Assembly: GCF_016907695.1 (NCBI RefSeq)
Contig: NZ_JAFBCK010000001.1
Location: 5,940,001-6,004,000, forward strand
Length of the DNA: 64,000 bases
Direction: 5' to 3'
DNA from: Actinokineospora baliensis
GTDB lineage: Bacteria; Actinomycetota; Actinomycetes; Mycobacteriales; Pseudonocardiaceae
Shown here: positions 1 through 64,000 of the stretch, one piece after another
How positions within the stretch are numbered: position 1 is the stretch's first letter
Layout of the letters: each line of letters opens with the position of its first letter
Translations under genes and position numbers: made by a program
Notes under the pieces: model-generated
The model's input: only the letters and a program-made list of their open reading frames with translations
What the model was told of the DNA's origin: nothing
Databases searched by the model: none

Positions 1-79
1 GGCGAACGGCCGGATCGCCGCGACCTGAGCCGGTACGGTGTTCGTGACGAATCGGGCGGGGACGAGGAGCGGGGGCGCC

Positions 80-922
80 GTGCTGGGGATGACCGAGGTG
101 ACCGGCCGCGAAGGCACCTGGGTGTTCGACTACGACGCGGTGCGGCTGGCCCCCGCCAAGGGCGCGCACCCGCTGCGGCTGGCGGTCGGCGAGCTGAGCG
201 TGCCGCTGGCGGCGATCGGCGGGCTCCGGTTCGAGAACGACCGCAAGGGCGGGCACCTGCGGTTGCGGCCCCGCGCGGGCGCCGACCCGCTGACCCACGC
301 CACCCGGGGCGCGCTGCCGGAGATCGCCGACCCGTACCGGCTGACCATCGACCCCAAGGCCGCTGCGTCCGCCGAGTACTTCGCCGATGGGGTCCGCGAC
401 GCGATGCTGGTCGCCCAGGTGCCCGACGGACCGGCCGAGCAGTGGTTGCTGGCCGGGCCGGACGTGCCGCTGTCGACCACCGGTGAGGACGGGATCGCCT
501 CGTTCGACGGTGAGCGGGTGCGGTTCGAGTGGGGCTGGGCCGCGGAGTCGTCGAAGCGCTCCGGCGGCAACCGCGAGGTCGACGTCAGCGAACTGGTCGG
601 CATCGAGTGGACGCAGAAGGCGGTGCGGCTGCGCCCGGTCGGCCCGCACGGCTCCCAGGCGGCGTCGCACGACCCGAACTGCTTCCGGTTGTGGGGCTTC
701 AAGAAGGACATCGCCGCGTCGGCGCTGCTGGCGGCCGCGGTAACGGCCCGGCTGCCGCACCCATCGGCGGGCCCGAGCACCTCGGTGTCCACAAGCGACA
801 GTCCACTCGATCAGGACACGGTGCTGCGCCGCCTGCGCGAACTGGGCGAGCTGCGCCGCGACGGGATCCTGACCGAAGAGGAGTTCAGCGCGGCCAAGCA
901 GGCGCTGCTGCGCAAGCTGTAG
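80..922 (+). CDS. DUF4429/SHOCT-domain protein
   Basis: A protein of about 280 residues. The body resembles actinobacterial DUF4429 proteins: PH-like beta-rich halves with alternating acidic and aromatic strands, for example WVFDYDAVRL near the start and VRFEWGWA in the middle. The last ~38 residues form a SHOCT-type short helical domain (LRRLRELGELRRDGILTEEE), common at actinobacterial C-termini and thought to mediate oligomerisation. No signal peptide or membrane segment is visible, so it is probably cytoplasmic. The GTG at 80 is preferred because a GAGGAG-like Shine-Dalgarno lies about 10 bases upstream; the ATG at 89 is the alternative. The biochemical role is unknown. Confidence 0.75.
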   Translation: MLGMTEVTGREGTWVFDYDAVRLAPAKGAHPLRLAVGELSVPLAAIGGLRFENDRKGGHLRLRPRAGADPLTHATRGALPEIADPYRLTIDPKAAASAEYFADGVRDAMLVAQVPDGPAEQWLLAGPDVPLSTTGEDGIASFDGERVRFEWGWAAESSKRSGGNREVDVSELVGIEWTQKAVRLRPVGPHGSQAASHDPNCFRLWGFKKDIAASALLAAAVTARLPHPSAGPSTSVSTSDSPLDQDTVLRRLRELGELRRDGILTEEEFSAAKQALLRKL

Positions 923-946
923 CCACACCGCCTAGACTGGGCGGCG

Positions 947-2002
947 ATGCTGCGACGGTACCGATTCCACGCCGCTGTCCTGTTGCTGGTGCTCGTGCTG
1001 GCGAGCGCCATCCTGATCGTCCTGCCCGGACCCGCGCCAGCGCCGTCCCCGCCGACCGGCGTGCCCAGGGTGCTGGTGGCCATGGGCGACTCCACCATCT
1101 CGGGTGAGGCGGCAGGCGACTACGAAGCGGGCACCGACGGCACCAACGGCAACTGGTGCCACCGCTCTCGCGCCGCGTCGATCCACCACACAGGACTGCG
1201 CTCGATCGACGAGACGATCAACCTGGCGTGCTCCGGTGCCCCGTCCGCCCAGGTGGGCCTGGGTGACGCGGTGCAGTACACCGAGGGGTCGCAGGCCGCC
1301 CGGCTCGGGGCGCTGGCCCGCCAGAAACGGGTCGTGGCGATCCTGGTCGCGGCGGGCGCCAACGACGACCCGGCCTTCTCGCACGTGCTCGACAGTTGCG
1401 TGCAGGCGTGGCTGGACCAGGCGAAACCGGCGTGCTCGGAGTCGGTGGGCGGGCAGTGGCAGGAACGGGTCGACAAGATGGTGCCCAAGGTGGTCCGCGC
1501 CCTGACCGACATCCGCTCGGTCATGTCCGACGCGGGCTACCAGCCCACCGACTACCACCTGGTGCTGCAGTCCTACGCGGCCCCGATCAGCCCGGACGTG
1601 CGCCCCGGCCTGCGCAACCTCAACGGCTGCCCGTTCCGCGAGGCCGACCTGCGCTGGGTCCGCGCCGAGGCCGTCCCCCGGATCACCGAGGGCGTCCGCC
1701 AAGCCGCCCGCACCACCGGCGCCCGCCTGCTCGACGTCTCCCGCTCCGGCGTCGGCCGCGAGGCCTGCTCCCGCGACGACCCCGCCCAGGAGTGGTTCAG
1801 CCGCCTGTCGGTCCGCTGGAACGACCTCGGCAGCGACGACCGCGCGTCCCACGCCCTGCAGGAGTCGTTTCATCCCAACGCGGCTGGGCACCTTCAATTG
1901 GGCCGCTGCTTCGGCGAGTTCCTGGTGACCGACGCCCGCGCCGCGGCGTGCCTGCCGGGCGCGGACGGGGAACTGCACGCGGCCACGACGATCGGGCCGT
2001 GA
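947..2002 (+). CDS. Membrane-anchored or secreted SGNH/GDSL hydrolase
   Basis: 351 residues. An N-terminal hydrophobic segment (about residues 8-29) after a basic tip is an uncleaved anchor or signal. A proline-rich linker leads into an SGNH hydrolase domain. Block I is MGDST at 46-50 with Ser49 as presumed nucleophile, block III is GAND at 137-140, and block V is HPNAAGH around 309-315, which supplies the catalytic His. The family hydrolyses esters or acetyl groups; the substrate cannot be read from sequence. It acts outside the membrane if the N-terminus is an export signal. Several Cys residues in the exported part could form disulfides. A YkvA-like gene follows closely in the same direction. 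Confidence 0.85.
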   Translation: MLRRYRFHAAVLLLVLVLASAILIVLPGPAPAPSPPTGVPRVLVAMGDSTISGEAAGDYEAGTDGTNGNWCHRSRAASIHHTGLRSIDETINLACSGAPSAQVGLGDAVQYTEGSQAARLGALARQKRVVAILVAAGANDDPAFSHVLDSCVQAWLDQAKPACSESVGGQWQERVDKMVPKVVRALTDIRSVMSDAGYQPTDYHLVLQSYAAPISPDVRPGLRNLNGCPFREADLRWVRAEAVPRITEGVRQAARTTGARLLDVSRSGVGREACSRDDPAQEWFSRLSVRWNDLGSDDRASHALQESFHPNAAGHLQLGRCFGEFLVTDARAAACLPGADGELHAATTIGP

Positions 2003-2022
2003 TGACGTGGTGAGGGGGCGGG

Positions 2023-2310
2023 GTGGACTCGTTATGGACCGGGCTGGGCGTTCTGCTGGCCGTGCTGGTGCTGATCGCGGTGGTGCTCGTGGTCGTACTG
2101 GTCCGCAAGCACCGCCGAGTGCACCGGCCGGACACGCCGGTGCCGACGAAGGTGGCGTACTGGCTGTCGCTGGCGTACACGGCATTCCCGATCGACGTAC
2201 TGCCCGACCCGGTGTACTTCGACGACATCGTGGTCCTGACCAGCGGCCTGATCTACGTGAGCACCTCGCTGCGCCGGAAAGATCAGAGCGCTGGGGAGCG
2301 GCCCTCGTAA
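2023..2310 (+). CDS. YkvA-like (DUF1232) small membrane protein
   Basis: 95 residues. An N-terminal transmembrane helix (about residues 6-27) is followed by a basic stretch (RKHRR). Then comes the short DUF1232 signature region with the typical IDVLPDPVYFDD motif, normally an amphipathic or membrane-associated helix pair. The GTG start is supported by a G-rich Shine-Dalgarno (GAGGGGG) about 6 bases upstream. It lies just downstream of the SGNH hydrolase and may be co-transcribed. Its 3' end overlaps the convergent Lrp-type regulator by 28 bp. The family function is not established. Confidence 0.8.
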   Translation: MDSLWTGLGVLLAVLVLIAVVLVVVLVRKHRRVHRPDTPVPTKVAYWLSLAYTAFPIDVLPDPVYFDDIVVLTSGLIYVSTSLRRKDQSAGERPS

Positions 2311-2732
2311 GGGGTCGACAGCACGACCGTTGTCCGGGTGGAGACCTTCGCCGATTCGCGGATCTTGCGGAGGAGGTCTTCCAGATCCGCTGGCGACGCG
2401 ACCCTGACCAGCAGCACGTACGACTCGTCGCCCGCCACCGAGTAGCACGACTCGATCTCGCTGATGTGCTGCAGCCGTTGCGGATAGTCATCAGGAGCGG
2501 CCGGGTCGATCGGGGTGAGGGAGATCAACGCCGTCAAGGGCAGGCCGATGGCTTCGGCGTCCAAGCGGGCCGAGTAGCCGCGGATCACCTCGCGTTGCTC
2601 CAGGCGGCGAACGCGTTGGTGGACAGCGGAAACGCTGAGGCCCACGCGTTCGGCGAGGTCGGTGAAGCTGCGTCTGCCGTCGGCGGCGAGTTCCCGGACT
2701 ATGGCCTTGTCGATGGGTTCCAGTTCGCTCAT
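2283..2732 (-). CDS. Lrp/AsnC family transcriptional regulator
   Basis: 149 residues, the normal length for the family. The N-terminal AsnC-type helix-turn-helix (about residues 5-55) contains DLAERVGLSVSAVHQRVRRL. A C-terminal RAM/ACT-like ligand-binding and oligomerisation domain follows, with the SCYSVAGDESYVLLVRV strand typical of the family. Its ATG overlaps the stop of the upstream M24 peptidase gene (ATGA), so the two are translationally coupled. A dipeptidase paired with an amino-acid-responsive regulator suggests control of peptide or amino-acid turnover. That pairing is the evidence; the effector is unknown. Confidence 0.9.
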   Translation of the reverse strand: MSELEPIDKAIVRELAADGRRSFTDLAERVGLSVSAVHQRVRRLEQREVIRGYSARLDAEAIGLPLTALISLTPIDPAAPDDYPQRLQHISEIESCYSVAGDESYVLLVRVASPADLEDLLRKIRESAKVSTRTTVVLSTPYEGRSPAL

Positions 2733-3865
2733 CCGGGCAGCACCACGAGCTCGTGCGGCTGGTTGTTGACCGACTCGACGCCGTCCTCGGTGACCACGAC
2801 GATGTCCTCGATGCGGGCGCCCCAGCGGTCGGGCAGGTAGATGCCCGGCTCGACGCTGAAGGCCATGCCCGGCTCCAGCACCAGGTCGTTGCCCGCCACG
2901 ATGTACGGGTGCTCGTGCACGTCGAGGCCGATGCCGTGGCCGGTGCGGTGGATGAAGTACTCGCCGAAGCCCGCGTCGGCGATGACCTGGCGGGCGGCGG
3001 CGTCGACGGACTCGGCGGTGACGCCGGGGCGGACGGACTCGACCGAGGCGCGCTGGGCGGCGGCCAGGACCGCGTAGGTCTCGGCGACATCGGCGTCACG
3101 GGGGTCGCCGACGGAGTAGACGCGGGTGCTGTCGGAGTTGTAGCCGTCCGCGGTGGAACCGCCGATGTCGATCACCACGACGTCACCGGCGGTGATGACC
3201 CGGTCGGACAGGCTGTGGTGCGGGCTGGCGCCGTTGGGACCGGACCCGACGATGACGAACTCGACCTTGGCGTGCCCCTCGGCCACGATCGCGGCGGCGA
3301 TGTCGGCGCCCACCTCGGCCTCGGTGCGGCCCGCGCGCAGCCACTCCCCCATCCGGGCGTGCACGCGATCGATCGCGGCACCTGCGACGCGCAACGCCTC
3401 GACCTCGGCCGCATCTTTGCGCATCCGCAGCTCGCGCAGCACCGGACCGGCGAGGACGTGCTCGGCACCGGGCAGCGCCGCACGCAGCGGGAACGCGTGC
3501 AACGCGGGCAGCACATCCCCCACCGCCACGACCGACGGCGACCCCAGCGCACCGGCGACTAGCGCGTACGGGTCCTCCCCGTCGACCCAGGTCGCCAGCC
3601 GGACACCCAGCGCCTCCAGCGGCACACCCGCGTACCCGGGGGCCTCGAGCTTGGGCACGACCAGCAAGGCCTCGTCGCCCGCAGCGGGCACGACCAGGGC
3701 GGTGAGCCGCTCGAACGACGACCCGGACCCACCGATCAGGTACCGCAGATCCGATCCCGGCGCGATCACCAGGGCGTCAGCGCCCTGCGCGGTGGCGGCG
3801 TGCCTGGCGCGCTGGAGCCGGGCGCGCAGCAGATCGGGGTCGGCGGAGGTGACGGTGGTCGACAT
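2729..3865 (-). CDS. M24 family Xaa-Pro dipeptidase/aminopeptidase
   Basis: 378 residues from the ATG at 3865. An N-terminal creatinase-like domain (about 1-140) precedes a pita-bread metallopeptidase domain. The metal-ligand motifs are in order: VVVIDIGG and NSDSTRVY (two Asp), HRTGHGIGLDVHEHP (His), FSVEPGIY (Glu) and RIEDIVVV (Glu). The expected reaction is release of the residue N-terminal to proline from di- or oligopeptides in the cytoplasm, using two Mn or Co ions. It is the first gene of a two-gene operon with the Lrp-type regulator (4-bp overlap). Longer in-frame starts run into the upstream TTGTGGAC repeat array and are rejected. Confidence 0.88.
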   Translation of the reverse strand: MSTTVTSADPDLLRARLQRARHAATAQGADALVIAPGSDLRYLIGGSGSSFERLTALVVPAAGDEALLVVPKLEAPGYAGVPLEALGVRLATWVDGEDPYALVAGALGSPSVVAVGDVLPALHAFPLRAALPGAEHVLAGPVLRELRMRKDAAEVEALRVAGAAIDRVHARMGEWLRAGRTEAEVGADIAAAIVAEGHAKVEFVIVGSGPNGASPHHSLSDRVITAGDVVVIDIGGSTADGYNSDSTRVYSVGDPRDADVAETYAVLAAAQRASVESVRPGVTAESVDAAARQVIADAGFGEYFIHRTGHGIGLDVHEHPYIVAGNDLVLEPGMAFSVEPGIYLPDRWGARIEDIVVVTEDGVESVNNQPHELVVLPG

Positions 3866-4044
3866 ACCCCGCAGCCTAGCGCCGATGTCGGACCGATTCA
3901 GGCGGCCTCCGACACTGGGGTCCAACGGCCCCCGCTTCAAGATCACATCGAGCTGAGCAGCCCCCGTTTCCAGCCTGCCAGAGGGCACCGACAGGAAGGG
4001 GCGCCGCCCGGTGGGCCTGTGGGCAACTCGGCGGGGCGTGTCGG

Positions 4045-4748
4045 TTGTGGACCAGTTCGGGGTTGTGGACGGCTCAGCGGTTGTGGACCGGCCCGGTGTT
4101 GTGGACCAACCGGGGGGTTGTGGACGGCGCACGGGTTGTGGACGGGCCCGGAGGTTGTGGACACGCAGCGGGTTGTGGACCGATTCGAGGGTTGTGGATC
4201 AGTCCGGCGTTGGGGACCGGTTCGGGGTTGTGTACCAACCGGGGGGTTGTGGACGGCGCATGGGGTGTGGACGGGCCCCGAGGTTGTGAATCGGCTGGGG
4301 GGTTGTGGACCGACTCGCGGGTTGTGGGCAGGTCTGGCGTTGGGGACGGCTTCAGGGGTTGTGGACGGCTCGGGATGGACCGGCAGGAAGTGGTGGATCG
4401 GCAGCAGGCTGTGGATCGGTTCCGGGTTGTGGACCAGCCGAGGGGTTGTGTACGGGCTCGGAGGTTGTGGACGGCTCGGAGGTCGACCGGCAGCACGTTG
4501 TCGACCGGCAGCAGGCTGTGGATCGGATCCGGGGTTGTGGATCGGCTCGGGGGTTGTGGATCAGTCCGGCGTTGTGGACCAGTCGAAGGGTTGTGGACAG
4601 GCGGCGGGTTGTGGATCGGCTCGCGGGTTGTGGACCGGCAGCAGGTTGTGGACACCTCGGGGGTTGTGGATCAGTCCGGCGTTGTGGATCAGCCGGGGGG
4701 TTGTGGACGGGTTGGGCGGTTGTGGACGAGTGCGGCGTTGGGGAGGGG
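4045..4748. repeat. Tandem TTGTGGAC/T array, ~38 units of 18-19 bp
   Basis: About 700 bp of degenerate tandem repeats. The core TTGTGGAC or TTGTGGAT recurs every 18 or 19 bp (core starts include 4045, 4063, 4081, 4099, 4118, 4136, 4155, 4173 and 4192), separated by 10-11 G/C-rich bases. Some cores are decayed to TTGGGGAC, TTGTGTAC or CTGTGGAT. The mixture of 18- and 19-bp units shifts the reading frame repeatedly, so long open frames here on both strands are by-products. The core read on the other strand (GTCCACAA or ATCCACAA) matches most of the DnaA-box consensus TTGTCCACA, with the best units (TGTGGACAG, TGTGGACAC) at 8 of 9. It fills the gap between the M24 peptidase and an MFS gene. Confidence 0.9.
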
Positions 4749-6014
4749 TCAGGTGGTCGCGGGGATGCGGTGGTCCATCTGGCGCCAGGTCGGGAACAGC
4801 AGGGGGCACAGGGTGGCGCCGAGGTAGACGACGGCGCCCGCCCACAGGGTGGCGACCAGGCCGAAGCCCTCGACCGACAAGCCCGCCAGGGCCGTCCCCA
4901 GCGGCATGCCGCAGTAGGCGCCCGCGTACATCACGCCGAAGACCATCGGGAGCACCGACTCGGGCACCCGCTCGTACTGGGTCACGCCCAGCACCGGGTT
5001 GATCGCGCCGACCCCGAGTCCCAGCACCGCCCACAACACCAGCACCACCGGTAGCGGCGCGCCCAGCGCCAGCACCACGAACCGGGGAGCGCCGCTGAGC
5101 AGGAAGGCGAACGCGAAGGTCAGCCTGCGGGGCAACCGCGGTCCCGCCCAGGCGAAGGCGAGCGAGCCGGTCAGGGCGGCGGCGTTGAACACGCCGGACA
5201 TCAGGCCGAGCGCGATGCTGCTGTGCAGGACGTCCTTGGCGAAGACCGGCATCAGGACGGAGAAGAACGCCGCGTCGAGCAGGTTGGTCACCGAGATCAT
5301 CAGCACGATCCCGCCCATCAGCCGGTCCTGCCGCAGATACGCCAGGCCGCGCCGCAGACGGGTCAGGTACCGCCCCGGCTCGGTCTCGGCGGCGCCGCCG
5401 ACCACGGGCACGAACGCGCGGATCAGCAGCGCCGACACCAGGAACGTGCCCGCGTCCACCAGCAGCACCGACTGCGGCCCGATCACCGCGATCAGCACAC
5501 CGGCCAGGGGCGCGCCCAGCATCCGCGCGCCCCTGGACACCCCGTCGTAGCCGCTGGCGGCCCGTTCGCCGCTCACTCCGGTCACCGCGATCAGGCCGGG
5601 CATCATCGACTTCCGCGCGGTCTCCCCCGGCGCCACCGCCATGCCCAATGCCACCGCGAGGACGAGGAGCGCGCCGAAGGGCAAACCCACCGTGGCGTGC
5701 AGCAGCGGGATGGTGGCCACGACCGCCGCGGCCGCCAAGTCCGAAGTCACGCTGACCGCGCGGCGGCCGAAGCGGTCGACCACCGGCCCTGCCAGCAGCG
5801 CCGCGACCACCGTGCCAACCACCTCGGCGCCCGCGGTCAACCCCGTCTTGGCGGCGCTACCCGTGGTGGCGAGCACGAACCACGGGACCGCCAGCACGGT
5901 CATGATCGACCCGCAGGCCGAGAACGCGTTCGCGGTCAACAGCGCGATCAACGGCAGCCGACGCGAGATCCCCCGTGACCGGCGCTCGGGGTCGACCGCG
6001 GTCGGGGCACTCAC
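4749..6014 (-). CDS. MFS transporter
   Basis: 421 residues with about 12 hydrophobic segments. The cytoplasmic loop between TM2 and TM3 carries the MFS motif-A form GPVVDRFGRRAV. A second repeat begins after a central loop rich in Arg (TRLRRGLAYLRQDR). The ETARKSMMPGLI segment is typical of the MFS_3-like enterobactin-exporter/macrolide-efflux group, suggesting drug or metabolite efflux, but the substrate is unknown. The GTG start overlaps the stop of the upstream ArsR-type regulator gene (GTGA), giving a regulator-efflux operon. The gene ends right at the TTGTGGAC repeat array. Confidence 0.88.
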   Translation of the reverse strand: MSAPTAVDPERRSRGISRRLPLIALLTANAFSACGSIMTVLAVPWFVLATTGSAAKTGLTAGAEVVGTVVAALLAGPVVDRFGRRAVSVTSDLAAAAVVATIPLLHATVGLPFGALLVLAVALGMAVAPGETARKSMMPGLIAVTGVSGERAASGYDGVSRGARMLGAPLAGVLIAVIGPQSVLLVDAGTFLVSALLIRAFVPVVGGAAETEPGRYLTRLRRGLAYLRQDRLMGGIVLMISVTNLLDAAFFSVLMPVFAKDVLHSSIALGLMSGVFNAAALTGSLAFAWAGPRLPRRLTFAFAFLLSGAPRFVVLALGAPLPVVLVLWAVLGLGVGAINPVLGVTQYERVPESVLPMVFGVMYAGAYCGMPLGTALAGLSVEGFGLVATLWAGAVVYLGATLCPLLFPTWRQMDHRIPATT

Positions 6015-6577
6015 GTGTTCTCCCCGGAGGGGAACATCTGCACCTGGATGGTGACGATCTCGTCGCCATCGGCGGGTTCCCGGTGGTAGCGCTCGACGAG
6101 CTCGTTGACCTCGACCGCGAGTTGCCGCAGTTCGCCGGGGGTCAGCGACATCCGCCAGTCCGACAGATCCGACACGTGACGCCAGTCGTCGGGCAGGGCG
6201 TGGCGGGTGCGGACGTAGCGGGCGGCGCGTTCGTAGCCGAGGTCGATCAGCGCGGTGAGGAACGTGCCATAGGCGTCCTGGGTCTCGGGGTCGTCGGGCA
6301 TGGCGTGCGAGACGACCTGGGTGACCTCCTGGGCGGCCCGCCACCAGCGCTCCCGGCGGTTGCCGCGCTCGGTGTCCTCCTCGATGAACCCGGCGTCGGC
6401 GAGTTGGCGCAGGTGCCAACTGGTCGTTCCGGAGCTCTCGCCTAGGCGAGCGGCCAGACCTGTCGCTGTGTTGGGGCCGTGTGCCCGCAGCACGCCCAGC
6501 ATCCGCATCCGCAACGGGTGCGCGATGACCTTGAGCGTGTCCGCACCGACCCGGTTGTACCGCCGTGGCTCCGCCAT
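6011..6577 (-). CDS. ArsR-type HTH repressor of the MFS gene
   Basis: 188 residues from the ATG at 6577. The winged helix-turn-helix of ArsR/HTH_20 type covers about residues 10-80 (VIAHPLRMRMLGVLRAHGP, then TSWHLRQLADAGFIEED). A C-terminal helical region follows. There is no cysteine metal-binding motif, so it is probably not a classical metal sensor. It overlaps the downstream MFS gene by 4 bp, so it is likely an autoregulated repressor of efflux. A 10-bp perfect inverted repeat lies just upstream between this gene and the divergent exonuclease gene. Confidence 0.85.
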   Translation of the reverse strand: MAEPRRYNRVGADTLKVIAHPLRMRMLGVLRAHGPNTATGLAARLGESSGTTSWHLRQLADAGFIEEDTERGNRRERWWRAAQEVTQVVSHAMPDDPETQDAYGTFLTALIDLGYERAARYVRTRHALPDDWRHVSDLSDWRMSLTPGELRQLAVEVNELVERYHREPADGDEIVTIQVQMFPSGENT

Positions 6578-6591
6578 GGTCGCGACCGTAC

Positions 6592-6629
6592 AACCGCAGA
6601 GGGAAATTTGCAAAGGACTCTCTGCGGTT
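6592..6629. promoter_or_regulatory. Inverted repeat, candidate operator of the ArsR-type regulator
   Basis: Perfect 10-bp inverted repeat AACCGCAGAG (6592-6601) and CTCTGCGGTT (6620-6629), separated by 18 bp of relatively AT-rich sequence (GGAAATTTGCAAAGGA). It sits 14 bp upstream of the regulator start codon and 21 bp upstream of the divergent exonuclease start, within their shared promoter region. Position and symmetry fit binding by the dimeric ArsR-type protein. Binding itself is inference. Confidence 0.6.
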
Positions 6630-6650
6630 AGGTGTGGCAGGCTCACCCCC

Positions 6651-7574
6651 GTGAGCGGACCTCTCGTGCTGTTGGACTCGGCGAGCCTGTACTTCCGGTC
6701 GTTCTTCGCGCTGCCGGAGTCGATGACCTCGCCGGACGGTGTCCCGGTCAACGCGGTGCGCGGGTTCGCCGGGATGATCGCCCAGATCCTCACCGACCGG
6801 CACCCGTCGCGGCTGGTGGCCTGCCTGGACGCCGATTGGCGGCCCGCGTTCCGGGTCGAGGCGATCCCCAGCTACAAGGCGCAGCGGGTGGCCGACCCGG
6901 CGGTCAACGCCGAGGAGGTGCCGGACACGCTGACCCCGCAGGTGCCGATCATCATCGACCTGCTCGACGCCCTGGGCATCGCGACCGCCGAAGCCGCGGG
7001 CTACGAGGCCGACGACGTCATCGGCACCCTGGCGCACCGCGAGTCCGCCGCACCGGTGGAGATCATCACCGGCGACCGCGACCTGTTCCAGTGCGTGCGC
7101 GACGAGCCGACCCCGGTGCGGGTGGTGTACGTGGGTCGGGGCTGGTCCAAGGCCGAGGAGATCGGCCCCCAGGAACTCGCCACCCGCTACGGCCTGCCCG
7201 CCGAGGGCCTCGCCTACGCCGACATGGCCGTCCTGCGCGGCGACCCCTCCGACGGCCTGCCCGGCATCACCGGCATCGGCGAGAAGACGGCGGCGAAGCT
7301 GATCACCAAGTTCGGCTCCCTCGCCGCCCTGGTCGACGCCGCCGCCGCGGGCTCCAAGGACGTCCCCCTCAAGGTCCGCGAAGCCTTCACCCACGACGCC
7401 GACTACCTGGCCAAAGCCCCCCTGGTCGTCCGAGTCGCCACCGACGTCCCCATCGAAGCCACCGGCACCCCCGAAGTCCCCCACCCCGTCGACGTGAACC
7501 GCGTCCGCGAACTCCAAACCCGCTGGTCCCTAGGCTCCTCCGTCGACCGCCTCCTCAAGGCCCTAGCCCCCTAG
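6651..7574 (+). CDS. 5'-3' exonuclease (FEN-like, PolA N-terminal type)
   Basis: 307 residues from the GTG at 6651. A PIN-like 5' nuclease domain starts at VLLDSASLYFRSFFALP. Acidic metal-ligand positions are visible (LDAD; EADDVIGTLA; ITGDRDLFQ; GDPSDGLPG). They are followed by the helix-hairpin-helix GITGIGEKTAAKLI that grips DNA. The expected reaction is 5'-to-3' hydrolysis or flap removal during Okazaki-fragment processing or repair. It is a stand-alone homologue of the PolA exonuclease domain; the equivalent gene sits near helY in mycobacteria (Rv2090). It is divergent from the ArsR-type gene. Confidence 0.92.
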   Translation: MSGPLVLLDSASLYFRSFFALPESMTSPDGVPVNAVRGFAGMIAQILTDRHPSRLVACLDADWRPAFRVEAIPSYKAQRVADPAVNAEEVPDTLTPQVPIIIDLLDALGIATAEAAGYEADDVIGTLAHRESAAPVEIITGDRDLFQCVRDEPTPVRVVYVGRGWSKAEEIGPQELATRYGLPAEGLAYADMAVLRGDPSDGLPGITGIGEKTAAKLITKFGSLAALVDAAAAGSKDVPLKVREAFTHDADYLAKAPLVVRVATDVPIEATGTPEVPHPVDVNRVRELQTRWSLGSSVDRLLKALAP

Positions 7575-7579
7575 CCCCA

Positions 7580-8340
7580 CCGCGCGCATCGCCACACCAG
7601 CACCCAGTCGATCGCCGAGGCCCATCCGTGACGGTGAGTCCGGGTGCGCGGCGGCGACCAAGACCACGAGCGTAGGCGGCCAGACGGCCGGAGCACGCGA
7701 AGTGTGGAGGCGTCGCCGACCTCGATCAGGATGCGGGCGGCGGCCCTGACTTCGATGCCGGGTATCGAGGTCAGGACCCCGGCACAAGGGTGCGCATCAA
7801 GTTCCCCTCGACCTGCTCGATGATCTGTTTCCGTTGCTGGAGGACGGTTTTCAGGCTGCCCACCAGCCGCGGCAAGACCGCGTCAGCGGCGGCGGCTGGG
7901 ACGACGGCGGTCTGCTCGCCCAGCGCCGTCATGATCGCCTCGACCAGATTGTCGCCAATGTGGGGCCATGGACCTTGGCAATCGCGGTGAGTTTGCGGCG
8001 GCCCGCCTTGGGCGATGCCGGTCGAGCCGCCGCGGCGAGGCAGGATTTCCAGCACCGCCGGTGGCCGGCCTTGGCACCGATGGCGTGTTCGAGGGCGGGA
8101 TGGATGCCGGTGACCAGGCCCCGTATCCGATTGCCGAGGCGGATGGCTTCGCCAGCCAGGTCGCCGTCGAACCCGATCAGCACCCGGTTCGGCCAGTGCG
8201 TCGTCACCGACATCGACCGGCAGCGGAGTGCGAGGCAGGGACCGGGCCGCGACGGCGAGTACGAGGTGGTCGTGCGTGGCAACGGCCAACCACGAGGAGC
8301 GGATCGCACTGCTCCGGGCCGAACATGGCCTTCGCGGCAA
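7580..8340 (-). pseudogene. Decayed IS110-family transposase
   Basis: Minus-strand fragments in several frames resemble consecutive parts of IS110-type (DEDD) transposases. One frame gives RLGNRIRGLVTGIHPALEHAIG and then KAGRRKLTAIAKVHGP. A frame change leads to VEAIMTALGEQTAVVPAAAA and a coiled region. Another change leads to VLTSIPGIEVRAAARILIEVG, the Transposase_20 signature (usual form LTSMPGVGVRTAARLL). No intact frame spans the gene and the N-terminal catalytic half is unrecognisable. It is therefore a non-autonomous relic. The element lies between the exonuclease and the Eis-like gene; its ends cannot be placed. Confidence 0.72.
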
Positions 8341-8427
8341 GAACGTCCGCCCTCAATCGCCACGCGCCGCCGCCGAGCAGGCCAGCCGTCACACAAGATC
8401 GTTTTGCCCACACCGAGCGACGCACAG

Positions 8428-8523
8428 CCCCCACCCTCCCTGGGGGGCGTCCCTGTTCCAGTGTACCGGGCCGCACCGACAGTTGATCTTGAGAGGCCGG
8501 TGCGGAGATCGACATGTGGATAG
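8428..8523 (+). repeat. Decayed copy of the CTGGGGGG/TATCCGG hairpin element
   Basis: The segment CCTGGGGGGCGTCCC followed by CCAGTGTACCGGG matches the 5' half of the two better-preserved elements at 62241 and 62634. Here the hairpin arms (GGTGCCAG / CTGGCACC in the other copies) are decayed to TGTTCCAG and CCGCACC. A TGTGGATAG motif at 8515-8523 occupies the place of the TGTGGA motifs in the other copies. It sits between the IS110 relic and the Eis-like gene. Confidence 0.6.
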
Positions 8524-8557
8524 ATCTTGTCGCTCGGGTGGGTGAAGTTTCTGGGGG

Positions 8558-9772
8558 CTAGAAGAAGGTGCCGCACCAGGAGGACTCGGGGACGGCGAAT
8601 GCTGTGTCGGCGCGGGCGGCGCCGCCGGGGGTGTGTTCTTGTAGGCGGCCGATGGTGGCCAAGGGGCGGGGGCGCCAGGTGCCCAGGTAGAGCATGGCCA
8701 GCACGGAGACATCCAGGGACAACTCCGCTGGGGCGGTTGTGCGGGTGGCTCCGTCTGGGGTGAGGCGGTAGTGGCCGGAGTTGGCGGGCAGCACGGGGTC
8801 GTCTACGGCGATGACCACGGTGGCGGAGCCGTAGGGGCGGGCCGCCAGGGCTTTGGGGACGTCTACCAGGCGCAGCCACAGGTCTGAGCGGGCTTCGCGG
8901 GCGGTGACCGGCCGGGGGTCGAGCAGGGCCTCTTCGACCGGTTCGTCGGTTGGGCGGGTCCAGACGGTGATCTCGTCTACCAGGTCGATGCCGAGGAGGA
9001 ACCGCCAGAGCCCGTAGAGGGCGTCGGGGGTGCTCGCCACGAAGTCCTCTACCGCCAGGGTCGCGTTCGTCCCGGGCAGCGCGCCCTGCGTCGGCCGGTA
9101 CATGAGGTACCCGTCGTCGCCGTCGGGTCCAGTGTGGACGGCCAGCACGATGTGCTCGCCCGCCGCGAAAGCACGCTCGTAGAAGACCGTCCACCAGTAC
9201 CCCGGCCGGGCGATCGCGCCGGGCCTGGTCCGGCCGACGCGCTCGTAGATCCCCGGCAGCACCGCGAGCGCCTCGTCCGTCGACACCAGCCGCACCCGGC
9301 CGCCCGCGGGGGCTCCGGGTCGGAACTCGACGTTCTTGGGGGACACGGTCAGCTTGGCGCCCTGGGTGGCCATGCCGTAGCCGAAGCGGCCGTAGATCAC
9401 CGGTTCGGTGGGGCGCAGCGCGGCGAACACCTCGCCGCGCGCAGCGATGTCGGACAGCTGGTGGTGCATCAGTTCGCGCAGGACACCCCGGCGGCGCTGG
9501 TCCGATCGGACACCGACCCGGGTCACCGCCGCCATCGGCAGCACGCCGCCGCCGGGCACGACGAGATCCGACGACCACGCGAACGCCGTGCCCGCCAACG
9601 CATCGCCGCGGAAGGCGCCCAGTGTGCGGCCGGGCTCATAGGACCTGCGGCCGACAGCCCACTGCTCGTCGGTCACCGGCAGGGCGTGCAGGGCAGCGCG
9701 GAACAACCCCAGCGACTCGCGCCACTGGGCCTCGTCAAGGGTGCGGATCTCGATGTCGGACACACGCCGCAT
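8558..9772 (-). CDS. Eis-like GNAT N-acetyltransferase
   Basis: 404 residues, the length of the Eis family (Mtb Eis is about 402-408). Two tandem GNAT-fold halves are followed by an SCP2-like C-terminal domain. The acetyl-CoA loop VGVRSDQRRRGVLREL is clear, and the Tyr of the RFGYGMA segment corresponds to the proposed catalytic Tyr of Eis. The protein ends in Phe-Phe, consistent with the C-terminal carboxylate being used in catalysis in Eis. Expected activity is acetyl transfer from acetyl-CoA to amines (aminoglycosides, polyamines or lysines); the natural substrate is unknown. ATG at 9772 was chosen; GTG at 9763 is an alternative. Confidence 0.85.
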   Translation of the reverse strand: MRRVSDIEIRTLDEAQWRESLGLFRAALHALPVTDEQWAVGRRSYEPGRTLGAFRGDALAGTAFAWSSDLVVPGGGVLPMAAVTRVGVRSDQRRRGVLRELMHHQLSDIAARGEVFAALRPTEPVIYGRFGYGMATQGAKLTVSPKNVEFRPGAPAGGRVRLVSTDEALAVLPGIYERVGRTRPGAIARPGYWWTVFYERAFAAGEHIVLAVHTGPDGDDGYLMYRPTQGALPGTNATLAVEDFVASTPDALYGLWRFLLGIDLVDEITVWTRPTDEPVEEALLDPRPVTAREARSDLWLRLVDVPKALAARPYGSATVVIAVDDPVLPANSGHYRLTPDGATRTTAPAELSLDVSVLAMLYLGTWRPRPLATIGRLQEHTPGGAARADTAFAVPESSWCGTFF

Positions 9773-9804
9773 CCTGCCCGGGGACGCGGCCGAAAGCGAG
9801 GCGG

Positions 9805-10440
9805 TTACTTGTCGGCGGGCGGGGCCACTTCGTACTCGCCGTTGGTGTTGCGGACGGTGATGGTGACCGTCTTCTTCTCCCCGCCGATCGTGACCTCGCA
9901 GGAGAACTGGTTGTCCTTCTTGACTTCCTGGTCCGACGGGCAGGTCACCGACTCGACGCCCTCGATCCGGTACTTGTCGGTGAGGATCATCTTCACGCCG
10001 TCCTGCACGGCGCTGACCTCGAAGACCTTCTTGGTGAACCAGCCGGGCGTGATGAACCCCAGCACCGCCACCGCGCCCGCGATGACCACCACCGCGGCCA
10101 CCAGCACCCAGATCCAGGCGCCGCCCTTCTTCTCCTGCGGCGGCATCCCCGGGTACTGCTGGTACTGCCCGAACTGCTGCGCCTGCTGCCCGCCGTACCC
10201 CGGGTACCCCTGCTGCTGGGGCTGCTGGCCGTAGCCGTACTGCTGCTGGTTCGGGTCGCCGTAGCCGGGCTGCGGCTGCTGCTGCCCGTACCCGGGATAC
10301 CCCTGCTGCGGCTGCGGCTGCGGGTACCCCTGCGCGGGGAACCCACCGGACGGGGGACCGGGGGGCTGTCCGTAAGGCTGCTGCTGACCCCACTGCTGCG
10401 GGTCCTGCTGCCCACCGGACGGCCCGTAGGGGCTGCTCAT
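9805..10440 (-). CDS. P/Q/Y/G-rich membrane protein with DUF4333-type domain
   Basis: 211 residues. Residues 1-110 are a low-complexity cytoplasmic tail of Gln-Gly-Tyr-Pro repeats. A transmembrane helix follows ([20 protein letters not shown]), then an extracytoplasmic domain with two Cys (ESVTCPSD and FSCEV), likely a disulfide. That domain resembles DUF4333. The ATG at 10440 has a GGAGG six bases upstream, better than the preceding GTG. Architecture matches the three proteins at 30429-32962. Function is unknown; such proteins are common near the cell surface of actinomycetes. Confidence 0.85.
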
Positions 10441-10612
10441 CACTCGCCTCCGCCAGATCTGTGGCCCGTCGACGCCCCGCGCGCCGCCGCTGCTGGGAGT
10501 TCACGCTGCACACCGCTTGCGGGCGATCAAACCACAGTGATCCCCCACCGACACACCCAGCCCGGGTGGTGAACCGAAAACATCCGGCGCGCCACCCGGG
10601 CTCCGCGACCCG

Positions 10613-13375
10613 TCACGCGGTCGCCAGGGCGATGACACCCCGGCGGATGCCGCGGACCGCCTCCGCGGCCGCCTTGCCCACCGGGTCCTCGGCCCCGACC
10701 ACGTCCCTGATCTGGTCGAGCAGGTCGATCACCTGCCTGCACCAGCGCACGAAGTCGCCAGCGGAGAGCTCCTGGCCTGCCGAGTCGGCCGCGGTGATCA
10801 CCTTCTCCAGCGACTCGCCGCGCACCCACCGGTAGACCGTCCAGGCGAACCCGGCGTCGGGCTGGCGGGTGCGGTCGAGACGGTGGTGGCGCTCGTCGGC
10901 CTCCAGCTCCGCCCACAGCCTGGCGGTCGCGGTCATCGCGTCCGTCACCGCGCCACCGGGAACCCGCGCCTCGACCGCCCCGTCCCGACGCGCCTCGTAC
11001 ACCAGCGACGACACCACCGCCGCCAGCTCCGCGGCACCCAGGCCCCGCCACACGCCGTGCCGCAGGCACTCCGCGGCCAGCAGGTCGGACTCGCTGTAGA
11101 GCCGCGCCAACCGGCGGCCGTGCTCGGTCACCACCTGCTCGCCGTCCTCCCCCGGCGCCAGGTAGCCCCGGGCGGCCAGCAGGCCGCGGATGCGGTCGAA
11201 CGCCCTGGCCAGCGAGTGCGTCGTCGCGGCGACCTTGCGCTCGACCTGCTCGGTCTCCGACAGCAGGCGGTGGTAGCGCTCGGCCCACCGGGCGTGCGCC
11301 TCCCGGTCCTGGCAGCCGTGGCACGGGTGCGCCCGCATCGCCCGGCGCAGCGCCGCCAACTCGGCGTCGTCGTCGGAGCCCGACCGGCGCCGCACCCGCG
11401 CGGGCGCCTCGATCCCGGCGGCCCGCACCGTCGCGGCCAGGTCCCGGCGCGACTTCGGCGACCGGATGTCGACCTGCTTGGGCAGCCGCACCCGGCCGAG
11501 CGCTTCCACCGGTGCCGGGAAGTCCGACACCGACAGCCGACCGGCCCACCGGTCCTCGGTGACCACGAGCGGCCGCGGCTCCCCCATCGGGTCCACGCCC
11601 GGGTCGATCACCACGGCCAGCCCGGAGCGGCGCCCGGCGGGCACCGCGATGACGTCGCCGCGGTGCAACTGCTCCAGCGAGTGCGCGGTCTCGGCCCGGC
11701 GCTGGGCGCTGTTCTGCCGCGACAGCGCCTTCTCCCGGTCGCCGATCTTGCGCCGCAGCTCGGCGTACTCGGTGAAGTCGCCCAGGTGGCAGGTCATCGA
11801 CTCGGCGTACCCGGTCAGCGCCTCGTGGTTGCGGTCGAGCTTGCGGGACAGGCCCACGACCGACCGGTCCGCCTGGAACTGCGCGAACGACTGCTCCAGG
11901 ATCTCCCGCGCCTGCCGCGCGCCGAGCCGCTCCACCAGGTTGACGGCCATGTTGTAGCCGGGCCGGAACGACGAGCGCAGCGGGTAGGTGCGGGTCGAGG
12001 CCAGCCCGGCGACCTGCTTGGGGTCCACCCCCGGCTGCCACAGCACCACCGCGTGGCCCTCGACGTCGATCCCGCGCCGCCCGGCGCGCCCGGTCAGCTG
12101 GGTGTACTCCCCCGGCGTCAGCTCGACGTGCGCCTCGCCGTTGTACTTGACCAGCCGCTCCAGCACGACGGTGCGGGCGGGCATGTTGATGCCCAGCGCC
12201 AGCGTCTCGGTGGCGAACACCGCCTTGACCAGGCCGCGGACGAACAGCTCCTCCACGGTCTCCTTGAACGCGGGCAGCAGCCCGGCGTGGTGCCCGGCGA
12301 ACCCGCGCTCCAGCGCGTCCTTCCACTCCCAGAACCCCAGCACCGCCAGGTCGGCGTCGGGCAGGTCCTTGGTCTTGGCGTCGACGATCCGCCGCACCTC
12401 GGCGACCTCGTCCTCGGTGTTGAGCCGCAGCCCGGACCGCACGCACTGCGTCACCGCGGCCTCGCAGCCCGCCCGGCTGAACACGAACACGATCGCGGGC
12501 AGCAGCTGGGCGGCCTCCAGCCGCTGGATGACCTCGATCCGCGACGGCGGCTTGAACCTCGGCCCGCGCGCGCCAGCCGCCCGTCCGCCCTTGGCCCTCG
12601 GGTTGTGCCACGGCGCGTGGACCCGCCCGACCTCCTCGGTGCGGCGCACCAGGTGCGGGTTGATCCTGGCCTCGCCGTCGGGCCCCTCGCCGACGAACAG
12701 GTCCAGCAACCGACCGCCGACCAGCATGTGCTGCCACAGCGGGACCGGCCGGTGCTCGTCGACCACGATGGAGGTGTCGCCGCGCACCTCGACCAGCCAC
12801 TCGCCGAACTCCTCGGCGTTGCTGACCGTGGCCGACAGGCTCACCAGGTTCACCCACTCCGGCAGGTGCAGGATCACCTCTTCCCACACCGGGCCGCGGA
12901 AGCGGTCGGCGAGGTAGTGCACCTCGTCCATGACCACGTACCCGAGCCCTTCGAGCGCGGGCGACCGCGCGTAGAGCATGTTGCGCAGCACCTCGGTGGT
13001 CATCACCACGACCGGGGCGCTGCCGTTGATCACGGTGTCCCCGGTGAGCAGGCCGACCGACTTGGGCCCGTAGCGGGCGGTCAGGTCGGCGAACTTCTGG
13101 TTGGACAACGCCTTGATCGGGGTGGTGTAGAAGCACTTGCGGCCCTCACCGAGGGCCAGGTGCACGGCGAACTCGCCGACCACCGTCTTGCCTGCCCCGG
13201 TCGGCGCGCACACCAGCACGCCGTGGCCCTCCTCCAAGGCCGCGCACGCCCGCTGCTGGAACGGGTCGAGGTCGAACGACAGCTCGGCGGCGAACTCCGC
13301 CAGCTTGGGATTTCTGCTGCGCGCCCGGGCCGCGGAATACGCCTGCGCCGGAGAGCGGGATGAACTGGCGGACAC
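10613..13375 (-). CDS. helY: SKI2-family DEAD/DEAH-box helicase HelY
   Basis: 920 residues. Superfamily 2 helicase core: Walker A APTGAGKT at 57-64, DEVH box at 150-153, SAT motif (LSATVSN) and motif VI QLTGRAGRRGID. The C-terminal portion has the DSHCT-like helical region of Mtr4/Ski2 homologues. It includes a CHGCQ-type Cys pair in the middle (RAHPCHGCQDRE). Expected role is ATP-dependent unwinding of RNA or DNA; the Mtb homologue is HelY (Rv2092c), adjacent to tatC as here. The GTG at 13375 begins VSASSSRSP. It lies upstream of the DUF4333 gene and downstream of the DGK-like gene on the same strand. Confidence 0.93.
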   Translation of the reverse strand: MSASSSRSPAQAYSAARARSRNPKLAEFAAELSFDLDPFQQRACAALEEGHGVLVCAPTGAGKTVVGEFAVHLALGEGRKCFYTTPIKALSNQKFADLTARYGPKSVGLLTGDTVINGSAPVVVMTTEVLRNMLYARSPALEGLGYVVMDEVHYLADRFRGPVWEEVILHLPEWVNLVSLSATVSNAEEFGEWLVEVRGDTSIVVDEHRPVPLWQHMLVGGRLLDLFVGEGPDGEARINPHLVRRTEEVGRVHAPWHNPRAKGGRAAGARGPRFKPPSRIEVIQRLEAAQLLPAIVFVFSRAGCEAAVTQCVRSGLRLNTEDEVAEVRRIVDAKTKDLPDADLAVLGFWEWKDALERGFAGHHAGLLPAFKETVEELFVRGLVKAVFATETLALGINMPARTVVLERLVKYNGEAHVELTPGEYTQLTGRAGRRGIDVEGHAVVLWQPGVDPKQVAGLASTRTYPLRSSFRPGYNMAVNLVERLGARQAREILEQSFAQFQADRSVVGLSRKLDRNHEALTGYAESMTCHLGDFTEYAELRRKIGDREKALSRQNSAQRRAETAHSLEQLHRGDVIAVPAGRRSGLAVVIDPGVDPMGEPRPLVVTEDRWAGRLSVSDFPAPVEALGRVRLPKQVDIRSPKSRRDLAATVRAAGIEAPARVRRRSGSDDDAELAALRRAMRAHPCHGCQDREAHARWAERYHRLLSETEQVERKVAATTHSLARAFDRIRGLLAARGYLAPGEDGEQVVTEHGRRLARLYSESDLLAAECLRHGVWRGLGAAELAAVVSSLVYEARRDGAVEARVPGGAVTDAMTATARLWAELEADERHHRLDRTRQPDAGFAWTVYRWVRGESLEKVITAADSAGQELSAGDFVRWCRQVIDLLDQIRDVVGAEDPVGKAAAEAVRGIRRGVIALATA

Positions 13376-13426
13376 GGCACCAAGACTTCCACATCAGACC
13401 GACACTCGTCGCGCGAACTTTCCGGG

Positions 13427-14308
13427 TCAGCCCACGACGGTCAGGGCGCCGGGCACGCAGTCCACCGCCACCGGCAGCGGACCCAACCGCTCACCGTCGG
13501 CGTAGGACACCCAGCCGTTGTCCGGTCCGAGCTCCACCCGCCGCGTGCGCAGGGTCCGGACGAACGGGTGCCGCACGTGGTCCCCGGTGCGCAAGGTCGG
13601 CAGGATCCGCAGCAGGTCCAGCCTGCTCGCCCGGCCGACGACCGTCACGTCCAGCAGTCCGTCGGCGGGGTCGGCGCCGGGGCAGACCGGGATCCCGCCG
13701 CCGTAGTACCCGGTGTTGCCGACCGCCACCATGGTCGCCTCGAGCTCGACCCGCTCGTCCTCGGTGATCACGACCAGCCGCTGGTGGCGCAGCGCTGCCA
13801 GCTCCGCCACGATCGCCAGGTCGTAGCGGCGCCGACCGTGCGGCCAGCGCATCCGGTTGACCCGCTCGTTGACCGCCGAGTCGAACCCGGCGCACAGCAC
13901 GCTGCCGAAGTAGGGCCCGCCGTCGAGTTTGCCCAGGTCGATGCGCCGCCGGGTGCCGTTGACCAGCGCCTTTGCCACCGCGTCGGCCGCCGGGACCGGG
14001 TCACCGGGCAGTCCGAGCGCGCGGGCGAGGTCGTTGCCGGTGCCCGCGGGGACAATGGCGAGGTCCACGTCGTGCTCGGCGCAGAACTGCACGCCCTGGT
14101 GCACCGACCCGTCCCCGCCGAGCACGACCAGCACGTCCAGACCTGCGTCTTTGGCCTGGACCATCAGCGCCCGGGACTGCTCAACGGTGTCAGCCGACAC
14201 CACGGTCAGCTCGTCGACCACAGGCCGGATCCGCGCCACCACAGCGTCCAACGCCCGCCCCGCTGCGCCATGCCCAGAACCCGGATGTACCGCAAGCGCC
14301 ACCCGCAT
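13427..14308 (-). CDS. Diacylglycerol-kinase-like lipid kinase
   Basis: 293 residues from the ATG at 14308. DAGK catalytic domain: the nucleotide-binding motif VVLGGDGSVHQ at about 75-85, VPAGTGNDLARALGLP at about 103-118, and a C-terminal beta-domain with SYADGERLG typical of the DgkB/YegS group. Expected reaction is ATP-dependent phosphorylation of a lipid, such as diacylglycerol to phosphatidic acid or a related lipid. It is transcribed away from tatC, from which it is separated by a strong hairpin, so it probably has its own promoter. Confidence 0.88.
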   Translation of the reverse strand: MRVALAVHPGSGHGAAGRALDAVVARIRPVVDELTVVSADTVEQSRALMVQAKDAGLDVLVVLGGDGSVHQGVQFCAEHDVDLAIVPAGTGNDLARALGLPGDPVPAADAVAKALVNGTRRRIDLGKLDGGPYFGSVLCAGFDSAVNERVNRMRWPHGRRRYDLAIVAELAALRHQRLVVITEDERVELEATMVAVGNTGYYGGGIPVCPGADPADGLLDVTVVGRASRLDLLRILPTLRTGDHVRHPFVRTLRTRRVELGPDNGWVSYADGERLGPLPVAVDCVPGALTVVG

Positions 14309-14332
14309 TGCCGCGAAACCTCCCGAAGACGA

Positions 14333-14369
14333 CCATGCCCGGCACTCCACAAGGGAGTGCCGGGCATGG
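14333..14369 (-). terminator. Intrinsic hairpin downstream of tatC
   Basis: A perfect 16-bp stem, CCATGCCCGGCACTCC (14333-14348) with its complement (14354-14369), closes on the 5-base loop ACAAG. It lies 16 bases beyond the tatC stop in the direction of tatC transcription. There is no T-run, which is normal for actinomycete terminators. Confidence 0.8.
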
Positions 14370-14384
14370 TACCGACCGGGGTGA

Positions 14385-15395
14385 TCAGGTCACGTCGTCG
14401 TAGCCGCTGGGTTTGCGGGGTTCGGCGGGCGGGGTCTGACTGGTCTGGGCCACCGGCTCGGCGGGCGGTTCAGCCGCGGCGACGGGGCCGGTGTCGAAGG
14501 ACATCGGGGTGGCCTCGTCGTCGGACAGGCCCGCGTTCGGGTCCTCCAACGCCTCCCGGCGCTCCTTGCGGCGGTCGTGGATCCGCGACACCTGGATCGC
14601 GAGCTCCACCAGGATCGCCATCGCCACGGCGAGCACCACCATGGAGATCGGGTCGGTGCCCGGCGTGGCGAACGCCGCGAAGACGAAGACGCCGAAGATG
14701 ATGCCGCGCCGCCACTTGCTCAGGTTCTCGTAGCGCAGCACGCCGACCCGGTTCAGCATGATGATCAGCAGTGGCACCTCGAAGCTCACGCCGAAGATCA
14801 GCAGCATCACCAGCACGAACGACACGTACGCCGAGCCGTTGAGCGCGGTGATGAACGCGTCGCCACCGAAGGACACCAGCACGCTGAGGCCCTGCGGGAT
14901 CACGAAGAACGCCAGCACACCACCTGCGGCGAACAGGATCGACGCGAGGAAGACGAACACCGTGGCGAACCGGCGTTCCTTCGCGTAGAGGCCCGGGGTG
15001 ATGAACGCCCAGAGCTGGTAGAGCCACAACGGGGCGGTCAGCACCATGCCCGCGGCGATGCCGACCTTGAACTGGATCATGAAGGCTTCGAACGGCTGGG
15101 TCTGCAGCAGTTGGCAGGTGCCGTTCGGGGACAGGCGCACCGAGGGGGGCAGCGCGCAGTACGGGTCGATCAGGACCTGGCTCAACGAGGGAACCGGGCC
15201 CAAACGGACCTCGAACCAGATGAAGCCGAAGACTCCACCGAGCAGGATGAACAGGACAGCCCAACCGAGTCTGGTGCGCAGCTCGTACAGGTGATCCTTC
15301 AGGGACATCGTTCCGTCGGGATTGTGCCTGCGACTGCGCAGCTTGCGCTTCTCGCGACGGCTTGGCACCCGGCGGAGCGACTCGTCGCTCGCCAC
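14385..15395 (-). CDS. tatC: Sec-independent protein translocase TatC
   Basis: 336 residues with six transmembrane segments. The family's N-terminal signature is visible as MSLKDHLYELRTRLGWAVLF around residue 30. The first periplasmic loop, the PFEAFMIQFKVGIAAG segment and FATPGTDPISM near the last helices are also clear. TatC recognises twin-arginine signal peptides and, with TatA, moves folded proteins across the membrane. The C-terminal ~70 residues are an acidic, Ala/Pro-rich tail after the last helix. The N-terminus from the GTG start carries a basic extension (SRREKRKLRSRR). It is in one operon with tatA 17 bp upstream. Confidence 0.96.
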   Translation of the reverse strand: MASDESLRRVPSRREKRKLRSRRHNPDGTMSLKDHLYELRTRLGWAVLFILLGGVFGFIWFEVRLGPVPSLSQVLIDPYCALPPSVRLSPNGTCQLLQTQPFEAFMIQFKVGIAAGMVLTAPLWLYQLWAFITPGLYAKERRFATVFVFLASILFAAGGVLAFFVIPQGLSVLVSFGGDAFITALNGSAYVSFVLVMLLIFGVSFEVPLLIIMLNRVGVLRYENLSKWRRGIIFGVFVFAAFATPGTDPISMVVLAVAMAILVELAIQVSRIHDRRKERREALEDPNAGLSDDEATPMSFDTGPVAAAEPPAEPVAQTSQTPPAEPRKPSGYDDVT

Positions 15396-15412
15396 CGTGG
15401 GGACCGGCTCTC

Positions 15413-15715
15413 TCAGCCCGCGTTCTTCTGGGTCGGCTGTTGGCTCAGCTTGCGCTGCAGCTCATCGATCTCCGCGCGCATCTGCTCCGGCGACTGCTCC
15501 GGCTTCGCGGCGGGCAGCGCTGCGGCGGGCTGGACCGCCCCCGGCTTGTCGGTGGCCTTGTCGTCCTCGTCGTCGGCGCGCATGCCCTTGGTCTCGGCCT
15601 TCAAGATGCGCATCGACTGCCCGAGGGAGCGCGCCATCGCGGGCATCTTGCGCGCCCCGAACAGCAGCACGATCACCACCGCGATGATCAGGATTTCCCA
15701 GGGTCCCAGGTTCAC
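15413..15715 (-). CDS. tatA: Twin-arginine translocase subunit TatA
   Basis: 100 residues. One N-terminal transmembrane helix (WEILIIAVVIVLLFGARKMP), then the FGARKMP hinge and amphipathic helix (MARSLGQSMRILKAETKGM) diagnostic of TatA, then a charged tail. GTG at 15715 is chosen because GGAGG lies 6 bases upstream. The start overlaps the stop of the small upstream membrane-protein gene by 4 bp (GTGA), so translation is coupled. TatA oligomers form the translocation conduit with TatC, whose gene follows. Confidence 0.95.
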   Translation of the reverse strand: MNLGPWEILIIAVVIVLLFGARKMPAMARSLGQSMRILKAETKGMRADDEDDKATDKPGAVQPAAALPAAKPEQSPEQMRAEIDELQRKLSQQPTQKNAG

Positions 15716-15966
15716 GACCGTCCTCCAGTCTCGCCTCGCCCCGCCCATGCTACGCGAGACGAGCGCCTACGTTGAGCCACCGCGACCCGCAGACCCGCGG
15801 TCCGCGCGCGCAGCAGTCCGGTTTCGTCACCGAATGTCGCCTTCGCCGCAGTGAGGACGGCCCGGGTCCTGCCCAGCACGCGAACCACGCGCACCAGCAG
15901 GAGACCCAGCAGCGCGAACCCGATCACGAGCAGCGCCGCACTCGGCAGGAAAGGCACGGCTCGCAC
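15712..15966 (-). CDS. Small membrane protein coupled to tatA
   Basis: 84 residues. One N-terminal hydrophobic helix (LPSAALLVIGFALLGLLLVRVV) is followed by a basic, Arg-rich cytoplasmic tail. The stop codon overlaps the tatA start (GTGA), which supports a real translated gene. Starts at GTG 15966 or GTG 15957 are both possible. Function is unknown. Its position between PafC and TatA suggests a component or neighbour of the export operon, but that is inference from context only. Confidence 0.68.
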   Translation of the reverse strand: MRAVPFLPSAALLVIGFALLGLLLVRVVRVLGRTRAVLTAAKATFGDETGLLRARTAGLRVAVAQRRRSSRVAWAGRGETGGRS

Positions 15967-16021
15967 TCTACCGCCAGGCGGGTTGCTTTCCGCACACCGC
16001 CGAACGTGCGCGACGCGAGGT

Positions 16022-16996
16022 TCAGGTGGCCGAGAGGTGACGATCCAGCCGCGCCACGGCGGCGGCCGCCTGCGCCAGCACCGCTTCGGCCAGCTCAGCC
16101 GGTTCCTCGACCACGACCTCGCCGCCCTGACCCAGCACCAGCCGCACGAGCCACGAGCTGTCGGAGTAGCGCATCCGCACCCGCAACCTGCCGCCGTCGA
16201 GCTCCTCGACGTCCTCCACCGGGTAGTACTCGGAGATCCACCGGGCGTCCGGGCGCAGCACCAGCCGGGCCGAGCGCTGGTCGGGGGCGGCCCGGAACAG
16301 GCCCTCGGAGGTGTCGGTCGGCTCGGCGTAGGGCGGCGGCGCGGCGGGCTCGTCGAGCACGACCACCTCGTCGACCCGGTCCAGCCGGAACAGCCGGACC
16401 CCCTCGGCGCGGCGGCACCACGCCTCCAGGTAGCCGCGGCCGTCGACGATCAGCACCCGCATCGGGTCCACGGTCCGCTCGGTCATCTCGTCCTTGGACG
16501 CGGTGTAGTACGAGATCCGCAGTGCCCGCCCCGCGCGCAGCGCCGACTGCACCACCTCGCGCGCCTCGGCGGTCTCCGCGGCCTCGCGGACCCCGAGGCC
16601 GACCTCGACCCCGCCCGGCCTGGCCTGGCCTGCGGCCGACTCGATCTTGGCGACCGCGCGGCGGATGGCGTCCGCCTCGGCCACCCCAGGGGTGTCGAGC
16701 AGGGCGCGCAGCGCGACCAGCAGCGCGGTGGCCTCGGCGCCGGTGAGCCGCAGCGGCCTGCGCATCCCGGCGTCGAAGGCGACGGTGACGGTGTCCTCGT
16801 CGAAGGAGATGTCGATCAGGTCGCCGGGGCCGTAGCCGGGCAGACCGCACATCCACAGCAGCTCGAGGTCCTTGCGCAGCTGCTTGGCCGACACGCCGAA
16901 GTCGGCGGCGGCCTCGTCGATCAGGATCCCCGGCCTGGCCAGCAGGTAGGGCACCAGCGCCAACAACCTCGGCAGCCGCTCCTGGGCAGCGGTCAC
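16022..16996 (-). CDS. pafC: WYL-domain transcriptional regulator PafC
   Basis: 324 residues from the GTG at 16996. A divergent N-terminal helix-turn-helix (AADFGVSAKQLRKDLELLWM) is followed by a WYL domain containing ISYYTASKDEMTERTVDPM and GRGYLEAWCRRAEGVRLFRLDR. A C-terminal WCX-type extension ends the protein. With PafB it forms the PafBC activator of the LexA/RecA-independent DNA-damage response in mycobacteria. The GTG overlaps the pafB stop by 4 bp (GTGA). Like pafB it lies near pafA, though the pair acts in transcription rather than pupylation. Confidence 0.92.
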   Translation of the reverse strand: MTAAQERLPRLLALVPYLLARPGILIDEAAADFGVSAKQLRKDLELLWMCGLPGYGPGDLIDISFDEDTVTVAFDAGMRRPLRLTGAEATALLVALRALLDTPGVAEADAIRRAVAKIESAAGQARPGGVEVGLGVREAAETAEAREVVQSALRAGRALRISYYTASKDEMTERTVDPMRVLIVDGRGYLEAWCRRAEGVRLFRLDRVDEVVVLDEPAAPPPYAEPTDTSEGLFRAAPDQRSARLVLRPDARWISEYYPVEDVEELDGGRLRVRMRYSDSSWLVRLVLGQGGEVVVEEPAELAEAVLAQAAAAVARLDRHLSAT

Positions 16997-17970
16997 ATCG
17001 GCCCCCTCGCCGCGGCCAGCAGCCGCTCCCGCACCGACTTCGCCAGCACCTCCGGCTCCAGCACCAGCACGTCCGCGCCGTACCCGGCGATCCAGCCCGC
17101 CGCGGTGTCCGGGTACAGCAGGTCCAGCTCGACCAGGTCGCCCGCGATCCCGTCGACCTCCCGCTCCCCCACGACCCGCGCCCGCCGTCGCAACCCGGCA
17201 CCGCGCCCGGCGGCGATCCACAGCGACGCGGTGGCCGACTGCGGCGGCTCGGCGTTGTTCGTGTTGGCCACGAAGGCCATCAGGTTCACGTCGTCGGGCC
17301 TGCGCACCGCACCGGGCTTGCCGACCTTGCGCACCTCCCCGACGATCCGCGACAGCCGGAAGCAGCGCGGCGCACCGCGGTCGCGGTCGTGGCCCACCAC
17401 GTACCAGCGGCTGCGCCAGGAGACGACACCCCACGGTTCGAGCTGGCGCTGCCGCAGCTCCGCGGGCGAGGGGCGGCGGTAGTCGAAGGCGACGGCCTGG
17501 CCCGCCTGGACGGCCGCGAGCAGCGGACCGAACGCGGGCTCGGTGGTCCGGACCTTCGACTCGACAACGGTCGGCGCGCTCTGATCCACGTCGACCCCGG
17601 CGGCGCGCAGCTTCAGCAGGGCACCGTGCGCCGCACCGGTGAGCTCCGGGGAGTCCCACAGCCGCACCGCGAGCGCGACCGCGGCCGCCTCGTCTGGCTC
17701 CAGGTCGATCTCGCCGAGCTCGTAGTCCCGGCGGGCGATCCGGTACCCGTCGACGGTGTCGACGACCTTGGTGCGGCCGACCTCCAGCGGGATCCCCAGC
17801 TCCCGCAGCTCGGTCTTGTCCCGCTCGAAGGTCCGGAAGAACGCCTCGTCACTGGGCGCGTCGGAGTACCCGGGCACGATTCCCCGGATCTTCTCGGCGC
17901 TGAGGTACTGGCGGGTGGACAGCAGGCACAGCACCAGGTTCACCAGGCGTTCGGCGCGTGCGACAGACAC
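16993..17970 (-). CDS. pafB: WYL-domain transcriptional regulator PafB
   Basis: 325 residues from the GTG at 17970 (VSVARAERLVNLVLCLL), which matches family N-termini better than the longer frame start. An N-terminal winged helix-turn-helix (about 5-70, with FFRTFERDKTELRELGIP) precedes a WYL domain (FDYRRPSPAELRQRQLEPWG, then SRWYVVGHDRDRGAPRCFRL). It partners with PafC, encoded immediately downstream with a 4-bp overlap. In mycobacteria PafBC binds promoters of DNA-repair genes after damage. An AT-rich stretch at 18116-18142 upstream could hold the promoter. Confidence 0.92.
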   Translation of the reverse strand: MSVARAERLVNLVLCLLSTRQYLSAEKIRGIVPGYSDAPSDEAFFRTFERDKTELRELGIPLEVGRTKVVDTVDGYRIARRDYELGEIDLEPDEAAAVALAVRLWDSPELTGAAHGALLKLRAAGVDVDQSAPTVVESKVRTTEPAFGPLLAAVQAGQAVAFDYRRPSPAELRQRQLEPWGVVSWRSRWYVVGHDRDRGAPRCFRLSRIVGEVRKVGKPGAVRRPDDVNLMAFVANTNNAEPPQSATASLWIAAGRGAGLRRRARVVGEREVDGIAGDLVELDLLYPDTAAGWIAGYGADVLVLEPEVLAKSVRERLLAAARGPM

Positions 17971-18143
17971 CAGCGAACCATAACGCCCCTGCTCCCGGCG
18001 GCGGCAGCCGCCACACCCGAACACGCGTTCTAGTCCCCGACCACTCCGCTGCGCGGTCACCCGCATTACACTCGGTAGCCAACCCCAACACCCCTCAGCG
18101 CACTCCTCCCCCTCAAGAACATTATCTAGATAGAAGATAGCTG

Positions 18144-18710
18144 CTACCCAAGTCCAGACGCCAGGAAGTCAGTTCGGGTGAGCCGCCAGCGGACGTCGAC
18201 CCCGTCCTCCCCCGGCGTGATCGGCTCCTGCGGCGGCGACACCCTGGCCACCTCCCGGAACCCCAGCCGCCGCGGTATCGCCCCGCTGCGCGGGTTCGCC
18301 GTGTCGTGCACGATCTCCACCCAGTCGACGTCCGGCAGCGCGAACACGGCAACCAGCATCGCCTCCGTCGCGGCGGTGGCGATCCCCCGGCCGACAGCGT
18401 CCGGGTGCAGCCAGTACCCCATCTCCACGCCACGGGTGCCCGCCAGGAACCGCGTCCCGCACCGCCCGACGATGCGTGAGTCGACGGTGATCGCGTAGGC
18501 GAAGTCCACGCCGCGATCCCAGTCGTCGTCGCAGCGGGCGATGTGGGCGCGGACCGACTCCGCGGTGGGGTCCTCGGCGGCCCAGGCCATCCAGGGGCGC
18601 AGGTGCTCGACCGACTCCTCGATCACCAGCAGCATCTCGTCGACGTCAACCGCGGTGGTCCTGCGCAACACGACCGGCGGCTTGCTCAAGACAGCGGGAA
18701 GGCGGGCCAT
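18144..18710 (-). CDS. RimJ/RimL-type GNAT acetyltransferase
   Basis: 188 residues. GNAT fold with an early VVLRRTTAVDVDEML strand, the EMGYWLHPDAVGRGIATAA acetyl-CoA-binding loop (Gly-rich R/Q-x-x-G-x-A variant), and the VEIVHDTANPRSGAIPRRLGF segment typical of ribosomal-protein Ser/Ala N-acetyltransferases. Probable activity is acetylation of an N-terminal amine or small molecule in the cytoplasm; the substrate is unknown. It follows pafA by 43 bp on the same strand and may be read from the same transcript. Confidence 0.88.
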   Translation of the reverse strand: MARLPAVLSKPPVVLRRTTAVDVDEMLLVIEESVEHLRPWMAWAAEDPTAESVRAHIARCDDDWDRGVDFAYAITVDSRIVGRCGTRFLAGTRGVEMGYWLHPDAVGRGIATAATEAMLVAVFALPDVDWVEIVHDTANPRSGAIPRRLGFREVARVSPPQEPITPGEDGVDVRWRLTRTDFLASGLG

Positions 18711-18753
18711 GCCGGAAGATCCTCCCGGCCCGACCCGCCTCCCGGCAACGCGG

Positions 18754-20112
18754 TTACAGCGAAGCGATCAGCCGTTCCACCCGCTCGTCGACCGCGCGGA
18801 ACGGGTCCTTGCACAGCACGGTGCGCTGGGCCTGGTCGTTGAGCTTGAGGTGCACCCAGTCGACGGTGAAGTCCCGGCCCGCCTGCTGGGCGGCGGCGAT
18901 GAAGTCGCCGCGCAGCTTGGCCCTGGTGGTCTGCGGCGGGGTGTCCTTGGCCGCCTCGATCTCGCCGTCGTCGGTGACCCTGGCGACCAGGTCCTTGCGC
19001 TGCAGCAGGTCGAAGATGCCCCGGCCGCGGCGGATGTCGTGGTAGGCCAGGTCGAGCTGCGCGATCCGCGGGCTGGACAGGTCCAGGTCGTGCTTGGCCC
19101 GGTAGCGCTCGATCAGCCGGTGCTTGATGGCCCAGTCGATCTCGCGGTCGATGCGGGTCATGTCCTGGGCCTCGACCGCGTCGAGCACCTTCCCCCACAG
19201 CTCGACCACCCGTTCGCCGAGCGGGTCGGGCGAGCGGCGGGACACGTGCTCGACGGCCTTGGCGTAGTACTCGCGCTGGATGTCGAGCGCCGAGGCCTCC
19301 CGGCCGCCCGCCAGCCGGACCGGCTTGCGCCCGGTGAGGTCGTGGCTGATCTCGCGGATGGCGCGGATCGGGTTGTCCAGCGAGAAGTCGCGGAACTGGA
19401 CGCCGTCCTCGATCATCTCCAGCACCAGGTTGGCGGTGCCGACCTTGAGCAGGGTGGTGGTCTCGGACATGTTCGAGTCGCCGACGATCACGTGCAGCCG
19501 CCGGTAGCGCTCGGCGTCGGCGTGCGGCTCGTCGCGGGTGTTGATGATCGGCCGGGACCGGGTGGTGGCGCTGGAGACGCCCTCCCAGATGTGCTCGGCG
19601 CGCTGCGAGAGGCAGAACACCGCCCCGCGCGGGGTCTGCAGCACCTTGCCCGCCCCGCAGATGAGCTGGCGGGTGACCAGGAACGGCAGCAGCACGTCGG
19701 CGATCCGCGAGAACTCCCCGGCCCTGGTGACCAGGAAGTTCTCGTGGCAGCCGTAGGAGTTGCCCGCCGAGTCGGTGTTGTTCTTGAACAGGAAGATGTC
19801 GCCGCCGATGCCCTCGTCGGCCAGCCGCCGCTCGGCGTCGACGAGCAGGTCCTCCAGGATCCGCTCGCCCGCCTTGTCGTGGGTCACCAGTTGGACGAGG
19901 TCGTCACACTCCGCGGTCGCGTACTCCGGGTGTGAGCCGACGTCGAGGTAGAGGCGTGAACCGTTGCGCAGGAACACGTTCGAGGAACGCCCCCACGACA
20001 CCACCCGCCGGAACAGGTACCGCGCGACCTCGTCCGGCGACAGCCTGCGCTGCCCGTGGAACGTACAGGTCACGCCGAACTCGGTCTCGATGCCGAAGAT
20101 CCGCCGCTGCAT
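18754..20112 (-). CDS. pafA: Pup--protein ligase PafA
   Basis: 452 residues, full length for PafA. It begins [16 protein letters not shown] with the glutamate-rich metal/ATP motif of the carboxylate-amine ligase fold. [44 protein letters not shown] and [13 protein letters not shown] are shared signatures of PafA and Dop. It lacks the insertion (Dop-loop) present in the dop product of this window. It activates the C-terminal Glu of Pup with ATP and forms an isopeptide bond to lysines of target proteins. It is encoded apart from prcAB-pup-dop, separated by the PAP2-DGK and LysR genes. Confidence 0.97.
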
Positions 20113-20257
20113 CCTCTAAGCGTAGGCGCAAAGCGGGCACCGGACCGTGCGCCGTTCGGGGTGGTCCACATTCTGTTATCGAGCGCACGGTAACCGGTTG
20201 TTCACCGGGCCGGGGTCGGACGGCGGCGGGGGCCAGCGTCGGGTTGAATCTACGATC

Positions 20258-21766
20258 ATGTTCGGACAAGTCCGGCGGACCGGGCGCCAGGTGGGCCGCG
20301 TCGACCAGCGGCTGATGCAGCGCAGCGCCGCCCTGCCCCGCTCCCGCGCCGATGACGCGCTCAAGGCGCTGTCGCGCTCGGCCAACAAGGGCAGGCTGTG
20401 GTTCGCCCTGGCCGCTCTGCTGGCCGCCCGCAAGGGCTCGACCAGGCGCGCGGCGCTGCGTGGAGTCGCCGCGATCGGGTTCGCCAGCGCCTCGGCGAAC
20501 CTGGTGGGCAAGAACCTGTTCCCGCGCAGGCGGCCCGCGGCGGAGCTGCTCCCCGAGCACCGGCGGCTGACCAAGCGGCCGACCAGCTCGTCGTTCCCGT
20601 CCGGGCACTCGGCCTCCGCGGTGGCGTTCACCACGGCGGTCGCGATGGAGAACCCGGGTGCGGCCATCGCTCTGGCGCCGGTCGCGGCGGCGGTGGCGTA
20701 CTCGCGGATGCACACCGGCGTGCACTGGCCGACCGACATCGCCGCGGGCGCGGCCATCGGGGTCGGCGCGGCGTACGCGACCCGGCACTGGTGGCCCAAG
20801 ACGCACGAGGGTCCCGCGCACGTGACCGAGACCGTGCGGCTGGCGGCGCTGGAGGACGGCGACGGGCTGTTGGTGCTGGTCAACCCGAACTCCGGCGCGG
20901 CGGGGGTGGACCCGACCGACGAGATCAAGTCGTACTGGCCGCTGGCCACGGTGGTGCACCCGGAGCCGGGCCGCGACCTGGTGGAGCAGCTGTCGCAGGA
21001 GCTGGGGACCCCGCCGCGCGACATCACCGCGATCGGGGTGGCGGGCGGTGACGGCACGGTGGCCGCTGTGTCCACGGTCGCCGCCGAGTTCGACCTTCCG
21101 CTGGTGCTGATCCCGGCCGGGACGCTCAACCACTTCGCCCGCGACGTCGGCGTGGAGTCGACCGCCGAGTCGGTGGAGGCGGTGCACTCGGGTACCGGGG
21201 TGCGCATCGACCTGGGGTTCGTCGACATCTCCGGCTCGGAGGGCCGCACCCACCGGTGGTTCGTCAACACCGCGAGCCTAGGCGGCTACCCGGAGATGGT
21301 GCGGCTGCGGGAGCGGCTGGAGGGCCGTAACTGGCCCAAGTGGCCCGCGGGCGCGATCGCGCTGATCCGCACGCTGCGCCGGGCCCAGCCGATCCGGCTG
21401 GAGCTCAACGGCAAGTCGCACCTGGTGTGGATGCTCTTCGTCGGCAACGGCACCTACTCCCCCAAGGGCTTCGGCCCGACGCGGCGGCCCGCGCTGGACA
21501 CCGGGCTGCTCGACCTGCGGTACCTGCGCGCGGACGTGCCGTACTCGCGGGCCAGGTTCGTGCTGGCCACGCTGGCCGGGACGCTGGTCACCAGCCACGT
21601 GTACCGGCAGCGCGACGTGCGGTCGGTGCGGGTGCGGCTGCTCGACGAGCACCGCAGGATCGCCACCGACGGCGAGGTGGGTCCGCTGGCCGACGAGTTC
21701 GAGTTCAGCGCCCGCCCCGGGGCGCTGGCGATCTACCGCGGCGACCTCACGCCTGGTCCGCGGTGA
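20258..21766 (+). CDS. PAP2 phosphatase - diacylglycerol kinase-like fusion
   Basis: 502 residues from the ATG at 20258. The N-terminal half is a membrane-associated type 2 phosphatidic acid phosphatase. Its motifs are KNLFPRRRP, SSSFPSGHSAS and SRMHTGVHWPTDIAAG, holding the conserved Lys/Arg, Ser-Gly-His and Arg/His residues. The C-terminal half is a DAGK catalytic domain with VNPNSGAAG, GVAGGDGTVAAVS and IPAGTLNHFARDVG. One protein could therefore dephosphorylate and phosphorylate lipid phosphates, or the kinase-like part may be regulatory. Homologous fusions are common in actinomycetes. It ends 20 bp inside the convergent LysR gene. Confidence 0.9.
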   Translation: MFGQVRRTGRQVGRVDQRLMQRSAALPRSRADDALKALSRSANKGRLWFALAALLAARKGSTRRAALRGVAAIGFASASANLVGKNLFPRRRPAAELLPEHRRLTKRPTSSSFPSGHSASAVAFTTAVAMENPGAAIALAPVAAAVAYSRMHTGVHWPTDIAAGAAIGVGAAYATRHWWPKTHEGPAHVTETVRLAALEDGDGLLVLVNPNSGAAGVDPTDEIKSYWPLATVVHPEPGRDLVEQLSQELGTPPRDITAIGVAGGDGTVAAVSTVAAEFDLPLVLIPAGTLNHFARDVGVESTAESVEAVHSGTGVRIDLGFVDISGSEGRTHRWFVNTASLGGYPEMVRLRERLEGRNWPKWPAGAIALIRTLRRAQPIRLELNGKSHLVWMLFVGNGTYSPKGFGPTRRPALDTGLLDLRYLRADVPYSRARFVLATLAGTLVTSHVYRQRDVRSVRVRLLDEHRRIATDGEVGPLADEFEFSARPGALAIYRGDLTPGPR

Positions 21767-22706
21767 ACCGCGCCCACCAGTCGGCGAACAGCGGGTTGGT
21801 GTCCACGAGCTGGGCGTAGGCCTCCAGCAGGGCTTTGGGGGCCTGGTCGGCGGCACCGGCCAGCGCGCTCTCCTCGTGCCAGACCAGCACGATCTCCTGG
21901 CGCATCGGGTTGCCCGCGATGGCCCGGATGACGATGCCGCTGCCCTGCCTGGCGACCGGCTTGGCCAGGGTCACCGCGCCCGCCTGGACCAGGGCGCGGG
22001 TGGTGGTCGAGTCGGTCAGCTGGTGCTTGATGATCGGGGTGAACCCGGCCTGCGCGCAGACCCTGGTGAAGGCGAGCTGCTCGGTGCCCTCGGCGACCGG
22101 GGGCATCACCCAGCTCTCCCCCGCCAGCTCGGCCAGGTCGATCTCGTCGCGGTCGGCCAGCGGGTGGTCCACGGCCAGGGCCAGGAACAGCGGGGCGCGG
22201 AACATGATCCGGCTCAGCAGCCGGGGCGGCAGGCTGGTGCGGAAGCCCGGGTTCTCCTCGAGCACGGCGAAGTCGACCTTGTGGTCGAGGACCTTGCGGA
22301 CCAGCTCGGCCGGGTGCATGTCGATGTCGATGGTGGCCTCGGCGCCGCCGAGCCTGCCCGCGATGGCGGTGGCGAACAGCGGCACGATCAGCCCGGGCGG
22401 GCCGCCGACGCGGACCTGGCCGGTGTGGGTGGCCAACTGGGTGCGCTGGCGGATGCCCGCCATCAGCTCGTCGACGTCGTTGAGCAGGGCGCGCGCCGAG
22501 GACAGCACGTAGCTGCCGAGGTCGGTGGGGACGACGCCGGTGCCGGTCCTGGCGAACAACAGGCCACCGACGCGGCGTTCGAGGCGCTGCAACTGGGCGG
22601 TCAGAGCGGGTTGGGACACCCCGAGCTGGACGGCCGCCTTGGACAGGCTGCCCGCGTCGGCGACCGCGCGGATGACGCGCAGATGACGGAGTTCCAACTC
22701 GCTCAC
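21747..22706 (-). CDS. LysR family transcriptional regulator
   Basis: 319 residues. N-terminal LysR helix-turn-helix at about 3-62 (LRVIRAVADAGSLSKAAVQL, GVSQPALTAQLQRLERRVGG). A substrate-binding domain of periplasmic-binding-protein type follows. The GTG start at 22706 precedes SELELRHLRV. No divergent target gene is adjacent, so targets are unknown. The 3' end overlaps the convergent PAP2-DGK gene by 20 bp. Confidence 0.92.
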   Translation of the reverse strand: MSELELRHLRVIRAVADAGSLSKAAVQLGVSQPALTAQLQRLERRVGGLLFARTGTGVVPTDLGSYVLSSARALLNDVDELMAGIRQRTQLATHTGQVRVGGPPGLIVPLFATAIAGRLGGAEATIDIDMHPAELVRKVLDHKVDFAVLEENPGFRTSLPPRLLSRIMFRAPLFLALAVDHPLADRDEIDLAELAGESWVMPPVAEGTEQLAFTRVCAQAGFTPIIKHQLTDSTTTRALVQAGAVTLAKPVARQGSGIVIRAIAGNPMRQEIVLVWHEESALAGAADQAPKALLEAYAQLVDTNPLFADWWARFTADQA

Positions 22707-22932
22707 ACCAAAGTTATGCCCGCCGCGCGGACATTATGCAAACCTCCCGACGCTCCCTGGGAATATCCGCACATTTTCCCTGGGCGGCGTGTGAAACCAG
22801 CGAGTAGTGCATCCATGTGCACATCAGTCAGCGCGGTGACGATCCGCAACCGGCACTCACGCGACGTGGTCGCCGCCGGTTGTCGGGACCACCCGCCGCA
22901 GGGTCGGGATCGCTCCCACCGGTGATCGACGA

Positions 22933-22977
22933 AGGCCGTGCGCGGGTCGGCCACTATTCGCCGACCGCGCACGGCCT
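22933..22977 (-). terminator. Terminator of the dop-pup-prcB-prcA operon
   Basis: Long hairpin with arms AGGCCGTGCGCGGGTCGGC and GCCGACCGCGCACGGCCT, matching except for one bulged base, around the loop CACTATTC. It lies 7 bases past the prcA stop in the direction of prcA transcription. Confidence 0.82.
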
Positions 22978-22983
22978 CGGCTG

Positions 22984-23766
22984 CTACTCGGGGGCGTCCT
23001 CGGACGGCAGTTCGACGTCCTCGACCGGGCGGGCCGGGGACTCCGGCTCGGCCGCCGGGGGCGCCTCGGCGGGCAGGACCGCGGTCAGCGCGGCGCCCTG
23101 GATGCGGCGGAAGGCTCGCAGTGGGCGGTGCCGCTCCAGGACCGCGACCTCCAGCTTGTCCGGGGTCGGCCCCGCCTCGGTCGCGCCGTTGCCGGTGGCC
23201 CCGGCGCCGAACGCCTTGAGCGCGACCCGGATGGCGTCGGGGAGCGCGAGGCCGTCGCCGAAGTTCTCCTTCAGCGACGTCAGCAGCGGCTCTGTCTGCC
23301 CGCCCATGACCAGGAACTGCGGCTCGTCGACGATGGAGCCGTCGTAGGTGAGCCGGTAGAGCTGGTCCTGCGCGGGCGTGGCACCGACCTCGGCCACGCA
23401 GATCTCCACCTCGAGCGGCTTGACCTGCTCGGTGAAGAACGTGCCCAGGGTCTGGGCGTACACGTTGGCCAACTGCCGCGCGGACACGTCGCGGCGGTCG
23501 TAGGAGTAGCCCCACAGGTCGACGTGCCGGATGCCGCCGCGGCGCAGGCTCTCGTACTCGCTGTAGCGGCCCGCGGCCGCGAACCCGATCCGGTCGTGGA
23601 TCTCCGACACCTTGTGCAGCGTCGCCGAGGGGTTCTCGGCGACGAACAGCACGCCGTCGGCGTACTTGAGCGCGATGACGCTGCGGCCCCGGGCGATGCC
23701 CTTGCGGGCGTACTCCGAGCGATCGCGCATCAACTGCTCGGGCGAGGCGTACAACGGCATCGTCAC
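22984..23766 (-). CDS. prcA: 20S proteasome alpha subunit PrcA
   Basis: 260 residues. The N-terminal segment [20 protein letters not shown] gates the pore in actinobacterial alpha rings and includes the alpha-specific helix. [20 protein letters not shown] opens the proteasome fold. There is no N-terminal Thr, consistent with a non-catalytic subunit. The C-terminus is an acidic, Ala/Pro/Glu-rich tail. Alpha rings cap the beta rings and dock Mpa. It is the last gene of the dop-pup-prcB-prcA cluster, 57 bp after prcB, and is followed by a strong terminator. Confidence 0.97.
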
Positions 23767-23823
23767 GGGGCGGGCTCCTTCTCGACCGGGGTAGGCGTGC
23801 TGGCTGGTCTGGTCGCGGGCACG

Positions 23824-24681
23824 TCAGCCGCGGGGGTGCGCGGAGCGCTGGGCGACCACGGCGGCGGCCACCGAGGCGGCCTCCTCCTCGGTCACCCGCA
23901 CCGCGCCGGTGTCGGCGGTGATGGTCGCGATGCTCGGGTAGATGCCGCGGCCCATGTCGGGTCCACCGGTGGCCGAGTCGTCGTCGGCGGCGTCGTAGAG
24001 CGCCTCCACCGCCGCGCGCAGCGCCGCGTCCCGGTCGCCGTCGGGCTGGTAGAGCTTCTTGAGCGCGGAACGGGCGAACACCGAGCCCGACCCGATGGCG
24101 TGGAACCCGGCGCGCTCCTCGTAGCGGCCACCGGTGATGTCGTACGACACGATCCGCCCGGCCCGCGCGGGGTCCTCGGCGTCGATGTCGTAGCCGACGA
24201 ACAGCGGCAGCACGGCCAGCCCGGCGAGCGCGACGTCGAGGTTGCCGCGCACCATGCTGGCCAGCTTGTTGGCCTTGCCGTCGAGCGAGAGCTGGACGCC
24301 CTCGATCTTCTCGTAGTGGCGCAGTTCCACCGCGTACAGCCGGACCATCTCCACGGCCAAGCCCGCGGTGCCCGCGATGCCCACCGAGGAGTAGTCGTCG
24401 GTGACGAAGACCTTCTCGATGTCGCGCTGGGCGATGATGTTGCCCGCCGTCGCCCGCCGGTCACCGGCGATCAGCACACCGCCGGAGAAGGTCAGCGCGA
24501 CGATCGTGGTGCCGTGCGGGGCGGCGTCGACCGGCGCGACCCGCTCCCCCGCGCCGCGGCCGCCCGGCAGCAGCTCGGGGGCCTGCGACCGCAGGAAGTC
24601 GGTGAACGACGAGGTGCCTGCCGACAGGTAGGCGGCCGGGAGCGCGGCGCCCAACTGCCCTCGGGACGAGGTGTGTTCCAT
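23824..24681 (-). CDS. prcB: 20S proteasome beta subunit PrcB
   Basis: 285 residues from the ATG at 24681. A 57-residue propeptide ends at AAPHG, so autocleavage would expose Thr58 of [12 protein letters not shown] as nucleophile. DRRATAG supplies the conserved Asp/Arg and [17 protein letters not shown] the lysine-region strand. Propeptide length equals that of M. tuberculosis PrcB. An upstream in-frame TTG (24693) is a possible alternative start. It forms the proteolytic chamber with PrcA. It sits 61 bp downstream of pup. Confidence 0.97.
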
Positions 24682-24742
24682 GCCTTCTTTCAATCCTGTC
24701 GCTGGACGGGGTGGGAGCGGGCTGCCCTGGGCGGGCAGCCGC

Positions 24743-24937
24743 TCACTCGCCGCCCTTCTGCACGTAGGCGCGGACGAAGTCCTCGGCGTTCTCCTCGAGC
24801 ACGTCGTCGATCTCGTCGAGGATGGCGTCGGTGTCGTCGCCGAGCTTCTCCCGGCGCTCCTGCCCGGCCGCGGTGGTGTCGTCGACGCCGTCGTCGCCGT
24901 CTCCGCCGCCCTGGCGCTGCGTCTGCTCCTGGGACAT
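24743..24937 (-). CDS. pup: Prokaryotic ubiquitin-like protein Pup (GGE form)
   Basis: 64 residues, intrinsically disordered N-terminus rich in Gln/Gly/Asp. The conserved C-terminal half is [21 protein letters not shown] followed by [10 protein letters not shown]. The last residue is Glu, encoded GAG just before TGA, rather than the Gln found in mycobacteria. It is therefore ready for PafA without deamidation. It tags proteins for the Mpa-proteasome. It lies between dop and prcB on the same strand. Confidence 0.96.
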
Positions 24938-25032
24938 GTCGCCTCCCGGTGTGGACTGGGGCCCTGTACTCGAACACTACCCAGGTGCGGCCCCTTTCGT
25001 CGTGGGCCGCGCCGGTCACATGATCGACCGGA

Positions 25033-26541
25033 TCAGCGCTTGGCCGCCCCGGTGAGCGCGTCGACGAGCTCCTCGGCGGTGTTCGCGGCGTCGAGCAGCG
25101 CCCCGACGTGCGCTTTCGTCCCGCGCAGCGGCTCGAGGGTGGGGATGCGCACCAGCGACTCGCGGCCGAGGTCGAAGATCACCGAATCCCACGAGGCAGC
25201 CGCGATGGCGCTCGGGTAGCGCTCCAGGCAGCGGCCGCGGAAGTAGGCCCTGGTGTCCTGCGGCGGGGTGGTGATGGCCGCTCGCACCTCGTCCTCGGTC
25301 ACCAGCCGCCGCATCGAGCCCCTGGCGACCAGCCGGTTGTAGAGGCCCTTGTCCAGCCGCACGTCGGAGTACTGCAGGTCCACCAGCTGCAGCCGCGGCG
25401 ACGACCAGGCGAGGCCGTCGCGGGCCCGGAAGCCCTCCAGCAGCCGCAGCTTGGCGGGCCAGTCCAGCCGGTCGGCGCACTCCATCGGGTCGCGGCGCAG
25501 CGCGTCGAGCACCTCGCCCCAGGTGCGCAGCACGTCGCGCCCCACCCGGTCCACCTCGGTGCGGTCGGCGTGCTCGGCGACCAGCTCGTGGTAGGCCTGC
25601 TGGATGTCGATGCCGGTGAACCGGCGGCCGTTGGCGAGCTCGACGGTGGCCCGCAGCGTCGGGTCGTGGCTGAGCACGTGCACCGCGCGGACCGGGTCGG
25701 CCAGCTTGAGGTGGTCGAACCGGATCCCGGCCTCGATCAGGTCCAGCACCAGCGCGGTGGTGCCGACCTTGAGGTAGGTGGCGGTCTCGGCCAGGTTCGC
25801 GTCGCCGATGATCACGTGCAGCCGCCGGTACTTGTCGGCGTCGGCGTGCGGCTCGTCGCGGGTGTTGATGATGCCGCGCTTGAGGGTGGTCTCCAGGCCG
25901 ACCTCGACCTCGATGTAGTCGGCGCGCTGGGACAGCTGGAAGCCCGCGCCGTCGCCGGAGGCGCCGAGGCCGACCCGGCCGGAGCCGCAGATGACCTGGC
26001 GGGAGGCGAAGAACGGGGTGAGGCCGCCGATCACCGACACGAACGGGGTGGAGCGGGCCATCAGGTAGTTCTCGTGGGTGCCGTAGCTGGCGCCCTTGTT
26101 GTCGATGTTGTTCTTGTAGAGCTGCAGCCGGGGCTGGCCGGGGACGGTGGCCGCGCGCAGCGCCGCCTCCTCCATCACCCGCTCCCCCGCCTTGTCCCAG
26201 ATGACCGCGTCGCGCGCGTTGGTGACCTCGGGCGCGGAGTACTCCGGGTGCGCGTGGTCGACGTAGAGCCGGGCCCCATTGGTGAGGATGACGTTGGCCG
26301 CCCCCAGGTCCTCCACGTCCGGGTCCGTCGGCGCCATGCCGGGCACACCCAGGTCGAACCCCCTGGCGTCGCGCAACGGCGACTCCACCTCGTAGTCCCA
26401 CCTGGCCCGCCGCGCGCGCGGGATGTCCGCCGCCGCGGCGTAGGCCAGCACGACCTGGGTCGATGTCAACACCGGGTTCGCCGTCGCGTCGCCCGGCACC
26501 GCGATGCCGTACTCGACCTCGGTTCCCATGATCCGCCGCAT
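25033..26541 (-). CDS. dop: Depupylase/Pup deamidase Dop
   Basis: 502 residues. Starts [17 protein letters not shown] with the catalytic/metal Glu region of the PafA/Dop fold. An insertion around residues 37-80 ([19 protein letters not shown] and following) is the Dop-loop absent from PafA here. Further motifs are [33 protein letters not shown] and [14 protein letters not shown]. Dop hydrolyses the isopeptide bond between Pup and substrates, and deamidates Pup-Gln where present. Since Pup here ends in Glu, recycling or removal of Pup is the likely main task. First gene of the dop-pup-prcB-prcA cluster. Confidence 0.97.
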
Positions 26542-26609
26542 ACGGCAAGCCTACGGGTCCTGCCCCGCCGGTTCGCCGTGAGACGTGCCGCCGCGGATAT
26601 GTTGACCGC

Positions 26610-27116
26610 GTGGAGATGGGTGTGGAGATGGTCGCGCACTACGACGCGGACGGGTCGGTGGTGGGAGCGGTCCCGCGGTCGCGGATGCGGGCGGAGGGCC
26701 TGTGGCACGCCTGCACCTCGGTCCTGGTGCGCTCCGGCGACCGGGTCTACGTCCACCGCCGCACCGACACCAAAGACGTCTTCCCCGGCGCGCACGACTG
26801 CTGGGCGGGAGGCGTGGTCGCGGCCGGCGAACCGGTCGACGAGTGCGCCGTGCGGGAGCTGGCAGAAGAACTCGGGGTCACCGGCGTCCCGCTGACCCCG
26901 CTGTTCACCCTCCGCCTGGAAGTCGCCGGGGTCCGCGAGCACCTGCACGCCTACGAAACCCACTGGGACGGCCCGATCACCCACCAACCGTCCGAGGTGG
27001 CCGACGGCTGGTGGATGACCATCGACGACCTCCGGACCCGCCTGGCCGACCCCACCTGGCCCTTCGTCCCAGACGGGCGGCTAGCGGCCCTGGAGTGGCT
27101 CAAGCGCCTCGACTGA
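26610..27116 (+). CDS. NUDIX hydrolase (IPP isomerase-like group)
   Basis: 168 residues. The NUDIX box is complete: GGVVAAGEPVDECAVRELAE followed by ELGV, matching G-x5-E-x7-R-E-x2-E-E-x-G. The preceding HACTSVLVRSGDRVYVHRRT and DVFPGAHDCWAGG resemble the YfcD/isopentenyl-isomerase-like subgroup, which hydrolyses nucleoside diphosphate derivatives. Divergent from dop, with 68 bp between starts. Several nearby starts (GTG 26610, ATG 26616) are possible. Part of its 3' end is repeated 245 bp downstream. Confidence 0.9.
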   Translation: MEMGVEMVAHYDADGSVVGAVPRSRMRAEGLWHACTSVLVRSGDRVYVHRRTDTKDVFPGAHDCWAGGVVAAGEPVDECAVRELAEELGVTGVPLTPLFTLRLEVAGVREHLHAYETHWDGPITHQPSEVADGWWMTIDDLRTRLADPTWPFVPDGRLAALEWLKRLD

Positions 27117-27364
27117 GCGCTTGCGGCAGCGACATCCGGGCGCCCCCGGCGCCCGAGGCCCACAACCACACCGACGGACGGCCGCCCTGGAATGGCCTCG
27201 AGCACCACCGCCTGACCGCCACCGACGGCGACATCTAGGCGCCCCGCGCTGGCAGACCACGCCCGCACCACAAGTCGCGGACGGCCCTCCTCGCAGGCCC
27301 TAGCCGCCCTCGTCCCAGACAGTTGACGGCCGCCGTGGAGTGGCTCAAGCGCCTCGGCTGAGCG
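27065..27364. repeat. Partial duplication of the NUDIX 3' end
   Basis: CGTCCCAGAC and TGGAGTGGCTCAAGCGCCTC followed by a stop context (GACTGAGCG) occur at the end of the NUDIX gene (27065-27119). They recur at 27311-27364 with a few changes (GGCTGAGCG). A third, more degenerate TGGAATGG-type copy lies near 27188. The distal copy forms the last codons, on the opposite strand, of the lipoprotein gene. It is a decayed local duplication filling the otherwise empty 228-bp gap. Confidence 0.72.
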
Positions 27365-28046
27365 CCGCAGCGGCGGTCGGTGACACTCGGGTGATGGCGG
27401 CCTTGGCGCGGGTCGCGGTGCTGGCTTCGACCGTCACGACTGTGGCCAGGGGGCCTGCGGCCAGGGCGACCGTGCAGGAGGACTTGGCTGTGCCGGTAGC
27501 GCACCAGGCGAACTTGGCGTCGGTGCCGGGGAGGGCTGGCAGGGGCACCGCCTTGTCCACCTGGAAGGTCGTTCCGCCGACCTTGAAGGTGGTGCAGTCC
27601 AGCCCGGCGCGGACGGTCTCGACGAACTCGGTGGCGTCTTCGGCGTAGAGCACGACCTGGCGGAGTTTGGCGCCGCTGGGGTAGGTCCAGGCACCTTGGC
27701 GGGAGGGGCCGGTGCCCAGGTCGATGCCGCAGTCGGGCAAGGCAGTCACGCGGGGGGCGGAGGGGTCGCCGGTGACTTCCTCGGCCACCAGGTCGCTCGC
27801 GCGCAGCACCCCGAGCGCGACGACCTGTTCCGGCTGCGGCTTGGCGCTGGTCGTGGTGGTGACGGGGGCTGCGGTGGTGGTCGGCGTGCTGCTGGTGGAC
27901 GTCCCGGTGGTGGGGTCGTCGTAGTACGTGTAGAGGTCGTTGGGGCGGTTCGAGCAGGCCGCGAGCGCGGCGAGCGGGAGCGCGACGGCGGCGAGGGCGC
28001 GGGCCCGGGGCAACGGTCGTCCCTTCGGGGGAGGCTGGTTGATCAC
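27345..28046 (-). CDS. Putative lipoprotein with Thr-rich linker
   Basis: 233 residues. Signal peptide with basic start (KGRPLPRARALAAV) and lipobox LAALAAC, so Cys31 would be lipidated and the protein anchored outside the membrane. A Thr/Ser-rich linker (about 47-70) is followed by a globular domain with Cys residues (PDCGIDLG, LDCTTFKV, AWCATG, SSCTV) that could form two disulfides. No family is recognised with confidence; DUF3558-like sensor lipoproteins are a possible match. The 3' end is built from duplicated NUDIX-tail sequence. It lies downstream of mpa beyond a strong terminator. Confidence 0.8.
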   Translation of the reverse strand: MINQPPPKGRPLPRARALAAVALPLAALAACSNRPNDLYTYYDDPTTGTSTSSTPTTTAAPVTTTTSAKPQPEQVVALGVLRASDLVAEEVTGDPSAPRVTALPDCGIDLGTGPSRQGAWTYPSGAKLRQVVLYAEDATEFVETVRAGLDCTTFKVGGTTFQVDKAVPLPALPGTDAKFAWCATGTAKSSCTVALAAGPLATVVTVEASTATRAKAAITRVSPTAAAALSRGA

Positions 28047-28177
28047 CCGGACGGTATCGGGTCCACCGCCGCCCGGTGCGGGCGGTCGACCGACGGCCGT
28101 GGCGGCCGGTTCACCTCGCGTTGGCGCGCCGGTCGCCGCCGGGTGCCATGGTGTCGCCTGGGGAGGTCTCGACGCGA

Positions 28178-28213
28178 CGTGGGCCCCGACCAGGTGCCTG
28201 GTCGGGGCCCACG
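28178..28213 (-). terminator. Terminator of mpa
   Basis: Perfect 16-bp stem CGTGGGCCCCGACCAG (28178-28193) with CTGGTCGGGGCCCACG (28198-28213) and a GTGC loop, 22 bases beyond the mpa stop. Confidence 0.85.
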
Positions 28214-28235
28214 CGGCGTTCGCGGTCCAAGAGTC

Positions 28236-30056
28236 CTAGAGGTACTGACCGGTGTTGGTGGCGGTGTCTATCGCCCGACCGGACTCCTGGTTCTTGCCGG
28301 TGACCAGTGTCCTTATGTAGACGATGCGCTCACCCTTCTTGCCGGAGATGCGCGCCCAGTCGTCCGGGTTGGTCGTGTTGGGCAGGTCCTCGTTCTCGGC
28401 GAACTCGTCCACAATGGCGTCCAGCAGGTGCTGCACCCGCAGACCGGGCTGGCGGGTCTCCAGCACGGACTTGATGGCCGCCTTCTTCGCCCGGTCCACG
28501 ATGTTCTGGATCATCGCGCCGGAGTTGAAGTCGCGGAAGTACAGGACCTCCTTGTCCCCGTTGGCGTAGGTCACCTCCAGGAACCGGTTGTCCTCGGTCT
28601 CCTCGTACATCCGCTCGACGGTGTGCTGGATCATCGCGTCGATGCACACCCGCTTGTCGCCGCCGAACTCGGCGAGGTCGTCGGCGTGGATGGGCAGGTT
28701 GGTGGTGAGGTACTTGGAGAAGATGTCGCGGGCCGCCTCGGCGTCCGGCCGCTCGATCTTGATCTTCACGTCCAGCCTGCCCGGTCGCAGGATGGCCGGG
28801 TCGATCATGTCCTCGCGGTTGGAGGCGCCGATGACGATGACGTTCTCCAGGCCCTCGACGCCGTCGATCTCGCTGAGCAGCTGCGGGACGATGGTGGTCT
28901 CCACATCGGAGGACACACCGGACCCGCGGGTGCGGAAGATCGAGTCCATCTCGTCGAAGAACACGATCACCGGGGTGCCCTCGGACGCCTTCTCCCGCGC
29001 CCGCTGGAAGATCAGCCGGATGTGCCGCTCGGTCTCGCCGACGAACTTGTTGAGCAGCTCGGGGCCCTTGATGTTGAGGAAGTACGACTTGGCGTCCTTG
29101 GGCGCCTGGTCGCCGCGCGCCGCGGCCACCTTCTTGGCCAGGGAGTTGGCCACCGCCTTGGCGATCAGCGTCTTGCCGCAGCCGGGCGGGCCGTAGAGGA
29201 GAACGCCCTTGGGCGGGCGCAGCTCGTACTCGGCGAACAGGTCCTTGTGCAGGAACGGCAGCTCCACGGCGTCGCGGATCTGCTCGATCTGGCGGAACAG
29301 GCCACCGATGTCGGCGTAGTCGACATCGGGCACCTCCTCCAGCACCAGGTCCTCGACCTCGGCCTTGGGCACCCGCTCGTAGGCGTAGCCGGACTTGGCG
29401 TCCACCAGCAGAGAGTCACCCGGCTTGAGCGGCGCCTCGGTCAGCGGGTCGGCCAACCACACCACCCGCTCCTCGTCGGCGTGCCCGATTACCAGCGCGC
29501 GGGTGGCGACCTCCTCACCGTCGACGGCGAGCAGTTCGCGCAACGTGGACACCTCGCCGATGCGCTCGAAACCACCGCCCTCCACCACGGTGAGCGCCTC
29601 GTTGAGCCGCACCGACTGGCCCCTGCGCAGCTCGGAGCCGTCCACAGCGGGCGACACCGAGACCCGCATCCTGCGGCCCGCGGTGAACACGTCCACAGTG
29701 CCGTCGTCGTGACCTTGCAGGAACACCCCGTAGCCGCTGGGCGGCTGGGCGAGGCGGTCGACCTCTTCGCGCAGCGCGAGCAGCTGGCTCCTGGCCTCCC
29801 GCAACGTGTCGACCAGCTTGGTGTTCCGCTCGGTGAGCTGGTTCACCCGCTCGGTCGCCTCCGCGAGCCGCTGCTCGAGCAGCCGCGAATGCCGTGGCGA
29901 TTCCGTCAGTTTCCGGCGAAGCAGAGCGACTTCCTCTTCGAGGAAGCGGATCTGCGCGGCCTCGGACACCTCGGGGCGCTCGCGCCCTGGGTCCACCGCG
30001 CCTCCGTGCTCACCGTCGGCGTTGTCTGGCCGACTGCCGGGACGATCGTGCTGCAT
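28236..30056 (-). CDS. mpa: Proteasome-associated AAA ATPase Mpa/ARC
   Basis: 606 residues from the ATG at 30056, which has GGAGGAGGT six bases upstream. An N-terminal coiled coil (about 33-102, heptad-rich, [15 protein letters not shown]) is where Pup binds. Tandem OB-like domains (about 105-235) follow. The AAA module has Walker A GPPGCGKT at 289-296, Walker [13 protein letters not shown] and the arginine-finger region. The C-terminus ends in Gln-Tyr-Leu, the motif that docks into PrcA pockets. It unfolds pupylated proteins and threads them into the proteasome. Separated from dop by the lipoprotein and NUDIX genes. Confidence 0.97.
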
Positions 30057-30428
30057 GTCGGCACCTCCTCCCGAACTCGTACCCCTACGGTACCGGCGAT
30101 CACCGACAAGGACAGAGCATCGACATGTCGGAACTTGCGTGTCACCCGCGGGCGGCACCCGCTTGGCCGCACCGGGTCCGCCATCCCGGTACTCGCGGGA
30201 ACCGGCCAGGCGTTACCGTGCGTCCGTGCACTAGGCCGACCGCGTGTGTAGTCCGGAGTGTCGCGGCAGCACAGGTTGTGTTACCGAGCCCGCACCGCTG
30301 CCTGGTCGGCGCGGGGTGCCGTGACACGATCTACCGCCACCGCGCGATCACCCCGCCAGAGGACGCGCGCTCACCGCAGCACCAGCAGCCAGGCCACCAG
30401 CGACAGCCAGCACGAGAGCCCGGGGACG
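30057..30428. other. Intergenic region between mpa and a divergent membrane-protein gene
   Basis: 372 bp with no supported gene. It must contain the mpa promoter and the promoter of the plus-strand P/Q-rich membrane protein. The last bases before the plus-strand ATG (CCAGCACGAGAGCCCGGGGA) resemble the leader before the third paralogue at 32207 (CCAGCACGAGCCGGGGA). That points to a shared translation-initiation leader. No other motif could be supported. Confidence 0.5.
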
Positions 30429-31238
30429 ATGACACAACCGCCGCACGACCCGTACGCAGGACAGCCGCAGCCGGGCGGGCAGCAGCCTGACCAGGGCGGA
30501 TACCCGCAGGCGTTCCCCCAGCAGACCCAGTTCCTGCCCTCGGGCAGCTTCCCCACCCAGGACCCGTCGGCCCAGCAGTACCCGCCGCAGCAGCAGCCCC
30601 AGCAGCCGGTCCAGCCGGAGTACGGGCAGTACCCGGGCGCGCAACCGGGTGCTCACCCGGCGCAACCGGTGCCCCCGCAGCCGGGCTTCCCACAATCCGG
30701 GCACTACCCGCCGGGCCAGTACCCGGGCGGCGAGCAGTTCGCCCCCGGCGGCTACGCGCCGCAACCGGGCCAGTTCCCCCAGGCGGGTGGGTATCCGGGT
30801 GTTCCCGGCCAGCAGCCGACCGGGTATCCGCACGGCAACCCGTACGGCCCGCCGCGGCGCAACAACCTGCCGTTGCTGCTCGCGGGCGGCGGCCTGCTGG
30901 TGATCGGGATCGTGGTCACGCTGATCCTGGTGCTCAGCGGCGGCGGCACCGGGTCGCCGCGCGGGGCGGCCGAGGAGTTCATCGACGCGGTGGTCGGCCG
31001 CGACGCCGCGGCGTTCAACAAGGTGATGTGCGACGAGGACGACCACACCACCCAGGAGAAGATCGACAAGGACAAGGACTTCACGGTGACCGACACCGAG
31101 ATCACCAACGTCACCGAGAACGGCGACATGGCGCTGGTCGAGTTCACCGCGACGGTCAGCGGTCGCAAGACCACCGTGCAACTGCGGCTGAGCAAGAAGG
31201 CCGACCAGTGGTGCGTGCAGCGGATCAGCGGGGCCTGA
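30429..31238 (+). CDS. P/Q/Y-rich single-pass membrane protein, paralogue 1
   Basis: 269 residues from the ATG at 30429. Residues 1-140 are a low-complexity Pro/Gln/Gly/Tyr tail. A transmembrane helix follows ([20 protein letters not shown]), then an extracytoplasmic NTF2/DUF4878-like domain ([20 protein letters not shown]). Two Cys are present (KVMCDED, QWCVQR), likely a disulfide. A longer in-frame start is rejected because it lacks the repeat signature and SD. First of three tandem paralogues. Function unknown; the layout suggests a cell-envelope protein with a disordered cytoplasmic tail. Confidence 0.85.
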
Positions 31239-31449
31239 GCCGGGTCGTGCCCGTTTCGTCACCCGATCGAGGCCGGTCGGCGAGGTGGGCCGGGCGTGTC
31301 GGACCCCGGGCGGCCAATACCATGTGTCCCCGGCGACGGGATACGGTCGGCGGTGGAACGCGGCGGTGGCCCCAGCCGTCTACCCCGCATGAGCCGCCCG
31401 GCGCGGCAGCGAGCAGCACCCCGCAGTCCACACGGCAGTCAGGACGACG

Positions 31450-32142
31450 ATGACCTACCCACCGCAGCAGCCAGGGCCCTACGGCCAGCAGCCGCAGCAG
31501 CCCGGCGGCTACGGGAACCAGCCGCAGCAACCGGGGCCGTACGGGCCGCCGACCAGCCAGTTCCCCCAGCAGGGGCCCTACCAGGGGCTGGGGAACTTCC
31601 CGGGTGGGCAGCCGCCCAAGCAGAGCAACACCGGCAAGGTCGTGGCGATCGTGATCATCGCCGTGCTGGTGCTCGGCGGTGCGGGTGTCGGGGTGTACTT
31701 CCTGACCAAGAACAGCAAGAACGAGTCGGGCGGCGGGGGCGGCACGACCACCAGCAGCGCGCCGAAGACGACGGGCAAGAAGTCCGGCACCGACGAGCCG
31801 ACCACGACCACCAAGGCCGCGCCGGACACCTCCGGCCCGCAGGAGGTCGTGGACGCCTACGTGGAGGCCTACGAGGGCAAGAGCTTCACCTCGGTCACCT
31901 CGAACGCCTGCGAGGCGTACAAGAACAAGTACGGGACCGACACCTCGACCCTGGAGAAGGAGCTGGCGGACTTCGACATCACCGCCACCGCCAAGGGCGA
32001 GCCGACGGTCTCCGGCAACTCGGCGACCGCGCTGATCGACCTGACCCTGGCCAAGGGCGGGACGAGCAAGGACGCCAGCATCAAGATCAAGATCGTCAAG
32101 GAGAGCGGCGAGTGGCGGTTCTGCGGCGAGGAGGAGGCCTGA
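31450..32142 (+). CDS. P/Q/Y-rich single-pass membrane protein, paralogue 2
   Basis: 230 residues. N-terminus MTYPPQQPGPYGQQPQQPGG, nearly identical to paralogue 3, then a transmembrane helix (VVAIVIIAVLVLGGAGVGVY) and a Gly/Ser/Thr linker. The extracytoplasmic domain starts at QEVVDAYVEAYEGKSFTSV and has Cys in SNACEAY and WRFCGEE. The domain resembles DUF4878/NTF2-like folds. It is 64 bp upstream of paralogue 3 and probably co-transcribed. Confidence 0.87.
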   Translation: MTYPPQQPGPYGQQPQQPGGYGNQPQQPGPYGPPTSQFPQQGPYQGLGNFPGGQPPKQSNTGKVVAIVIIAVLVLGGAGVGVYFLTKNSKNESGGGGGTTTSSAPKTTGKKSGTDEPTTTTKAAPDTSGPQEVVDAYVEAYEGKSFTSVTSNACEAYKNKYGTDTSTLEKELADFDITATAKGEPTVSGNSATALIDLTLAKGGTSKDASIKIKIVKESGEWRFCGEEEA

Positions 32143-32206
32143 GCACCACCGCACCGACCGAGACCGCAGCCACCGATACCGCACCAGCACGAGCCGGGGA
32201 CCACAC

Positions 32207-32962
32207 ATGACCTACCCACCGCAGCAGCCGGGACCCTACGGGCAGCAGCCCGATCCGTACGGCCAGCAGCAGCCGCAGCAGCCCTACCAGCAGCCCGACC
32301 CCTACGCCCAGCAGCAGCCGCAGCAGGACCCGTACGGCCAGCAGCAGTACTACGGGCAGCAGCAGCAGTTCGGCCAGGACCCGTACGGCCAGCAGCAGCA
32401 GCCCTACGGCTACGGCCAGCCCATGGGCGGCCCGCCGAAGAAGAACAACACCGGCATGATCATCGCCATCGTGGTGATCGCCGTCCTCCTCGTCGGCGGC
32501 GGCATCGGCGCGTACTTCCTGCTCAAGGACGACAGCCCGTCGAGCGCCACCCCCGGTGGCACCTCGCAGTCCACCACCAAGAAGGCCCCGACGACCACCG
32601 AGGAGCCGGAGGAGACGACCACCACCAAGAAGTCGACTCCGACCAAGACCACCGAGTCCACCGGCGGCGGCGAAACCGGCGGCGGCGGCGAAGACCTCAA
32701 GGCGGCAGGCGCCAAGTACGCCGACGCCGTGAACGCCAAGGACGAGGCCACCGCGAAGTCGCTCACCTGCAACGGCGAGGCGGGCATCATGTACACCAGC
32801 GTCGCCCCCAACGGCGGCAAGGTGACGGTGGTGGGTGAGCCGGAGACCTACGGCGACAGCAACGGGAAGGTCGACACCCAGGTGACGGTGGCGGGTTCGG
32901 CGCCGATCGACTTCCCGATCGTGTTCGAGAAGAAGTCCAAGGGTTGGTGCGTGTCGCTGTAA
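32207..32962 (+). CDS. P/Q/Y-rich single-pass membrane protein, paralogue 3
   Basis: 251 residues. The first ~75 residues are dense QQQ/PYGQQ repeats. A transmembrane helix follows (MIIAIVVIAVLLVGGGIGAY), then a Ser/Thr/Glu linker. The C-terminal ~90-residue domain has AAGAKYADAVNAKDEATAKS and a Cys pair (SLTCNGE, GWCVSL). Same plan as the two genes upstream and as the protein at 9805-10440. The gene ends just before a strong terminator, marking the end of the three-gene cluster. Confidence 0.87.
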   Translation: MTYPPQQPGPYGQQPDPYGQQQPQQPYQQPDPYAQQQPQQDPYGQQQYYGQQQQFGQDPYGQQQQPYGYGQPMGGPPKKNNTGMIIAIVVIAVLLVGGGIGAYFLLKDDSPSSATPGGTSQSTTKKAPTTTEEPEETTTTKKSTPTKTTESTGGGETGGGGEDLKAAGAKYADAVNAKDEATAKSLTCNGEAGIMYTSVAPNGGKVTVVGEPETYGDSNGKVDTQVTVAGSAPIDFPIVFEKKSKGWCVSL

Positions 32963-32975
32963 TCGCAGATTTGTG

Positions 32976-33007
32976 AAGGGCCGGTGGCGGGGACGCTACC
33001 GGCCCTT
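32976..33007 (+). terminator. Terminator of the three-paralogue cluster
   Basis: Arms AAGGGCCGGTGGC and GCTACCGGCCCTT pair over 13 bases with one G-T wobble and a GGGGAC loop. They are followed by TTTGCGTTTT. It lies 13 bases past the stop of paralogue 3. Confidence 0.85.
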
Positions 33008-33095
33008 TGCGTTTTCGGCTCGCCTTTCGGCATTGCATCGGATCGTCGGCTCGTCGCTTCGCGACCTTGCGCTGGATCCGCGATTTGAGTGCAGG

Positions 33096-33238
33096 CTCGA
33101 TGCGGTGGACCTGTTTTGTGCGGGGCCCCTACGACAGCCGTGGCAGGACCGCAAAGCAGGGGCCGAAAAGCATGGCCCTGCAGCGAGGCGACGCTACGAC
33201 TGCCGCCACCCCACACAAAACAGGTCCACCCCATCGAG
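33096..33238. repeat. 143-bp palindromic element, copy A
   Basis: Bounded by CTCGATG (33096-33102) and CATCGAG (33232-33238). The inner arms GGTGGACCTGTTTTGTG (33104-33120) and its exact complement (33214-33230) pair perfectly. The interior contains CGTGGCAGGACCGCAAAG and GGGGCCGAAAAGCATGGCCC, itself able to fold. Copy C at 36830 has the same length and nearly the same sequence; copy B at 36578 is inverted. Sequence flanking both sides (GATCCGCGATTT before, TCCGAGTGTCCAGTGG after) is also shared with copy C. Confidence 0.88.
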
Positions 33239-33440
33239 CAGATGGCACCAGCGACTCCGAGTGTCCAGTGGTTGCTTCTGGCGTCGGGGTAGGGCGGCTG
33301 GGATGGCACCGCCTGCTCCGAGTGTCCAGTGGCTGGGCTGGCGGGGCTGGCTCGGTGGGCTGGGTTGGGTGGTCGGAGTCGGGCGGCTGGGATGGCACCG
33401 CCTGTTCGAGCGTCCAGCGGCTGGCAATGCTGTCGGAGGC
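33239..33440. repeat. Satellite-like repeats beside palindrome A
   Basis: Repeats of the palindrome's right flank. GGCACC, then TCCGAGTGTCCAGTGG, recurs at about 33245-33272 and 33305-33332. A third copy (33386-33420) is altered to TTCGAGCGTCCAGCGG. The copies alternate with GGCTGGCGGGGCTGGCTCGG-type runs. No gene is supported here. Confidence 0.75.
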
Positions 33441-33459
33441 AGGGCGAGGGCGGGAGCCG

Positions 33460-34359
<900 letters not shown>

Positions 34360-35490
34360 TCAGGCGGGTCCGTGCTCGCGCAGCGCGGCGTGCAGGTCCT
34401 CGCGGCGCAGCACCCCGCACGGCCGCCCCTCGTCGTCGACGACCACGAACTGCCAGGCCGGGGTCTCCAGCACCCGCTCGGCGATCTCCTCGCCCGGTTC
34501 GGACGCCAGCAGCACCGACTCCGGTCGGATCGGCTCGGCGGCGTGCTCGGCGGGCGAGAACGGCGCGGTGGCGGCCAACTCGCGGGCGGCGACCTCGTCG
34601 AGCAACCCCGCGGCGACCCCGTCCGCGCGCACCAGCACCACACCCCGCCCGGCCGCGGCGGCCAGCGCGTCGGCGACCGGGCTCTCGGCGGGCAGTTGCA
34701 GCACCGGTCGCACGACGTCGGCCAGGGCGAGGCCTTCCGGCCAGCCGCGGCGCTGTTCGGCGGCCAGTTCCCCGCTCGCGCCCGCGACGACGAACCAGGC
34801 CGTGAGCACGCAGACCCCCAACCGCAGCCACCGGTCCGGGCTCTGTTCGGCCATCCCCCACAGCGCCCACGCGACCAGCAGCCCGGCGACCGCCCACCCG
34901 CCGACGACCGCGGCCCGGGTGCCCGTGCCGCGTCGACCGGTCAGTGCCCACACCCCGGCACGCAGCATCCGACCACCGTCGAGCGGAAGCCCGGGCAGCA
35001 GGTTGAACACGGCGACGGCGGTGTTGGCGAAGGCGCACTCGAGGACCAGCAGCCACACCGGCCCGCCCGCGGGGATGGCCAGCAGCGCGAGTCCGCAGCC
35101 ACCGGCGAGCGCGATGGACACCGCCGGTCCGGCAGCAGCGACGACGCCCTCGTGACCGGGTCTGCGCGGGGTGCGAGCGATCTCGGAGAGGCCGCCGAGG
35201 AGGAACAGGCGGAGCCTGCGCACCGGGAGACCCAACCGCAGGGCGACGACGCAGTGGCCGAGTTCGTGGGCGAGGACCGAGACGCCCAGCAGGACGGCGA
35301 ACGCAGCGGCCAGCAGGACCGAGGTGACCGTGTCCGCGCCGGGCATCAGCGAGCCGACCAGCGGCGCGTAGAAGACGACGACGGCGAGGGCACCGAGCCA
35401 CCAGGACGGCGCGAGCACGACGGGCACGCCGCTGTAGCGGAACAGCAGCAGTCCGCCACCCGGGGCGGGGAGGTGTGTGGTGCCCGACAC
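34360..35490 (-). CDS. M50 site-2-type membrane protease with CBS region
   Basis: 376 residues from the GTG at 35490. Multiple transmembrane helices. The zinc motif HELGH is at about 75-79 in a helix (LGVSVLAHELGHCVVAL). The second conserved motif NLLPGLPLDGGRML, around 160-175, contributes the third ligand Asp. The C-terminal ~120 residues look like a degenerate CBS pair (VVLVRADGVAAGLL, FVVVDDEGRPCGVLRREDL). The family cleaves substrates within the membrane, often anti-sigma factors. No anti-sigma gene is adjacent. It shares a transcript with trmI. Confidence 0.9.
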   Translation of the reverse strand: MSGTTHLPAPGGGLLLFRYSGVPVVLAPSWWLGALAVVVFYAPLVGSLMPGADTVTSVLLAAAFAVLLGVSVLAHELGHCVVALRLGLPVRRLRLFLLGGLSEIARTPRRPGHEGVVAAAGPAVSIALAGGCGLALLAIPAGGPVWLLVLECAFANTAVAVFNLLPGLPLDGGRMLRAGVWALTGRRGTGTRAAVVGGWAVAGLLVAWALWGMAEQSPDRWLRLGVCVLTAWFVVAGASGELAAEQRRGWPEGLALADVVRPVLQLPAESPVADALAAAAGRGVVLVRADGVAAGLLDEVAARELAATAPFSPAEHAAEPIRPESVLLASEPGEEIAERVLETPAWQFVVVDDEGRPCGVLRREDLHAALREHGPA

Positions 35491-35600
35491 CCCGCACAGC
35501 GTAACCGGCCTGGTGTGGGACGCGGGTGATCCGCGGTGGTGGCCGGACACGGGCGGTGCGGTGCCGGGGGCTGTCGGTGGTCGACACTAGGGTTTGCGCC

Positions 35601-36485
35601 ATGGCGACCGACACCGAACCCATCCCGGTACCGGCGGCGGGCCGCACGTCCCGGCGACGGCCAGCGCTGTCGCCGTCGCGGGCAGGTGACTTCAAACAGT
35701 GCCCGCTGCTGTACCGCTTCCGCGCCGTCGACCGGCTCCCGGAGACCCCGACCAAGGCCCAGGTCCGCGGCACCGTCGTGCACGCCGTGCTGGAGCGCCT
35801 CTACGGCCTGCCCGCCGCCGAGCGGCTGCCCGACGCCGCGCACGGCCTGCTGGAACCGACCTGGACGGACCTGCTGGCCGCCGAACCCGGCCTCGCCGCG
35901 ATCTTCGAGGAGGGCGAGGACCCGGCCGACTGGCTGGCCACGGCCAACGGCCTGATCGACGGCTACTTCGCCCTCGAAGACCCCCGCCGCCTCCAGCCCG
36001 ACGCCTGCGAACTCCTCGTCGAAACCGAACTCCCCTCCGGCGTCCTACTCCGCGGCTACATCGACCGCCTCGACGTCGCCCCCACCGGCGAAATCAGGGT
36101 GGTCGACTACAAGACCGGCACCGCCCCCCGCGAGATCGGCGAGGCCAAAGCCCTCTTCCAGATGAAGTTCTACGCCCTCGCCATCTGGCGCCTACGCGGC
36201 GAAGTCCCCCGCCAACTCCGCCTCATGTACCTGTCGGACCGCCAATCCCTTGCCTACACGCCGGACGAGGCGGAACTGGCCCGATTCGAACGCACCCTGG
36301 ACGCCATCTGGACGGCGATCCTGCGCGCGGGCAAGACCGGGGACTTTCGTCCGAACAAGTCGAAGCTATGCGGCTGGTGTTCGCACCAGGCGCTTTGTCC
36401 TGAATTCGGGGGCACGCCGCCGCCCTATCCGGGCTGGCCGGAGCCGGACCCCGGTGAGGAATCCGCCCTGGACAGGGCAGATTAG
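35601..36485 (+). CDS. RecB/Cas4-type nuclease with Cys cluster
   Basis: 294 residues from the ATG at 35601. PD-(D/E)XK nuclease of the PDDEXK_1 (RecB/AddB/Cas4) group. LSPSRAGDFKQCPLLYRFR holds the first Cys, RGTVVHAVLERLYG the conserved His, LRGYIDRLDVAPTG the Asp, and IRVVDYKTGTAP the Asp-x-Lys. A C-terminal cluster CGWCSHQALCPEF completes a four-Cys iron-sulfur site. Expected to be a DNA exonuclease or endonuclease in repair. The homologue Rv2119 lies beside Rv2118c (trmI) in Mtb. Divergent from the M50 gene. Confidence 0.92.
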   Translation: MATDTEPIPVPAAGRTSRRRPALSPSRAGDFKQCPLLYRFRAVDRLPETPTKAQVRGTVVHAVLERLYGLPAAERLPDAAHGLLEPTWTDLLAAEPGLAAIFEEGEDPADWLATANGLIDGYFALEDPRRLQPDACELLVETELPSGVLLRGYIDRLDVAPTGEIRVVDYKTGTAPREIGEAKALFQMKFYALAIWRLRGEVPRQLRLMYLSDRQSLAYTPDEAELARFERTLDAIWTAILRAGKTGDFRPNKSKLCGWCSHQALCPEFGGTPPPYPGWPEPDPGEESALDRAD

Positions 36486-36577
36486 GAAGACGGACGAGCC
36501 AGCCCACCCAAAGCTGGCCACCCGAGACAGCCCCGCCAGCCCAGCCACTGGACACTCGGAAGCCGAGGTGCCAGATG

Positions 36578-36719
36578 CTCGATGGGGCGGACCTGTTGTG
36601 CGTGGGGTGGCGGTGTCCGTAGCGTTGTGCGCTGCAGGGCCATGCTTTTCGGCCCCAGCTTTGCGGTCCTGCCACGGGCAGCGCAGGGGCCCCGCGCACA
36701 ACAGGTTCGCCCCATCGAG
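36578..36719. repeat. Palindromic element, copy B (inverted)
   Basis: Bounded by CTCGATG (36578-36584) and CATCGAG (36713-36719), 142 bp, in opposite orientation to copies A and C. Its interior reads as the complement of theirs (GCAGGGCCATGCTTTTCGG). The arms are GGACCTGTTGTGCG and CGCACAACAGGTTC. They differ from A and C (GGACCTGTTTTGTG), but both arms changed together, so pairing is kept with one mismatch. The shared flank GGACACTCGG lies on the left, as expected for inversion. Confidence 0.85.
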
Positions 36720-36829
36720 CCCACCGCACCACAACGGAATCGGGCCCGATGCCGCAGGCGAGGCGCACGACAAGACCAGCTCGTCGCCTGGCGGCGACAT
36801 TGCCCGCCGATCCGCGATTTAACTGCCAG

Positions 36830-36972
36830 CTCGATGTGGTGGACCTGTTTTGCGTGGGGCCCCTACGACAGCCGTGGCAGGACCGCAAAGCAGGGGCCGA
36901 AAAGCATGGCCCTGCAGCGAAGCGACGCTACGACTATCGTCCCCCCACACAAAACAGGTCCACCCCATCGAG
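36830..36972. repeat. 143-bp palindromic element, copy C
   Basis: Bounded by CTCGATG (36830-36836) and CATCGAG (36966-36972). The left arm GGTGGACCTGTTTTGCG faces the right arm CACAAAACAGGTCCACC. Interior and flanks are almost identical to copy A. Copies B and C are 110 bp apart and lie head to tail between the nuclease gene and hisE. Confidence 0.87.
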
Positions 36973-36974
36973 CA

Positions 36975-37275
36975 GATGGCACCAGCGACTCCGAGTGTCC
37001 AGTGGCTGGCAATGCTGTCGGAGTCGGGTGGTTGGGCTGGCGGGGCTGGCTCGGCGGGCTGGGCTGACACCAGCGGCTTCCGGGGAGCGGCGGTGGGGCT
37101 GACAGGGCCGACTCGGGGGCTGGGTTGGGTGGGCTGACTCGGCGGGTTGAGGTGGCACCAGCAGCTTCCGGGGAGCGGTGGCCGAGTTGGCGGGGTCGAC
37201 TCGGTGGGTTGGGCTGGCACCAGAGACTCCCGGGAGCCATGGCCGGGCTGGCGGGGTTGGCTCGGGGTCTGGGGC
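36975..37275. repeat. Degenerate GGCTGGCGGGG / CTTCCGGGGAGC repeats
   Basis: About 300 bp of imperfect repeats. The TCCGAGTGTCCAGTGGCTGG flank of palindrome C is followed by alternating GGGCTGGCGGGGCTGGCTCGG runs and CACCAGCGGCTTCCGGGGAGC units (near 37067, 37152 and, decayed, 37220). No coding gene is supported, and hisG, which follows hisE in mycobacteria, is absent here. Confidence 0.7.
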
Positions 37276-37279
37276 GGGC

Positions 37280-37543
37280 TTAGAGGTAGCGGTACACGTC
37301 TTCCAGCGACAGGCCGCGGCCCAGCATCAGGACCTGCACTCGGTAGAGCAGCTGTGAGATCTCTTCGGCCAGTTCCTCATCGCTCTGGTACTCGGCCGCG
37401 ATCCAGACTTCGCCTGCTTCTTCGATGACCTTCTTGCCCTGTGCGTGGACGCCGTCGTCGAGGGCTTTTACTGTGCCGGAGCCTTCTGGGCGGGTCTTGG
37501 CGCGGTCGCTGAGTTCGGCGAACAGCTGGTCGAAGGTCTTCAC
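37280..37543 (-). CDS. hisE: Phosphoribosyl-ATP pyrophosphatase HisE
   Basis: 87 residues from the GTG at 37543. MazG-like all-alpha fold with [14 protein letters not shown], then [20 protein letters not shown] carrying the metal-binding E-E-x-x-E motif, and [14 protein letters not shown]. It hydrolyses phosphoribosyl-ATP to phosphoribosyl-AMP, the second step of histidine synthesis. AGGA lies nine bases upstream of this GTG, while the ATG at 37561 has none. It overlaps the stop of the HAD gene by 4 bp. In mycobacteria hisG follows; here repeats follow instead. Confidence 0.94.
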
Positions 37544-38247
37544 GCCGGACGATCCTGCCATCCGGTGGTGGTGACCGCGCGCAGCAGGTCCTCGTCGAGG
37601 CCGACCAGGGAGTCGCGGAAGACGCGGCGGGGGCCTGGGGGGACCGGGACCTCGCAGGGGATCACCAGGACGACGCAGCCTGCCGCGGCGGCTGAGGTGG
37701 TGCCGGTGGGTGAGTCCTCGATCGCCAGGCACCTGGTGACGTCGACGCCCAGGGTGGCGGCGGCGAGTTGGTAGGGGTCGGGGAGGGGTTTGTTGCGGCC
37801 CGCGACCTCGTCGCCGCAGAGGGTGGTGTCGAAGTGGTGGCGGCCGAGGGTGTCGAGGGCCACCTCGGTGAGGGCGCGTTCGGTGGAGGTGACCAGGGCG
37901 ACCGGCAGGCCGGTGGCCCGGACGGCGCGCAGGGCCTCGCGCGCGCCGGGGCGGAAGGTGAGGCGGGTGGCGAACAGCTCGCGCATCCTGGCCCCGATCC
38001 AGTCCATCGCCTCCCGGACGTCGGCCTCGGTGGGCACCCGGCCGACCCCGCCGAAGAGCAGGCCCATGCTGGTCGGGACGTTGCTGCCGACCATGGCCGC
38101 CCTGATCTCGGGGGTCAGCGGGGCGCCCAGCTTGAGCGAGTACTCGCTCAGCGGGATGTCCCACAGCTTCTCCGAGTCCAGCAGCGTGCCGTCCATGTCC
38201 CACAGCACCGCGGCCGGTAACCCCTCCACAGTGGACGGTCTCGTCAC
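37540..38247 (-). CDS. HAD-superfamily phosphatase
   Basis: 235 residues from the GTG at 38247, which has GGAGG eight bases upstream. HAD motif I is [15 protein letters not shown] (nucleophile and acid Asp). Motif II is [10 protein letters not shown], motif [22 protein letters not shown], and motif [21 protein letters not shown] helical cap lies between motifs I and II. Beta-phosphoglucomutase/phosphatase-like subclass; substrate unknown. Coupled to hisE (GTGA overlap), which may link it to histidine or nucleotide metabolism, by context only. Confidence 0.9.
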
Positions 38248-38371
38248 GGGGGCGTCCTCCACTCGCACGACGTCGCTGACCACCGGGCGCGCGCCCGGCC
38301 GGGCCGCGGCGTCGCGGCACGTCCCCAGCCTACGATCTCCCCCGCCGGGCGCGTAGCCGTAGGCTGACCCG

Positions 38372-39286
38372 GTGACCGACCCGGACCACCCGAACATGGC
38401 TGCCGACCGCGAGCCCTCGGCTCGGCAGGAGCTCGTCGACCCCGTCTTGGTGGCGGCGTTCGAGGGCTGGAACGACGCGGGCGACGCGGCGAGCACCGCG
38501 ATCGAGCACCTGCAGCTGACCTGGGACGCCAGCCCGCTGCTGGAGATCGATCCGGACGACTACTACGACTTCCAGGTGACCAGACCGACCGTGCGCATGG
38601 TGGACGGTGTCACCAGGAGGGTCGAGTGGCCGACCACGCGGCTGTACCTGTGCAGGCCGCCCGGGTCCAACCGGGACGTCGTGCTGGTGCACGGCATCGA
38701 GCCCAACATGCGGTGGCGCAAGTTCTGCGCGGAGCTGCTCGGGCACATCGAGGAGCTCAACATCACCACCGTGGTGACGCTGGGCGCGCTGCTGGCCGAC
38801 ACCCCGCACACCCGCCCGGTCCCGGTGACCGGCACCGCCTACGACGCGACCTCGGCGGCCCGTTTCGGCCTGGAGCGCTCCCGCTACGAGGGGCCGACGG
38901 GCATCGTCGGGGTGCTGCAGGACGCCTGCGTGCGCGCCGGGGTGCCCGCGATCTCGATCTGGGCCGCGGTGCCGCACTACGTGTCGCAGCCGCCCTCGCC
39001 GAAGGCGACGCTGGCGCTGCTGCACCGGGTGGAGGAGGTGCTGGACGTGGAGGTGCCGCTGGGCACCCTGCCCGACCAGGCCGAGGAGTGGCAGCAGACG
39101 GTCAGCGAGATGGCCGAGGAGGACGAGGACGTGCGCAACTACGTGCGCGCCCTCGAGGAGCGCGGCGACGCGGAGGACACGCTCAACGAGACCAGCGGTG
39201 ACGTGATCGCCGCGGAGTTCGAGCGGTACCTGCGCAGGCGCCGACCCGGCCGCGGCGGTTCCGGGCCCGGCCCCACCGGCGTGTGA
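38372..39286 (+). CDS. PAC2 family protein
   Basis: 304 residues. The PAC2 fold (proteasome assembly chaperone 2-like) runs from about 20 to 290. Visible motifs are VLVAAFEGWNDAGDAASTAI, the LVHGIEPNMRWRKFC segment, VVTLGALLADTPHTRPVPV, and AISIWAAVPHYVSQPPSPK. C-terminal acidic helices and an Arg/Gly tail follow. Actinobacterial homologues are widespread; their link to bacterial proteasome assembly is suggestive but not shown. The following MFS gene starts within its stop codon (GTGTGA), implying co-expression. Confidence 0.92.
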   Translation: MTDPDHPNMAADREPSARQELVDPVLVAAFEGWNDAGDAASTAIEHLQLTWDASPLLEIDPDDYYDFQVTRPTVRMVDGVTRRVEWPTTRLYLCRPPGSNRDVVLVHGIEPNMRWRKFCAELLGHIEELNITTVVTLGALLADTPHTRPVPVTGTAYDATSAARFGLERSRYEGPTGIVGVLQDACVRAGVPAISIWAAVPHYVSQPPSPKATLALLHRVEEVLDVEVPLGTLPDQAEEWQQTVSEMAEEDEDVRNYVRALEERGDAEDTLNETSGDVIAAEFERYLRRRRPGRGGSGPGPTGV

Positions 39287-40404
39287 ACCGCGGCGCGACC
39301 GTCGTCGCGCTGTACGCGGGCGGGTTCCTGGGCCCGTTCGCCGGGGGCGTCGTCACCTCGATGCTGCCGGAGCTGGGTGCGGACTTCGGCGTGTCCACGC
39401 AGGTCGCGTCGTACTCGCTGACGGCCTACCTGGTGCCGTTCGCGGCGCTGATGCTGTTCTCCGGCACCTTGGGGGCGCGTTGGGGTGCCGCGCGCAGCGT
39501 GCGGGTCGCCTACCTGGTGTACGTGGCGTCGTCGGTGCTGTGCGTGCTGGCTTCGACGTACCCGGTCTTCCTGGCCGCGCGGGCGGTGCAGGGTGGGGCG
39601 AACGCGTTCACCACTCCCCTGCTGCTGGCCGCGATCGCGACGGTGACGCCGCCGGAGCGGCTGGGGCGTTCGCTCGGCCTGTTCGCGTCGCTGCAGGCCG
39701 CGGGGCAGACGAGCGCGCCGCTGCTCGGCGGGTTGGCGGCGGAGGTGAACTGGCGGCTGGCGTTCCTCGGGGTGGCCGCGGTGGCGGGGGTGCTGGCGTT
39801 CGCGGGGCTGCCGGAGCGGATGCGCGAGCGGCAGCGGACACACGCGACACTGCGATCGGCCTGGCGGCCTTCGGTGCTCAAGGCGGGGTGGCTCGCCCTG
39901 GCCGGTTGGGCATGTTTGGGCGGTATGTCGGTGTTGCTCGCGGTGCGCGCCGAGGACGCGTTCGGGTTGAGCGCGGCGGAGCGGGGCTTGGTGCTGACCG
40001 GTTTCGGCGTGGTCGGGCTGCTCTCGGCGCGGCCGGTGGGGCGGGCGATCGACCGGATCGGGGCGCGGCGGGCGGTGCTGATCGGGTCGGTCGCGGGCGC
40101 GGTACCGGTGGCGCTGGTGGGGACCTTGACCTGGTTGCCCGCGGTGGTGGTGCTGTGGGCCTCGACCGGGGTGGCGGCGCAGTTGGTGCTGACCGGGGTC
40201 AACGCGCTGGTGTTGGGAGGGGACGGTCCCAACCGGGCGGGCGCGGTGTCGGTCGTGCAGTCGTTGCGGTTCACCGGGGCCGCGGTGTCCCCTTTGGCCT
40301 TCACCCCGCTGTACCAGGTGACGCCGTGGCTGGGGTTCGTCGTGCCCGCGGTCCTGGTGACCGTGTCGGCGGTACTGCTGCTCGGCCGCCGCGAGGTCCC
40401 CTGA
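39283..40404 (+). CDS. MFS transporter
   Basis: 373 residues with 10-12 predicted membrane segments. The motif-A-like loop is GTLGARWGAARSVRVAYL and the second-half loop is GRAIDRIGARRAVLIG. PPERLGRSLGLFASLQAAGQ matches the DHA1 multidrug-efflux group. The substrate is unknown. The GTG start overlaps the PAC2 stop by 4 bp. The coding end, including the stop, forms the left arm of a terminator hairpin. Confidence 0.88.
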   Translation: MNRGATVVALYAGGFLGPFAGGVVTSMLPELGADFGVSTQVASYSLTAYLVPFAALMLFSGTLGARWGAARSVRVAYLVYVASSVLCVLASTYPVFLAARAVQGGANAFTTPLLLAAIATVTPPERLGRSLGLFASLQAAGQTSAPLLGGLAAEVNWRLAFLGVAAVAGVLAFAGLPERMRERQRTHATLRSAWRPSVLKAGWLALAGWACLGGMSVLLAVRAEDAFGLSAAERGLVLTGFGVVGLLSARPVGRAIDRIGARRAVLIGSVAGAVPVALVGTLTWLPAVVVLWASTGVAAQLVLTGVNALVLGGDGPNRAGAVSVVQSLRFTGAAVSPLAFTPLYQVTPWLGFVVPAVLVTVSAVLLLGRREVP

Positions 40405-40430
40405 CGCGCCCGCGAGCGGTCAGGGGACCT
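40394..40430. terminator. Bidirectional terminator between MFS and mshC
   Basis: Perfect 12-bp stem AGGTCCCCTGAC (40394-40405, containing the MFS stop TGA) with GTCAGGGGACCT (40419-40430). The loop is 13 bases and C/G-rich. It lies between the convergent MFS and mshC genes and can serve both. Confidence 0.78.
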
Positions 40431-40435
40431 GGTCG

Positions 40436-41662
40436 CTACAGCTCGACGCCGAGCAGCGCGTCCACCGCGGCCTTGACCGCACCCGGTGCCGTCGGGTCCG
40501 CGCCGCCCTGGCCTGCCCACGCGTCGATCGCGGCGAGGGCGTTGGGGGTGTCCAGGTCGTTGGCCAGGTGGTCGCGCAGCCGGGCGATGACGTCCTGCGC
40601 CGGGGCGCCCGCCTCGGCGCTCACCGCGCCCCGCCAGCGCGCCAGCCGAGCCTGCCCCTCCGCGAGCACGTCGCCGGTCCAGGACCGGTCCGAGCGGTAG
40701 TGGCCCGACAGCAGCCCGAGCCGGATCGCCATGGGGTCGACCTTGTCGGCGCGCAGCCGGGACACGAAGACGAGGTTGCCGCGCGACTTGGACATCTTCT
40801 CGCCGTCGAGGGCGATCATCCCGGCGTGCGTGTAGTGCCGGGCGAACGGGTGCTGCCCGGTCAGCGCCTCGGCGTGCGCGGCGCTGTACTCGTGGTGCGG
40901 GAAGATCAGGTCCGACCCGCCGCCCTGCACGTCGATGCCGATCCCGAGCCGGTTGAGGGCGATGACGCTGCACTCGATGTGCCAGCCGGGGCGGCCGGGG
41001 CCGAGGTCGCTGTCCCAACTGGGCTCGCCGGGGCGGGCGGCGCGCCACAGCAGCGCATCGAGCGGGTGCCGCTTGCCCGCGCGGTCGGGGTCGCCGCCGC
41101 GTTCGGCGAAGAACCGGTTCATCGTCGGCTCGTCGTAGTTGGACTCGCCGCCGAAGCGGCCCGTGGCGGTGTGGTCGAAGTAGACGTCCGGGAACTCGGG
41201 GTCCTCGACCCGGTAGGCGGACCCGTCGGCGAGCAGCTTGCCGACCGAGGTGACGATCTCCGGGATGGACTCCACGGCGCCGATGTACTCGCGCGGCGGC
41301 AGCACCCGCAGCGCGACCATGTCCTCGCGGAAGAGCGCGGTCTCGCGCATGCCGAGGACCACCCAGTCGTCCTGGTCGCGCTCGGCGCGCTCGAGCAGCG
41401 GGTCGTCGATGTCGGTGACGTTCTGCACGTAGTGCACCTCGTGGCCGTTGTCGAGCCACTGCCGGTGCACCAGGTCGAAGGCCAGGTAGGTGGCCGCGTG
41501 CCCGAGGTGCGTCGCGTCGTAGGGGGTGATCCCGCAGACGTACATCGTCGCGGTCGGCCCGGGGGCGGTGGGTCGGACCTGTCCGGCGGCGGTGTCGAAC
41601 AGCCGAAGCGGCCGAGGCGTGCCAGCGACCCGCGGCACCGGGTGGGATTGCCAAGTCTGCAT
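40436..41662 (-). CDS. mshC: Cysteine:GlcN-Ins ligase MshC (mycothiol synthesis)
   Basis: 408 residues from the ATG at 41662. Class I cysteinyl-tRNA-synthetase fold without the tRNA-binding C-terminal domain. Signatures are [17 protein letters not shown] (HxGH and zinc Cys), HIECSVIAL (zinc Cys), [14 protein letters not shown] and the KMSKSRGN loop. It uses ATP to join cysteine to 1-D-myo-inosityl 2-amino-2-deoxy-alpha-D-glucopyranoside. This is the third enzyme step to mycothiol, the main actinobacterial thiol. The Mtb gene is Rv2130c, in the same neighbourhood. Confidence 0.97.
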
Positions 41663-41819
41663 GCTCCGACAGTAAACGCCCGGCGGGCCCCGGCAGGTGT
41701 GTGCCACGGGGTGGACGGTCGGTGGCCCGGCCCACCCTGCGCCATTGGTGTGACCCCCGTTACACCCGACCGGTGTGGGCGATCACCCTGGAAGGGGGCA
41801 CGCGGCGGAAGGGGCGGAC

Positions 41820-43007
41820 ATGACCAATCCCGAGGAGACCAATTCCGAGGAGACGACCGGGCGGTTCCTGGTCCTGCTGGAGGACGGCGCGATCGAGGCG
41901 GGCACCCGGGCGCTGAACCAGATCGCGGGGGTGCGCACGGTCAGCACGGCCGAGGCGGCGGGCGCGGAGTTCCCCGGACCGGACGGGCTGGTGTTCGACC
42001 GGCTGGGGGTCGCGGTGATCGACGCCGACCCCGACCAGCTGACCGCGCTGGGCCTGGCGGTGGACCAGCCGGGCCCGATCGCGGCGCTGGAGCCGGAGCG
42101 GCGGGTGTACGCGATCGCCGCGCCCGCCGAGGAGGCGCCGCCCGCGGTCCAGGTGGACGAGTCGGTGTTCACCTGGGGGCTGCAGGCGGTCGGCGCGCAC
42201 AAGAGCGCGGCGACCGGCAAGGGCGTGCGGCTCGCGGTGCTCGACACCGGGTTCGACGTCGAGCACCCGGAGTTCGCCGGGCGGGCGGTGACCACGGCGT
42301 CGTTCATCAACGGTGAGACGGTCGCCGACGGACACGGGCACGGCACGCACTGCATCGGTACCGCGGTCGGTCCGCGGACGCCGGGCGGCGGCGCGGGCTA
42401 CGGGGTCGCCTACGAGGCGGACATCTTCGCGGGCAAGGTCCTGAGCAACGCCGGGTCCGGGTCCGACGGCGGCATCCTGGCGGGCATCGCGTGGGCGGTG
42501 TCGAACAACTGCCAGGTGGTGTCGATGTCGCTGGGCGCGGCGGTGCGGCCGGGGACCCCGTACTCGCAGACCTACGAGAAGGTGGCGAGCCGGGCGCTGG
42601 CGCAGGGCACGCTGATCGTGGCCGCGGCGGGCAACGAGTCGCGGCGGCAGGACGGCAAGATCAACCCGGTCGGGCACCCGGCGAACTGCCCGTCGGTGCT
42701 GGCCGTCGGCGCGATCGACGTGGCGACCGCGCTGGCCTGGTTCTCCTGCGGCACGGTCGACCTGGTCGGCGCGGTGGACGTGGTGGCGCCCGGGGTGGAC
42801 GTGTACTCGTCGTGGCCCAGGCCGAAGAACCACAACCGGATCAGCGGGACCAGCATGGCGACCCCGCACGTGGCCGGGATCGCGGCGCTGATCTCGCAGG
42901 CGACCGGGGCCACCGGCTGGGAGCTGTGGGCGCGCCTGCACCAGTCCGGGCGCAGGCTGCCGCTACCCTCGGTCGACGTGGGTGCTGGTCTGGTGCAGGC
43001 TCCGTGA
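41820..43007 (+). CDS. Subtilisin-like serine protease (S8), no signal peptide
   Basis: 395 residues from the ATG at 41820 (AAGGGG upstream). Residues 1-110 are a prodomain-like region (GRFLVLLEDGAIEAGTRALN). The S8 catalytic domain has Asp142 (AVLDTGFD), His174 (GHGHGTHC), oxyanion Asn272 (AAAGNES) and Ser345 (SGTSMATPH). No signal peptide or membrane helix is seen, so it looks intracellular or leaderless. A small partner gene starts inside its stop codon (GTGA). Substrate unknown. Confidence 0.92.
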   Translation: MTNPEETNSEETTGRFLVLLEDGAIEAGTRALNQIAGVRTVSTAEAAGAEFPGPDGLVFDRLGVAVIDADPDQLTALGLAVDQPGPIAALEPERRVYAIAAPAEEAPPAVQVDESVFTWGLQAVGAHKSAATGKGVRLAVLDTGFDVEHPEFAGRAVTTASFINGETVADGHGHGTHCIGTAVGPRTPGGGAGYGVAYEADIFAGKVLSNAGSGSDGGILAGIAWAVSNNCQVVSMSLGAAVRPGTPYSQTYEKVASRALAQGTLIVAAAGNESRRQDGKINPVGHPANCPSVLAVGAIDVATALAWFSCGTVDLVGAVDVVAPGVDVYSSWPRPKNHNRISGTSMATPHVAGIAALISQATGATGWELWARLHQSGRRLPLPSVDVGAGLVQAP

Positions 43008-43243
43008 GCGTTCCGGTCCTCGTGACCGTCGACGACGACGCGCTCGGCGCGCTCGCGGCGGTGGTGGCGGCTTTGAAGTCCGCCGGGATGCGGGTCGACC
43101 GCGTCCTGCCGGAGATCGCCACCATCACCGGGGCGGCCGAGCCCGCCGTCTTCGCCGCGTTGCGCGCGGTGTCCGGTGTGGACGGTGTGGAGCGCGCGGG
43201 GCCGGGGTTCACCATCCCGCACCCGGGCAAGGGCGTGCAGTAG
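43004..43243 (+). CDS. Small I9-like partner of the S8 protease
   Basis: 79 residues. Short alternating beta-alpha pattern: SVPVLVTVDDDALGALAAVV, SAGMRVDRVLPEIATITGAA, and VDGVERAGPGFTIPHPG. The GV-x-x-V strand and length resemble stand-alone propeptide/I9-inhibitor-like proteins. Similar small proteins next to S8 genes in actinomycetes are often mislabelled as aldolases. The GTG overlaps the protease stop by 4 bp. Likely role is folding aid or inhibitor of the upstream protease, which is inference from context and pattern. Confidence 0.75.
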   Translation: MSVPVLVTVDDDALGALAAVVAALKSAGMRVDRVLPEIATITGAAEPAVFAALRAVSGVDGVERAGPGFTIPHPGKGVQ

Positions 43244-43249
43244 GTCGGG

Positions 43250-44356
43250 TCAGCGGCCCGCGCTGACGGCGTCGGCGAGGGCCGCGAACCCCGCTTCGGT
43301 CACCGTGATCGTCGCGCCGAGGCGGAGGTAGCCCCGACCGCCGTAGTAGTGCACCGCGGTTTCGATGCGGTGTTGGGTGCTGAGTTCGTCGTAGTAGCGA
43401 TAGGCGTCTTCCGCGCTGGTGACCAGCCCAGGTGGCAGTGCGACCAAGCGCATCAGGGGTGCGTGGTGCGGGCTCGCTTGACCGTCCGCACCGACGGCGT
43501 CCGCGACGATCCGGACGCCTTTGTCCAGAAGCCGCGCGCTGGCCGCCACCGCGTCCCAGCCGCCGATCTCGTGCCAGAACGCCAGTCCGTCCGGCAGCGC
43601 CATCCAGGCCGTGTAGTCGGCGGTTCCCGCGTGGTCGAACCAGTCGGGGAAGCGCAGCGGGTGGTTGAAGGAGGGCACCAGCGGTCGGATCCGGTCGCGC
43701 CACGGTTCGGCGATGTGCAGGCCCGCGGTCGCCCTGGGCACGTAGGCCCACTTGTGGAAGTTGCCGACCCAGAAGTCCGCGCCGGTGTCGGCGGGGCGCT
43801 GGTCGAGGTGCCCGGGCACGTGCGCGGCGTCGACGAACACCGGCACGCCGTGTTCGTGGGCGAGGGCGACGACCCGCTCGACCGGGAGCACGAGCGCGGT
43901 GATCGAGGTGATGGCGTCGACGACGACCAGGCGGGTGGTCGGCCGCAGCCCCTCGGCGAACGCGGCCACGACCTCGTCGGCGGTGGCGTCGACCGGGAAC
44001 GACACCTGGCGGACGCGCGCGCGGTCCTGGCAGGCGATCAGCACGGCCTGGTAGCCGTGGTCGGACACCAGGATCTCGTCGCCGTCGGCGAACGGGATCG
44101 AGGCCAGCGCGGTCGCCACCGCCTCGGTGACGTTGCGCACCAGGACCAGGCCGTCGGACCCGAGGAACTCCGCACCCGCGGCCCGCGCCCGCGCGACGAG
44201 CGGGATCGCCTCGACGCGGTGGAAGCGCATCGGGTTGGTCTCGGCGCGCTGGGCGAACCCGGCCCGCGCCTGGCGTACCGCGCGGGGAACCACGCCGACG
44301 CTGCCGGGGTTGAGGTGGTGGACGGCGGGATCGAGGTCGAAGCGCGCGTCGGTCAC
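43250..44356 (-). CDS. Class V PLP-dependent aminotransferase (IPN epimerase-like)
   Basis: 368 residues from the GTG at 44356. Fold-type I PLP enzyme: LNPGSVGVVPRAVRQARAGF at the N-terminus, VRNVTEAVATAL, VDAITSITALVLPVERVV, FVDAAHVPGH, and FWVGNFHKWAYVPRATAGL with the Schiff-base Lys in NFHKW. Closest visible resemblance is to isopenicillin-N-epimerase-like and cysteine desulfurase-like proteins; the reaction is unknown. No beta-lactam genes are nearby. It is 19 bp downstream of the voltage-sensor gene and likely in the same operon. Confidence 0.88.
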   Translation of the reverse strand: MTDARFDLDPAVHHLNPGSVGVVPRAVRQARAGFAQRAETNPMRFHRVEAIPLVARARAAGAEFLGSDGLVLVRNVTEAVATALASIPFADGDEILVSDHGYQAVLIACQDRARVRQVSFPVDATADEVVAAFAEGLRPTTRLVVVDAITSITALVLPVERVVALAHEHGVPVFVDAAHVPGHLDQRPADTGADFWVGNFHKWAYVPRATAGLHIAEPWRDRIRPLVPSFNHPLRFPDWFDHAGTADYTAWMALPDGLAFWHEIGGWDAVAASARLLDKGVRIVADAVGADGQASPHHAPLMRLVALPPGLVTSAEDAYRYYDELSTQHRIETAVHYYGGRGYLRLGATITVTEAGFAALADAVSAGR

Positions 44357-44375
44357 CCGGCCATCATGGCAGCGA

Positions 44376-45146
44376 TCACCGGTCGGGCGGGTCGGGCTCC
44401 GGCAGGTTCTTGTGCGCGTCGGCGCGCACCGCGGCCCGGATCTGCTCGATGTTCTCCCGCAGCAGGTCCGAGATGAGCTCGTCGGTGCGCGGGTCGGCCA
44501 GCATCTCCAGGACCACGCGCACGGTGGCGTCGGTGACGGTGCCGACGACCTCGTCGTGGAACGGCATCCGCCGGAACAGGCCAGCCTGCGGGTCCTGCCG
44601 GATCTTCTCCAGCACCATCGCGCGGATCTCGGCGCGGTTCTCCTCCAGCGCGCTGGCCAGGTTGCGCGCGTAGTGCCCGGTCCGCAGAACGGACACAACC
44701 TCCTCCAGCACCGCCACCGTCAGCGGCTTCTTCACCACGTCGATCAGGACGCCGCCGAAGCGCGCCATCGCCCGGTGCGCCAACTCCTCGCCGACCGACC
44801 GGTCGACCGGTCGCCGCAGCCGGGTCAACTGGACGCCGATGCGCACCACGCGCAACAACCGGAAAGCCCGGAACCACAGGCTGGCGACCGGCACCATGCC
44901 GACCAGGTCGTACCAGTTGACCAGCACGAACCGGCGGGTGAAGCCCGCCGACCACCAGCGCGCGAGGAACTCGACGGCGAACACCGCGCACAGGCCGCGG
45001 TCGACCCAGGTGATCAGCCGGGCCCGGTCGGCTGGTGGGTGCCAGAACTTGAGGTAGACCAGCAGGCCCACCGCGAACAGGGCCAACAGGAGCATCACCC
45101 AGTCGTCCAGCGAGACGCGGTGCTTGCGCGGCGGGCTGATGACCAT
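44376..45146 (-). CDS. Voltage-sensor-like ion transporter protein without pore
   Basis: 256 residues. Four membrane segments: S1 about 14-35 (WVMLLLALFAVGLLVYLKFW), S2 (DRGLCAVFAVEFLARWW), S3 (VNWYDLVGMVPVASLWF), and S4 with regular arginines (FRAFRLLRVVRIGVQLTRLR). No pore helices or selectivity filter follow. The rest is a soluble, mainly helical C-terminal domain (about 130-256). The layout matches voltage-sensing domains used as proton channels or as regulators of attached domains. Function is not established. Upstream of the aminotransferase gene in one operon. Confidence 0.8.
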   Translation of the reverse strand: MVISPPRKHRVSLDDWVMLLLALFAVGLLVYLKFWHPPADRARLITWVDRGLCAVFAVEFLARWWSAGFTRRFVLVNWYDLVGMVPVASLWFRAFRLLRVVRIGVQLTRLRRPVDRSVGEELAHRAMARFGGVLIDVVKKPLTVAVLEEVVSVLRTGHYARNLASALEENRAEIRAMVLEKIRQDPQAGLFRRMPFHDEVVGTVTDATVRVVLEMLADPRTDELISDLLRENIEQIRAAVRADAHKNLPEPDPPDR

Positions 45147-45389
45147 GGTGGAAACCTTTCACGCCGCCCCGCGCGCGGCCACTCGCGGGTGCTTTTCCAC
45201 CCCGCCTTTCAGTGTCCATAAAGGACTCGACTCGTTACTCCCCCACCACAACGGCCGTCGATCGGTTGCCCGGTACCAGCGGTTCGGTCGCCGCGGTGGC
45301 ACCGCCCGGGTAGGATTCGGCCGAACTCCGACTCCCCCTTTGGGCGATGGGCACCCGGTCCCCAGCCCCCGGTTCGAGGACGTGACCGC

Positions 45390-46301
45390 ATGAGCGCACC
45401 GGGTTTCGCCCACGAGGCACTGGTCTACCGCGACGAACCGGGCTACCTGGACGCCGCGGCGGGCTTCGCGCGGGAGGGGCTGCTGGCGGGTGAAGCGGTG
45501 TTCGCGGTGCTGCCGCCGCAGGGCGACAAGCTGCTGCGCGAGGCGCTGGGCGCCCGCGCCGACGAGGTCACCTTCATCGACGCCCGCGAGGTCGGCCGCA
45601 ACCCGGCGCGGCTGATCCCCACCATCCGCGCGCACGTCACCGACCGCCCGGCCCGCGGCGTCGCCGAGTCCGCGTGGACCGGTCGCGCCGAGGCCGAGTA
45701 CGCCGAGGTGATCCTGCACGAGGCGCTGATCAACCTGGCCTTCGAGGAGGCCGCGACGCTGCGGCTGGGCTGCCTGTTCGACGGCACCGCGCTGCCCGCG
45801 GCCGTGCTCGACGCCGTCGCCCACACCCACCCGGTGGTCGTCGACGGCGCCCGCGCGGTGAGCCCGGTGTTCGACCACGGCTACGCCCACCACCACTTCG
45901 CCGCCGACCTGCCCGCGCCCGCCGAGGTGACCGACATGGTCCACTTCTGCCTCGACGACCTGCCCGAACTGCGCGACCTGGTCGGCGTGCGCGCCAAGCA
46001 GTTCGGCATCCCCCGGGCCAGGGCGCTCGACCTCACCCTGGCCACCAACGAGATGGTCACCAACAGCATCTGCCACGGCGGCGAACGCGGCACCCTGCGC
46101 CTGTGGACCGACGCCGACACCCTGGTCTGCGAGATCACCGACAGCGGCCACATCGCCAACCCCCTGGTCGGCAGGATCGCCCCCCTGGCCTCCATCCAGG
46201 GCGGCCGGGGGGTGTGGCTGGCCAACCAGCTGTGCGACCTGGTGACCATCCGCTCCCGCGAAACCCAGGGCACCACCGTCCGCCTCCACGTCCGCCGCTA
46301 G
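45390..46301 (+). CDS. MEDS-HATPase anti-sigma regulatory factor
   Basis: 303 residues. The N-terminal MEDS/DcmR-like sensory domain (about 5-160, GFAHEALVYRDEPGYLDAAA, VTFIDAREVGRNPARLIP) precedes a C-terminal RsbW-type ATPase/kinase domain. The latter has ATNEMVTNSICHGGERGTLR (N-box), CEITDSGHIANPL (G1) and GGRGVWLANQLCDLV (G2). Such proteins phosphorylate anti-anti-sigma factors or bind sigma factors in stress signalling. No partner sigma or anti-sigma gene is adjacent. Divergent from the voltage-sensor gene across a 243-bp gap. Confidence 0.9.
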   Translation: MSAPGFAHEALVYRDEPGYLDAAAGFAREGLLAGEAVFAVLPPQGDKLLREALGARADEVTFIDAREVGRNPARLIPTIRAHVTDRPARGVAESAWTGRAEAEYAEVILHEALINLAFEEAATLRLGCLFDGTALPAAVLDAVAHTHPVVVDGARAVSPVFDHGYAHHHFAADLPAPAEVTDMVHFCLDDLPELRDLVGVRAKQFGIPRARALDLTLATNEMVTNSICHGGERGTLRLWTDADTLVCEITDSGHIANPLVGRIAPLASIQGGRGVWLANQLCDLVTIRSRETQGTTVRLHVRR

Positions 46302-46537
46302 CCCGCTGATGGCCTCGATCGCCCCATGCACGTCAAGCATGGGACCGCTGGTCCGTGGATGCGTGAACGGGACTTCAACGGCAACTTGGTAGCCATCCAA
46401 CTGGGGCCAATCGCTCTGCGGCTTTCGCTGTACTTTCAGCCACTGCGGCCGATGTTTGGCGCGTTTTAGAGCTCGTGAATACCGTAGCTCGAAGGCTGGC
46501 CAATCCGACTGCGCCAGTCACCACGACACTCACCCGG

Positions 46538-47071
46538 TCAGCCAGGCCTAACTCCCTTTAGGTAGAAATCCACTGCACTGGTCACCCGTTCCCACAAGAA
46601 CGATTTTCCCGCCTCCTCTGGCCGCACCAACTCATTCTCCAGCACGGTCACACCCCACTGCTCCAATTTGGCCAAACTCTCCCCAAAGGCCGGATGGGCT
46701 GCCAGGGTTGACTTGACGTAAGGTGCAAGGTAGGTAGGAATCCGGAAGCTGAGAGCTTCGTTGAGCACTCCCAGGGCGAAGTTGTCAGAGATGCCCGCTG
46801 CCCATTTGTTCACCGTGTTAAAGGTTGCAGGACAGACCAGCGCAGCATCAGCTTTCGGGAGTGATCGGGAATCGTCAGGGTGACGTGGTGTGCTCTGTAC
46901 CGGGAAGCCGGTCTGTGCGGCCAAGGCTTGCAGATCGATCCACTCGGCAGCTGTCGGCGTGGGGATCACGCAGACCCGCCAACCGAGAGGCTGAACGAGA
47001 GCAATGAGGCTGCCCAGGTCGCGGATAGGTGGTGCGGCACAGCCGACCAGGTACAGCACCGGATCAGACAT
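46538..47071 (-). CDS. HFCD-family flavoprotein
   Basis: 177 residues. Flavoprotein (homo-oligomeric flavin-containing Cys decarboxylase) fold: VLYLVGCAAPPIRDLGSLIA, a phosphate-loop-like start, the DAALVCPATFNTVNKWAAGI motif with the PATFNT-type FMN-binding signature, and DNFALGVLNEAL. Members use FMN to oxidatively decarboxylate or transform thiols. The ATG at 47071 overlaps the stop of the upstream XRE regulator gene (GTG at 47077 is an alternative), so the two are coupled. Base composition is visibly less GC-rich than the neighbours, suggesting transfer. Confidence 0.88.
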   Translation of the reverse strand: MSDPVLYLVGCAAPPIRDLGSLIALVQPLGWRVCVIPTPTAAEWIDLQALAAQTGFPVQSTPRHPDDSRSLPKADAALVCPATFNTVNKWAAGISDNFALGVLNEALSFRIPTYLAPYVKSTLAAHPAFGESLAKLEQWGVTVLENELVRPEEAGKSFLWERVTSAVDFYLKGVRPG

Positions 47072-48257
47072 GGACACCTGCCCGCTGGGCGAGTGCCCGC
47101 AGCCCCGGAGTGCTGTTGCGCTGCTCCCGACCGAGCAATGTCCGGATGACTTCGTGGGCTCCTACGTTGCGAGAGACGGCTTGCTTGGCGACCCGTTCCG
47201 CTTCGAGTAGGTGCAGTACGGCTAGGCCGTCATCCTGTCTGTTGGTAGCGGCGCGGCTGAGATCCAGGTGTACCTGGGAGCGGCGGCCGATGAGCACCAG
47301 GGGCAAGCGGTCGGTGTCCAGTGCTGCGCTGAGCTCTTGAGCTTGGTCATCGTCACCGAGCTGTACGGCAACAGTCAGCTCGTGGATGGCCACGTTGGTA
47401 CGGCCGAAGCCGGTCCACAACCAATTGCCGTCACCACCGAGGTCATCGGCCAGCTGGTGGGCCTGGGTCAGCAGTTCCCGAGCGCTCCGGCGTTGCTCAC
47501 TGCGGGCGGCCATTACTGCCGACAGCAGGAGGAGCGAACCGCGAGCCGAGACGATCAGCCGACCGTCTTCCTGCTGCCGCGCAGAAGCCAACTCATCCGC
47601 AGCGCTGGCAGCAGTGTCCTGGGCATCGGCGAGATGGCCGCTGCGCAGCTGGGCACAGGCCACCTGGTAGCGGGCTGCGGCGATCAGAGCCGGGGCATCG
47701 GCTTCCCGGGCGGCTCGTTGTGCCCGGTCAGCGGTCACCCATGCCGTGTGCACATCCCCGAGCTTGGTGGCCAACTTGGCAGCCGCGATGTAGCTGCTAG
47801 CAGTCCGCACGGCCGCAGTACGGCTCGCAGTCTGGTTGTCCAGCTGGAGCAGTAGCGGGGGTAGGAGTCGGGCTGTGGCCTCGTAGTCAGCGTGCTGGTA
47901 AAGCTGGTGCGCCTGGTTGACGAGCGGGGCTAGCGCCACCCCATCTGGCAAGTGGTCGGTCTGCCCACCTGCCAGCATCCGGCGCAGAGGACCGAGTACC
48001 GGTGGCGACTGCGATGGATGAGCCACGGGGGACGGACTGCTGCGAACCCGGGACGACCCGAACAACGCCTGTAGCTCACTTCGGTCCATTCCGAGCAGCG
48101 CGGCTAGCTTGGGCCACAAGTAAGGCTGGGGCTCGTTGCGTCCGGCTTCCCAGCGGTAGACGGTTATGCGGTCGATGTGCAGTTTCGCGGCCAAGCTCTC
48201 CTGGGTGTAACCCGCTGCCTTACGCAGCCGGGCCAGAGGGGAACGGGGCGGTGCCAT
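47064..48257 (-). CDS. XRE-family regulator with TPR-like domain
   Basis: 397 residues. The N-terminal XRE helix-turn-helix spans about 8-65 (LRKAAGYTQESLAAKLHIDR, ITVYRWEAGRNEPQP). A Ser/Pro linker and a long alpha-helical TPR-like region follow (ADYEATARLLPPLLLQLDNQ, AAAKLATKLGDVHTAWVTAD). The layout resembles ligand-responsive actinomycete regulators such as those paired with flavoproteins. Coupled to the flavoprotein gene downstream. Lower GC than flanking genes. The ligand is unknown. Confidence 0.88.
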   Translation of the reverse strand: MAPPRSPLARLRKAAGYTQESLAAKLHIDRITVYRWEAGRNEPQPYLWPKLAALLGMDRSELQALFGSSRVRSSPSPVAHPSQSPPVLGPLRRMLAGGQTDHLPDGVALAPLVNQAHQLYQHADYEATARLLPPLLLQLDNQTASRTAAVRTASSYIAAAKLATKLGDVHTAWVTADRAQRAAREADAPALIAAARYQVACAQLRSGHLADAQDTAASAADELASARQQEDGRLIVSARGSLLLLSAVMAARSEQRRSARELLTQAHQLADDLGGDGNWLWTGFGRTNVAIHELTVAVQLGDDDQAQELSAALDTDRLPLVLIGRRSQVHLDLSRAATNRQDDGLAVLHLLEAERVAKQAVSRNVGAHEVIRTLLGREQRNSTPGLRALAQRAGVHV

Positions 48258-48523
48258 GCCCTTCAGTGTCCCACACGGTCAGTAGGCAGTCGTTTACGCA
48301 GTTCATAGGTGGTTGTGCATAGTTCGTGTCGCCGGAATGCCGCTCAAGTGCGCTGTATCCAGCCCGCGCGAACCGCAATGGTCAAAACCAAGACACCCGG
48401 TACTAGTTGAGCCCCCTCCCGTACAGGACGACTGAGCCACGTCCATGACCCCGGTGTGCGGGGGTGTGGTCGCTAGTGCCGGGTGTCGCCGACCTGCTGA
48501 CTGAGCCTTGCGGGAGCCGCACC

Positions 48524-48841
48524 ATGTCTGGATCGGGCATCACCGTTGCCGATGCACTGCTCAGGTATCCCGAGTTGTCTGACCTGGTACTGGTCCAAGA
48601 TGCCGGGTGGGGGTTCCGGTTGTTGGTCGATCCGGACGGCGCTCTGGTGGGTCTGGTGGGCACTCGCCATGTCCGGCGCTACACCGATGCCCTGTGGATC
48701 TGTTGTCCTCCTCGAGAGTGGACACCTGTCACCCAGGGCCGAGGTAGCTCGGGAACTCACCCGGCAGCTGCGGCGCACTTGCGATCATGGCCACCGGTGA
48801 GCAGTTGGCTACAAGACATTGCGGGCCGCAGAACAAGATGA
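48524..48841 (+). pseudogene. Broken conserved hypothetical beside the XRE pair
   Basis: From the ATG at 48524 the frame gives ITVADALLRYPELSDLVLVQ, then DAGWGFRLLVDPDGALVGLV and TRHVRRYTDALWI, a compact domain often seen in actinobacterial hypotheticals. After about 48700 the frame becomes non-protein-like (CCPPREWTPVTQGRG). The +1 frame instead continues sensibly (VVLLESGHLSPRAEVAREL) and stops at 48800. A small indel near 48700 probably broke the gene. Divergent from the XRE regulator and part of the same lower-GC islet. Confidence 0.55.
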
Positions 48842-48927
48842 CTCGGAGCCCGTGACGCGGAAGACGTTTCGGGAGCAACAGTCCCGTCCACGGGACGGAG
48901 GGCAGTCCCCGGCAGGGTGACCTACCT

Positions 48928-48998
48928 CTGTGGCTCACGGAGCCACAGGACATGCCCCAGACAGCAGGAAGCCCCGGCCTCCTGACGGAGACCGGGGC
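48928..48998. terminator. Two adjacent hairpins, probable terminator
   Basis: First stem CTGTGGCTC / GAGCCACAG (48928-48948) with an ACG loop. Second stem GCCCCGGCCTCC / GGAGACCGGGGC (48971-48998) with a TGAC loop and one mismatch. They follow the broken gene on the plus strand and could end its transcription. Confidence 0.65.
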
Positions 48999-49136
48999 AA
49001 CCGGTGTGACCTGAACTGACCTGCTTGACCTTGTCCCTAGAGACGATTGTTCGAGTAGGGGCGGTCCTGGTCGGGCTTGTCGGATTCGAACCCCAGGGCC
49101 GCAGCGGGCCTGCCGCGAAGCGGATGTCGCAGCCTC

Positions 49137-49330
49137 TCGATCACCCACCAGCGCACCCCGGCGCTTCCCCTGCCGCGCCGACCAGCCGTCCCGCGCCAAC
49201 CCCGCACGCCAACCGGGCAGCCTCACGGATGCGTCCATCCGACACCAGCCCCGGCGTGCCGAAGGACAGGGCGAAGTAGCCCAACTCCTCGACCATCCAC
49301 CGGATCTCCGCACCCCCGGCGCTTCTGGGG
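49137..49330 (-). pseudogene. Partial copies of the hrpA 3' end
   Basis: Minus-strand 49330-49219 encodes GGAEIRWMVEELGYFALSFG, then TPGLVSDGRIREA. This parallels the true hrpA C-terminus (PEVREIWWMIEELRVSYFAQ, TLGTPGPVSDKRILKA) located 40 bp away. A second, shorter echo of the hrpA segment lies at 49137-49170 (TCGATCACCCACCAG, then CCCCGGCGCTTCCC). Both are diverged and have no start or full domain, so they are non-functional duplicates. Confidence 0.8.
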
Positions 49331-49368
49331 GCGCGCAGTCCAGTCCGCACCGCGCTAGACCCGCCCGC

Positions 49369-52300
49369 TCACCCGGAGATGGCCTCGATCGCCTTGAGGA
49401 TGCGCTTGTCCGACACGGGCCCCGGTGTGCCGAGGGTCTGGGCGAAGTAGCTCACCCGCAGCTCCTCGATCATCCACCAGATCTCCCGCACCTCCGGTGC
49501 TTCCCTGGCGCTGGGCCGCAGCCGCTCGACGGCCTCGTGGTAGGCGTCTTCGAGGTCTTGGACGGTGTGCATCCAGGTCCGGTCGCGGTCTGGGCGTTCG
49601 GGGAGTTTGTCCAGTCTGCGGTCCATCGCGCGCAGGTAGCGTTCCAGGTCGGGCAGGCGGGTGAGGCCGGTGGCGGTGGCGAAGCCGGGGAAGACCAGGC
49701 CCGCTAGTTGTTCGCGCAGGTCGCGCAGGGGCTCGACGAAGATCGGGCCCTTGGTGCGGTCCAGTCGGGCTTGGACCTCGTTCCAGGCGATGACGACCTT
49801 GCGGACCCGGTCGAGCACTTCGACGGTGGTTTCGTTGAGGCCGCGTCGGACGTGCTCGCGCAGGGTGGTGAAGGCCGCTTCGGTCCAGGCCGGGCCGCCC
49901 GCAGTGGTCATCAGGTGGTCGACGGCGGCGTCGACGCAGTCGGCCAGCAGGGCTGGGACGCCGCCGTGCGGGTTGTGCGAGAGGGCGAGTTTCGCCTGGT
50001 TGGACAGCGACCGGATGACGTACTTGGTGGGGGCGGGGACGGTGAGCAGCAGCAGTCTGCGGGTGCCCTGCCACATCGCGGCCCGCTGGTCGGCCACCGT
50101 GTCGAGCATGCGGACCGCCACCGTCGCGCCCTCGTCGACCAGCGCCGGGTACGCGGTGACGACGAGCCCGTTCTGCTGGGTGCGGGCGACCTTCGGCAGC
50201 GCGCCGATCGTCCACGTGGTCAGGCCGCGCTTCTCCAGGTCCACCGTGGCTTCGGCCAGCGACGCGCGAAGTTGGGTCTTGAGCTGGTCTTTGAGCGCGG
50301 TCAGGTCCTTGCCCTGCGCCAGGGTCTTCTCGCCGTCGACGATCTGGAAGGTGGTGCGCAGGTGGTCGGGCACGGCGGAGAGCTGCCAGGCGTCGCGGGG
50401 GATCACGACGCCGGTGAGCGCGCGCAGTTCGCGGCCGATCGCCTCGGGCAGGGACTCCTCGTCGGCGCGCAGGCGGGCGACGACGGCTTTCGCGAAGTCC
50501 GGCACGGGGACGAAGTTGCGGCGCAGGGGTTTGGGCAGCGAGCGGATCAACGCGGTGACGACCTCTTCGCGTTGACCGGGGACCTGCAGCGAGAACCCGT
50601 CGCCTGCGAGCTGGTTGAGCACCGCGATCGGGACCTTCGCGGTGACGCCGTCGTCGGCGCGGCCCGGCTCGAAGCGGTAGGTCAGCGGTAAGGTCAACCC
50701 CTGTTGGCGCAACGCGTCGGGGAAGTCCTGCTCGCTGATGTCGCCCGTGGTGTCGTTGACCAGCATGGACTTGGAGAAGGTGAGCAGGTCCGGGGCCTCG
50801 TGGCGGGCCTTCTTCCACCAGGTGTCGAAGTGCCTGGCGGAGACGACGTCAGCCGGGACGCGCTGGTCGTAGAACTGGAACAGGGTCTCGTCGTCGACCA
50901 GGATGTCGCGGCGGCGGGCCCGGTGCTCGAGTTCCTCCACCTCGCGCAGCAATGCGCGGTTGTCGCGGAAGAAGTGGTGGCGGGTCTGCCAGTCCCCCTC
51001 GACCAAGGCGTTGCGCAGGAACAGGTCCCGCGACATCTCCGGGTCAATCTGTCCGTAGTGGACTTTGCGGTCGACCACGATCGGCAGCCCGTAGAGGGTC
51101 ACCCGCTCGGTGGCCACGACCGAGCCCTGCTTGGCCTCCCAGTGCGGTTCGCTGTAGGTGCGCTTGAGCAGGTGCCCGGCGAGCGGCTCGACCCACTCCG
51201 GCTCGATCCTGGCGCAGATCCGGCCCCACAGCCTGGTCGTCTCCACCAGTTCCGCCGACATCACCCAGCGCGGGGGTTTCTTGAACAGCGCCGAACCGGG
51301 GAAGATGGCGAACTTCGCGTTGCGGGCGCCGACGTACTCCTTGCCTGCCGGGTCGCGGAACCCGATGTGCGACAACAACCCCGACAGCAGTGCTATGTGG
51401 ACGTTCTGCGGCGCCGCGGGCACCTCGTTGGCGGTGACGCCGAGCTGGCGGGCGACCTGGCGCAGCTGGGAGTGGATGTCCTGCCACTCGCGGATCCGCA
51501 GGTAGTTCAGGAACTCCGCCTTGCACTGCTTGCGGAACCTGTTGCCGGACAGCTCTTTCTGCTGTTCGCGCACGTACTGCCACAGGTTCAGGTAGCTGAC
51601 GAAGTCCGAGTCCGGGTCGGCGAAGCGGGCGTGCTTCTCCGCCGCCGCTTGCTGTTTCTCCTGCGGCCGCTCGCGCGGGTCCTGGATGGACAGCGCGGCC
51701 GCGATGACCATGACCTCGGTGACGCACCCGGCCTGGTCGGCCTCGATCACCATGCGCGCCAACCGCGGGTCCACCGGCAGCTGGGCGAGCTTGCGGCCCA
51801 GCGCGGTGAGCCGCTTGGCCGGGTCCTTCTCCGCCGGGTCCAGCGCGCCCAGTTCCTGCAGCAACTGCACCCCGTCGGCGATGTGGCGGCGGTCCGGCGG
51901 GTCGATGAACGGGAAGTCCGCCATCTCACCCAGGTCGGCGGCGCTCATCTGCAGGATGACCGAGGCCAGGTTGGTGCGCAGGATCTCCGGGTCGGTGAAC
52001 TCGGGCCGGGCCAGGAAGTCGTCCTCGGCGTACAACCGGACGCAGATGCCGTCCGAGGTGCGCCCGCAGCGGCCCTTGCGCTGGTTGGCCGAGGCCTGCG
52101 AGACCGGTTCGATCGGCAGCCGCTGCACCTTGAGCCGGTTGCTGTAGCGGGAGATGCGCGCGGTACCGGGGTCGACGACGTACTTGATGCCCGGCACGGT
52201 CAGCGAGGTCTCGGCGACGTTGGTGGCCAGCACGACCCGGCGACCGCTGTGCGGCTGGAAGACCTTGTGCTGCTCGCCGCTGGAGAGCCGCGCGTACAGC

Positions 52301-53274
52301 GGCAGGATCTCGGTGCCGCGCAGGTTCCGACCCGCGAGCGCCTCGGCCGTGTCGCGGATCTCGCGCTCGCCGGAGAGGAACACCAGGATGTCGCCCGGCC
52401 CCTCCGCGCAGAGCTCGTCGACGGCGTCGAGGATGCCCTGGGTCTGGTCGCGGTCCGGGTCGGCGTCGGGGTCCTCCGGGTCGACCAGCGGCCGGTAGCG
52501 GACCTCCACCGGGTAGGTGCGGCCGGACACCTCCACGATCGGGGCGTCGCCGAAGTGCCGGGAGAACCGCTCCGGGTCGATCGTCGCCGAGGTGATCACG
52601 ACCTTGAGGTCCGGTCGCCTCGGCAGCAGCCTGGCCAGGTAGCCGAGCAGGAAGTCGATGTTGAGGCTGCGCTCGTGCGCCTCGTCGATGATGATCGTGT
52701 CGTAGGCCGAGAGCAGCCGGTCGTTCTGGATCTCGGCCAGCAGGATGCCGTCGGTCATCAGCTTGACCAGGGTGCGGTCGCCGACCTGGTCGGTGAACCG
52801 GACCTTCCAGCCGACCGTCTCCCCCAGCGGTGTGCCGACCTCCTCGGCGACCCGCTCGGCGACGGTGCGCGCGGCGATCCGGCGCGGCTGGGTGTGCCCG
52901 ATGAACCCGCGCACCCCGCGCCCGAGCTCCAGGCAGATCTTGGGCAGCTGGGTGGTCTTCCCGGACCCGGTCTCCCCGGCGACGATGACGACCTGGTTGT
53001 CGCGGATGGCGACGAGGATGTCGTCGCGGCGCTGGCTGACCGGCAGCTCCGCCGGGTACTTCAGCGCGGGTACCGAGGTGCGGCGGCGCTCGACGCGCGC
53101 GCGGGCAGCTTCGACCTCTTCGGCCACCTTGCCGAGGGTGGCCTGCCTGCGCTGCGGGTCCCTGGTCTTGCGCAGCCCGTCGAGCCTGCGCGCCAGCCGC
53201 CGCTCGTCCTTGAGCATGAGCTCGGGCAGGGCGGCGCGCAGGTCGGCGAGACCCACCGTGGTGTCGGTACTCAT
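49369..53274 (-). CDS. hrpA: DEAH-box ATP-dependent RNA helicase HrpA
   Basis: 1301 residues, full HrpA length. Walker A is VVIVAGETGSGKTTQLPKIC near residue 95. TQPRRIAARTVAERVAEEVG, the DEAH box in YDTIIIDEAHERSLNIDFL, SAT (VITSATIDPERFS) and motif VI QRKGRCGRTSDGICV follow. The HA2/OB-fold region and long HrpA-specific C-terminal domain (DUF3418) fill the second half. In E. coli HrpA acts on mRNA and stalled ribosomes. Monocistronic here; partial copies of its last ~40 codons lie just downstream. Confidence 0.96.
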   Translation of the reverse strand: MSTDTTVGLADLRAALPELMLKDERRLARRLDGLRKTRDPQRRQATLGKVAEEVEAARARVERRRTSVPALKYPAELPVSQRRDDILVAIRDNQVVIVAGETGSGKTTQLPKICLELGRGVRGFIGHTQPRRIAARTVAERVAEEVGTPLGETVGWKVRFTDQVGDRTLVKLMTDGILLAEIQNDRLLSAYDTIIIDEAHERSLNIDFLLGYLARLLPRRPDLKVVITSATIDPERFSRHFGDAPIVEVSGRTYPVEVRYRPLVDPEDPDADPDRDQTQGILDAVDELCAEGPGDILVFLSGEREIRDTAEALAGRNLRGTEILPLYARLSSGEQHKVFQPHSGRRVVLATNVAETSLTVPGIKYVVDPGTARISRYSNRLKVQRLPIEPVSQASANQRKGRCGRTSDGICVRLYAEDDFLARPEFTDPEILRTNLASVILQMSAADLGEMADFPFIDPPDRRHIADGVQLLQELGALDPAEKDPAKRLTALGRKLAQLPVDPRLARMVIEADQAGCVTEVMVIAAALSIQDPRERPQEKQQAAAEKHARFADPDSDFVSYLNLWQYVREQQKELSGNRFRKQCKAEFLNYLRIREWQDIHSQLRQVARQLGVTANEVPAAPQNVHIALLSGLLSHIGFRDPAGKEYVGARNAKFAIFPGSALFKKPPRWVMSAELVETTRLWGRICARIEPEWVEPLAGHLLKRTYSEPHWEAKQGSVVATERVTLYGLPIVVDRKVHYGQIDPEMSRDLFLRNALVEGDWQTRHHFFRDNRALLREVEELEHRARRRDILVDDETLFQFYDQRVPADVVSARHFDTWWKKARHEAPDLLTFSKSMLVNDTTGDISEQDFPDALRQQGLTLPLTYRFEPGRADDGVTAKVPIAVLNQLAGDGFSLQVPGQREEVVTALIRSLPKPLRRNFVPVPDFAKAVVARLRADEESLPEAIGRELRALTGVVIPRDAWQLSAVPDHLRTTFQIVDGEKTLAQGKDLTALKDQLKTQLRASLAEATVDLEKRGLTTWTIGALPKVARTQQNGLVVTAYPALVDEGATVAVRMLDTVADQRAAMWQGTRRLLLLTVPAPTKYVIRSLSNQAKLALSHNPHGGVPALLADCVDAAVDHLMTTAGGPAWTEAAFTTLREHVRRGLNETTVEVLDRVRKVVIAWNEVQARLDRTKGPIFVEPLRDLREQLAGLVFPGFATATGLTRLPDLERYLRAMDRRLDKLPERPDRDRTWMHTVQDLEDAYHEAVERLRPSAREAPEVREIWWMIEELRVSYFAQTLGTPGPVSDKRILKAIEAISG

Positions 53275-53330
53275 TTGCCCCCAAGCCTAGGCAATGCCCC
53301 GGGTCGGGTTCACCTCGGTTTATCCGGTGC

Positions 53331-53382
53331 GGCGGCTCACCCGGTCCTGGCGGCTCACCCGGTCCCGGCGGCTCACCTGCAC
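53331..53382. repeat. Three tandem copies of an 18-bp unit
   Basis: The unit GGCGGCTCACCCGGTCCY is repeated at 53331, 53349 and, truncated, 53367. It lies in the 163-bp gap between divergent hrpA and the two-component genes, a position where a repeated binding site for a regulator could act. No known consensus is matched. Confidence 0.65.
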
Positions 53383-53437
53383 ACAACCTCCACAAGCCGC
53401 GCGGGACTGGCGCACACGCGGTGCTTACAGTCACCCC

Positions 53438-54124
53438 ATGGGGAACAAGCGCCGGGTCCTGGTGGTCGAGGACGAGCTCACCATCGCCGAGTCGGTCGCG
53501 GCCAGGCTGCGCGCCGAGGGCTTCGAGGTGGACCTGGCCCACGACGGCCCGGCCGGGGTCGAGACCGCCGAGCGGGCGCGGCCGGACCTGGTGGTGCTCG
53601 ACGTGATGCTGCCGGGGTTCGACGGGCTGGAGGTGTGCCGCCGGGTGCAGGCGCGCCGCCCGGTCCCGGTGCTCATGCTCACCGCCCGCGACGACGAGAC
53701 CGACCTGCTGGTCGGGCTCGGCGTGGGCGCCGACGACTACATGACCAAGCCGTTCTCGCCGCGGGAGCTGGTGGCCAGGGTGCACGCGCTGCTGCGCCGG
53801 GTGGAGCGGGCCGCGCAGGCGGACCCGGACCAGGCGATGACCGTGGTCGGCGACCTGGAGGTCGACCCGGTGCAGCGGCGGGTCCGCCGGGCCGGGGTGG
53901 CCGCGCACCTGACCCCGATCGAGTTCGACCTCCTGGCCTACCTGGCCGCCCGGCCGCGTGCGGTGCAGCCCAGGGAGCGGCTGCTCGCCGAGATCTGGGG
54001 CTGGGGTGACGCGGCGGGCACCCGGACCGTGGACAGCCACGTCAAGGCGCTGCGCCGCAAGCTGGGCGCCGACCTGATCCGGACCGTGCACGGGGTGGGG
54101 TACGCGCTGGAGGTGGCCGGGTGA
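53438..54124 (+). CDS. OmpR/PhoB-family response regulator
   Basis: 228 residues from the ATG at 53438. Receiver domain with acidic pair ED at 11-12, phosphoacceptor Asp55 (DLVVLDVMLPGFDG) and the Lys of DDYMTKPF. A PhoB-type winged helix follows (LTPIEFDLLAYLAARPRAVQ, RTVDSHVKALRRKLG, HGVGYALE). It regulates transcription on phosphorylation by the kinase encoded next, whose GTG overlaps its stop (GTGA). Target genes are unknown. Confidence 0.94.
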   Translation: MGNKRRVLVVEDELTIAESVAARLRAEGFEVDLAHDGPAGVETAERARPDLVVLDVMLPGFDGLEVCRRVQARRPVPVLMLTARDDETDLLVGLGVGADDYMTKPFSPRELVARVHALLRRVERAAQADPDQAMTVVGDLEVDPVQRRVRRAGVAAHLTPIEFDLLAYLAARPRAVQPRERLLAEIWGWGDAAGTRTVDSHVKALRRKLGADLIRTVHGVGYALEVAG

Positions 54125-55152
54125 GCACGCTGCGCGGCCGGGCGCTGACGGTGCTGGAGCTGCTGCCCCGCCCGCTGGACCCGGTCCGCTCGATGAAGTT
54201 GAAGATCTGCATCCTGCTGGTCGCCTCCGGCACCGTCGGCCTGGCCTACTTCTGGCTGGACGTGGGCTGGATCCCGGCGACGAACTCGGTCATCGCGATC
54301 GTCGGCGCGGTGGTGGTGTCGCAGGTGCTGGCGCACGGGATGACCAGGCCGCTGCGCGACATGACCTCCGCGGCCAAGGCGATGGCCAGGGGCGATTACT
54401 CGCGCCGGATCCGGGTCACCGCCCGCGACGAGGTCGGCGAGCTGGGCCGGGCGTTCAACCAGATGAGTGCCGACCTGGAGGCGGCCGACCGCAACCGGCG
54501 CGAGCTGATCGCCAACGTCTCGCACGAGCTGCGCACCCCGATCGCGGCGCTGCGGGCGGTGCTGGAGAACGTGGTGGACGGGGTGAGCGAGCCGAACCCG
54601 GCGACCATGCGCACCGCGCTCGCCCAGGCGGAGCGGCTGAGCAGGCTGGTGACCGAGCTGCTCGACCTGTCCCGGATCGACGCGGGCGCGCACCCGCTGC
54701 CCCGCGAGGACGTCGAGGTCGAGCCGCTGCTGGCCGAGGTGGTCGCCGAGGCCGAGGTCAACGCGGCCGCGGTTGGCCGCTCGATCCGGTTCACCACCAC
54801 CGTCGCCCCCGACGCGCACACGGTGGCCGCCGACCGCGAGCGGCTGCACCAGGTGCTGGTCAACCTGCTCGACAACGCCGTCCGGCACGGGCCTGCCGAC
54901 GGCCGGGTCTGGGTCAGCGCGGCCCGCTCGACGGCTGGCGTGCTGCTGGAGGTCCGCGACGAGGGGCCCGGCATCGCCGTCGCCGAACGCGACCTGGTGT
55001 TCCGCCGCTTCACCCGGGGTGAGAAGGCCCGCGGCGGCGGCACCGGGCTCGGCCTGTCCATCGCCCGCTGGGTGGTGGAGCTGCACGGCGGCACGATCGC
55101 GGTCGTCGACTCCACCCGGGGTTGCCGCATCCGGATCACCCTGCCCGGCTAG
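54121..55152 (+). CDS. Sensor histidine kinase
   Basis: 343 residues. Two transmembrane helices with a short external loop (ICILLVASGTVGLAYFWL; SVIAIVGAVVVSQVLA), then HAMP (MTRPLRDMTSAAKAMARGDY). The HisKA domain has ANVSHELRTPIAAL, the HATPase N-box LVNLLDNAVRHG, G1 VRDEGPGIA and G2 GGGTGLGLSIARW. The very short extracytoplasmic loop suggests sensing of a membrane signal. Cognate to the response regulator upstream (4-bp overlap). Confidence 0.94.
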   Translation: MSTLRGRALTVLELLPRPLDPVRSMKLKICILLVASGTVGLAYFWLDVGWIPATNSVIAIVGAVVVSQVLAHGMTRPLRDMTSAAKAMARGDYSRRIRVTARDEVGELGRAFNQMSADLEAADRNRRELIANVSHELRTPIAALRAVLENVVDGVSEPNPATMRTALAQAERLSRLVTELLDLSRIDAGAHPLPREDVEVEPLLAEVVAEAEVNAAAVGRSIRFTTTVAPDAHTVAADRERLHQVLVNLLDNAVRHGPADGRVWVSAARSTAGVLLEVRDEGPGIAVAERDLVFRRFTRGEKARGGGTGLGLSIARWVVELHGGTIAVVDSTRGCRIRITLPG

Positions 55153-55197
55153 CGAGTCCGTGTCGGACGGTCCGGCCGCCCGGTTCCCCTCGGTACG

Positions 55198-56427
55198 GTG
55201 GCGGGCGTGGCAACGGAGACCGACATCGTCGTAGTGGGCGCGGGACTGGCCGGGCTGGCTGCGGCCAAGACGCTCACCGCGGCGGGCCGCGAGGTCGTGG
55301 TGGTCGACGCGGACGAGGCCCCCGGTGGCCGGGTGCGGACCGACCGGGTGCGCGGGTTGCTGCTCGACCGCGGCTTCCAGGTCCTCAACGCCGGTTACCC
55401 CGCCGTCCGCGAACTGCTCGACGTGGACGCGCTCGACCTGCGCCCGTTCCTCCCCGCGGCGATGGTCAGCGACGCTGCGGGACTGCACCTGCTCGCGGAC
55501 CCGGTCCGCGAGCCGAGCCGGTTGCGCGACACGCTGCGTGCCCCTGTCGGCTCGCTCACCCGCAAGATGATGCTCGGCGCCTACGCGGCAGCTCTCGCCG
55601 CGGCCCCGGCCAAGACACTGCGCGATCGCGACGACCGCCCGTTCCGAGTCCGGCTGGCCGACTACGGCATCACAGGCCCGCTCTATGAACGATTTGTCCG
55701 CCCGTTCCTCGCGGGAGTCTTCCTCGACCCGGACCTCACCGTCCCTAGTCGCTTCGCCGAGTTCGTGGTCCGTTCGTTCGCGCGCGGCCCTATAGGCGTA
55801 CCGGCAGCTGGTATGCGCGCCATCCCGGACCAACTCGCGGCGGGACTACCGCTGGACGCCATCAAGTACAGCTACCCGATCCGCGAGGTCGAACCCGGCC
55901 GCGTCACAGGGGATTTCGGCACCATCACCGCCCGCCACGTGGTCGTCGCGGTGAACGGGACGGCGGCACACCGGCTCTTGGGCGACCGCGTCCCGGCCCC
56001 CGCAACCCGTGGGTGCCTCACCTACTACCACTTGGCGGACTTCCCCCCGATCCCCGAAGCCGCGATCACCATCGACGGAGATCACCGCGGCCCGGTCATC
56101 AACACGATCGTGTTGACCAACGCCGCACCCGAATACGCCCCTGGTGCCACTTTGGTCTCCTCGACCGTCTTGGGCATAGAGGACCCGGGTGAGGCCGCGG
56201 TGCGCGCACACCTCGCGGCGATCTACCACCAGGACACCACAGCGTGGGAACACGTTCGCACTTACCGGATCCCGGAAGCGCTGCCTGTCCACACTGGCCC
56301 CTTGCGCCGGGCCACCGCCCTGGGCGACAACCTCCACGTGTGTGGCGACCACCGGGACACCCCGTCCATCCAGGGCGCGTTGGTCTCGGGCCGCCGCACC
56401 GCCAAGGCGATCCTGGACGGCTATTAA
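55198..56427 (+). CDS. FAD-dependent amine-oxidase/desaturase-like protein
   Basis: 409 residues. N-terminal Rossmann dinucleotide motif TDIVVVGAGLAGLAAAKTLT. EAPGGRVRTDRVRGLLLDRG matches the amino-oxidase/phytoene-desaturase family. A C-terminal FAD motif (GDNLHVCGDHRDTPSIQGAL) precedes GRRTAKAIL. The GTG at 55207 (VATETD) is an alternative start. Likely oxidises or desaturates a small lipid or amine; no carotenoid genes are near. Downstream of the two-component genes but separated by 46 bp, so co-transcription is possible. Confidence 0.88.
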   Translation: MAGVATETDIVVVGAGLAGLAAAKTLTAAGREVVVVDADEAPGGRVRTDRVRGLLLDRGFQVLNAGYPAVRELLDVDALDLRPFLPAAMVSDAAGLHLLADPVREPSRLRDTLRAPVGSLTRKMMLGAYAAALAAAPAKTLRDRDDRPFRVRLADYGITGPLYERFVRPFLAGVFLDPDLTVPSRFAEFVVRSFARGPIGVPAAGMRAIPDQLAAGLPLDAIKYSYPIREVEPGRVTGDFGTITARHVVVAVNGTAAHRLLGDRVPAPATRGCLTYYHLADFPPIPEAAITIDGDHRGPVINTIVLTNAAPEYAPGATLVSSTVLGIEDPGEAAVRAHLAAIYHQDTTAWEHVRTYRIPEALPVHTGPLRRATALGDNLHVCGDHRDTPSIQGALVSGRRTAKAILDGY

Positions 56428-56480
56428 GGCCGCCGATCGAAAGCGCTGCCGTTTCCCGAGCTTGCCCCCACAATGTGGGG

Positions 56481-56867
56481 ATGGTGGCACCTGAGCGGGC
56501 AATGCGCGTCCTCGTCGTGGACGACGACGAGGACTTGGTCGACCTCATGGAGATGTGTCTGACCACCTATCAAGGCTGGGACGTCCAAGCGGTCACCTCG
56601 GGCATCGAGGCCCTGGAGCGCTGCAGGATGGATGCCCCGGACGCCGTCCTGCTCGATGTGGACATGCCGGTCCTCGACGGCCCCGGCGTCCTCGCCGCGC
56701 TGCGCGCCGACCCCAGCACCTGTGCCGTACCGGTCGTGTTCGTGACCGGCGCGGCCGAGCCGGACCTCAACCAGCGGCTCTGCGCCCTGGGCGCCGCCGC
56801 GGTCCTGTCCAAGCCCTTCGACCCGCGCCGGATCGGCGCCGAGGTCGCGCTGATCCTCGGCTGGTAG
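56481..56867 (+). CDS. Single-domain response regulator
   Basis: 128 residues: a receiver domain only. Acidic triad VVDDDED near 12-18, phosphoacceptor Asp59 (AVLLDVDMPVLDG), Thr in VFVTGAAE and Lys in LSKPFDP. No output domain, so it probably relays phosphate or binds a partner. The start could be ATG 56481 or ATG 56502. The stop TAG abuts the stop of the convergent GAF kinase gene with no gap; that kinase is a plausible partner. Confidence 0.9.
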   Translation: MVAPERAMRVLVVDDDEDLVDLMEMCLTTYQGWDVQAVTSGIEALERCRMDAPDAVLLDVDMPVLDGPGVLAALRADPSTCAVPVVFVTGAAEPDLNQRLCALGAAAVLSKPFDPRRIGAEVALILGW

Positions 56868-58085
56868 TCACCACCAGGGCCGGTCTTCGTCCTCTGGCCC
56901 GTCCGCGGGCAACCGCACCTCGAACACGCTGCCGCCGCCGTCCGCGGGGAACGCCCGAATCGACCCGCCGTGCGCCTCCACGATCCCCCTGGTGATCGCC
57001 AGCCCCAGCCCAGCGCTGCCCGCCTGCCGCTGCTTGGGCACCTCGAACTGCACGAACGGCTCGAAGATCGCCTCGAGGTGCTCGGCGGGCACCCCCGGTC
57101 CCCGGTCTCGCACGGTCACCGTGGTCCAGTTGCCCCGGTGGTCGGCCGCCACCTCCACCTTCGTACCCGGCTCCGACACGCGCACCGCGTTGGCCAGCAG
57201 GTTGGTCAGCACCTGCACCAGGCGGTCGGCGTCGCCCCGCAGGTGCAGGGCGGGGCAGGTGACGGCGATCGGGACCTTCCCCGTGCGGCTGGCGTGGTCC
57301 ACCGAGTGCACCGCCTGGTCGACCACCTCGGCCAGCGACACCGCGGCGAAGCTCAACCGCAGGTCGCCGCGGCGCATCCGGTGCAGGTCGAGGACATCGG
57401 TGGACATCCGGACCAGGCGGTCGGCGTTGCGGGCGGCCATGGTCACGAGCCTGCGGTGCGGTGGCGCGAGGTCGCCGAAGTCGCCGGAGAGGGCCAGCTC
57501 CAGGGAGCCGCGGATGGAGGTCAGCGGGGTGCGCAGCTCGTGGCTGAGCACCGAGACGAAGTCGGTGCGGGCGCGGACGGCCTCGTGCTCCCACTGGGAG
57601 GCCTGCACGACCGCGCACTCCAGTTCCACCCAGGCCGCGAGGTCGCGCAGGAGCTCGCGCTCGGCGTCGTCGAGCCTGCGGGGCGCCATGTCGACCACGC
57701 ACAGCGTGCCGACCAGGTGGCCGGAGGGCCCGGCGATGGGCTGACCGGCGTAGAAGCGGATGTGCGGGTCGCCGACGACGTGCGGGTTGTCGGCGAAGCG
57801 CGGGTCAGCGGTGGCGTCCGGGATCTCCATCATGGTCGGCTCGGTGATGGCGTGCGAGCAGAAGGAGACGCTGCGGTGGGTCTGCTCGGCGTCGAGGCCC
57901 ACGCAGGACTTGAACCACTGGCGGTCCACGTCGACCAGGCTGACCAGGGCGATCGGCACGCCGAGCAGGCGCTGGGTGAGCCGGGTGATCCGGTCGAAGC
58001 GCTCCTCGCGCGGGGTGTCGAGCAGGCGCAGCGCCTTGACCGCGGCCAGCCGCTGGATCTCGGAGTCCCACCCGGCACCGGACAC
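56868..58085 (-). CDS. GAF-domain sensor histidine kinase
   Basis: 405 residues from the GTG at 58085, which has an AGGGGAGGGGG tract five bases upstream. The N-terminal GAF domain (about 30-160) has FDRITRLTQRLLGVPIALVS, FCSHAITEP and GHLVGTLCVVD. A HisKA with VSVLSHELRTPLTS, HATPase N-box LTNLLANAVRVSE, G1 VRDRGPGVP and G2 AGSAGLGLAITRG follow. No membrane segment, so cytoplasmic. It converges stop-to-stop with the single-domain response regulator gene. Confidence 0.92.
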   Translation of the reverse strand: MSGAGWDSEIQRLAAVKALRLLDTPREERFDRITRLTQRLLGVPIALVSLVDVDRQWFKSCVGLDAEQTHRSVSFCSHAITEPTMMEIPDATADPRFADNPHVVGDPHIRFYAGQPIAGPSGHLVGTLCVVDMAPRRLDDAERELLRDLAAWVELECAVVQASQWEHEAVRARTDFVSVLSHELRTPLTSIRGSLELALSGDFGDLAPPHRRLVTMAARNADRLVRMSTDVLDLHRMRRGDLRLSFAAVSLAEVVDQAVHSVDHASRTGKVPIAVTCPALHLRGDADRLVQVLTNLLANAVRVSEPGTKVEVAADHRGNWTTVTVRDRGPGVPAEHLEAIFEPFVQFEVPKQRQAGSAGLGLAITRGIVEAHGGSIRAFPADGGGSVFEVRLPADGPEDEDRPWW

Positions 58086-58271
58086 CCGGCCCCCTCCCCT
58101 CGCCACCGATCTCCCCACCGAGTATCGAGGCGCTGACCTGGCCGTTCACCCCCGGACCGGAGGTACGCCCGATCGAGTGACACCGGCGGGAAGCCGACCC
58201 GGCGATCTCGAACAGGCGAACGAGTGTTCTAATTCACCGGATTCACCAGGCGTCGTGAGAGGGAGTGGATC

Positions 58272-58691
58272 TTGTCCACCGAGACCGAGATCGAGCAGGC
58301 GGAGACCGTGGCGACCGACGAGTCGTCGACCCCCGCCGCAGCGCCCGAGCAGGTGGCCGTCGCGGAGCAACCCGCGAAGAAGCCGAGGGCGCCGCGCGCC
58401 CAGAGCACCGCGAAGAAGACCCGCACGGTGGAGTTGACCCTCACCGTCACCGGCACCGCCGAGGGCGAGTGGCAGGCCGAGCTCAGCCAGGCGGGCAAGC
58501 GCGTGCTGCAGGGCCTCAGCGTCCCCGCGGCCGCCGTGTCGCGGGCCGCCGCCGAACTGCACGAGGACATCTCCAAGGCCATCGAGACGGTGATCGACGC
58601 CGCGCGTGAGCAGCACCGCGCGCGGATGGAGGAGCTCGAGGCGGAGCTGTCCAAGGTCAAGGCAGCGCTGGCCGACCTGCAAGAGGGCTGA
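58272..58691 (+). CDS. DUF6319-like small acidic protein
   Basis: 139 residues. The TTG start has AGGGAG six bases upstream. A disordered acidic/Ala/Pro N-terminus (about 1-50) precedes a basic stretch (KKPRAPRAQSTAKKTRTVE). A beta-type region (VELTLTVTGTAEGEWQAELS) and a long C-terminal coiled coil (EQHRARMEELEAELSKVKAA) follow. The pattern is like conserved actinobacterial DUF6319 proteins; function is unknown. It ends before a strong bidirectional hairpin. Confidence 0.75.
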   Translation: MSTETEIEQAETVATDESSTPAAAPEQVAVAEQPAKKPRAPRAQSTAKKTRTVELTLTVTGTAEGEWQAELSQAGKRVLQGLSVPAAAVSRAAAELHEDISKAIETVIDAAREQHRARMEELEAELSKVKAALADLQEG

Positions 58692-58704
58692 GTCCGATCA
58701 CGAG

Positions 58705-58736
58705 GAGGGCCGTCCACCCGAGGGTGGGCGGCCCTC
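58705..58736. terminator. Bidirectional terminator between convergent genes
   Basis: Arms GAGGGCCGTCCACCC and GGGTGGGCGGCCCTC form a 15-bp stem with one mismatch and a two-base loop, followed by TTGCC. It separates the DUF6319-like gene from the convergent enoyl-CoA hydratase gene. Confidence 0.85.
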
Positions 58737-58743
58737 TTGCCGT

Positions 58744-59517
58744 CTACCGGCCCGTGAACTTGGCCCGTCCAGCGCCCTCGGCGAGGAACGAGCGGACACC
58801 TTCGCGCAGGTCGTCGGTGTCGAAGAAGGCTGAGGCGATCGCAGTGGTGTTGGCGTTCGCTTCAGGGAGCCCGCCGGTCTCGTAGTGGCGCAGGATCTGC
58901 TTGGTGGCCGCGTGTGCACAGGTCGGCCCCTCGGCGAGCAGCGTCGTGTACGAGAGCGCGGCCTCCTCGAACTCCTCTTCGGGGAAGACCTCGTTGACGA
59001 CGTTCCAGGCGTTCAAGGTCTCGGCGTCGTACTTGTCGCCGGTGAGCACCATCTCCTTGGCCCTGGCGACGCCCGCGCGAGCGGCGAGCCGCTGGGTGCC
59101 GCCCATCGTCGGGGTCACGCCGATGACGCTCTCCACCAGGCCGAACCGGGCGTGCTGCACGGCCAACAGCAGGTCGCACGCCAACGCCACCTCGAACGCC
59201 CAGGTCAGGCAGAGCCCGTGGGCGGCGAACACGGTCGGGCAGTCGAGCGCGGCGATGCGCTCGGGAAGCTCCCGCATCACGTCGAACAGCGCCTTCGCCT
59301 CGTCCGCCGAACGCTGCGCCGCGAACAGGGCCACGTCGACGCCCCCGCTGACGATCTCGCCGGTCGCCCGGATGAGCACCGCTCGCGGCGGGTTCGCCTC
59401 GATGTCGTCGAGCGCGGCGGCGAACCCCTCGTGCAGCGCGACGGTGTAGAGGTTCAACGGCGGGTCGTCGACCGTGAGCACCGCGACCGCACCGACCCGC
59501 TCCAACACCACACCCAC
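58744..59517 (-). CDS. Enoyl-CoA hydratase/isomerase family protein
   Basis: 257 residues. Crotonase fold: VAVLTVDDPPLNLYTVALHE, RAVLIRATGEIVSGGVDVAL (oxyanion and CoA loop), HGLCLTWAFEVALACDLLLA, and FGLVESVIGVTPTMGGTQRL. The glutamate position in the second loop (LVESVIG) is kept. It likely hydrates or isomerises a fatty or branched acyl-CoA; the substrate is unknown. The GTG start at 59517 gives the standard N-terminus. Confidence 0.9.
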   Translation of the reverse strand: MGVVLERVGAVAVLTVDDPPLNLYTVALHEGFAAALDDIEANPPRAVLIRATGEIVSGGVDVALFAAQRSADEAKALFDVMRELPERIAALDCPTVFAAHGLCLTWAFEVALACDLLLAVQHARFGLVESVIGVTPTMGGTQRLAARAGVARAKEMVLTGDKYDAETLNAWNVVNEVFPEEEFEEAALSYTTLLAEGPTCAHAATKQILRHYETGGLPEANANTTAIASAFFDTDDLREGVRSFLAEGAGRAKFTGR

Positions 59518-59656
59518 GGCGTTCCTCCTCGTGTCCGACCTGGCTCATGGCTATCACGCCGACCACCGGCCCGCCGATCACGCGGCTGCTCGGACCGGGT
59601 CGCCGGGGTGTCGGTGCGCGCTTCTACAGTGGTGGCTCACCGAGGTGGGGATGGGC

Positions 59657-61117
59657 ATGACGGCGACTCAGGACGCGACGACGCGGGACGGCCTTGGCGA
59701 CGGGATCGACCCGGCGCGGCTGCGCGAGTGCCTGGCCGTGCTCGCCGAGGTCGAGTTACTGCCGCCGGAGCACCCGGACGCGGTCGCGGTGCGGCGGGCC
59801 ACGGCGGGGGTGTTCAAGGAGGTCCGCAGGCGGCGCAAGGCGGAGCGGCGCGCGGCGGTCACCGAGGCGGACCGGGCGGTCACCGCGGCGACCGCGACCG
59901 GCGCGCCGAACCGGATCGACGACGAGACCCAGGGCATCCCGCTGGTGTCGAGCACCCCGGGCGCCTCGGCGGGCACCCTCCTGCGCGCCCGTTCCTGCTA
60001 CACCTGCAAGCAGCGCTACCACCAGGTCGACGCGTTCTACCACCAGCTGTGCCCGAGCTGCGCGGAGCTCAACCGGGACAAGCGCGACGCGCGCACCGAC
60101 CTCACCGGCCGCACCGCGCTGCTCACCGGCGGCCGCGCCAAGATCGGCATGTACATCGCGCTGCGGCTGCTGCGCGACGGCGCGCACACCACGATCACCA
60201 CCCGGTTCCCGCGCGACGCGGTCCGCCGCTTCGCCGCGATGCCCGACGCCGGGGACTGGCTGCACCGGCTGCGCGTGGTCGGCATCGACCTGCGCGACCC
60301 GGCGCAGGTCGTCGAACTGGCCGACGCGGTGGCCGCGCGCGGGCCGCTGGACATCCTGATCAACAACGCCGCGCAGACCGTGCGCCGCTCCCCCGGGTCC
60401 TACGCGCCGCTGGCGGCCGCCGAGTCCGACCCGCTGCCCGCGGGCGCGCTGCCCGAGATGATCACGCTGGGTGATTCCGGCGCGGCGCACCCGGCCGCGC
60501 TGATCGGCGGCGAGCACACCCCGCACGAGGTGCACCCGCTGACCGCGCTGGCGCTGACGGCGGGGTCGGCGACCCCGGAGCGGATCGCCGCGAACACCGC
60601 CATCGACGCTGGCGGACTGGTGCCGGACCTGCATGCGGTGAACAGCTGGACGCAGCGCGTGCACGAGGTCGACCCGCTGGAGCTGCTCGAGGTGCAGCTG
60701 TGCAACCAGACGGCGCCGTTCATCCTGGTGAGCAGACTGCGCCCGGCGATGGCCGCCGCGGCGGCGCGGCGCAAGTACGTGGTCAACGTCTCGGCGATGG
60801 AGGGCCAGTTCAGCCGGGCGTACAAGGGACCGGGGCACCCGCACACGAACATGGCGAAGGCGGCGCTGAACATGCTGACCCGCACCAGTTCGGTGGAGAT
60901 GCTCACCGACGGGATCCTGATGACCGCTGTGGACACCGGGTGGATCACCGACGAACGTCCACACCCGACCAAAATCCGGTTGGCCGACGAGGGTTTCCAC
61001 GCGCCACTGGACTTGGTGGACGGTGCGGCCCGGGTGTACGACCCGATCGTGCGCGGCGAGGCGGGCGAGGACATCCACGGCTGCTTCTTGAAGGACTACG
61101 CGCCCGCGCCCTGGTGA
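59657..61117 (+). CDS. SDR-like oxidoreductase fused to a zinc ribbon, atypical active site
   Basis: 486 residues from the ATG at 59657. An N-terminal helical region (about 1-110) precedes a CYTC...CPSC zinc ribbon around 116-138 (SCYTCKQRYHQVDAFYHQLC, PSCAEL). The Rossmann domain starts at DLTGRTALLTGGRAKIGMYI; the usual TGxxxGxG loop is TGGRAKIG, and the LDILINNAAQTVR motif is intact. The catalytic Tyr-x-x-x-Lys site reads Thr-Asn-Met-Ala-Lys (HTNMAKAALN), so the Tyr is absent. Its role is unknown. The stop codon lies in the first unit of a 14-bp tandem repeat. Confidence 0.85.
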   Translation: MTATQDATTRDGLGDGIDPARLRECLAVLAEVELLPPEHPDAVAVRRATAGVFKEVRRRRKAERRAAVTEADRAVTAATATGAPNRIDDETQGIPLVSSTPGASAGTLLRARSCYTCKQRYHQVDAFYHQLCPSCAELNRDKRDARTDLTGRTALLTGGRAKIGMYIALRLLRDGAHTTITTRFPRDAVRRFAAMPDAGDWLHRLRVVGIDLRDPAQVVELADAVAARGPLDILINNAAQTVRRSPGSYAPLAAAESDPLPAGALPEMITLGDSGAAHPAALIGGEHTPHEVHPLTALALTAGSATPERIAANTAIDAGGLVPDLHAVNSWTQRVHEVDPLELLEVQLCNQTAPFILVSRLRPAMAAAAARRKYVVNVSAMEGQFSRAYKGPGHPHTNMAKAALNMLTRTSSVEMLTDGILMTAVDTGWITDERPHPTKIRLADEGFHAPLDLVDGAARVYDPIVRGEAGEDIHGCFLKDYAPAPW

Positions 61118-61173
61118 TCGCGCCTTGGTGATCGCGCCTTGGTGATCGCGCCTTGGTGATCGCGCCTTGGTGA
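61112..61173. repeat. 14-bp tandem repeat over the SDR stop codon
   Basis: TGGTGATCGCGCCT is repeated exactly four times (61112, 61126, 61140, 61154), plus a partial TGGTGA. The first copy provides the Trp codon and TGA stop of the SDR gene. Because 14 is not a multiple of 3, successive copies place TGA in all three frames. Confidence 0.95.
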
Positions 61174-61253
61174 GGTGTCGCAACCTCCCTTGCGCCAACG
61201 CGTCTTTGTCGATGTAAGACGGAGAGAACGCGATCGGAACAGGGGTGGGGACG

Positions 61254-61835
61254 ATGAAGGCAGTGGGCGGTTTGGTTTTAGGCGCGGCGTTGGCTTTCGG
61301 CGCTGTGGGGTGCACCACGGTCCAGGCGGCCGATGCGGCCAACCAGCCCACCCTGGGCACGACGACCCAGGCCAAGCCGACCGACGACTCGTCGTCGACC
61401 CCCGAGTCCGAGGCGTCGTCGGCCACCCGCAAGGTGCCCACGACCGGCAAGGCCACCACGACCACGACCACCCCGCACCGGGTCACCACGACGACGTCCC
61501 GACCGGTCGCCACCGCGGCGAAGATCGTCAGCTTCACGGTGGTCAGCAAGCCCGCGTGCCCGGTGCTGGCCAAACCGGGCGCTCCGTTCTCCTCCCCCGG
61601 CGCGCCGGTGGTCATCGCCTGGAAGATCACCGGTGCCGAGGGCGCCGCGATCTCGGTCGACAGCCCCACCATGTACGGCTCCTACGGCACCGACTACGCG
61701 GCGTCGGGCCAACTGGAGCTGTCGTTCCCGTGCGACACCACGCCCGGCAAGACCACGCACACCTACACCGTGTGGCCCAAGGGCCTGAAGTCGGTCTCGC
61801 AGTCGCTGACCGTCACCGCCACCAACAACACATGA
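61254..61835 (+). CDS. Putative lipoprotein with Ser/Thr-rich linker
   Basis: 193 residues from the ATG at 61254 (GGGGTGGGG upstream). Signal sequence VGGLVLGAALAFGAVGC with the lipobox Cys at about residue 20. A Thr/Ser-rich linker (about 35-85) is followed by a small domain with two Cys (KPACPVLA, FPCDTTPG) that could form a disulfide. The domain is beta-rich, Ig-like in feel (VVIAWKITGAEG, LELSFPCDT). No family recognised. It overlaps the next gene by 4 bp (ATGA). Confidence 0.8.
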   Translation: MKAVGGLVLGAALAFGAVGCTTVQAADAANQPTLGTTTQAKPTDDSSSTPESEASSATRKVPTTGKATTTTTTPHRVTTTTSRPVATAAKIVSFTVVSKPACPVLAKPGAPFSSPGAPVVIAWKITGAEGAAISVDSPTMYGSYGTDYAASGQLELSFPCDTTPGKTTHTYTVWPKGLKSVSQSLTVTATNNT

Positions 61836-62200
61836 GCACCGTCTACAGTGGACCCAAATCCGCACGGGTGAACCGCGGTGGAACGGGTACTTCACGGGCA
61901 AGGACTACCGAGAGGCCCGTGGTCACCGTGCGCAAGTACTTCCTGGAAGCCTTCCTCGCCGCCGCGGGCGCCACCGCCTGCGCCGCCCTCGCCATCCACT
62001 CCGCCTCGACCACCTGGTCGGTCATCGCCATGCTGCTGGGCGGGGTCGCCATCGCCGCGTTCGCCGCGAGCCTGCGCCCCCGCATCCCCCCGGCCACCGT
62101 GCCCAAGCGCCGCCGGGGCCCCCGCAAACTGGGCACCCGCCACCTGTTCACCAGCAGCCCCACCACCAGCGTCACCCCGGCCCCGCGCCCCCCGCACTGA
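61832..62200 (+). CDS. Small two-helix membrane protein
   Basis: 122 residues from the ATG at 61832, overlapping the lipoprotein stop. The GTG at 61919, with GAGAGG just upstream, is a strong alternative giving about 93 residues. Two membrane helices (YFLEAFLAAAGATACAALAI; WSVIAMLLGGVAIAAFAASL) form a hairpin, followed by a basic, Pro/Thr-rich tail (KRRRGPRKLG). Coupling to the lipoprotein suggests a joint envelope role. No family recognised. Confidence 0.65.
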   Translation: MSTVYSGPKSARVNRGGTGTSRARTTERPVVTVRKYFLEAFLAAAGATACAALAIHSASTTWSVIAMLLGGVAIAAFAASLRPRIPPATVPKRRRGPRKLGTRHLFTSSPTTSVTPAPRPPH

Positions 62201-62240
62201 CCCCCGCCCCCGCTTCGGAGACCCTCCCCGCGCACTCCCT

Positions 62241-62400
62241 CCCCCACCACACCTCTGGGGGGCGTCCCCGGTGCCAGTCTATCCGGGCTGGCACCGGCGA
62301 AGGGGTCAGGAGAGAACCTGTGGATGACCAGCAGGGTTGTGGACAACCGCGACCAGGAGAATGGGCCCGGCAGGGACAAGTTCACCCTGGTGGGCGGCCG
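62241..62400 (+). repeat. Hairpin + TTGTGGAC element, copy 2
   Basis: Begins CCCCCACC and CTCTGGGGGGCGTCCC. A hairpin follows, GGTGCCAG (62270-62277) with CTGGCACC (62288-62295) around TCTATCCGGG. Downstream are CTGTGGATG (62318) and TTGTGGACAA (62337), exactly 19 bp apart, the period of the 4-kb array. The latter contains a perfect TTGTCCACA DnaA box on the minus strand. Similarity to the copy at 62634 continues to about 62400 (GCGACCAG, AAGTTCACC). Confidence 0.85.
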
Positions 62401-62633
62401 TGCCAAGCTGGCCAGAGAATGCTGTCGCGAGTGATCTCACTGCGGCCCGGAGCCCCAGCCAGTCAAGCGGCCTCGACCCGATCGACGGGTGCGCAACGCG
62501 ATTCCCCGTCGACCGTCTCCCCAGGGACGTCCTCTCCGCCCTGTTCAAGAAGTGATCGGGGCGCCCTAGCGAGCAGGCGGCCGGCCTGAACGGCGCGACA
62601 CCACCACATCGAGATCTACCCAGCGCATCTCAA

Positions 62634-62790
62634 CCCCCACCGCACCTCTGGGGGGACGTCCCCGGTGCCAGTGTATCCGGACTGGCACCCGCGAAAGGGG
62701 GAGGCGAGAAGCTGTGGATGGCCAGCGGGGTTGTGGACAAGGGCGACCAGAGAGAACGAGGCCAGCGCGGGAAAGTTCACCACATTGGTC
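62634..62790 (+). repeat. Hairpin + TTGTGGAC element, copy 3
   Basis: Direct repeat of the 62241 element about 393 bp away. CTCTGGGGGGACGTCCC is followed by the hairpin GGTGCCAG (62664-62671) with CTGGCACC (62682-62689) around TGTATCCGGA. CTGTGGATG (62712) and TTGTGGACAA (62731) follow at 19-bp spacing, then GGGCGACCAG and AAAGTTCACC. No supported gene lies between the copies or in the rest of the 62201-63055 gap. Confidence 0.85.
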
Positions 62791-63055
62791 ACCAAGCAGG
62801 CGGGCAGGCCGCGCGGGAGGACTCGGCCGATCGGTGTGGCCGTGGGGCGTCGATTCGGCTGGGCCAGCAGGCCGCCACGCCCGAGCGTTCACCGGTCGGC
62901 GTTGGACTCCACGTTCGACCCCGCGGCACCGTTGGATGCTCAAACGGAACAGGGACGGAACAGAACGGACGTGCTGCACGCGTCCGACAACTCGTTGATC
63001 AACGCTTTCCGGTGACCAGCGAGAACCCTGCCAACCTGACCTTCGCAGGGCATCG

Positions 63056-63499
63056 CTAGCGGGGCAGCTTCACCACGGTCACGAAGAACTCGTCGATTTT
63101 GCGGATGATCTCGATGAAGCGGTCGAAGTCGACCGGTTTGGTGACGTAGGCGTTGGCGTGGAGTTGGTAGCTGCGCAGGATGTCCTCCTCCGCCTCCGAG
63201 GTGGTCAGCACGACGACCGGGATCATGCGGAGTTCGGCGTCGGCCTTGATCTCGGCGAGGACCTGCCTGCCGTCGAAGCGGGGGAGGTTGAGGTCGAGCA
63301 GGATCAGGTCGGGGCGGGGGGCGTCGGTGTACTGGCCCTCGCGGCGCAGGAAGCTGACGGCCTGTTCGCCGTCGCGGACCACGTGCAGCTGGTTGCGGAT
63401 CTTGTAGTGCTCGAACGCCTCCCGGGTCATCAGCACGTCGCCGTCGTCGTCCTCGACCAGCAGGACGTCGATGACCTTGATGTCGGTGGAGTCGTTCAT
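63056..63499 (-). CDS. Rcp1-like single-domain response regulator
   Basis: 147 residues from the ATG at 63499. Receiver domain only: VEDDDGDVLMTREAF, Asp69 phosphoacceptor in DLILLDLNLPRFDG, Thr in VVVLTTSEAEEDI and Lys in YVTKPVDFDR. The spacing and the LPRFDGRQVLAEIK helix match the Rcp1/phytochrome-partner class. The ATG overlaps the stop of the upstream kinase gene (ATGA), so it is the cognate relay. Confidence 0.93.
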   Translation of the reverse strand: MNDSTDIKVIDVLLVEDDDGDVLMTREAFEHYKIRNQLHVVRDGEQAVSFLRREGQYTDAPRPDLILLDLNLPRFDGRQVLAEIKADAELRMIPVVVLTTSEAEEDILRSYQLHANAYVTKPVDFDRFIEIIRKIDEFFVTVVKLPR

Positions 63500-64000
63500 G
63501 GGTGCGCCTTCTCCGAGGGGGTTTCGTCGAGGGTACCGACCGCGCCGGTGGCGGTGTCGGCGACCGGGAGGGTGAACCGGAACCGGGTGCCCGGCCCGGT
63601 GGACGGCTCGATCCAGATCCGGCCGCCGTGGTATTCGATGATCTTGCGGCACAGCGCGAGGCCGATGCCGGTCCCGGGGTAGGCGTCCTTGCCGTGCAGC
63701 CGCTGGAAGATCACGAAGACCCGTTCGGCGAACTCCGGCTCGATGCCGATCCCGTTGTCGCGCACCGAGAACAGCCACTGCTCGCCGTCGCGCTCGGCGT
63801 CGAGGTGGACCACGGGGGCGTCCTCGCCGCGGAACTTGATGGCGTTGCCGATCAGGTTCTGGAACACCGCGGTCAGCAGCGGCGCCTCGCCCAGGACGGT
63901 CGGCAGCTCGCCGACCTCGACGACCGCGTCCGCGTCGATGATCGCCTCGCCGAGGTTGGCGGTGGCCTGGTCGACGAGCTCGCCGCAGTCGAGCGGGACC
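63496..64000 (-). CDS. Sensor histidine kinase (5' part outside window)
   Basis: The C-terminal ~167 residues are present; the start lies beyond the window. HATPase domain: VFQNLIGNAIKF (N-box), VRDNGIGIE (G1), FVIFQRLHGKDAYPG and GTGIGLALCRKIIEYHGG (G2). The sequence is typical of phytochrome- and PAS-type kinases (IFQRLHGKDAYPGTGIGLAL). Coupled by a 4-bp overlap to the Rcp1-like response regulator gene. Confidence 0.93.
   Translation of the reverse strand, partial: VPLDCGELVDQATANLGEAIIDADAVVEVGELPTVLGEAPLLTAVFQNLIGNAIKFRGEDAPVVHLDAERDGEQWLFSVRDNGIGIEPEFAERVFVIFQRLHGKDAYPGTGIGLALCRKIIEYHGGRIWIEPSTGPGTRFRFTLPVADTATGAVGTLDETPSEKAHP

Follow-up and report, generated by a model that had tools for sequence, protein, structure and literature searches.

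A 38-unit tandem array in Actinokineospora baliensis: a proposed expansion of the upstream box region in a dispersed promoter element

Introduction

In Streptomyces, clusters of DnaA boxes also occur outside oriC. The DnaA-regulated promoters of E. coli, such as nrdA, mioC and purH, contain pairs of 9-mer boxes from which DnaA acts as an activator or a repressor (PMC8203912, PMC11317965). E. coli DnaA was described to prefer gaps of 2-3 bp between boxes (PMC11317965), and titrating boxes are reported to gather near oriC in this species (PMC12371093). PMC4285127 lists the 9-mer TTGTCCACA as the DnaA box of high affinity in both M. tuberculosis and S. coelicolor; the same paper gives the Caulobacter box TGATCCACA, which shows that one DnaA at least manages without the second T. 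A different sequence, tTGTCRgtg-8 nt-TannnT, is reported as the motif of LexA-independent DNA-damage promoters, called RecA-NDp promoters (PMC5656591), and PafBC is reported to act at this motif (PMC6789036, PMC8223512).

In the present work we analysed a tandem array of DnaA-box-like sequences in the genome of A. baliensis. A first-pass annotation of this DNA had proposed a datA-like locus that titrates DnaA. We suggest instead that the array is the enlarged upstream part of a promoter element which is dispersed in many copies in related actinobacteria.

Results

The window, a stretch of 64,000 nucleotides, covers positions 5940001-6004000 of the 7.68-Mb single-contig genome of A. baliensis (G000). 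The array occupies 4043..4745 on the minus strand and was counted as 38 units with the core RTCCACAACC (GGTTGTGGAY on the plus strand), while Tandem Repeats Finder reported an 18-bp period with 37.5 copies at 4043-4727. Successive unit starts are 18 bp apart in 19 cases, 19 bp in 16, and 32 and 15 bp in one case each, and the gaps between the array boxes are 9-10 bp. An exact 8-mer was found in 25/38 cores (TTGTGGAC in 19 and TTGTGGAT in 6), the other 13 having 1-3 changes within the 10-bp core, and higher-order duplications of 55 and 107 bp were detected inside the array by Tandem Repeats Finder. The dense array of about 38 cores at 18/19 bp described in the first-pass annotation was confirmed by these counts. 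Its recurrence is far above chance; a core-pair pattern (GGTTGTGGAY twice, 6-14 bp apart) gave 16 matches genome-wide, 12 of them in the array, and none in the reversed control. Elsewhere in the window, the same program reported GC-rich tandem repeats with 88 and 61 bp units at 37024-37265 and a 14-bp unit, CGCGCCTTGGTGAT, repeated 4.9 times at 98% match at 61105-61173.

The array fills most of the intergenic gap between two minus-strand genes. The stop codon of an MFS transporter gene (4749..5984, minus strand, PF07690, start chosen by eye) abuts the array at 4749, and the M24 peptidase gene (2729..3865, minus strand, PF00557 with E 5.4e-62) begins near 3865, at a start codon chosen by eye. 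The M24 product is PepQ-like by its best NCBIfam matches, all of which are under their cut-offs. The minus strand is the sense strand of both genes, and the array is there C-rich (47.7% C, 19.7% G) and weakly structured; of the unstructured, G-rich transcript described earlier, the weak structure was retained, but G-richness applies to the plus strand only. The earlier statement that the mixed unit length breaks any reading frame proved right, as the mix of 18 and 19 bp disrupts every frame. Because of this mixed pitch the units are not kept in one reading frame, and a protein-coding repeat was rejected; where open frames cross the array, the register of the unit shifts along them. The anatomy, a core of 10 bp with spacers of 8-9 bp, also spoke against a CRISPR, which was rejected. 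A phage collection searched with the array gave no match, and Rfam searches of the window stretch, 14 element loci and 10 loci of relatives gave nothing at gathering level and three sub-threshold miRNA matches.

The mean pairwise identity between units was 0.85 in the 10-bp core and 0.46 in the 8-bp spacer. Core differences stayed flat, at 1.4-2.1 of 10, across spacer differences from 0 to 7 of 8, and in the two unit pairs with 8/8 spacer differences no core base differs. Unit pairs with identical spacers showed the most, not the least, core difference (2.1 of 10), although this end of the curve is weak, six of the ten pairs representing one spacer type with degenerate cores. The pattern is not that of uniform neutral drift. 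Constraint on the core would account for it, and so would exchange among the cores; the two are indistinguishable here.

The sole Bac_DnaA match of the genome is located at 1,386,262 and is followed by an oriC-like box cluster, in which TTGTCCACA occurs. The distance from the array to dnaA is 3.12 Mb if the chromosome is circular, or 81% of half a chromosome. As dnaA and the box cluster next to it are found at another place, the array was not taken for oriC. Compared with TTRTCCACA, none of 28 array 9-mers is a full box; 12/28 match at 8/9, in agreement with the earlier remark that several units do so, and 16/28 match at 7/9. The 5' TT of the DnaA box has been lost, with T at position 1 in 9/28 sites and at position 2 in 3/28, and four sites read TGATCCACA. 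The likeness to DnaA boxes that had been pointed out before is now better founded in one respect, as the box that appears to have expanded is mostly TTGTCCACA elsewhere in the genome; on the other side, the array itself holds no full box. A DnaA-box reading of the array is plausible.

By the neighbouring peptidase, the nearest relative is A. diospyrosa DSM 44255 (G015), of the same genus, whose M24 protein is 96% identical. The equivalent gap of A. diospyrosa contains one box and the same element with its promoter, so that the copy number changes from 38 units to 1 box between these close relatives. No such array was found upstream of M24 in any of the 14 other genus genomes that have 1500 bp there; a 15th (G004) has just 67 bp upstream of M24 and is uninformative. 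Among the 14, A. diospyrosa has its one box in the array sense, two genomes have boxes in the opposite sense (two in G012 and one in G002), and 11 have none. The array looks lineage-specific, having grown or been kept in the A. baliensis lineage alone as far as seen. Absence from close relatives had been named as evidence against a function in DnaA titration; it was found for the array (14/14), whereas the boxes themselves are widespread.

The unit RTCCACAACC resembles the distal box of the elements described below, mostly TTGTCCACAAC, and is unlike the proximal box, mostly TTGTCCACAGG. The array is out of register, with its first unit 28 bp, not 19, from the proximal box. A second array lies 8 kb away in the A. 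baliensis genome (5935.7-5936.0 kb), with 14 mostly degenerate units upstream of an element, and this array has a counterpart in A. diospyrosa. Contig 14 of A. diospyrosa carries an array of five boxes and a degenerate sixth upstream of an element, and a genome of another genus has a four-box array before a TAGACTGGC region. Because such shorter box arrays exist upstream of elements elsewhere, expansion seems to be a recurrent fate of the element boxes. At least three cores in a row were found in 14 of 346 sampled family genomes. Arrays of the same 7-mer in a genus designated g16 were rejected as relatives; an open frame reading VVHNRAVVHNRA runs through them in 5/5 loci. In these loci (L265, L266, L268, L270 and L272, near 1464-1640 on the reverse strand) the array lies in an open frame of the form (VVHNRA)n, possibly a multi-core peptide precursor; 4/5 show a start codon together with a ribosome site.

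All three other core-pair loci of the genome (1834057, 6479726 and 7552725) also lie upstream of an element. In these loci and in the window alike, the cores are followed, in the RTCCACAAC direction, by AGGCTG...CGGGGGCT. The pattern AGGCTGN3-6CGGGGGCT has 25 copies in the genome and 1 in the reversed control, the window copy being at 3959-3976 (minus strand), and in an alignment of the 25 copies a box stands upstream of most. The box TTGTCCACA has 243 exact copies in the genome, where the control has 25; the 100 places listed are spread over the region between 0.06 and 2.97 Mb. It is enriched over control in all 16 genus genomes, at 66 to 573 copies, and the counts in the 24 genomes from other families run from 5 to 74.

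A composite pattern was defined as TGTCCACA-N28-58-TAGRNT-N2-10-GGGG, overlapping matches being counted. It gave 112 matches in A. baliensis and none in the reversed control, and the 65 of these that were listed, reaching 4.21 Mb, fall on 44 distinct places. Eight relatives had 402 (A. diospyrosa), 142, 113, 107, 86, 77, 72 and 60 matches. Matches were present in 25/61 genomes, with one reversed-control match in each of two genomes, and 24 genomes outside the family gave zero matches. In G002, boxes about 39 bp from a TAACGT hexamer followed by GGGG were seen despite the lack of a composite match. Taken by its sequence, this is a dispersed promoter element with many copies in related actinobacteria. 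No description of the family was found in the open literature searched, judged by titles and the beginnings of abstracts.

The element has boxes at about -48 and about -67 from the -10 hexamer (TAGRNT), which is followed by GGGG. The 65 listed composite matches are 61-67 or 80-84 bases long with none between, though the pattern allows 31 distances; the box thus stands either at one set position or 19 bp upstream of it. The gap from box to hexamer was 37-41 in 60/60 rows of a picked sample. We also examined copies from G000, A. diospyrosa and G005 that were chosen regardless of boxes, taking at least 7/9 as a box. At least one box at -47 to -50 (proximal) or -66 to -68 (distal) was present in 86/89 copies and in 0/89 in a control window, a count that leaves out G008, whose sampled copies are without boxes. 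The 35 copies of A. baliensis include 3 with no box, 18 with one and 14 with both; 42 of the 43 copies of A. diospyrosa have both and the remaining copy one, and all 11 copies of G005 have both. The copies sampled in G008 lack a box immediately upstream, so that the boxes are not essential to the element; other places in G008 do match the composite pattern. Box starts in the elements are mostly 18-19 bp apart, and the 2-3 bp gap of E. coli box pairs was not found. The distal boxes of A. diospyrosa are mostly GTTGTCCACAAC, and those of G005 are TTGTCCACAAG or similar. Conservation is lower in the sequence that separates the boxes from the hexamer than in the blocks themselves, yet this sequence is not free within a genome.

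The copy beside the array lies on the minus strand. Its proximal box TTGCCCACA (4018..4026), 8/9 to TTGTCCACA, is located at -49, 40 bp upstream of the -10 part, a position as in other copies. The -35 part CTGTCGGTG (3986..3994), 8 nt from the -10 part, has one mismatch to TTGTCRGTG of the RecA-NDp/PafBC motif, and the -10 part is CAGGCT (3972..3977), where most of the aligned copies have TAGGCT; relative to the motif, the copy thus shows two deviations, one in the -35 part and the other at the initial T of the -10 part. The conserved initial region AGGCTGGAAACGGGGGCTGCTC...TGATCTTG extends over 3938..3976 and is one of the 25 AGGCTGN3-6CGGGGGCT copies. Judged by sequence alone, DnaA boxes stand here upstream of a predicted promoter. 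The window has a further, ordinary element copy at 62237..62346 (minus strand), with TTGTCCACA and ATCCACA boxes and the -10 hexamer TAGACT at 62281.

A second element class of similar box geometry, represented by L291, L292 and window 62237-62346, has TAGACTGGCACCGGGG or TAGAATGGCATCGGGG and then a GC-rich hairpin-like stretch. Many copies in A. diospyrosa, G005 and G008 are followed by a long imperfect palindrome (GCTCGATGGGG..GTTTTGTGCGGGGCCCC ... GGGGCC..AAAAGC..GGCCC ...), found 100-300 bp downstream of elements in loci L078-L117 (e.g., L090 and L113) and also in L119. Ten palindrome-bearing loci gave no Rfam match at gathering level. One element copy (L324) has a transposase-like frame 322 nt downstream, identified by eye.

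In copies with a box, the -35 part was scored as present when TTGTCRGTG matched with no more than 2 mismatches at a distance of 8 nt from the hexamer, a shift of up to 2 nt being allowed. It was found in 38/49 copies of A. diospyrosa, 11/41 of A. baliensis and 0/11 of G005, with a random-position background of 1.75%; the remaining 30/41 boxed copies of A. baliensis and all 11 of G005 have at least 3 mismatches. The exact RecA-NDp motif occurs 24 times in the A. baliensis genome and not once in the reversed sequence. By reading, 15/24 are elements, 13 of these 15 having boxes and one having three (at -86, -67 and -48). Of the nine others, one each lies before uvrA, uvrB and the gene of the proteasome ATPase (Mpa), and these three support the identity of the motif in this genome. 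It appears that a part of the element copies resembles DNA-damage promoters.

The Mpa comparison site lies in the window at 30087..30109 (minus strand). The window also carries a Pup-proteasome locus (16993-30158, minus strand) with a PafB-like gene, PafA, a second member of the Pup ligase family and the proteasome ATPase. The PafB-like WYL/WCX gene beside pafA (16993-18066) is about 12 kb from the array, and no conclusion was drawn from this. At L331 (G000:C1:3362306), an exact DNA-damage motif lies a few bases before an ATPase gene whose similarity to PtuA (retron Ec78) is below cut-off.

Discussion

In this study, we found that the array at 4043..4745 stands upstream of a copy of a dispersed element and appears to be an extreme variant of the upstream part of that element. 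The arrangement of the parts, their constant spacing, the numbers of copies, the one box at the same place in A. diospyrosa and the conservation of core over spacer are observed; from these we infer a lineage-specific expansion of the distal box into a multi-site upstream platform for a box-binding protein, a reading to which we give an even chance. In ordinary copies, one or two TTGTCCACA boxes at fixed distances upstream would serve a promoter that starts transcription into a short conserved region containing GGGG. The element promoters are presumed to be active, and a regulator bound to the boxes would act from positions near -55 and -75. DnaA is the most probable regulator, as the leading candidate and no more, at about even odds with another protein. 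The many units presumably arose when adjacent boxes slipped or exchanged unequally. The array boxes, weakened by loss of the 5' TT, may then work in cis as the platform, raising the local amount of the box-binding protein beside the promoter before the M24 peptidase gene.

The main rival is a neutral minisatellite, in which slippage at two adjacent boxes of an ordinary element produced an array without a function of its own. It agrees with the presence of an array upstream of M24 in only one genus genome, with the 13/38 inexact units and the lost TT of the box, with the duplications of 55 and 107 bp, and with the shorter arrays before other elements in A. baliensis, A. diospyrosa and another genus. 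However, uniform neutral change predicts equal divergence, whereas the core is at 0.85 and the spacer at 0.46 with flat core divergence, and the second array has its counterpart in A. diospyrosa. We regard this explanation as possible, if rather unlikely. Somewhat less probable still is that a protein other than DnaA reads an imperfect palindrome, GTTGT-CC-ACAAC, of which the array holds the ACAAC half-sites. In the array, TCCACAACC is retained without the 5' TT that belongs to the DnaA box, the distal boxes of A. diospyrosa are mostly GTTGTCCACAAC, and the pitch of 18-19 bp is unlike the pair geometry of E. coli DnaA, all of which would suit such a protein; yet the proximal boxes TTGTCCACAGG are non-palindromic and about as well kept, and the 9-mer equals the published DnaA box and occurs in the oriC-like cluster of this genome.

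The C-rich minus-strand transcript after the MFS stop could also act at the RNA level, as a Rho-loading site that ends the MFS transcript. The RNA downstream of the gene is C-rich, G-poor and weakly structured, as expected of such a site by sequence, with a C/G of 2.4 and a folding energy of -32 per 150 nt, where 60 pieces taken at random from the window gave -66 +/- 9.7. But Rho is not known to need a conserved 10-bp core, and the same box stands elsewhere at a fixed distance from a promoter, which leaves this reading very improbable. The datA-like titration locus of the first-pass annotation fared no better and is, in our estimate, hardly to be expected, even though 28 sites within 700 bp agree with the DnaA box at 7-8 of 9 positions. 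The array has 0/28 full boxes and gaps of 9-10 bp, lies 3.12 Mb from dnaA if the chromosome is circular and is absent at this place in 14/14 informative genomes of the genus, whereas titrating boxes in E. coli gather near oriC; moreover, the 243 exact TTGTCCACA copies of the genome are scattered, as seen among the 100 places listed. A stand-alone DnaA-titration locus is probably not what the array represents.

We consider the element family more interesting than the array. If DnaA reads the boxes, the replication initiator would be tied to many promoters in these actinobacteria, part of them of the DNA-damage type, and such a DnaA regulon would be, to our knowledge, the largest known. If another protein reads them, a broad regulator is still missing from the books. 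In either case the family provides a natural series of box numbers (0, 1, 2, 3, about 5, 14 and 38) before related promoters, which allows direct measurement of dose response and of DnaA titration. A more far-reaching and speculative picture, to which we attach a low probability, would make the array part of an undescribed genome-wide system of intergenic elements in a part of the Pseudonocardiaceae, with tens to hundreds per chromosome. There, a DnaA-box pair at fixed distance would feed the initiator state into DNA-damage-type promoters that make short structured RNAs, and box number would be evolvable, with the window as the extreme, a 38-box amplifier.

Compared with known systems, the elements are like the nrdA, mioC and purH promoters of E. 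coli in having pairs of 9-mer boxes upstream of genes, but their boxes are 9-10 bp apart instead of 2-3 bp, and they form a large family per genome with one array of 38 units. With datA, DARS and the Streptomyces clusters the array shares its nature as a non-oriC cluster of DnaA-box-like 9-mers; unlike these, it has no full box, is far from dnaA, is not kept at this place among relatives and is tied to a promoter element. The RecA-NDp/PafBC promoters have their tTGTCRgtg-8 nt-TannnT motif in common with a part of the element copies, and it stands also before uvrA, uvrB and Mpa. To this the elements add fixed-distance boxes and a GGGG start region, while other copies are without the -35 motif. 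Dispersed promoter-bearing or MITE-like repeats also have many copies and species-specific variants, often followed by a palindrome, whereas the elements alternate well-kept blocks with less conserved stretches. Finally, the array resembles bacterial minisatellites (VNTRs) in its tandem units and in the change from 38 units to 1 box in A. diospyrosa, and it differs from them in the conservation of core over spacer and in its fixed place upstream of a promoter.
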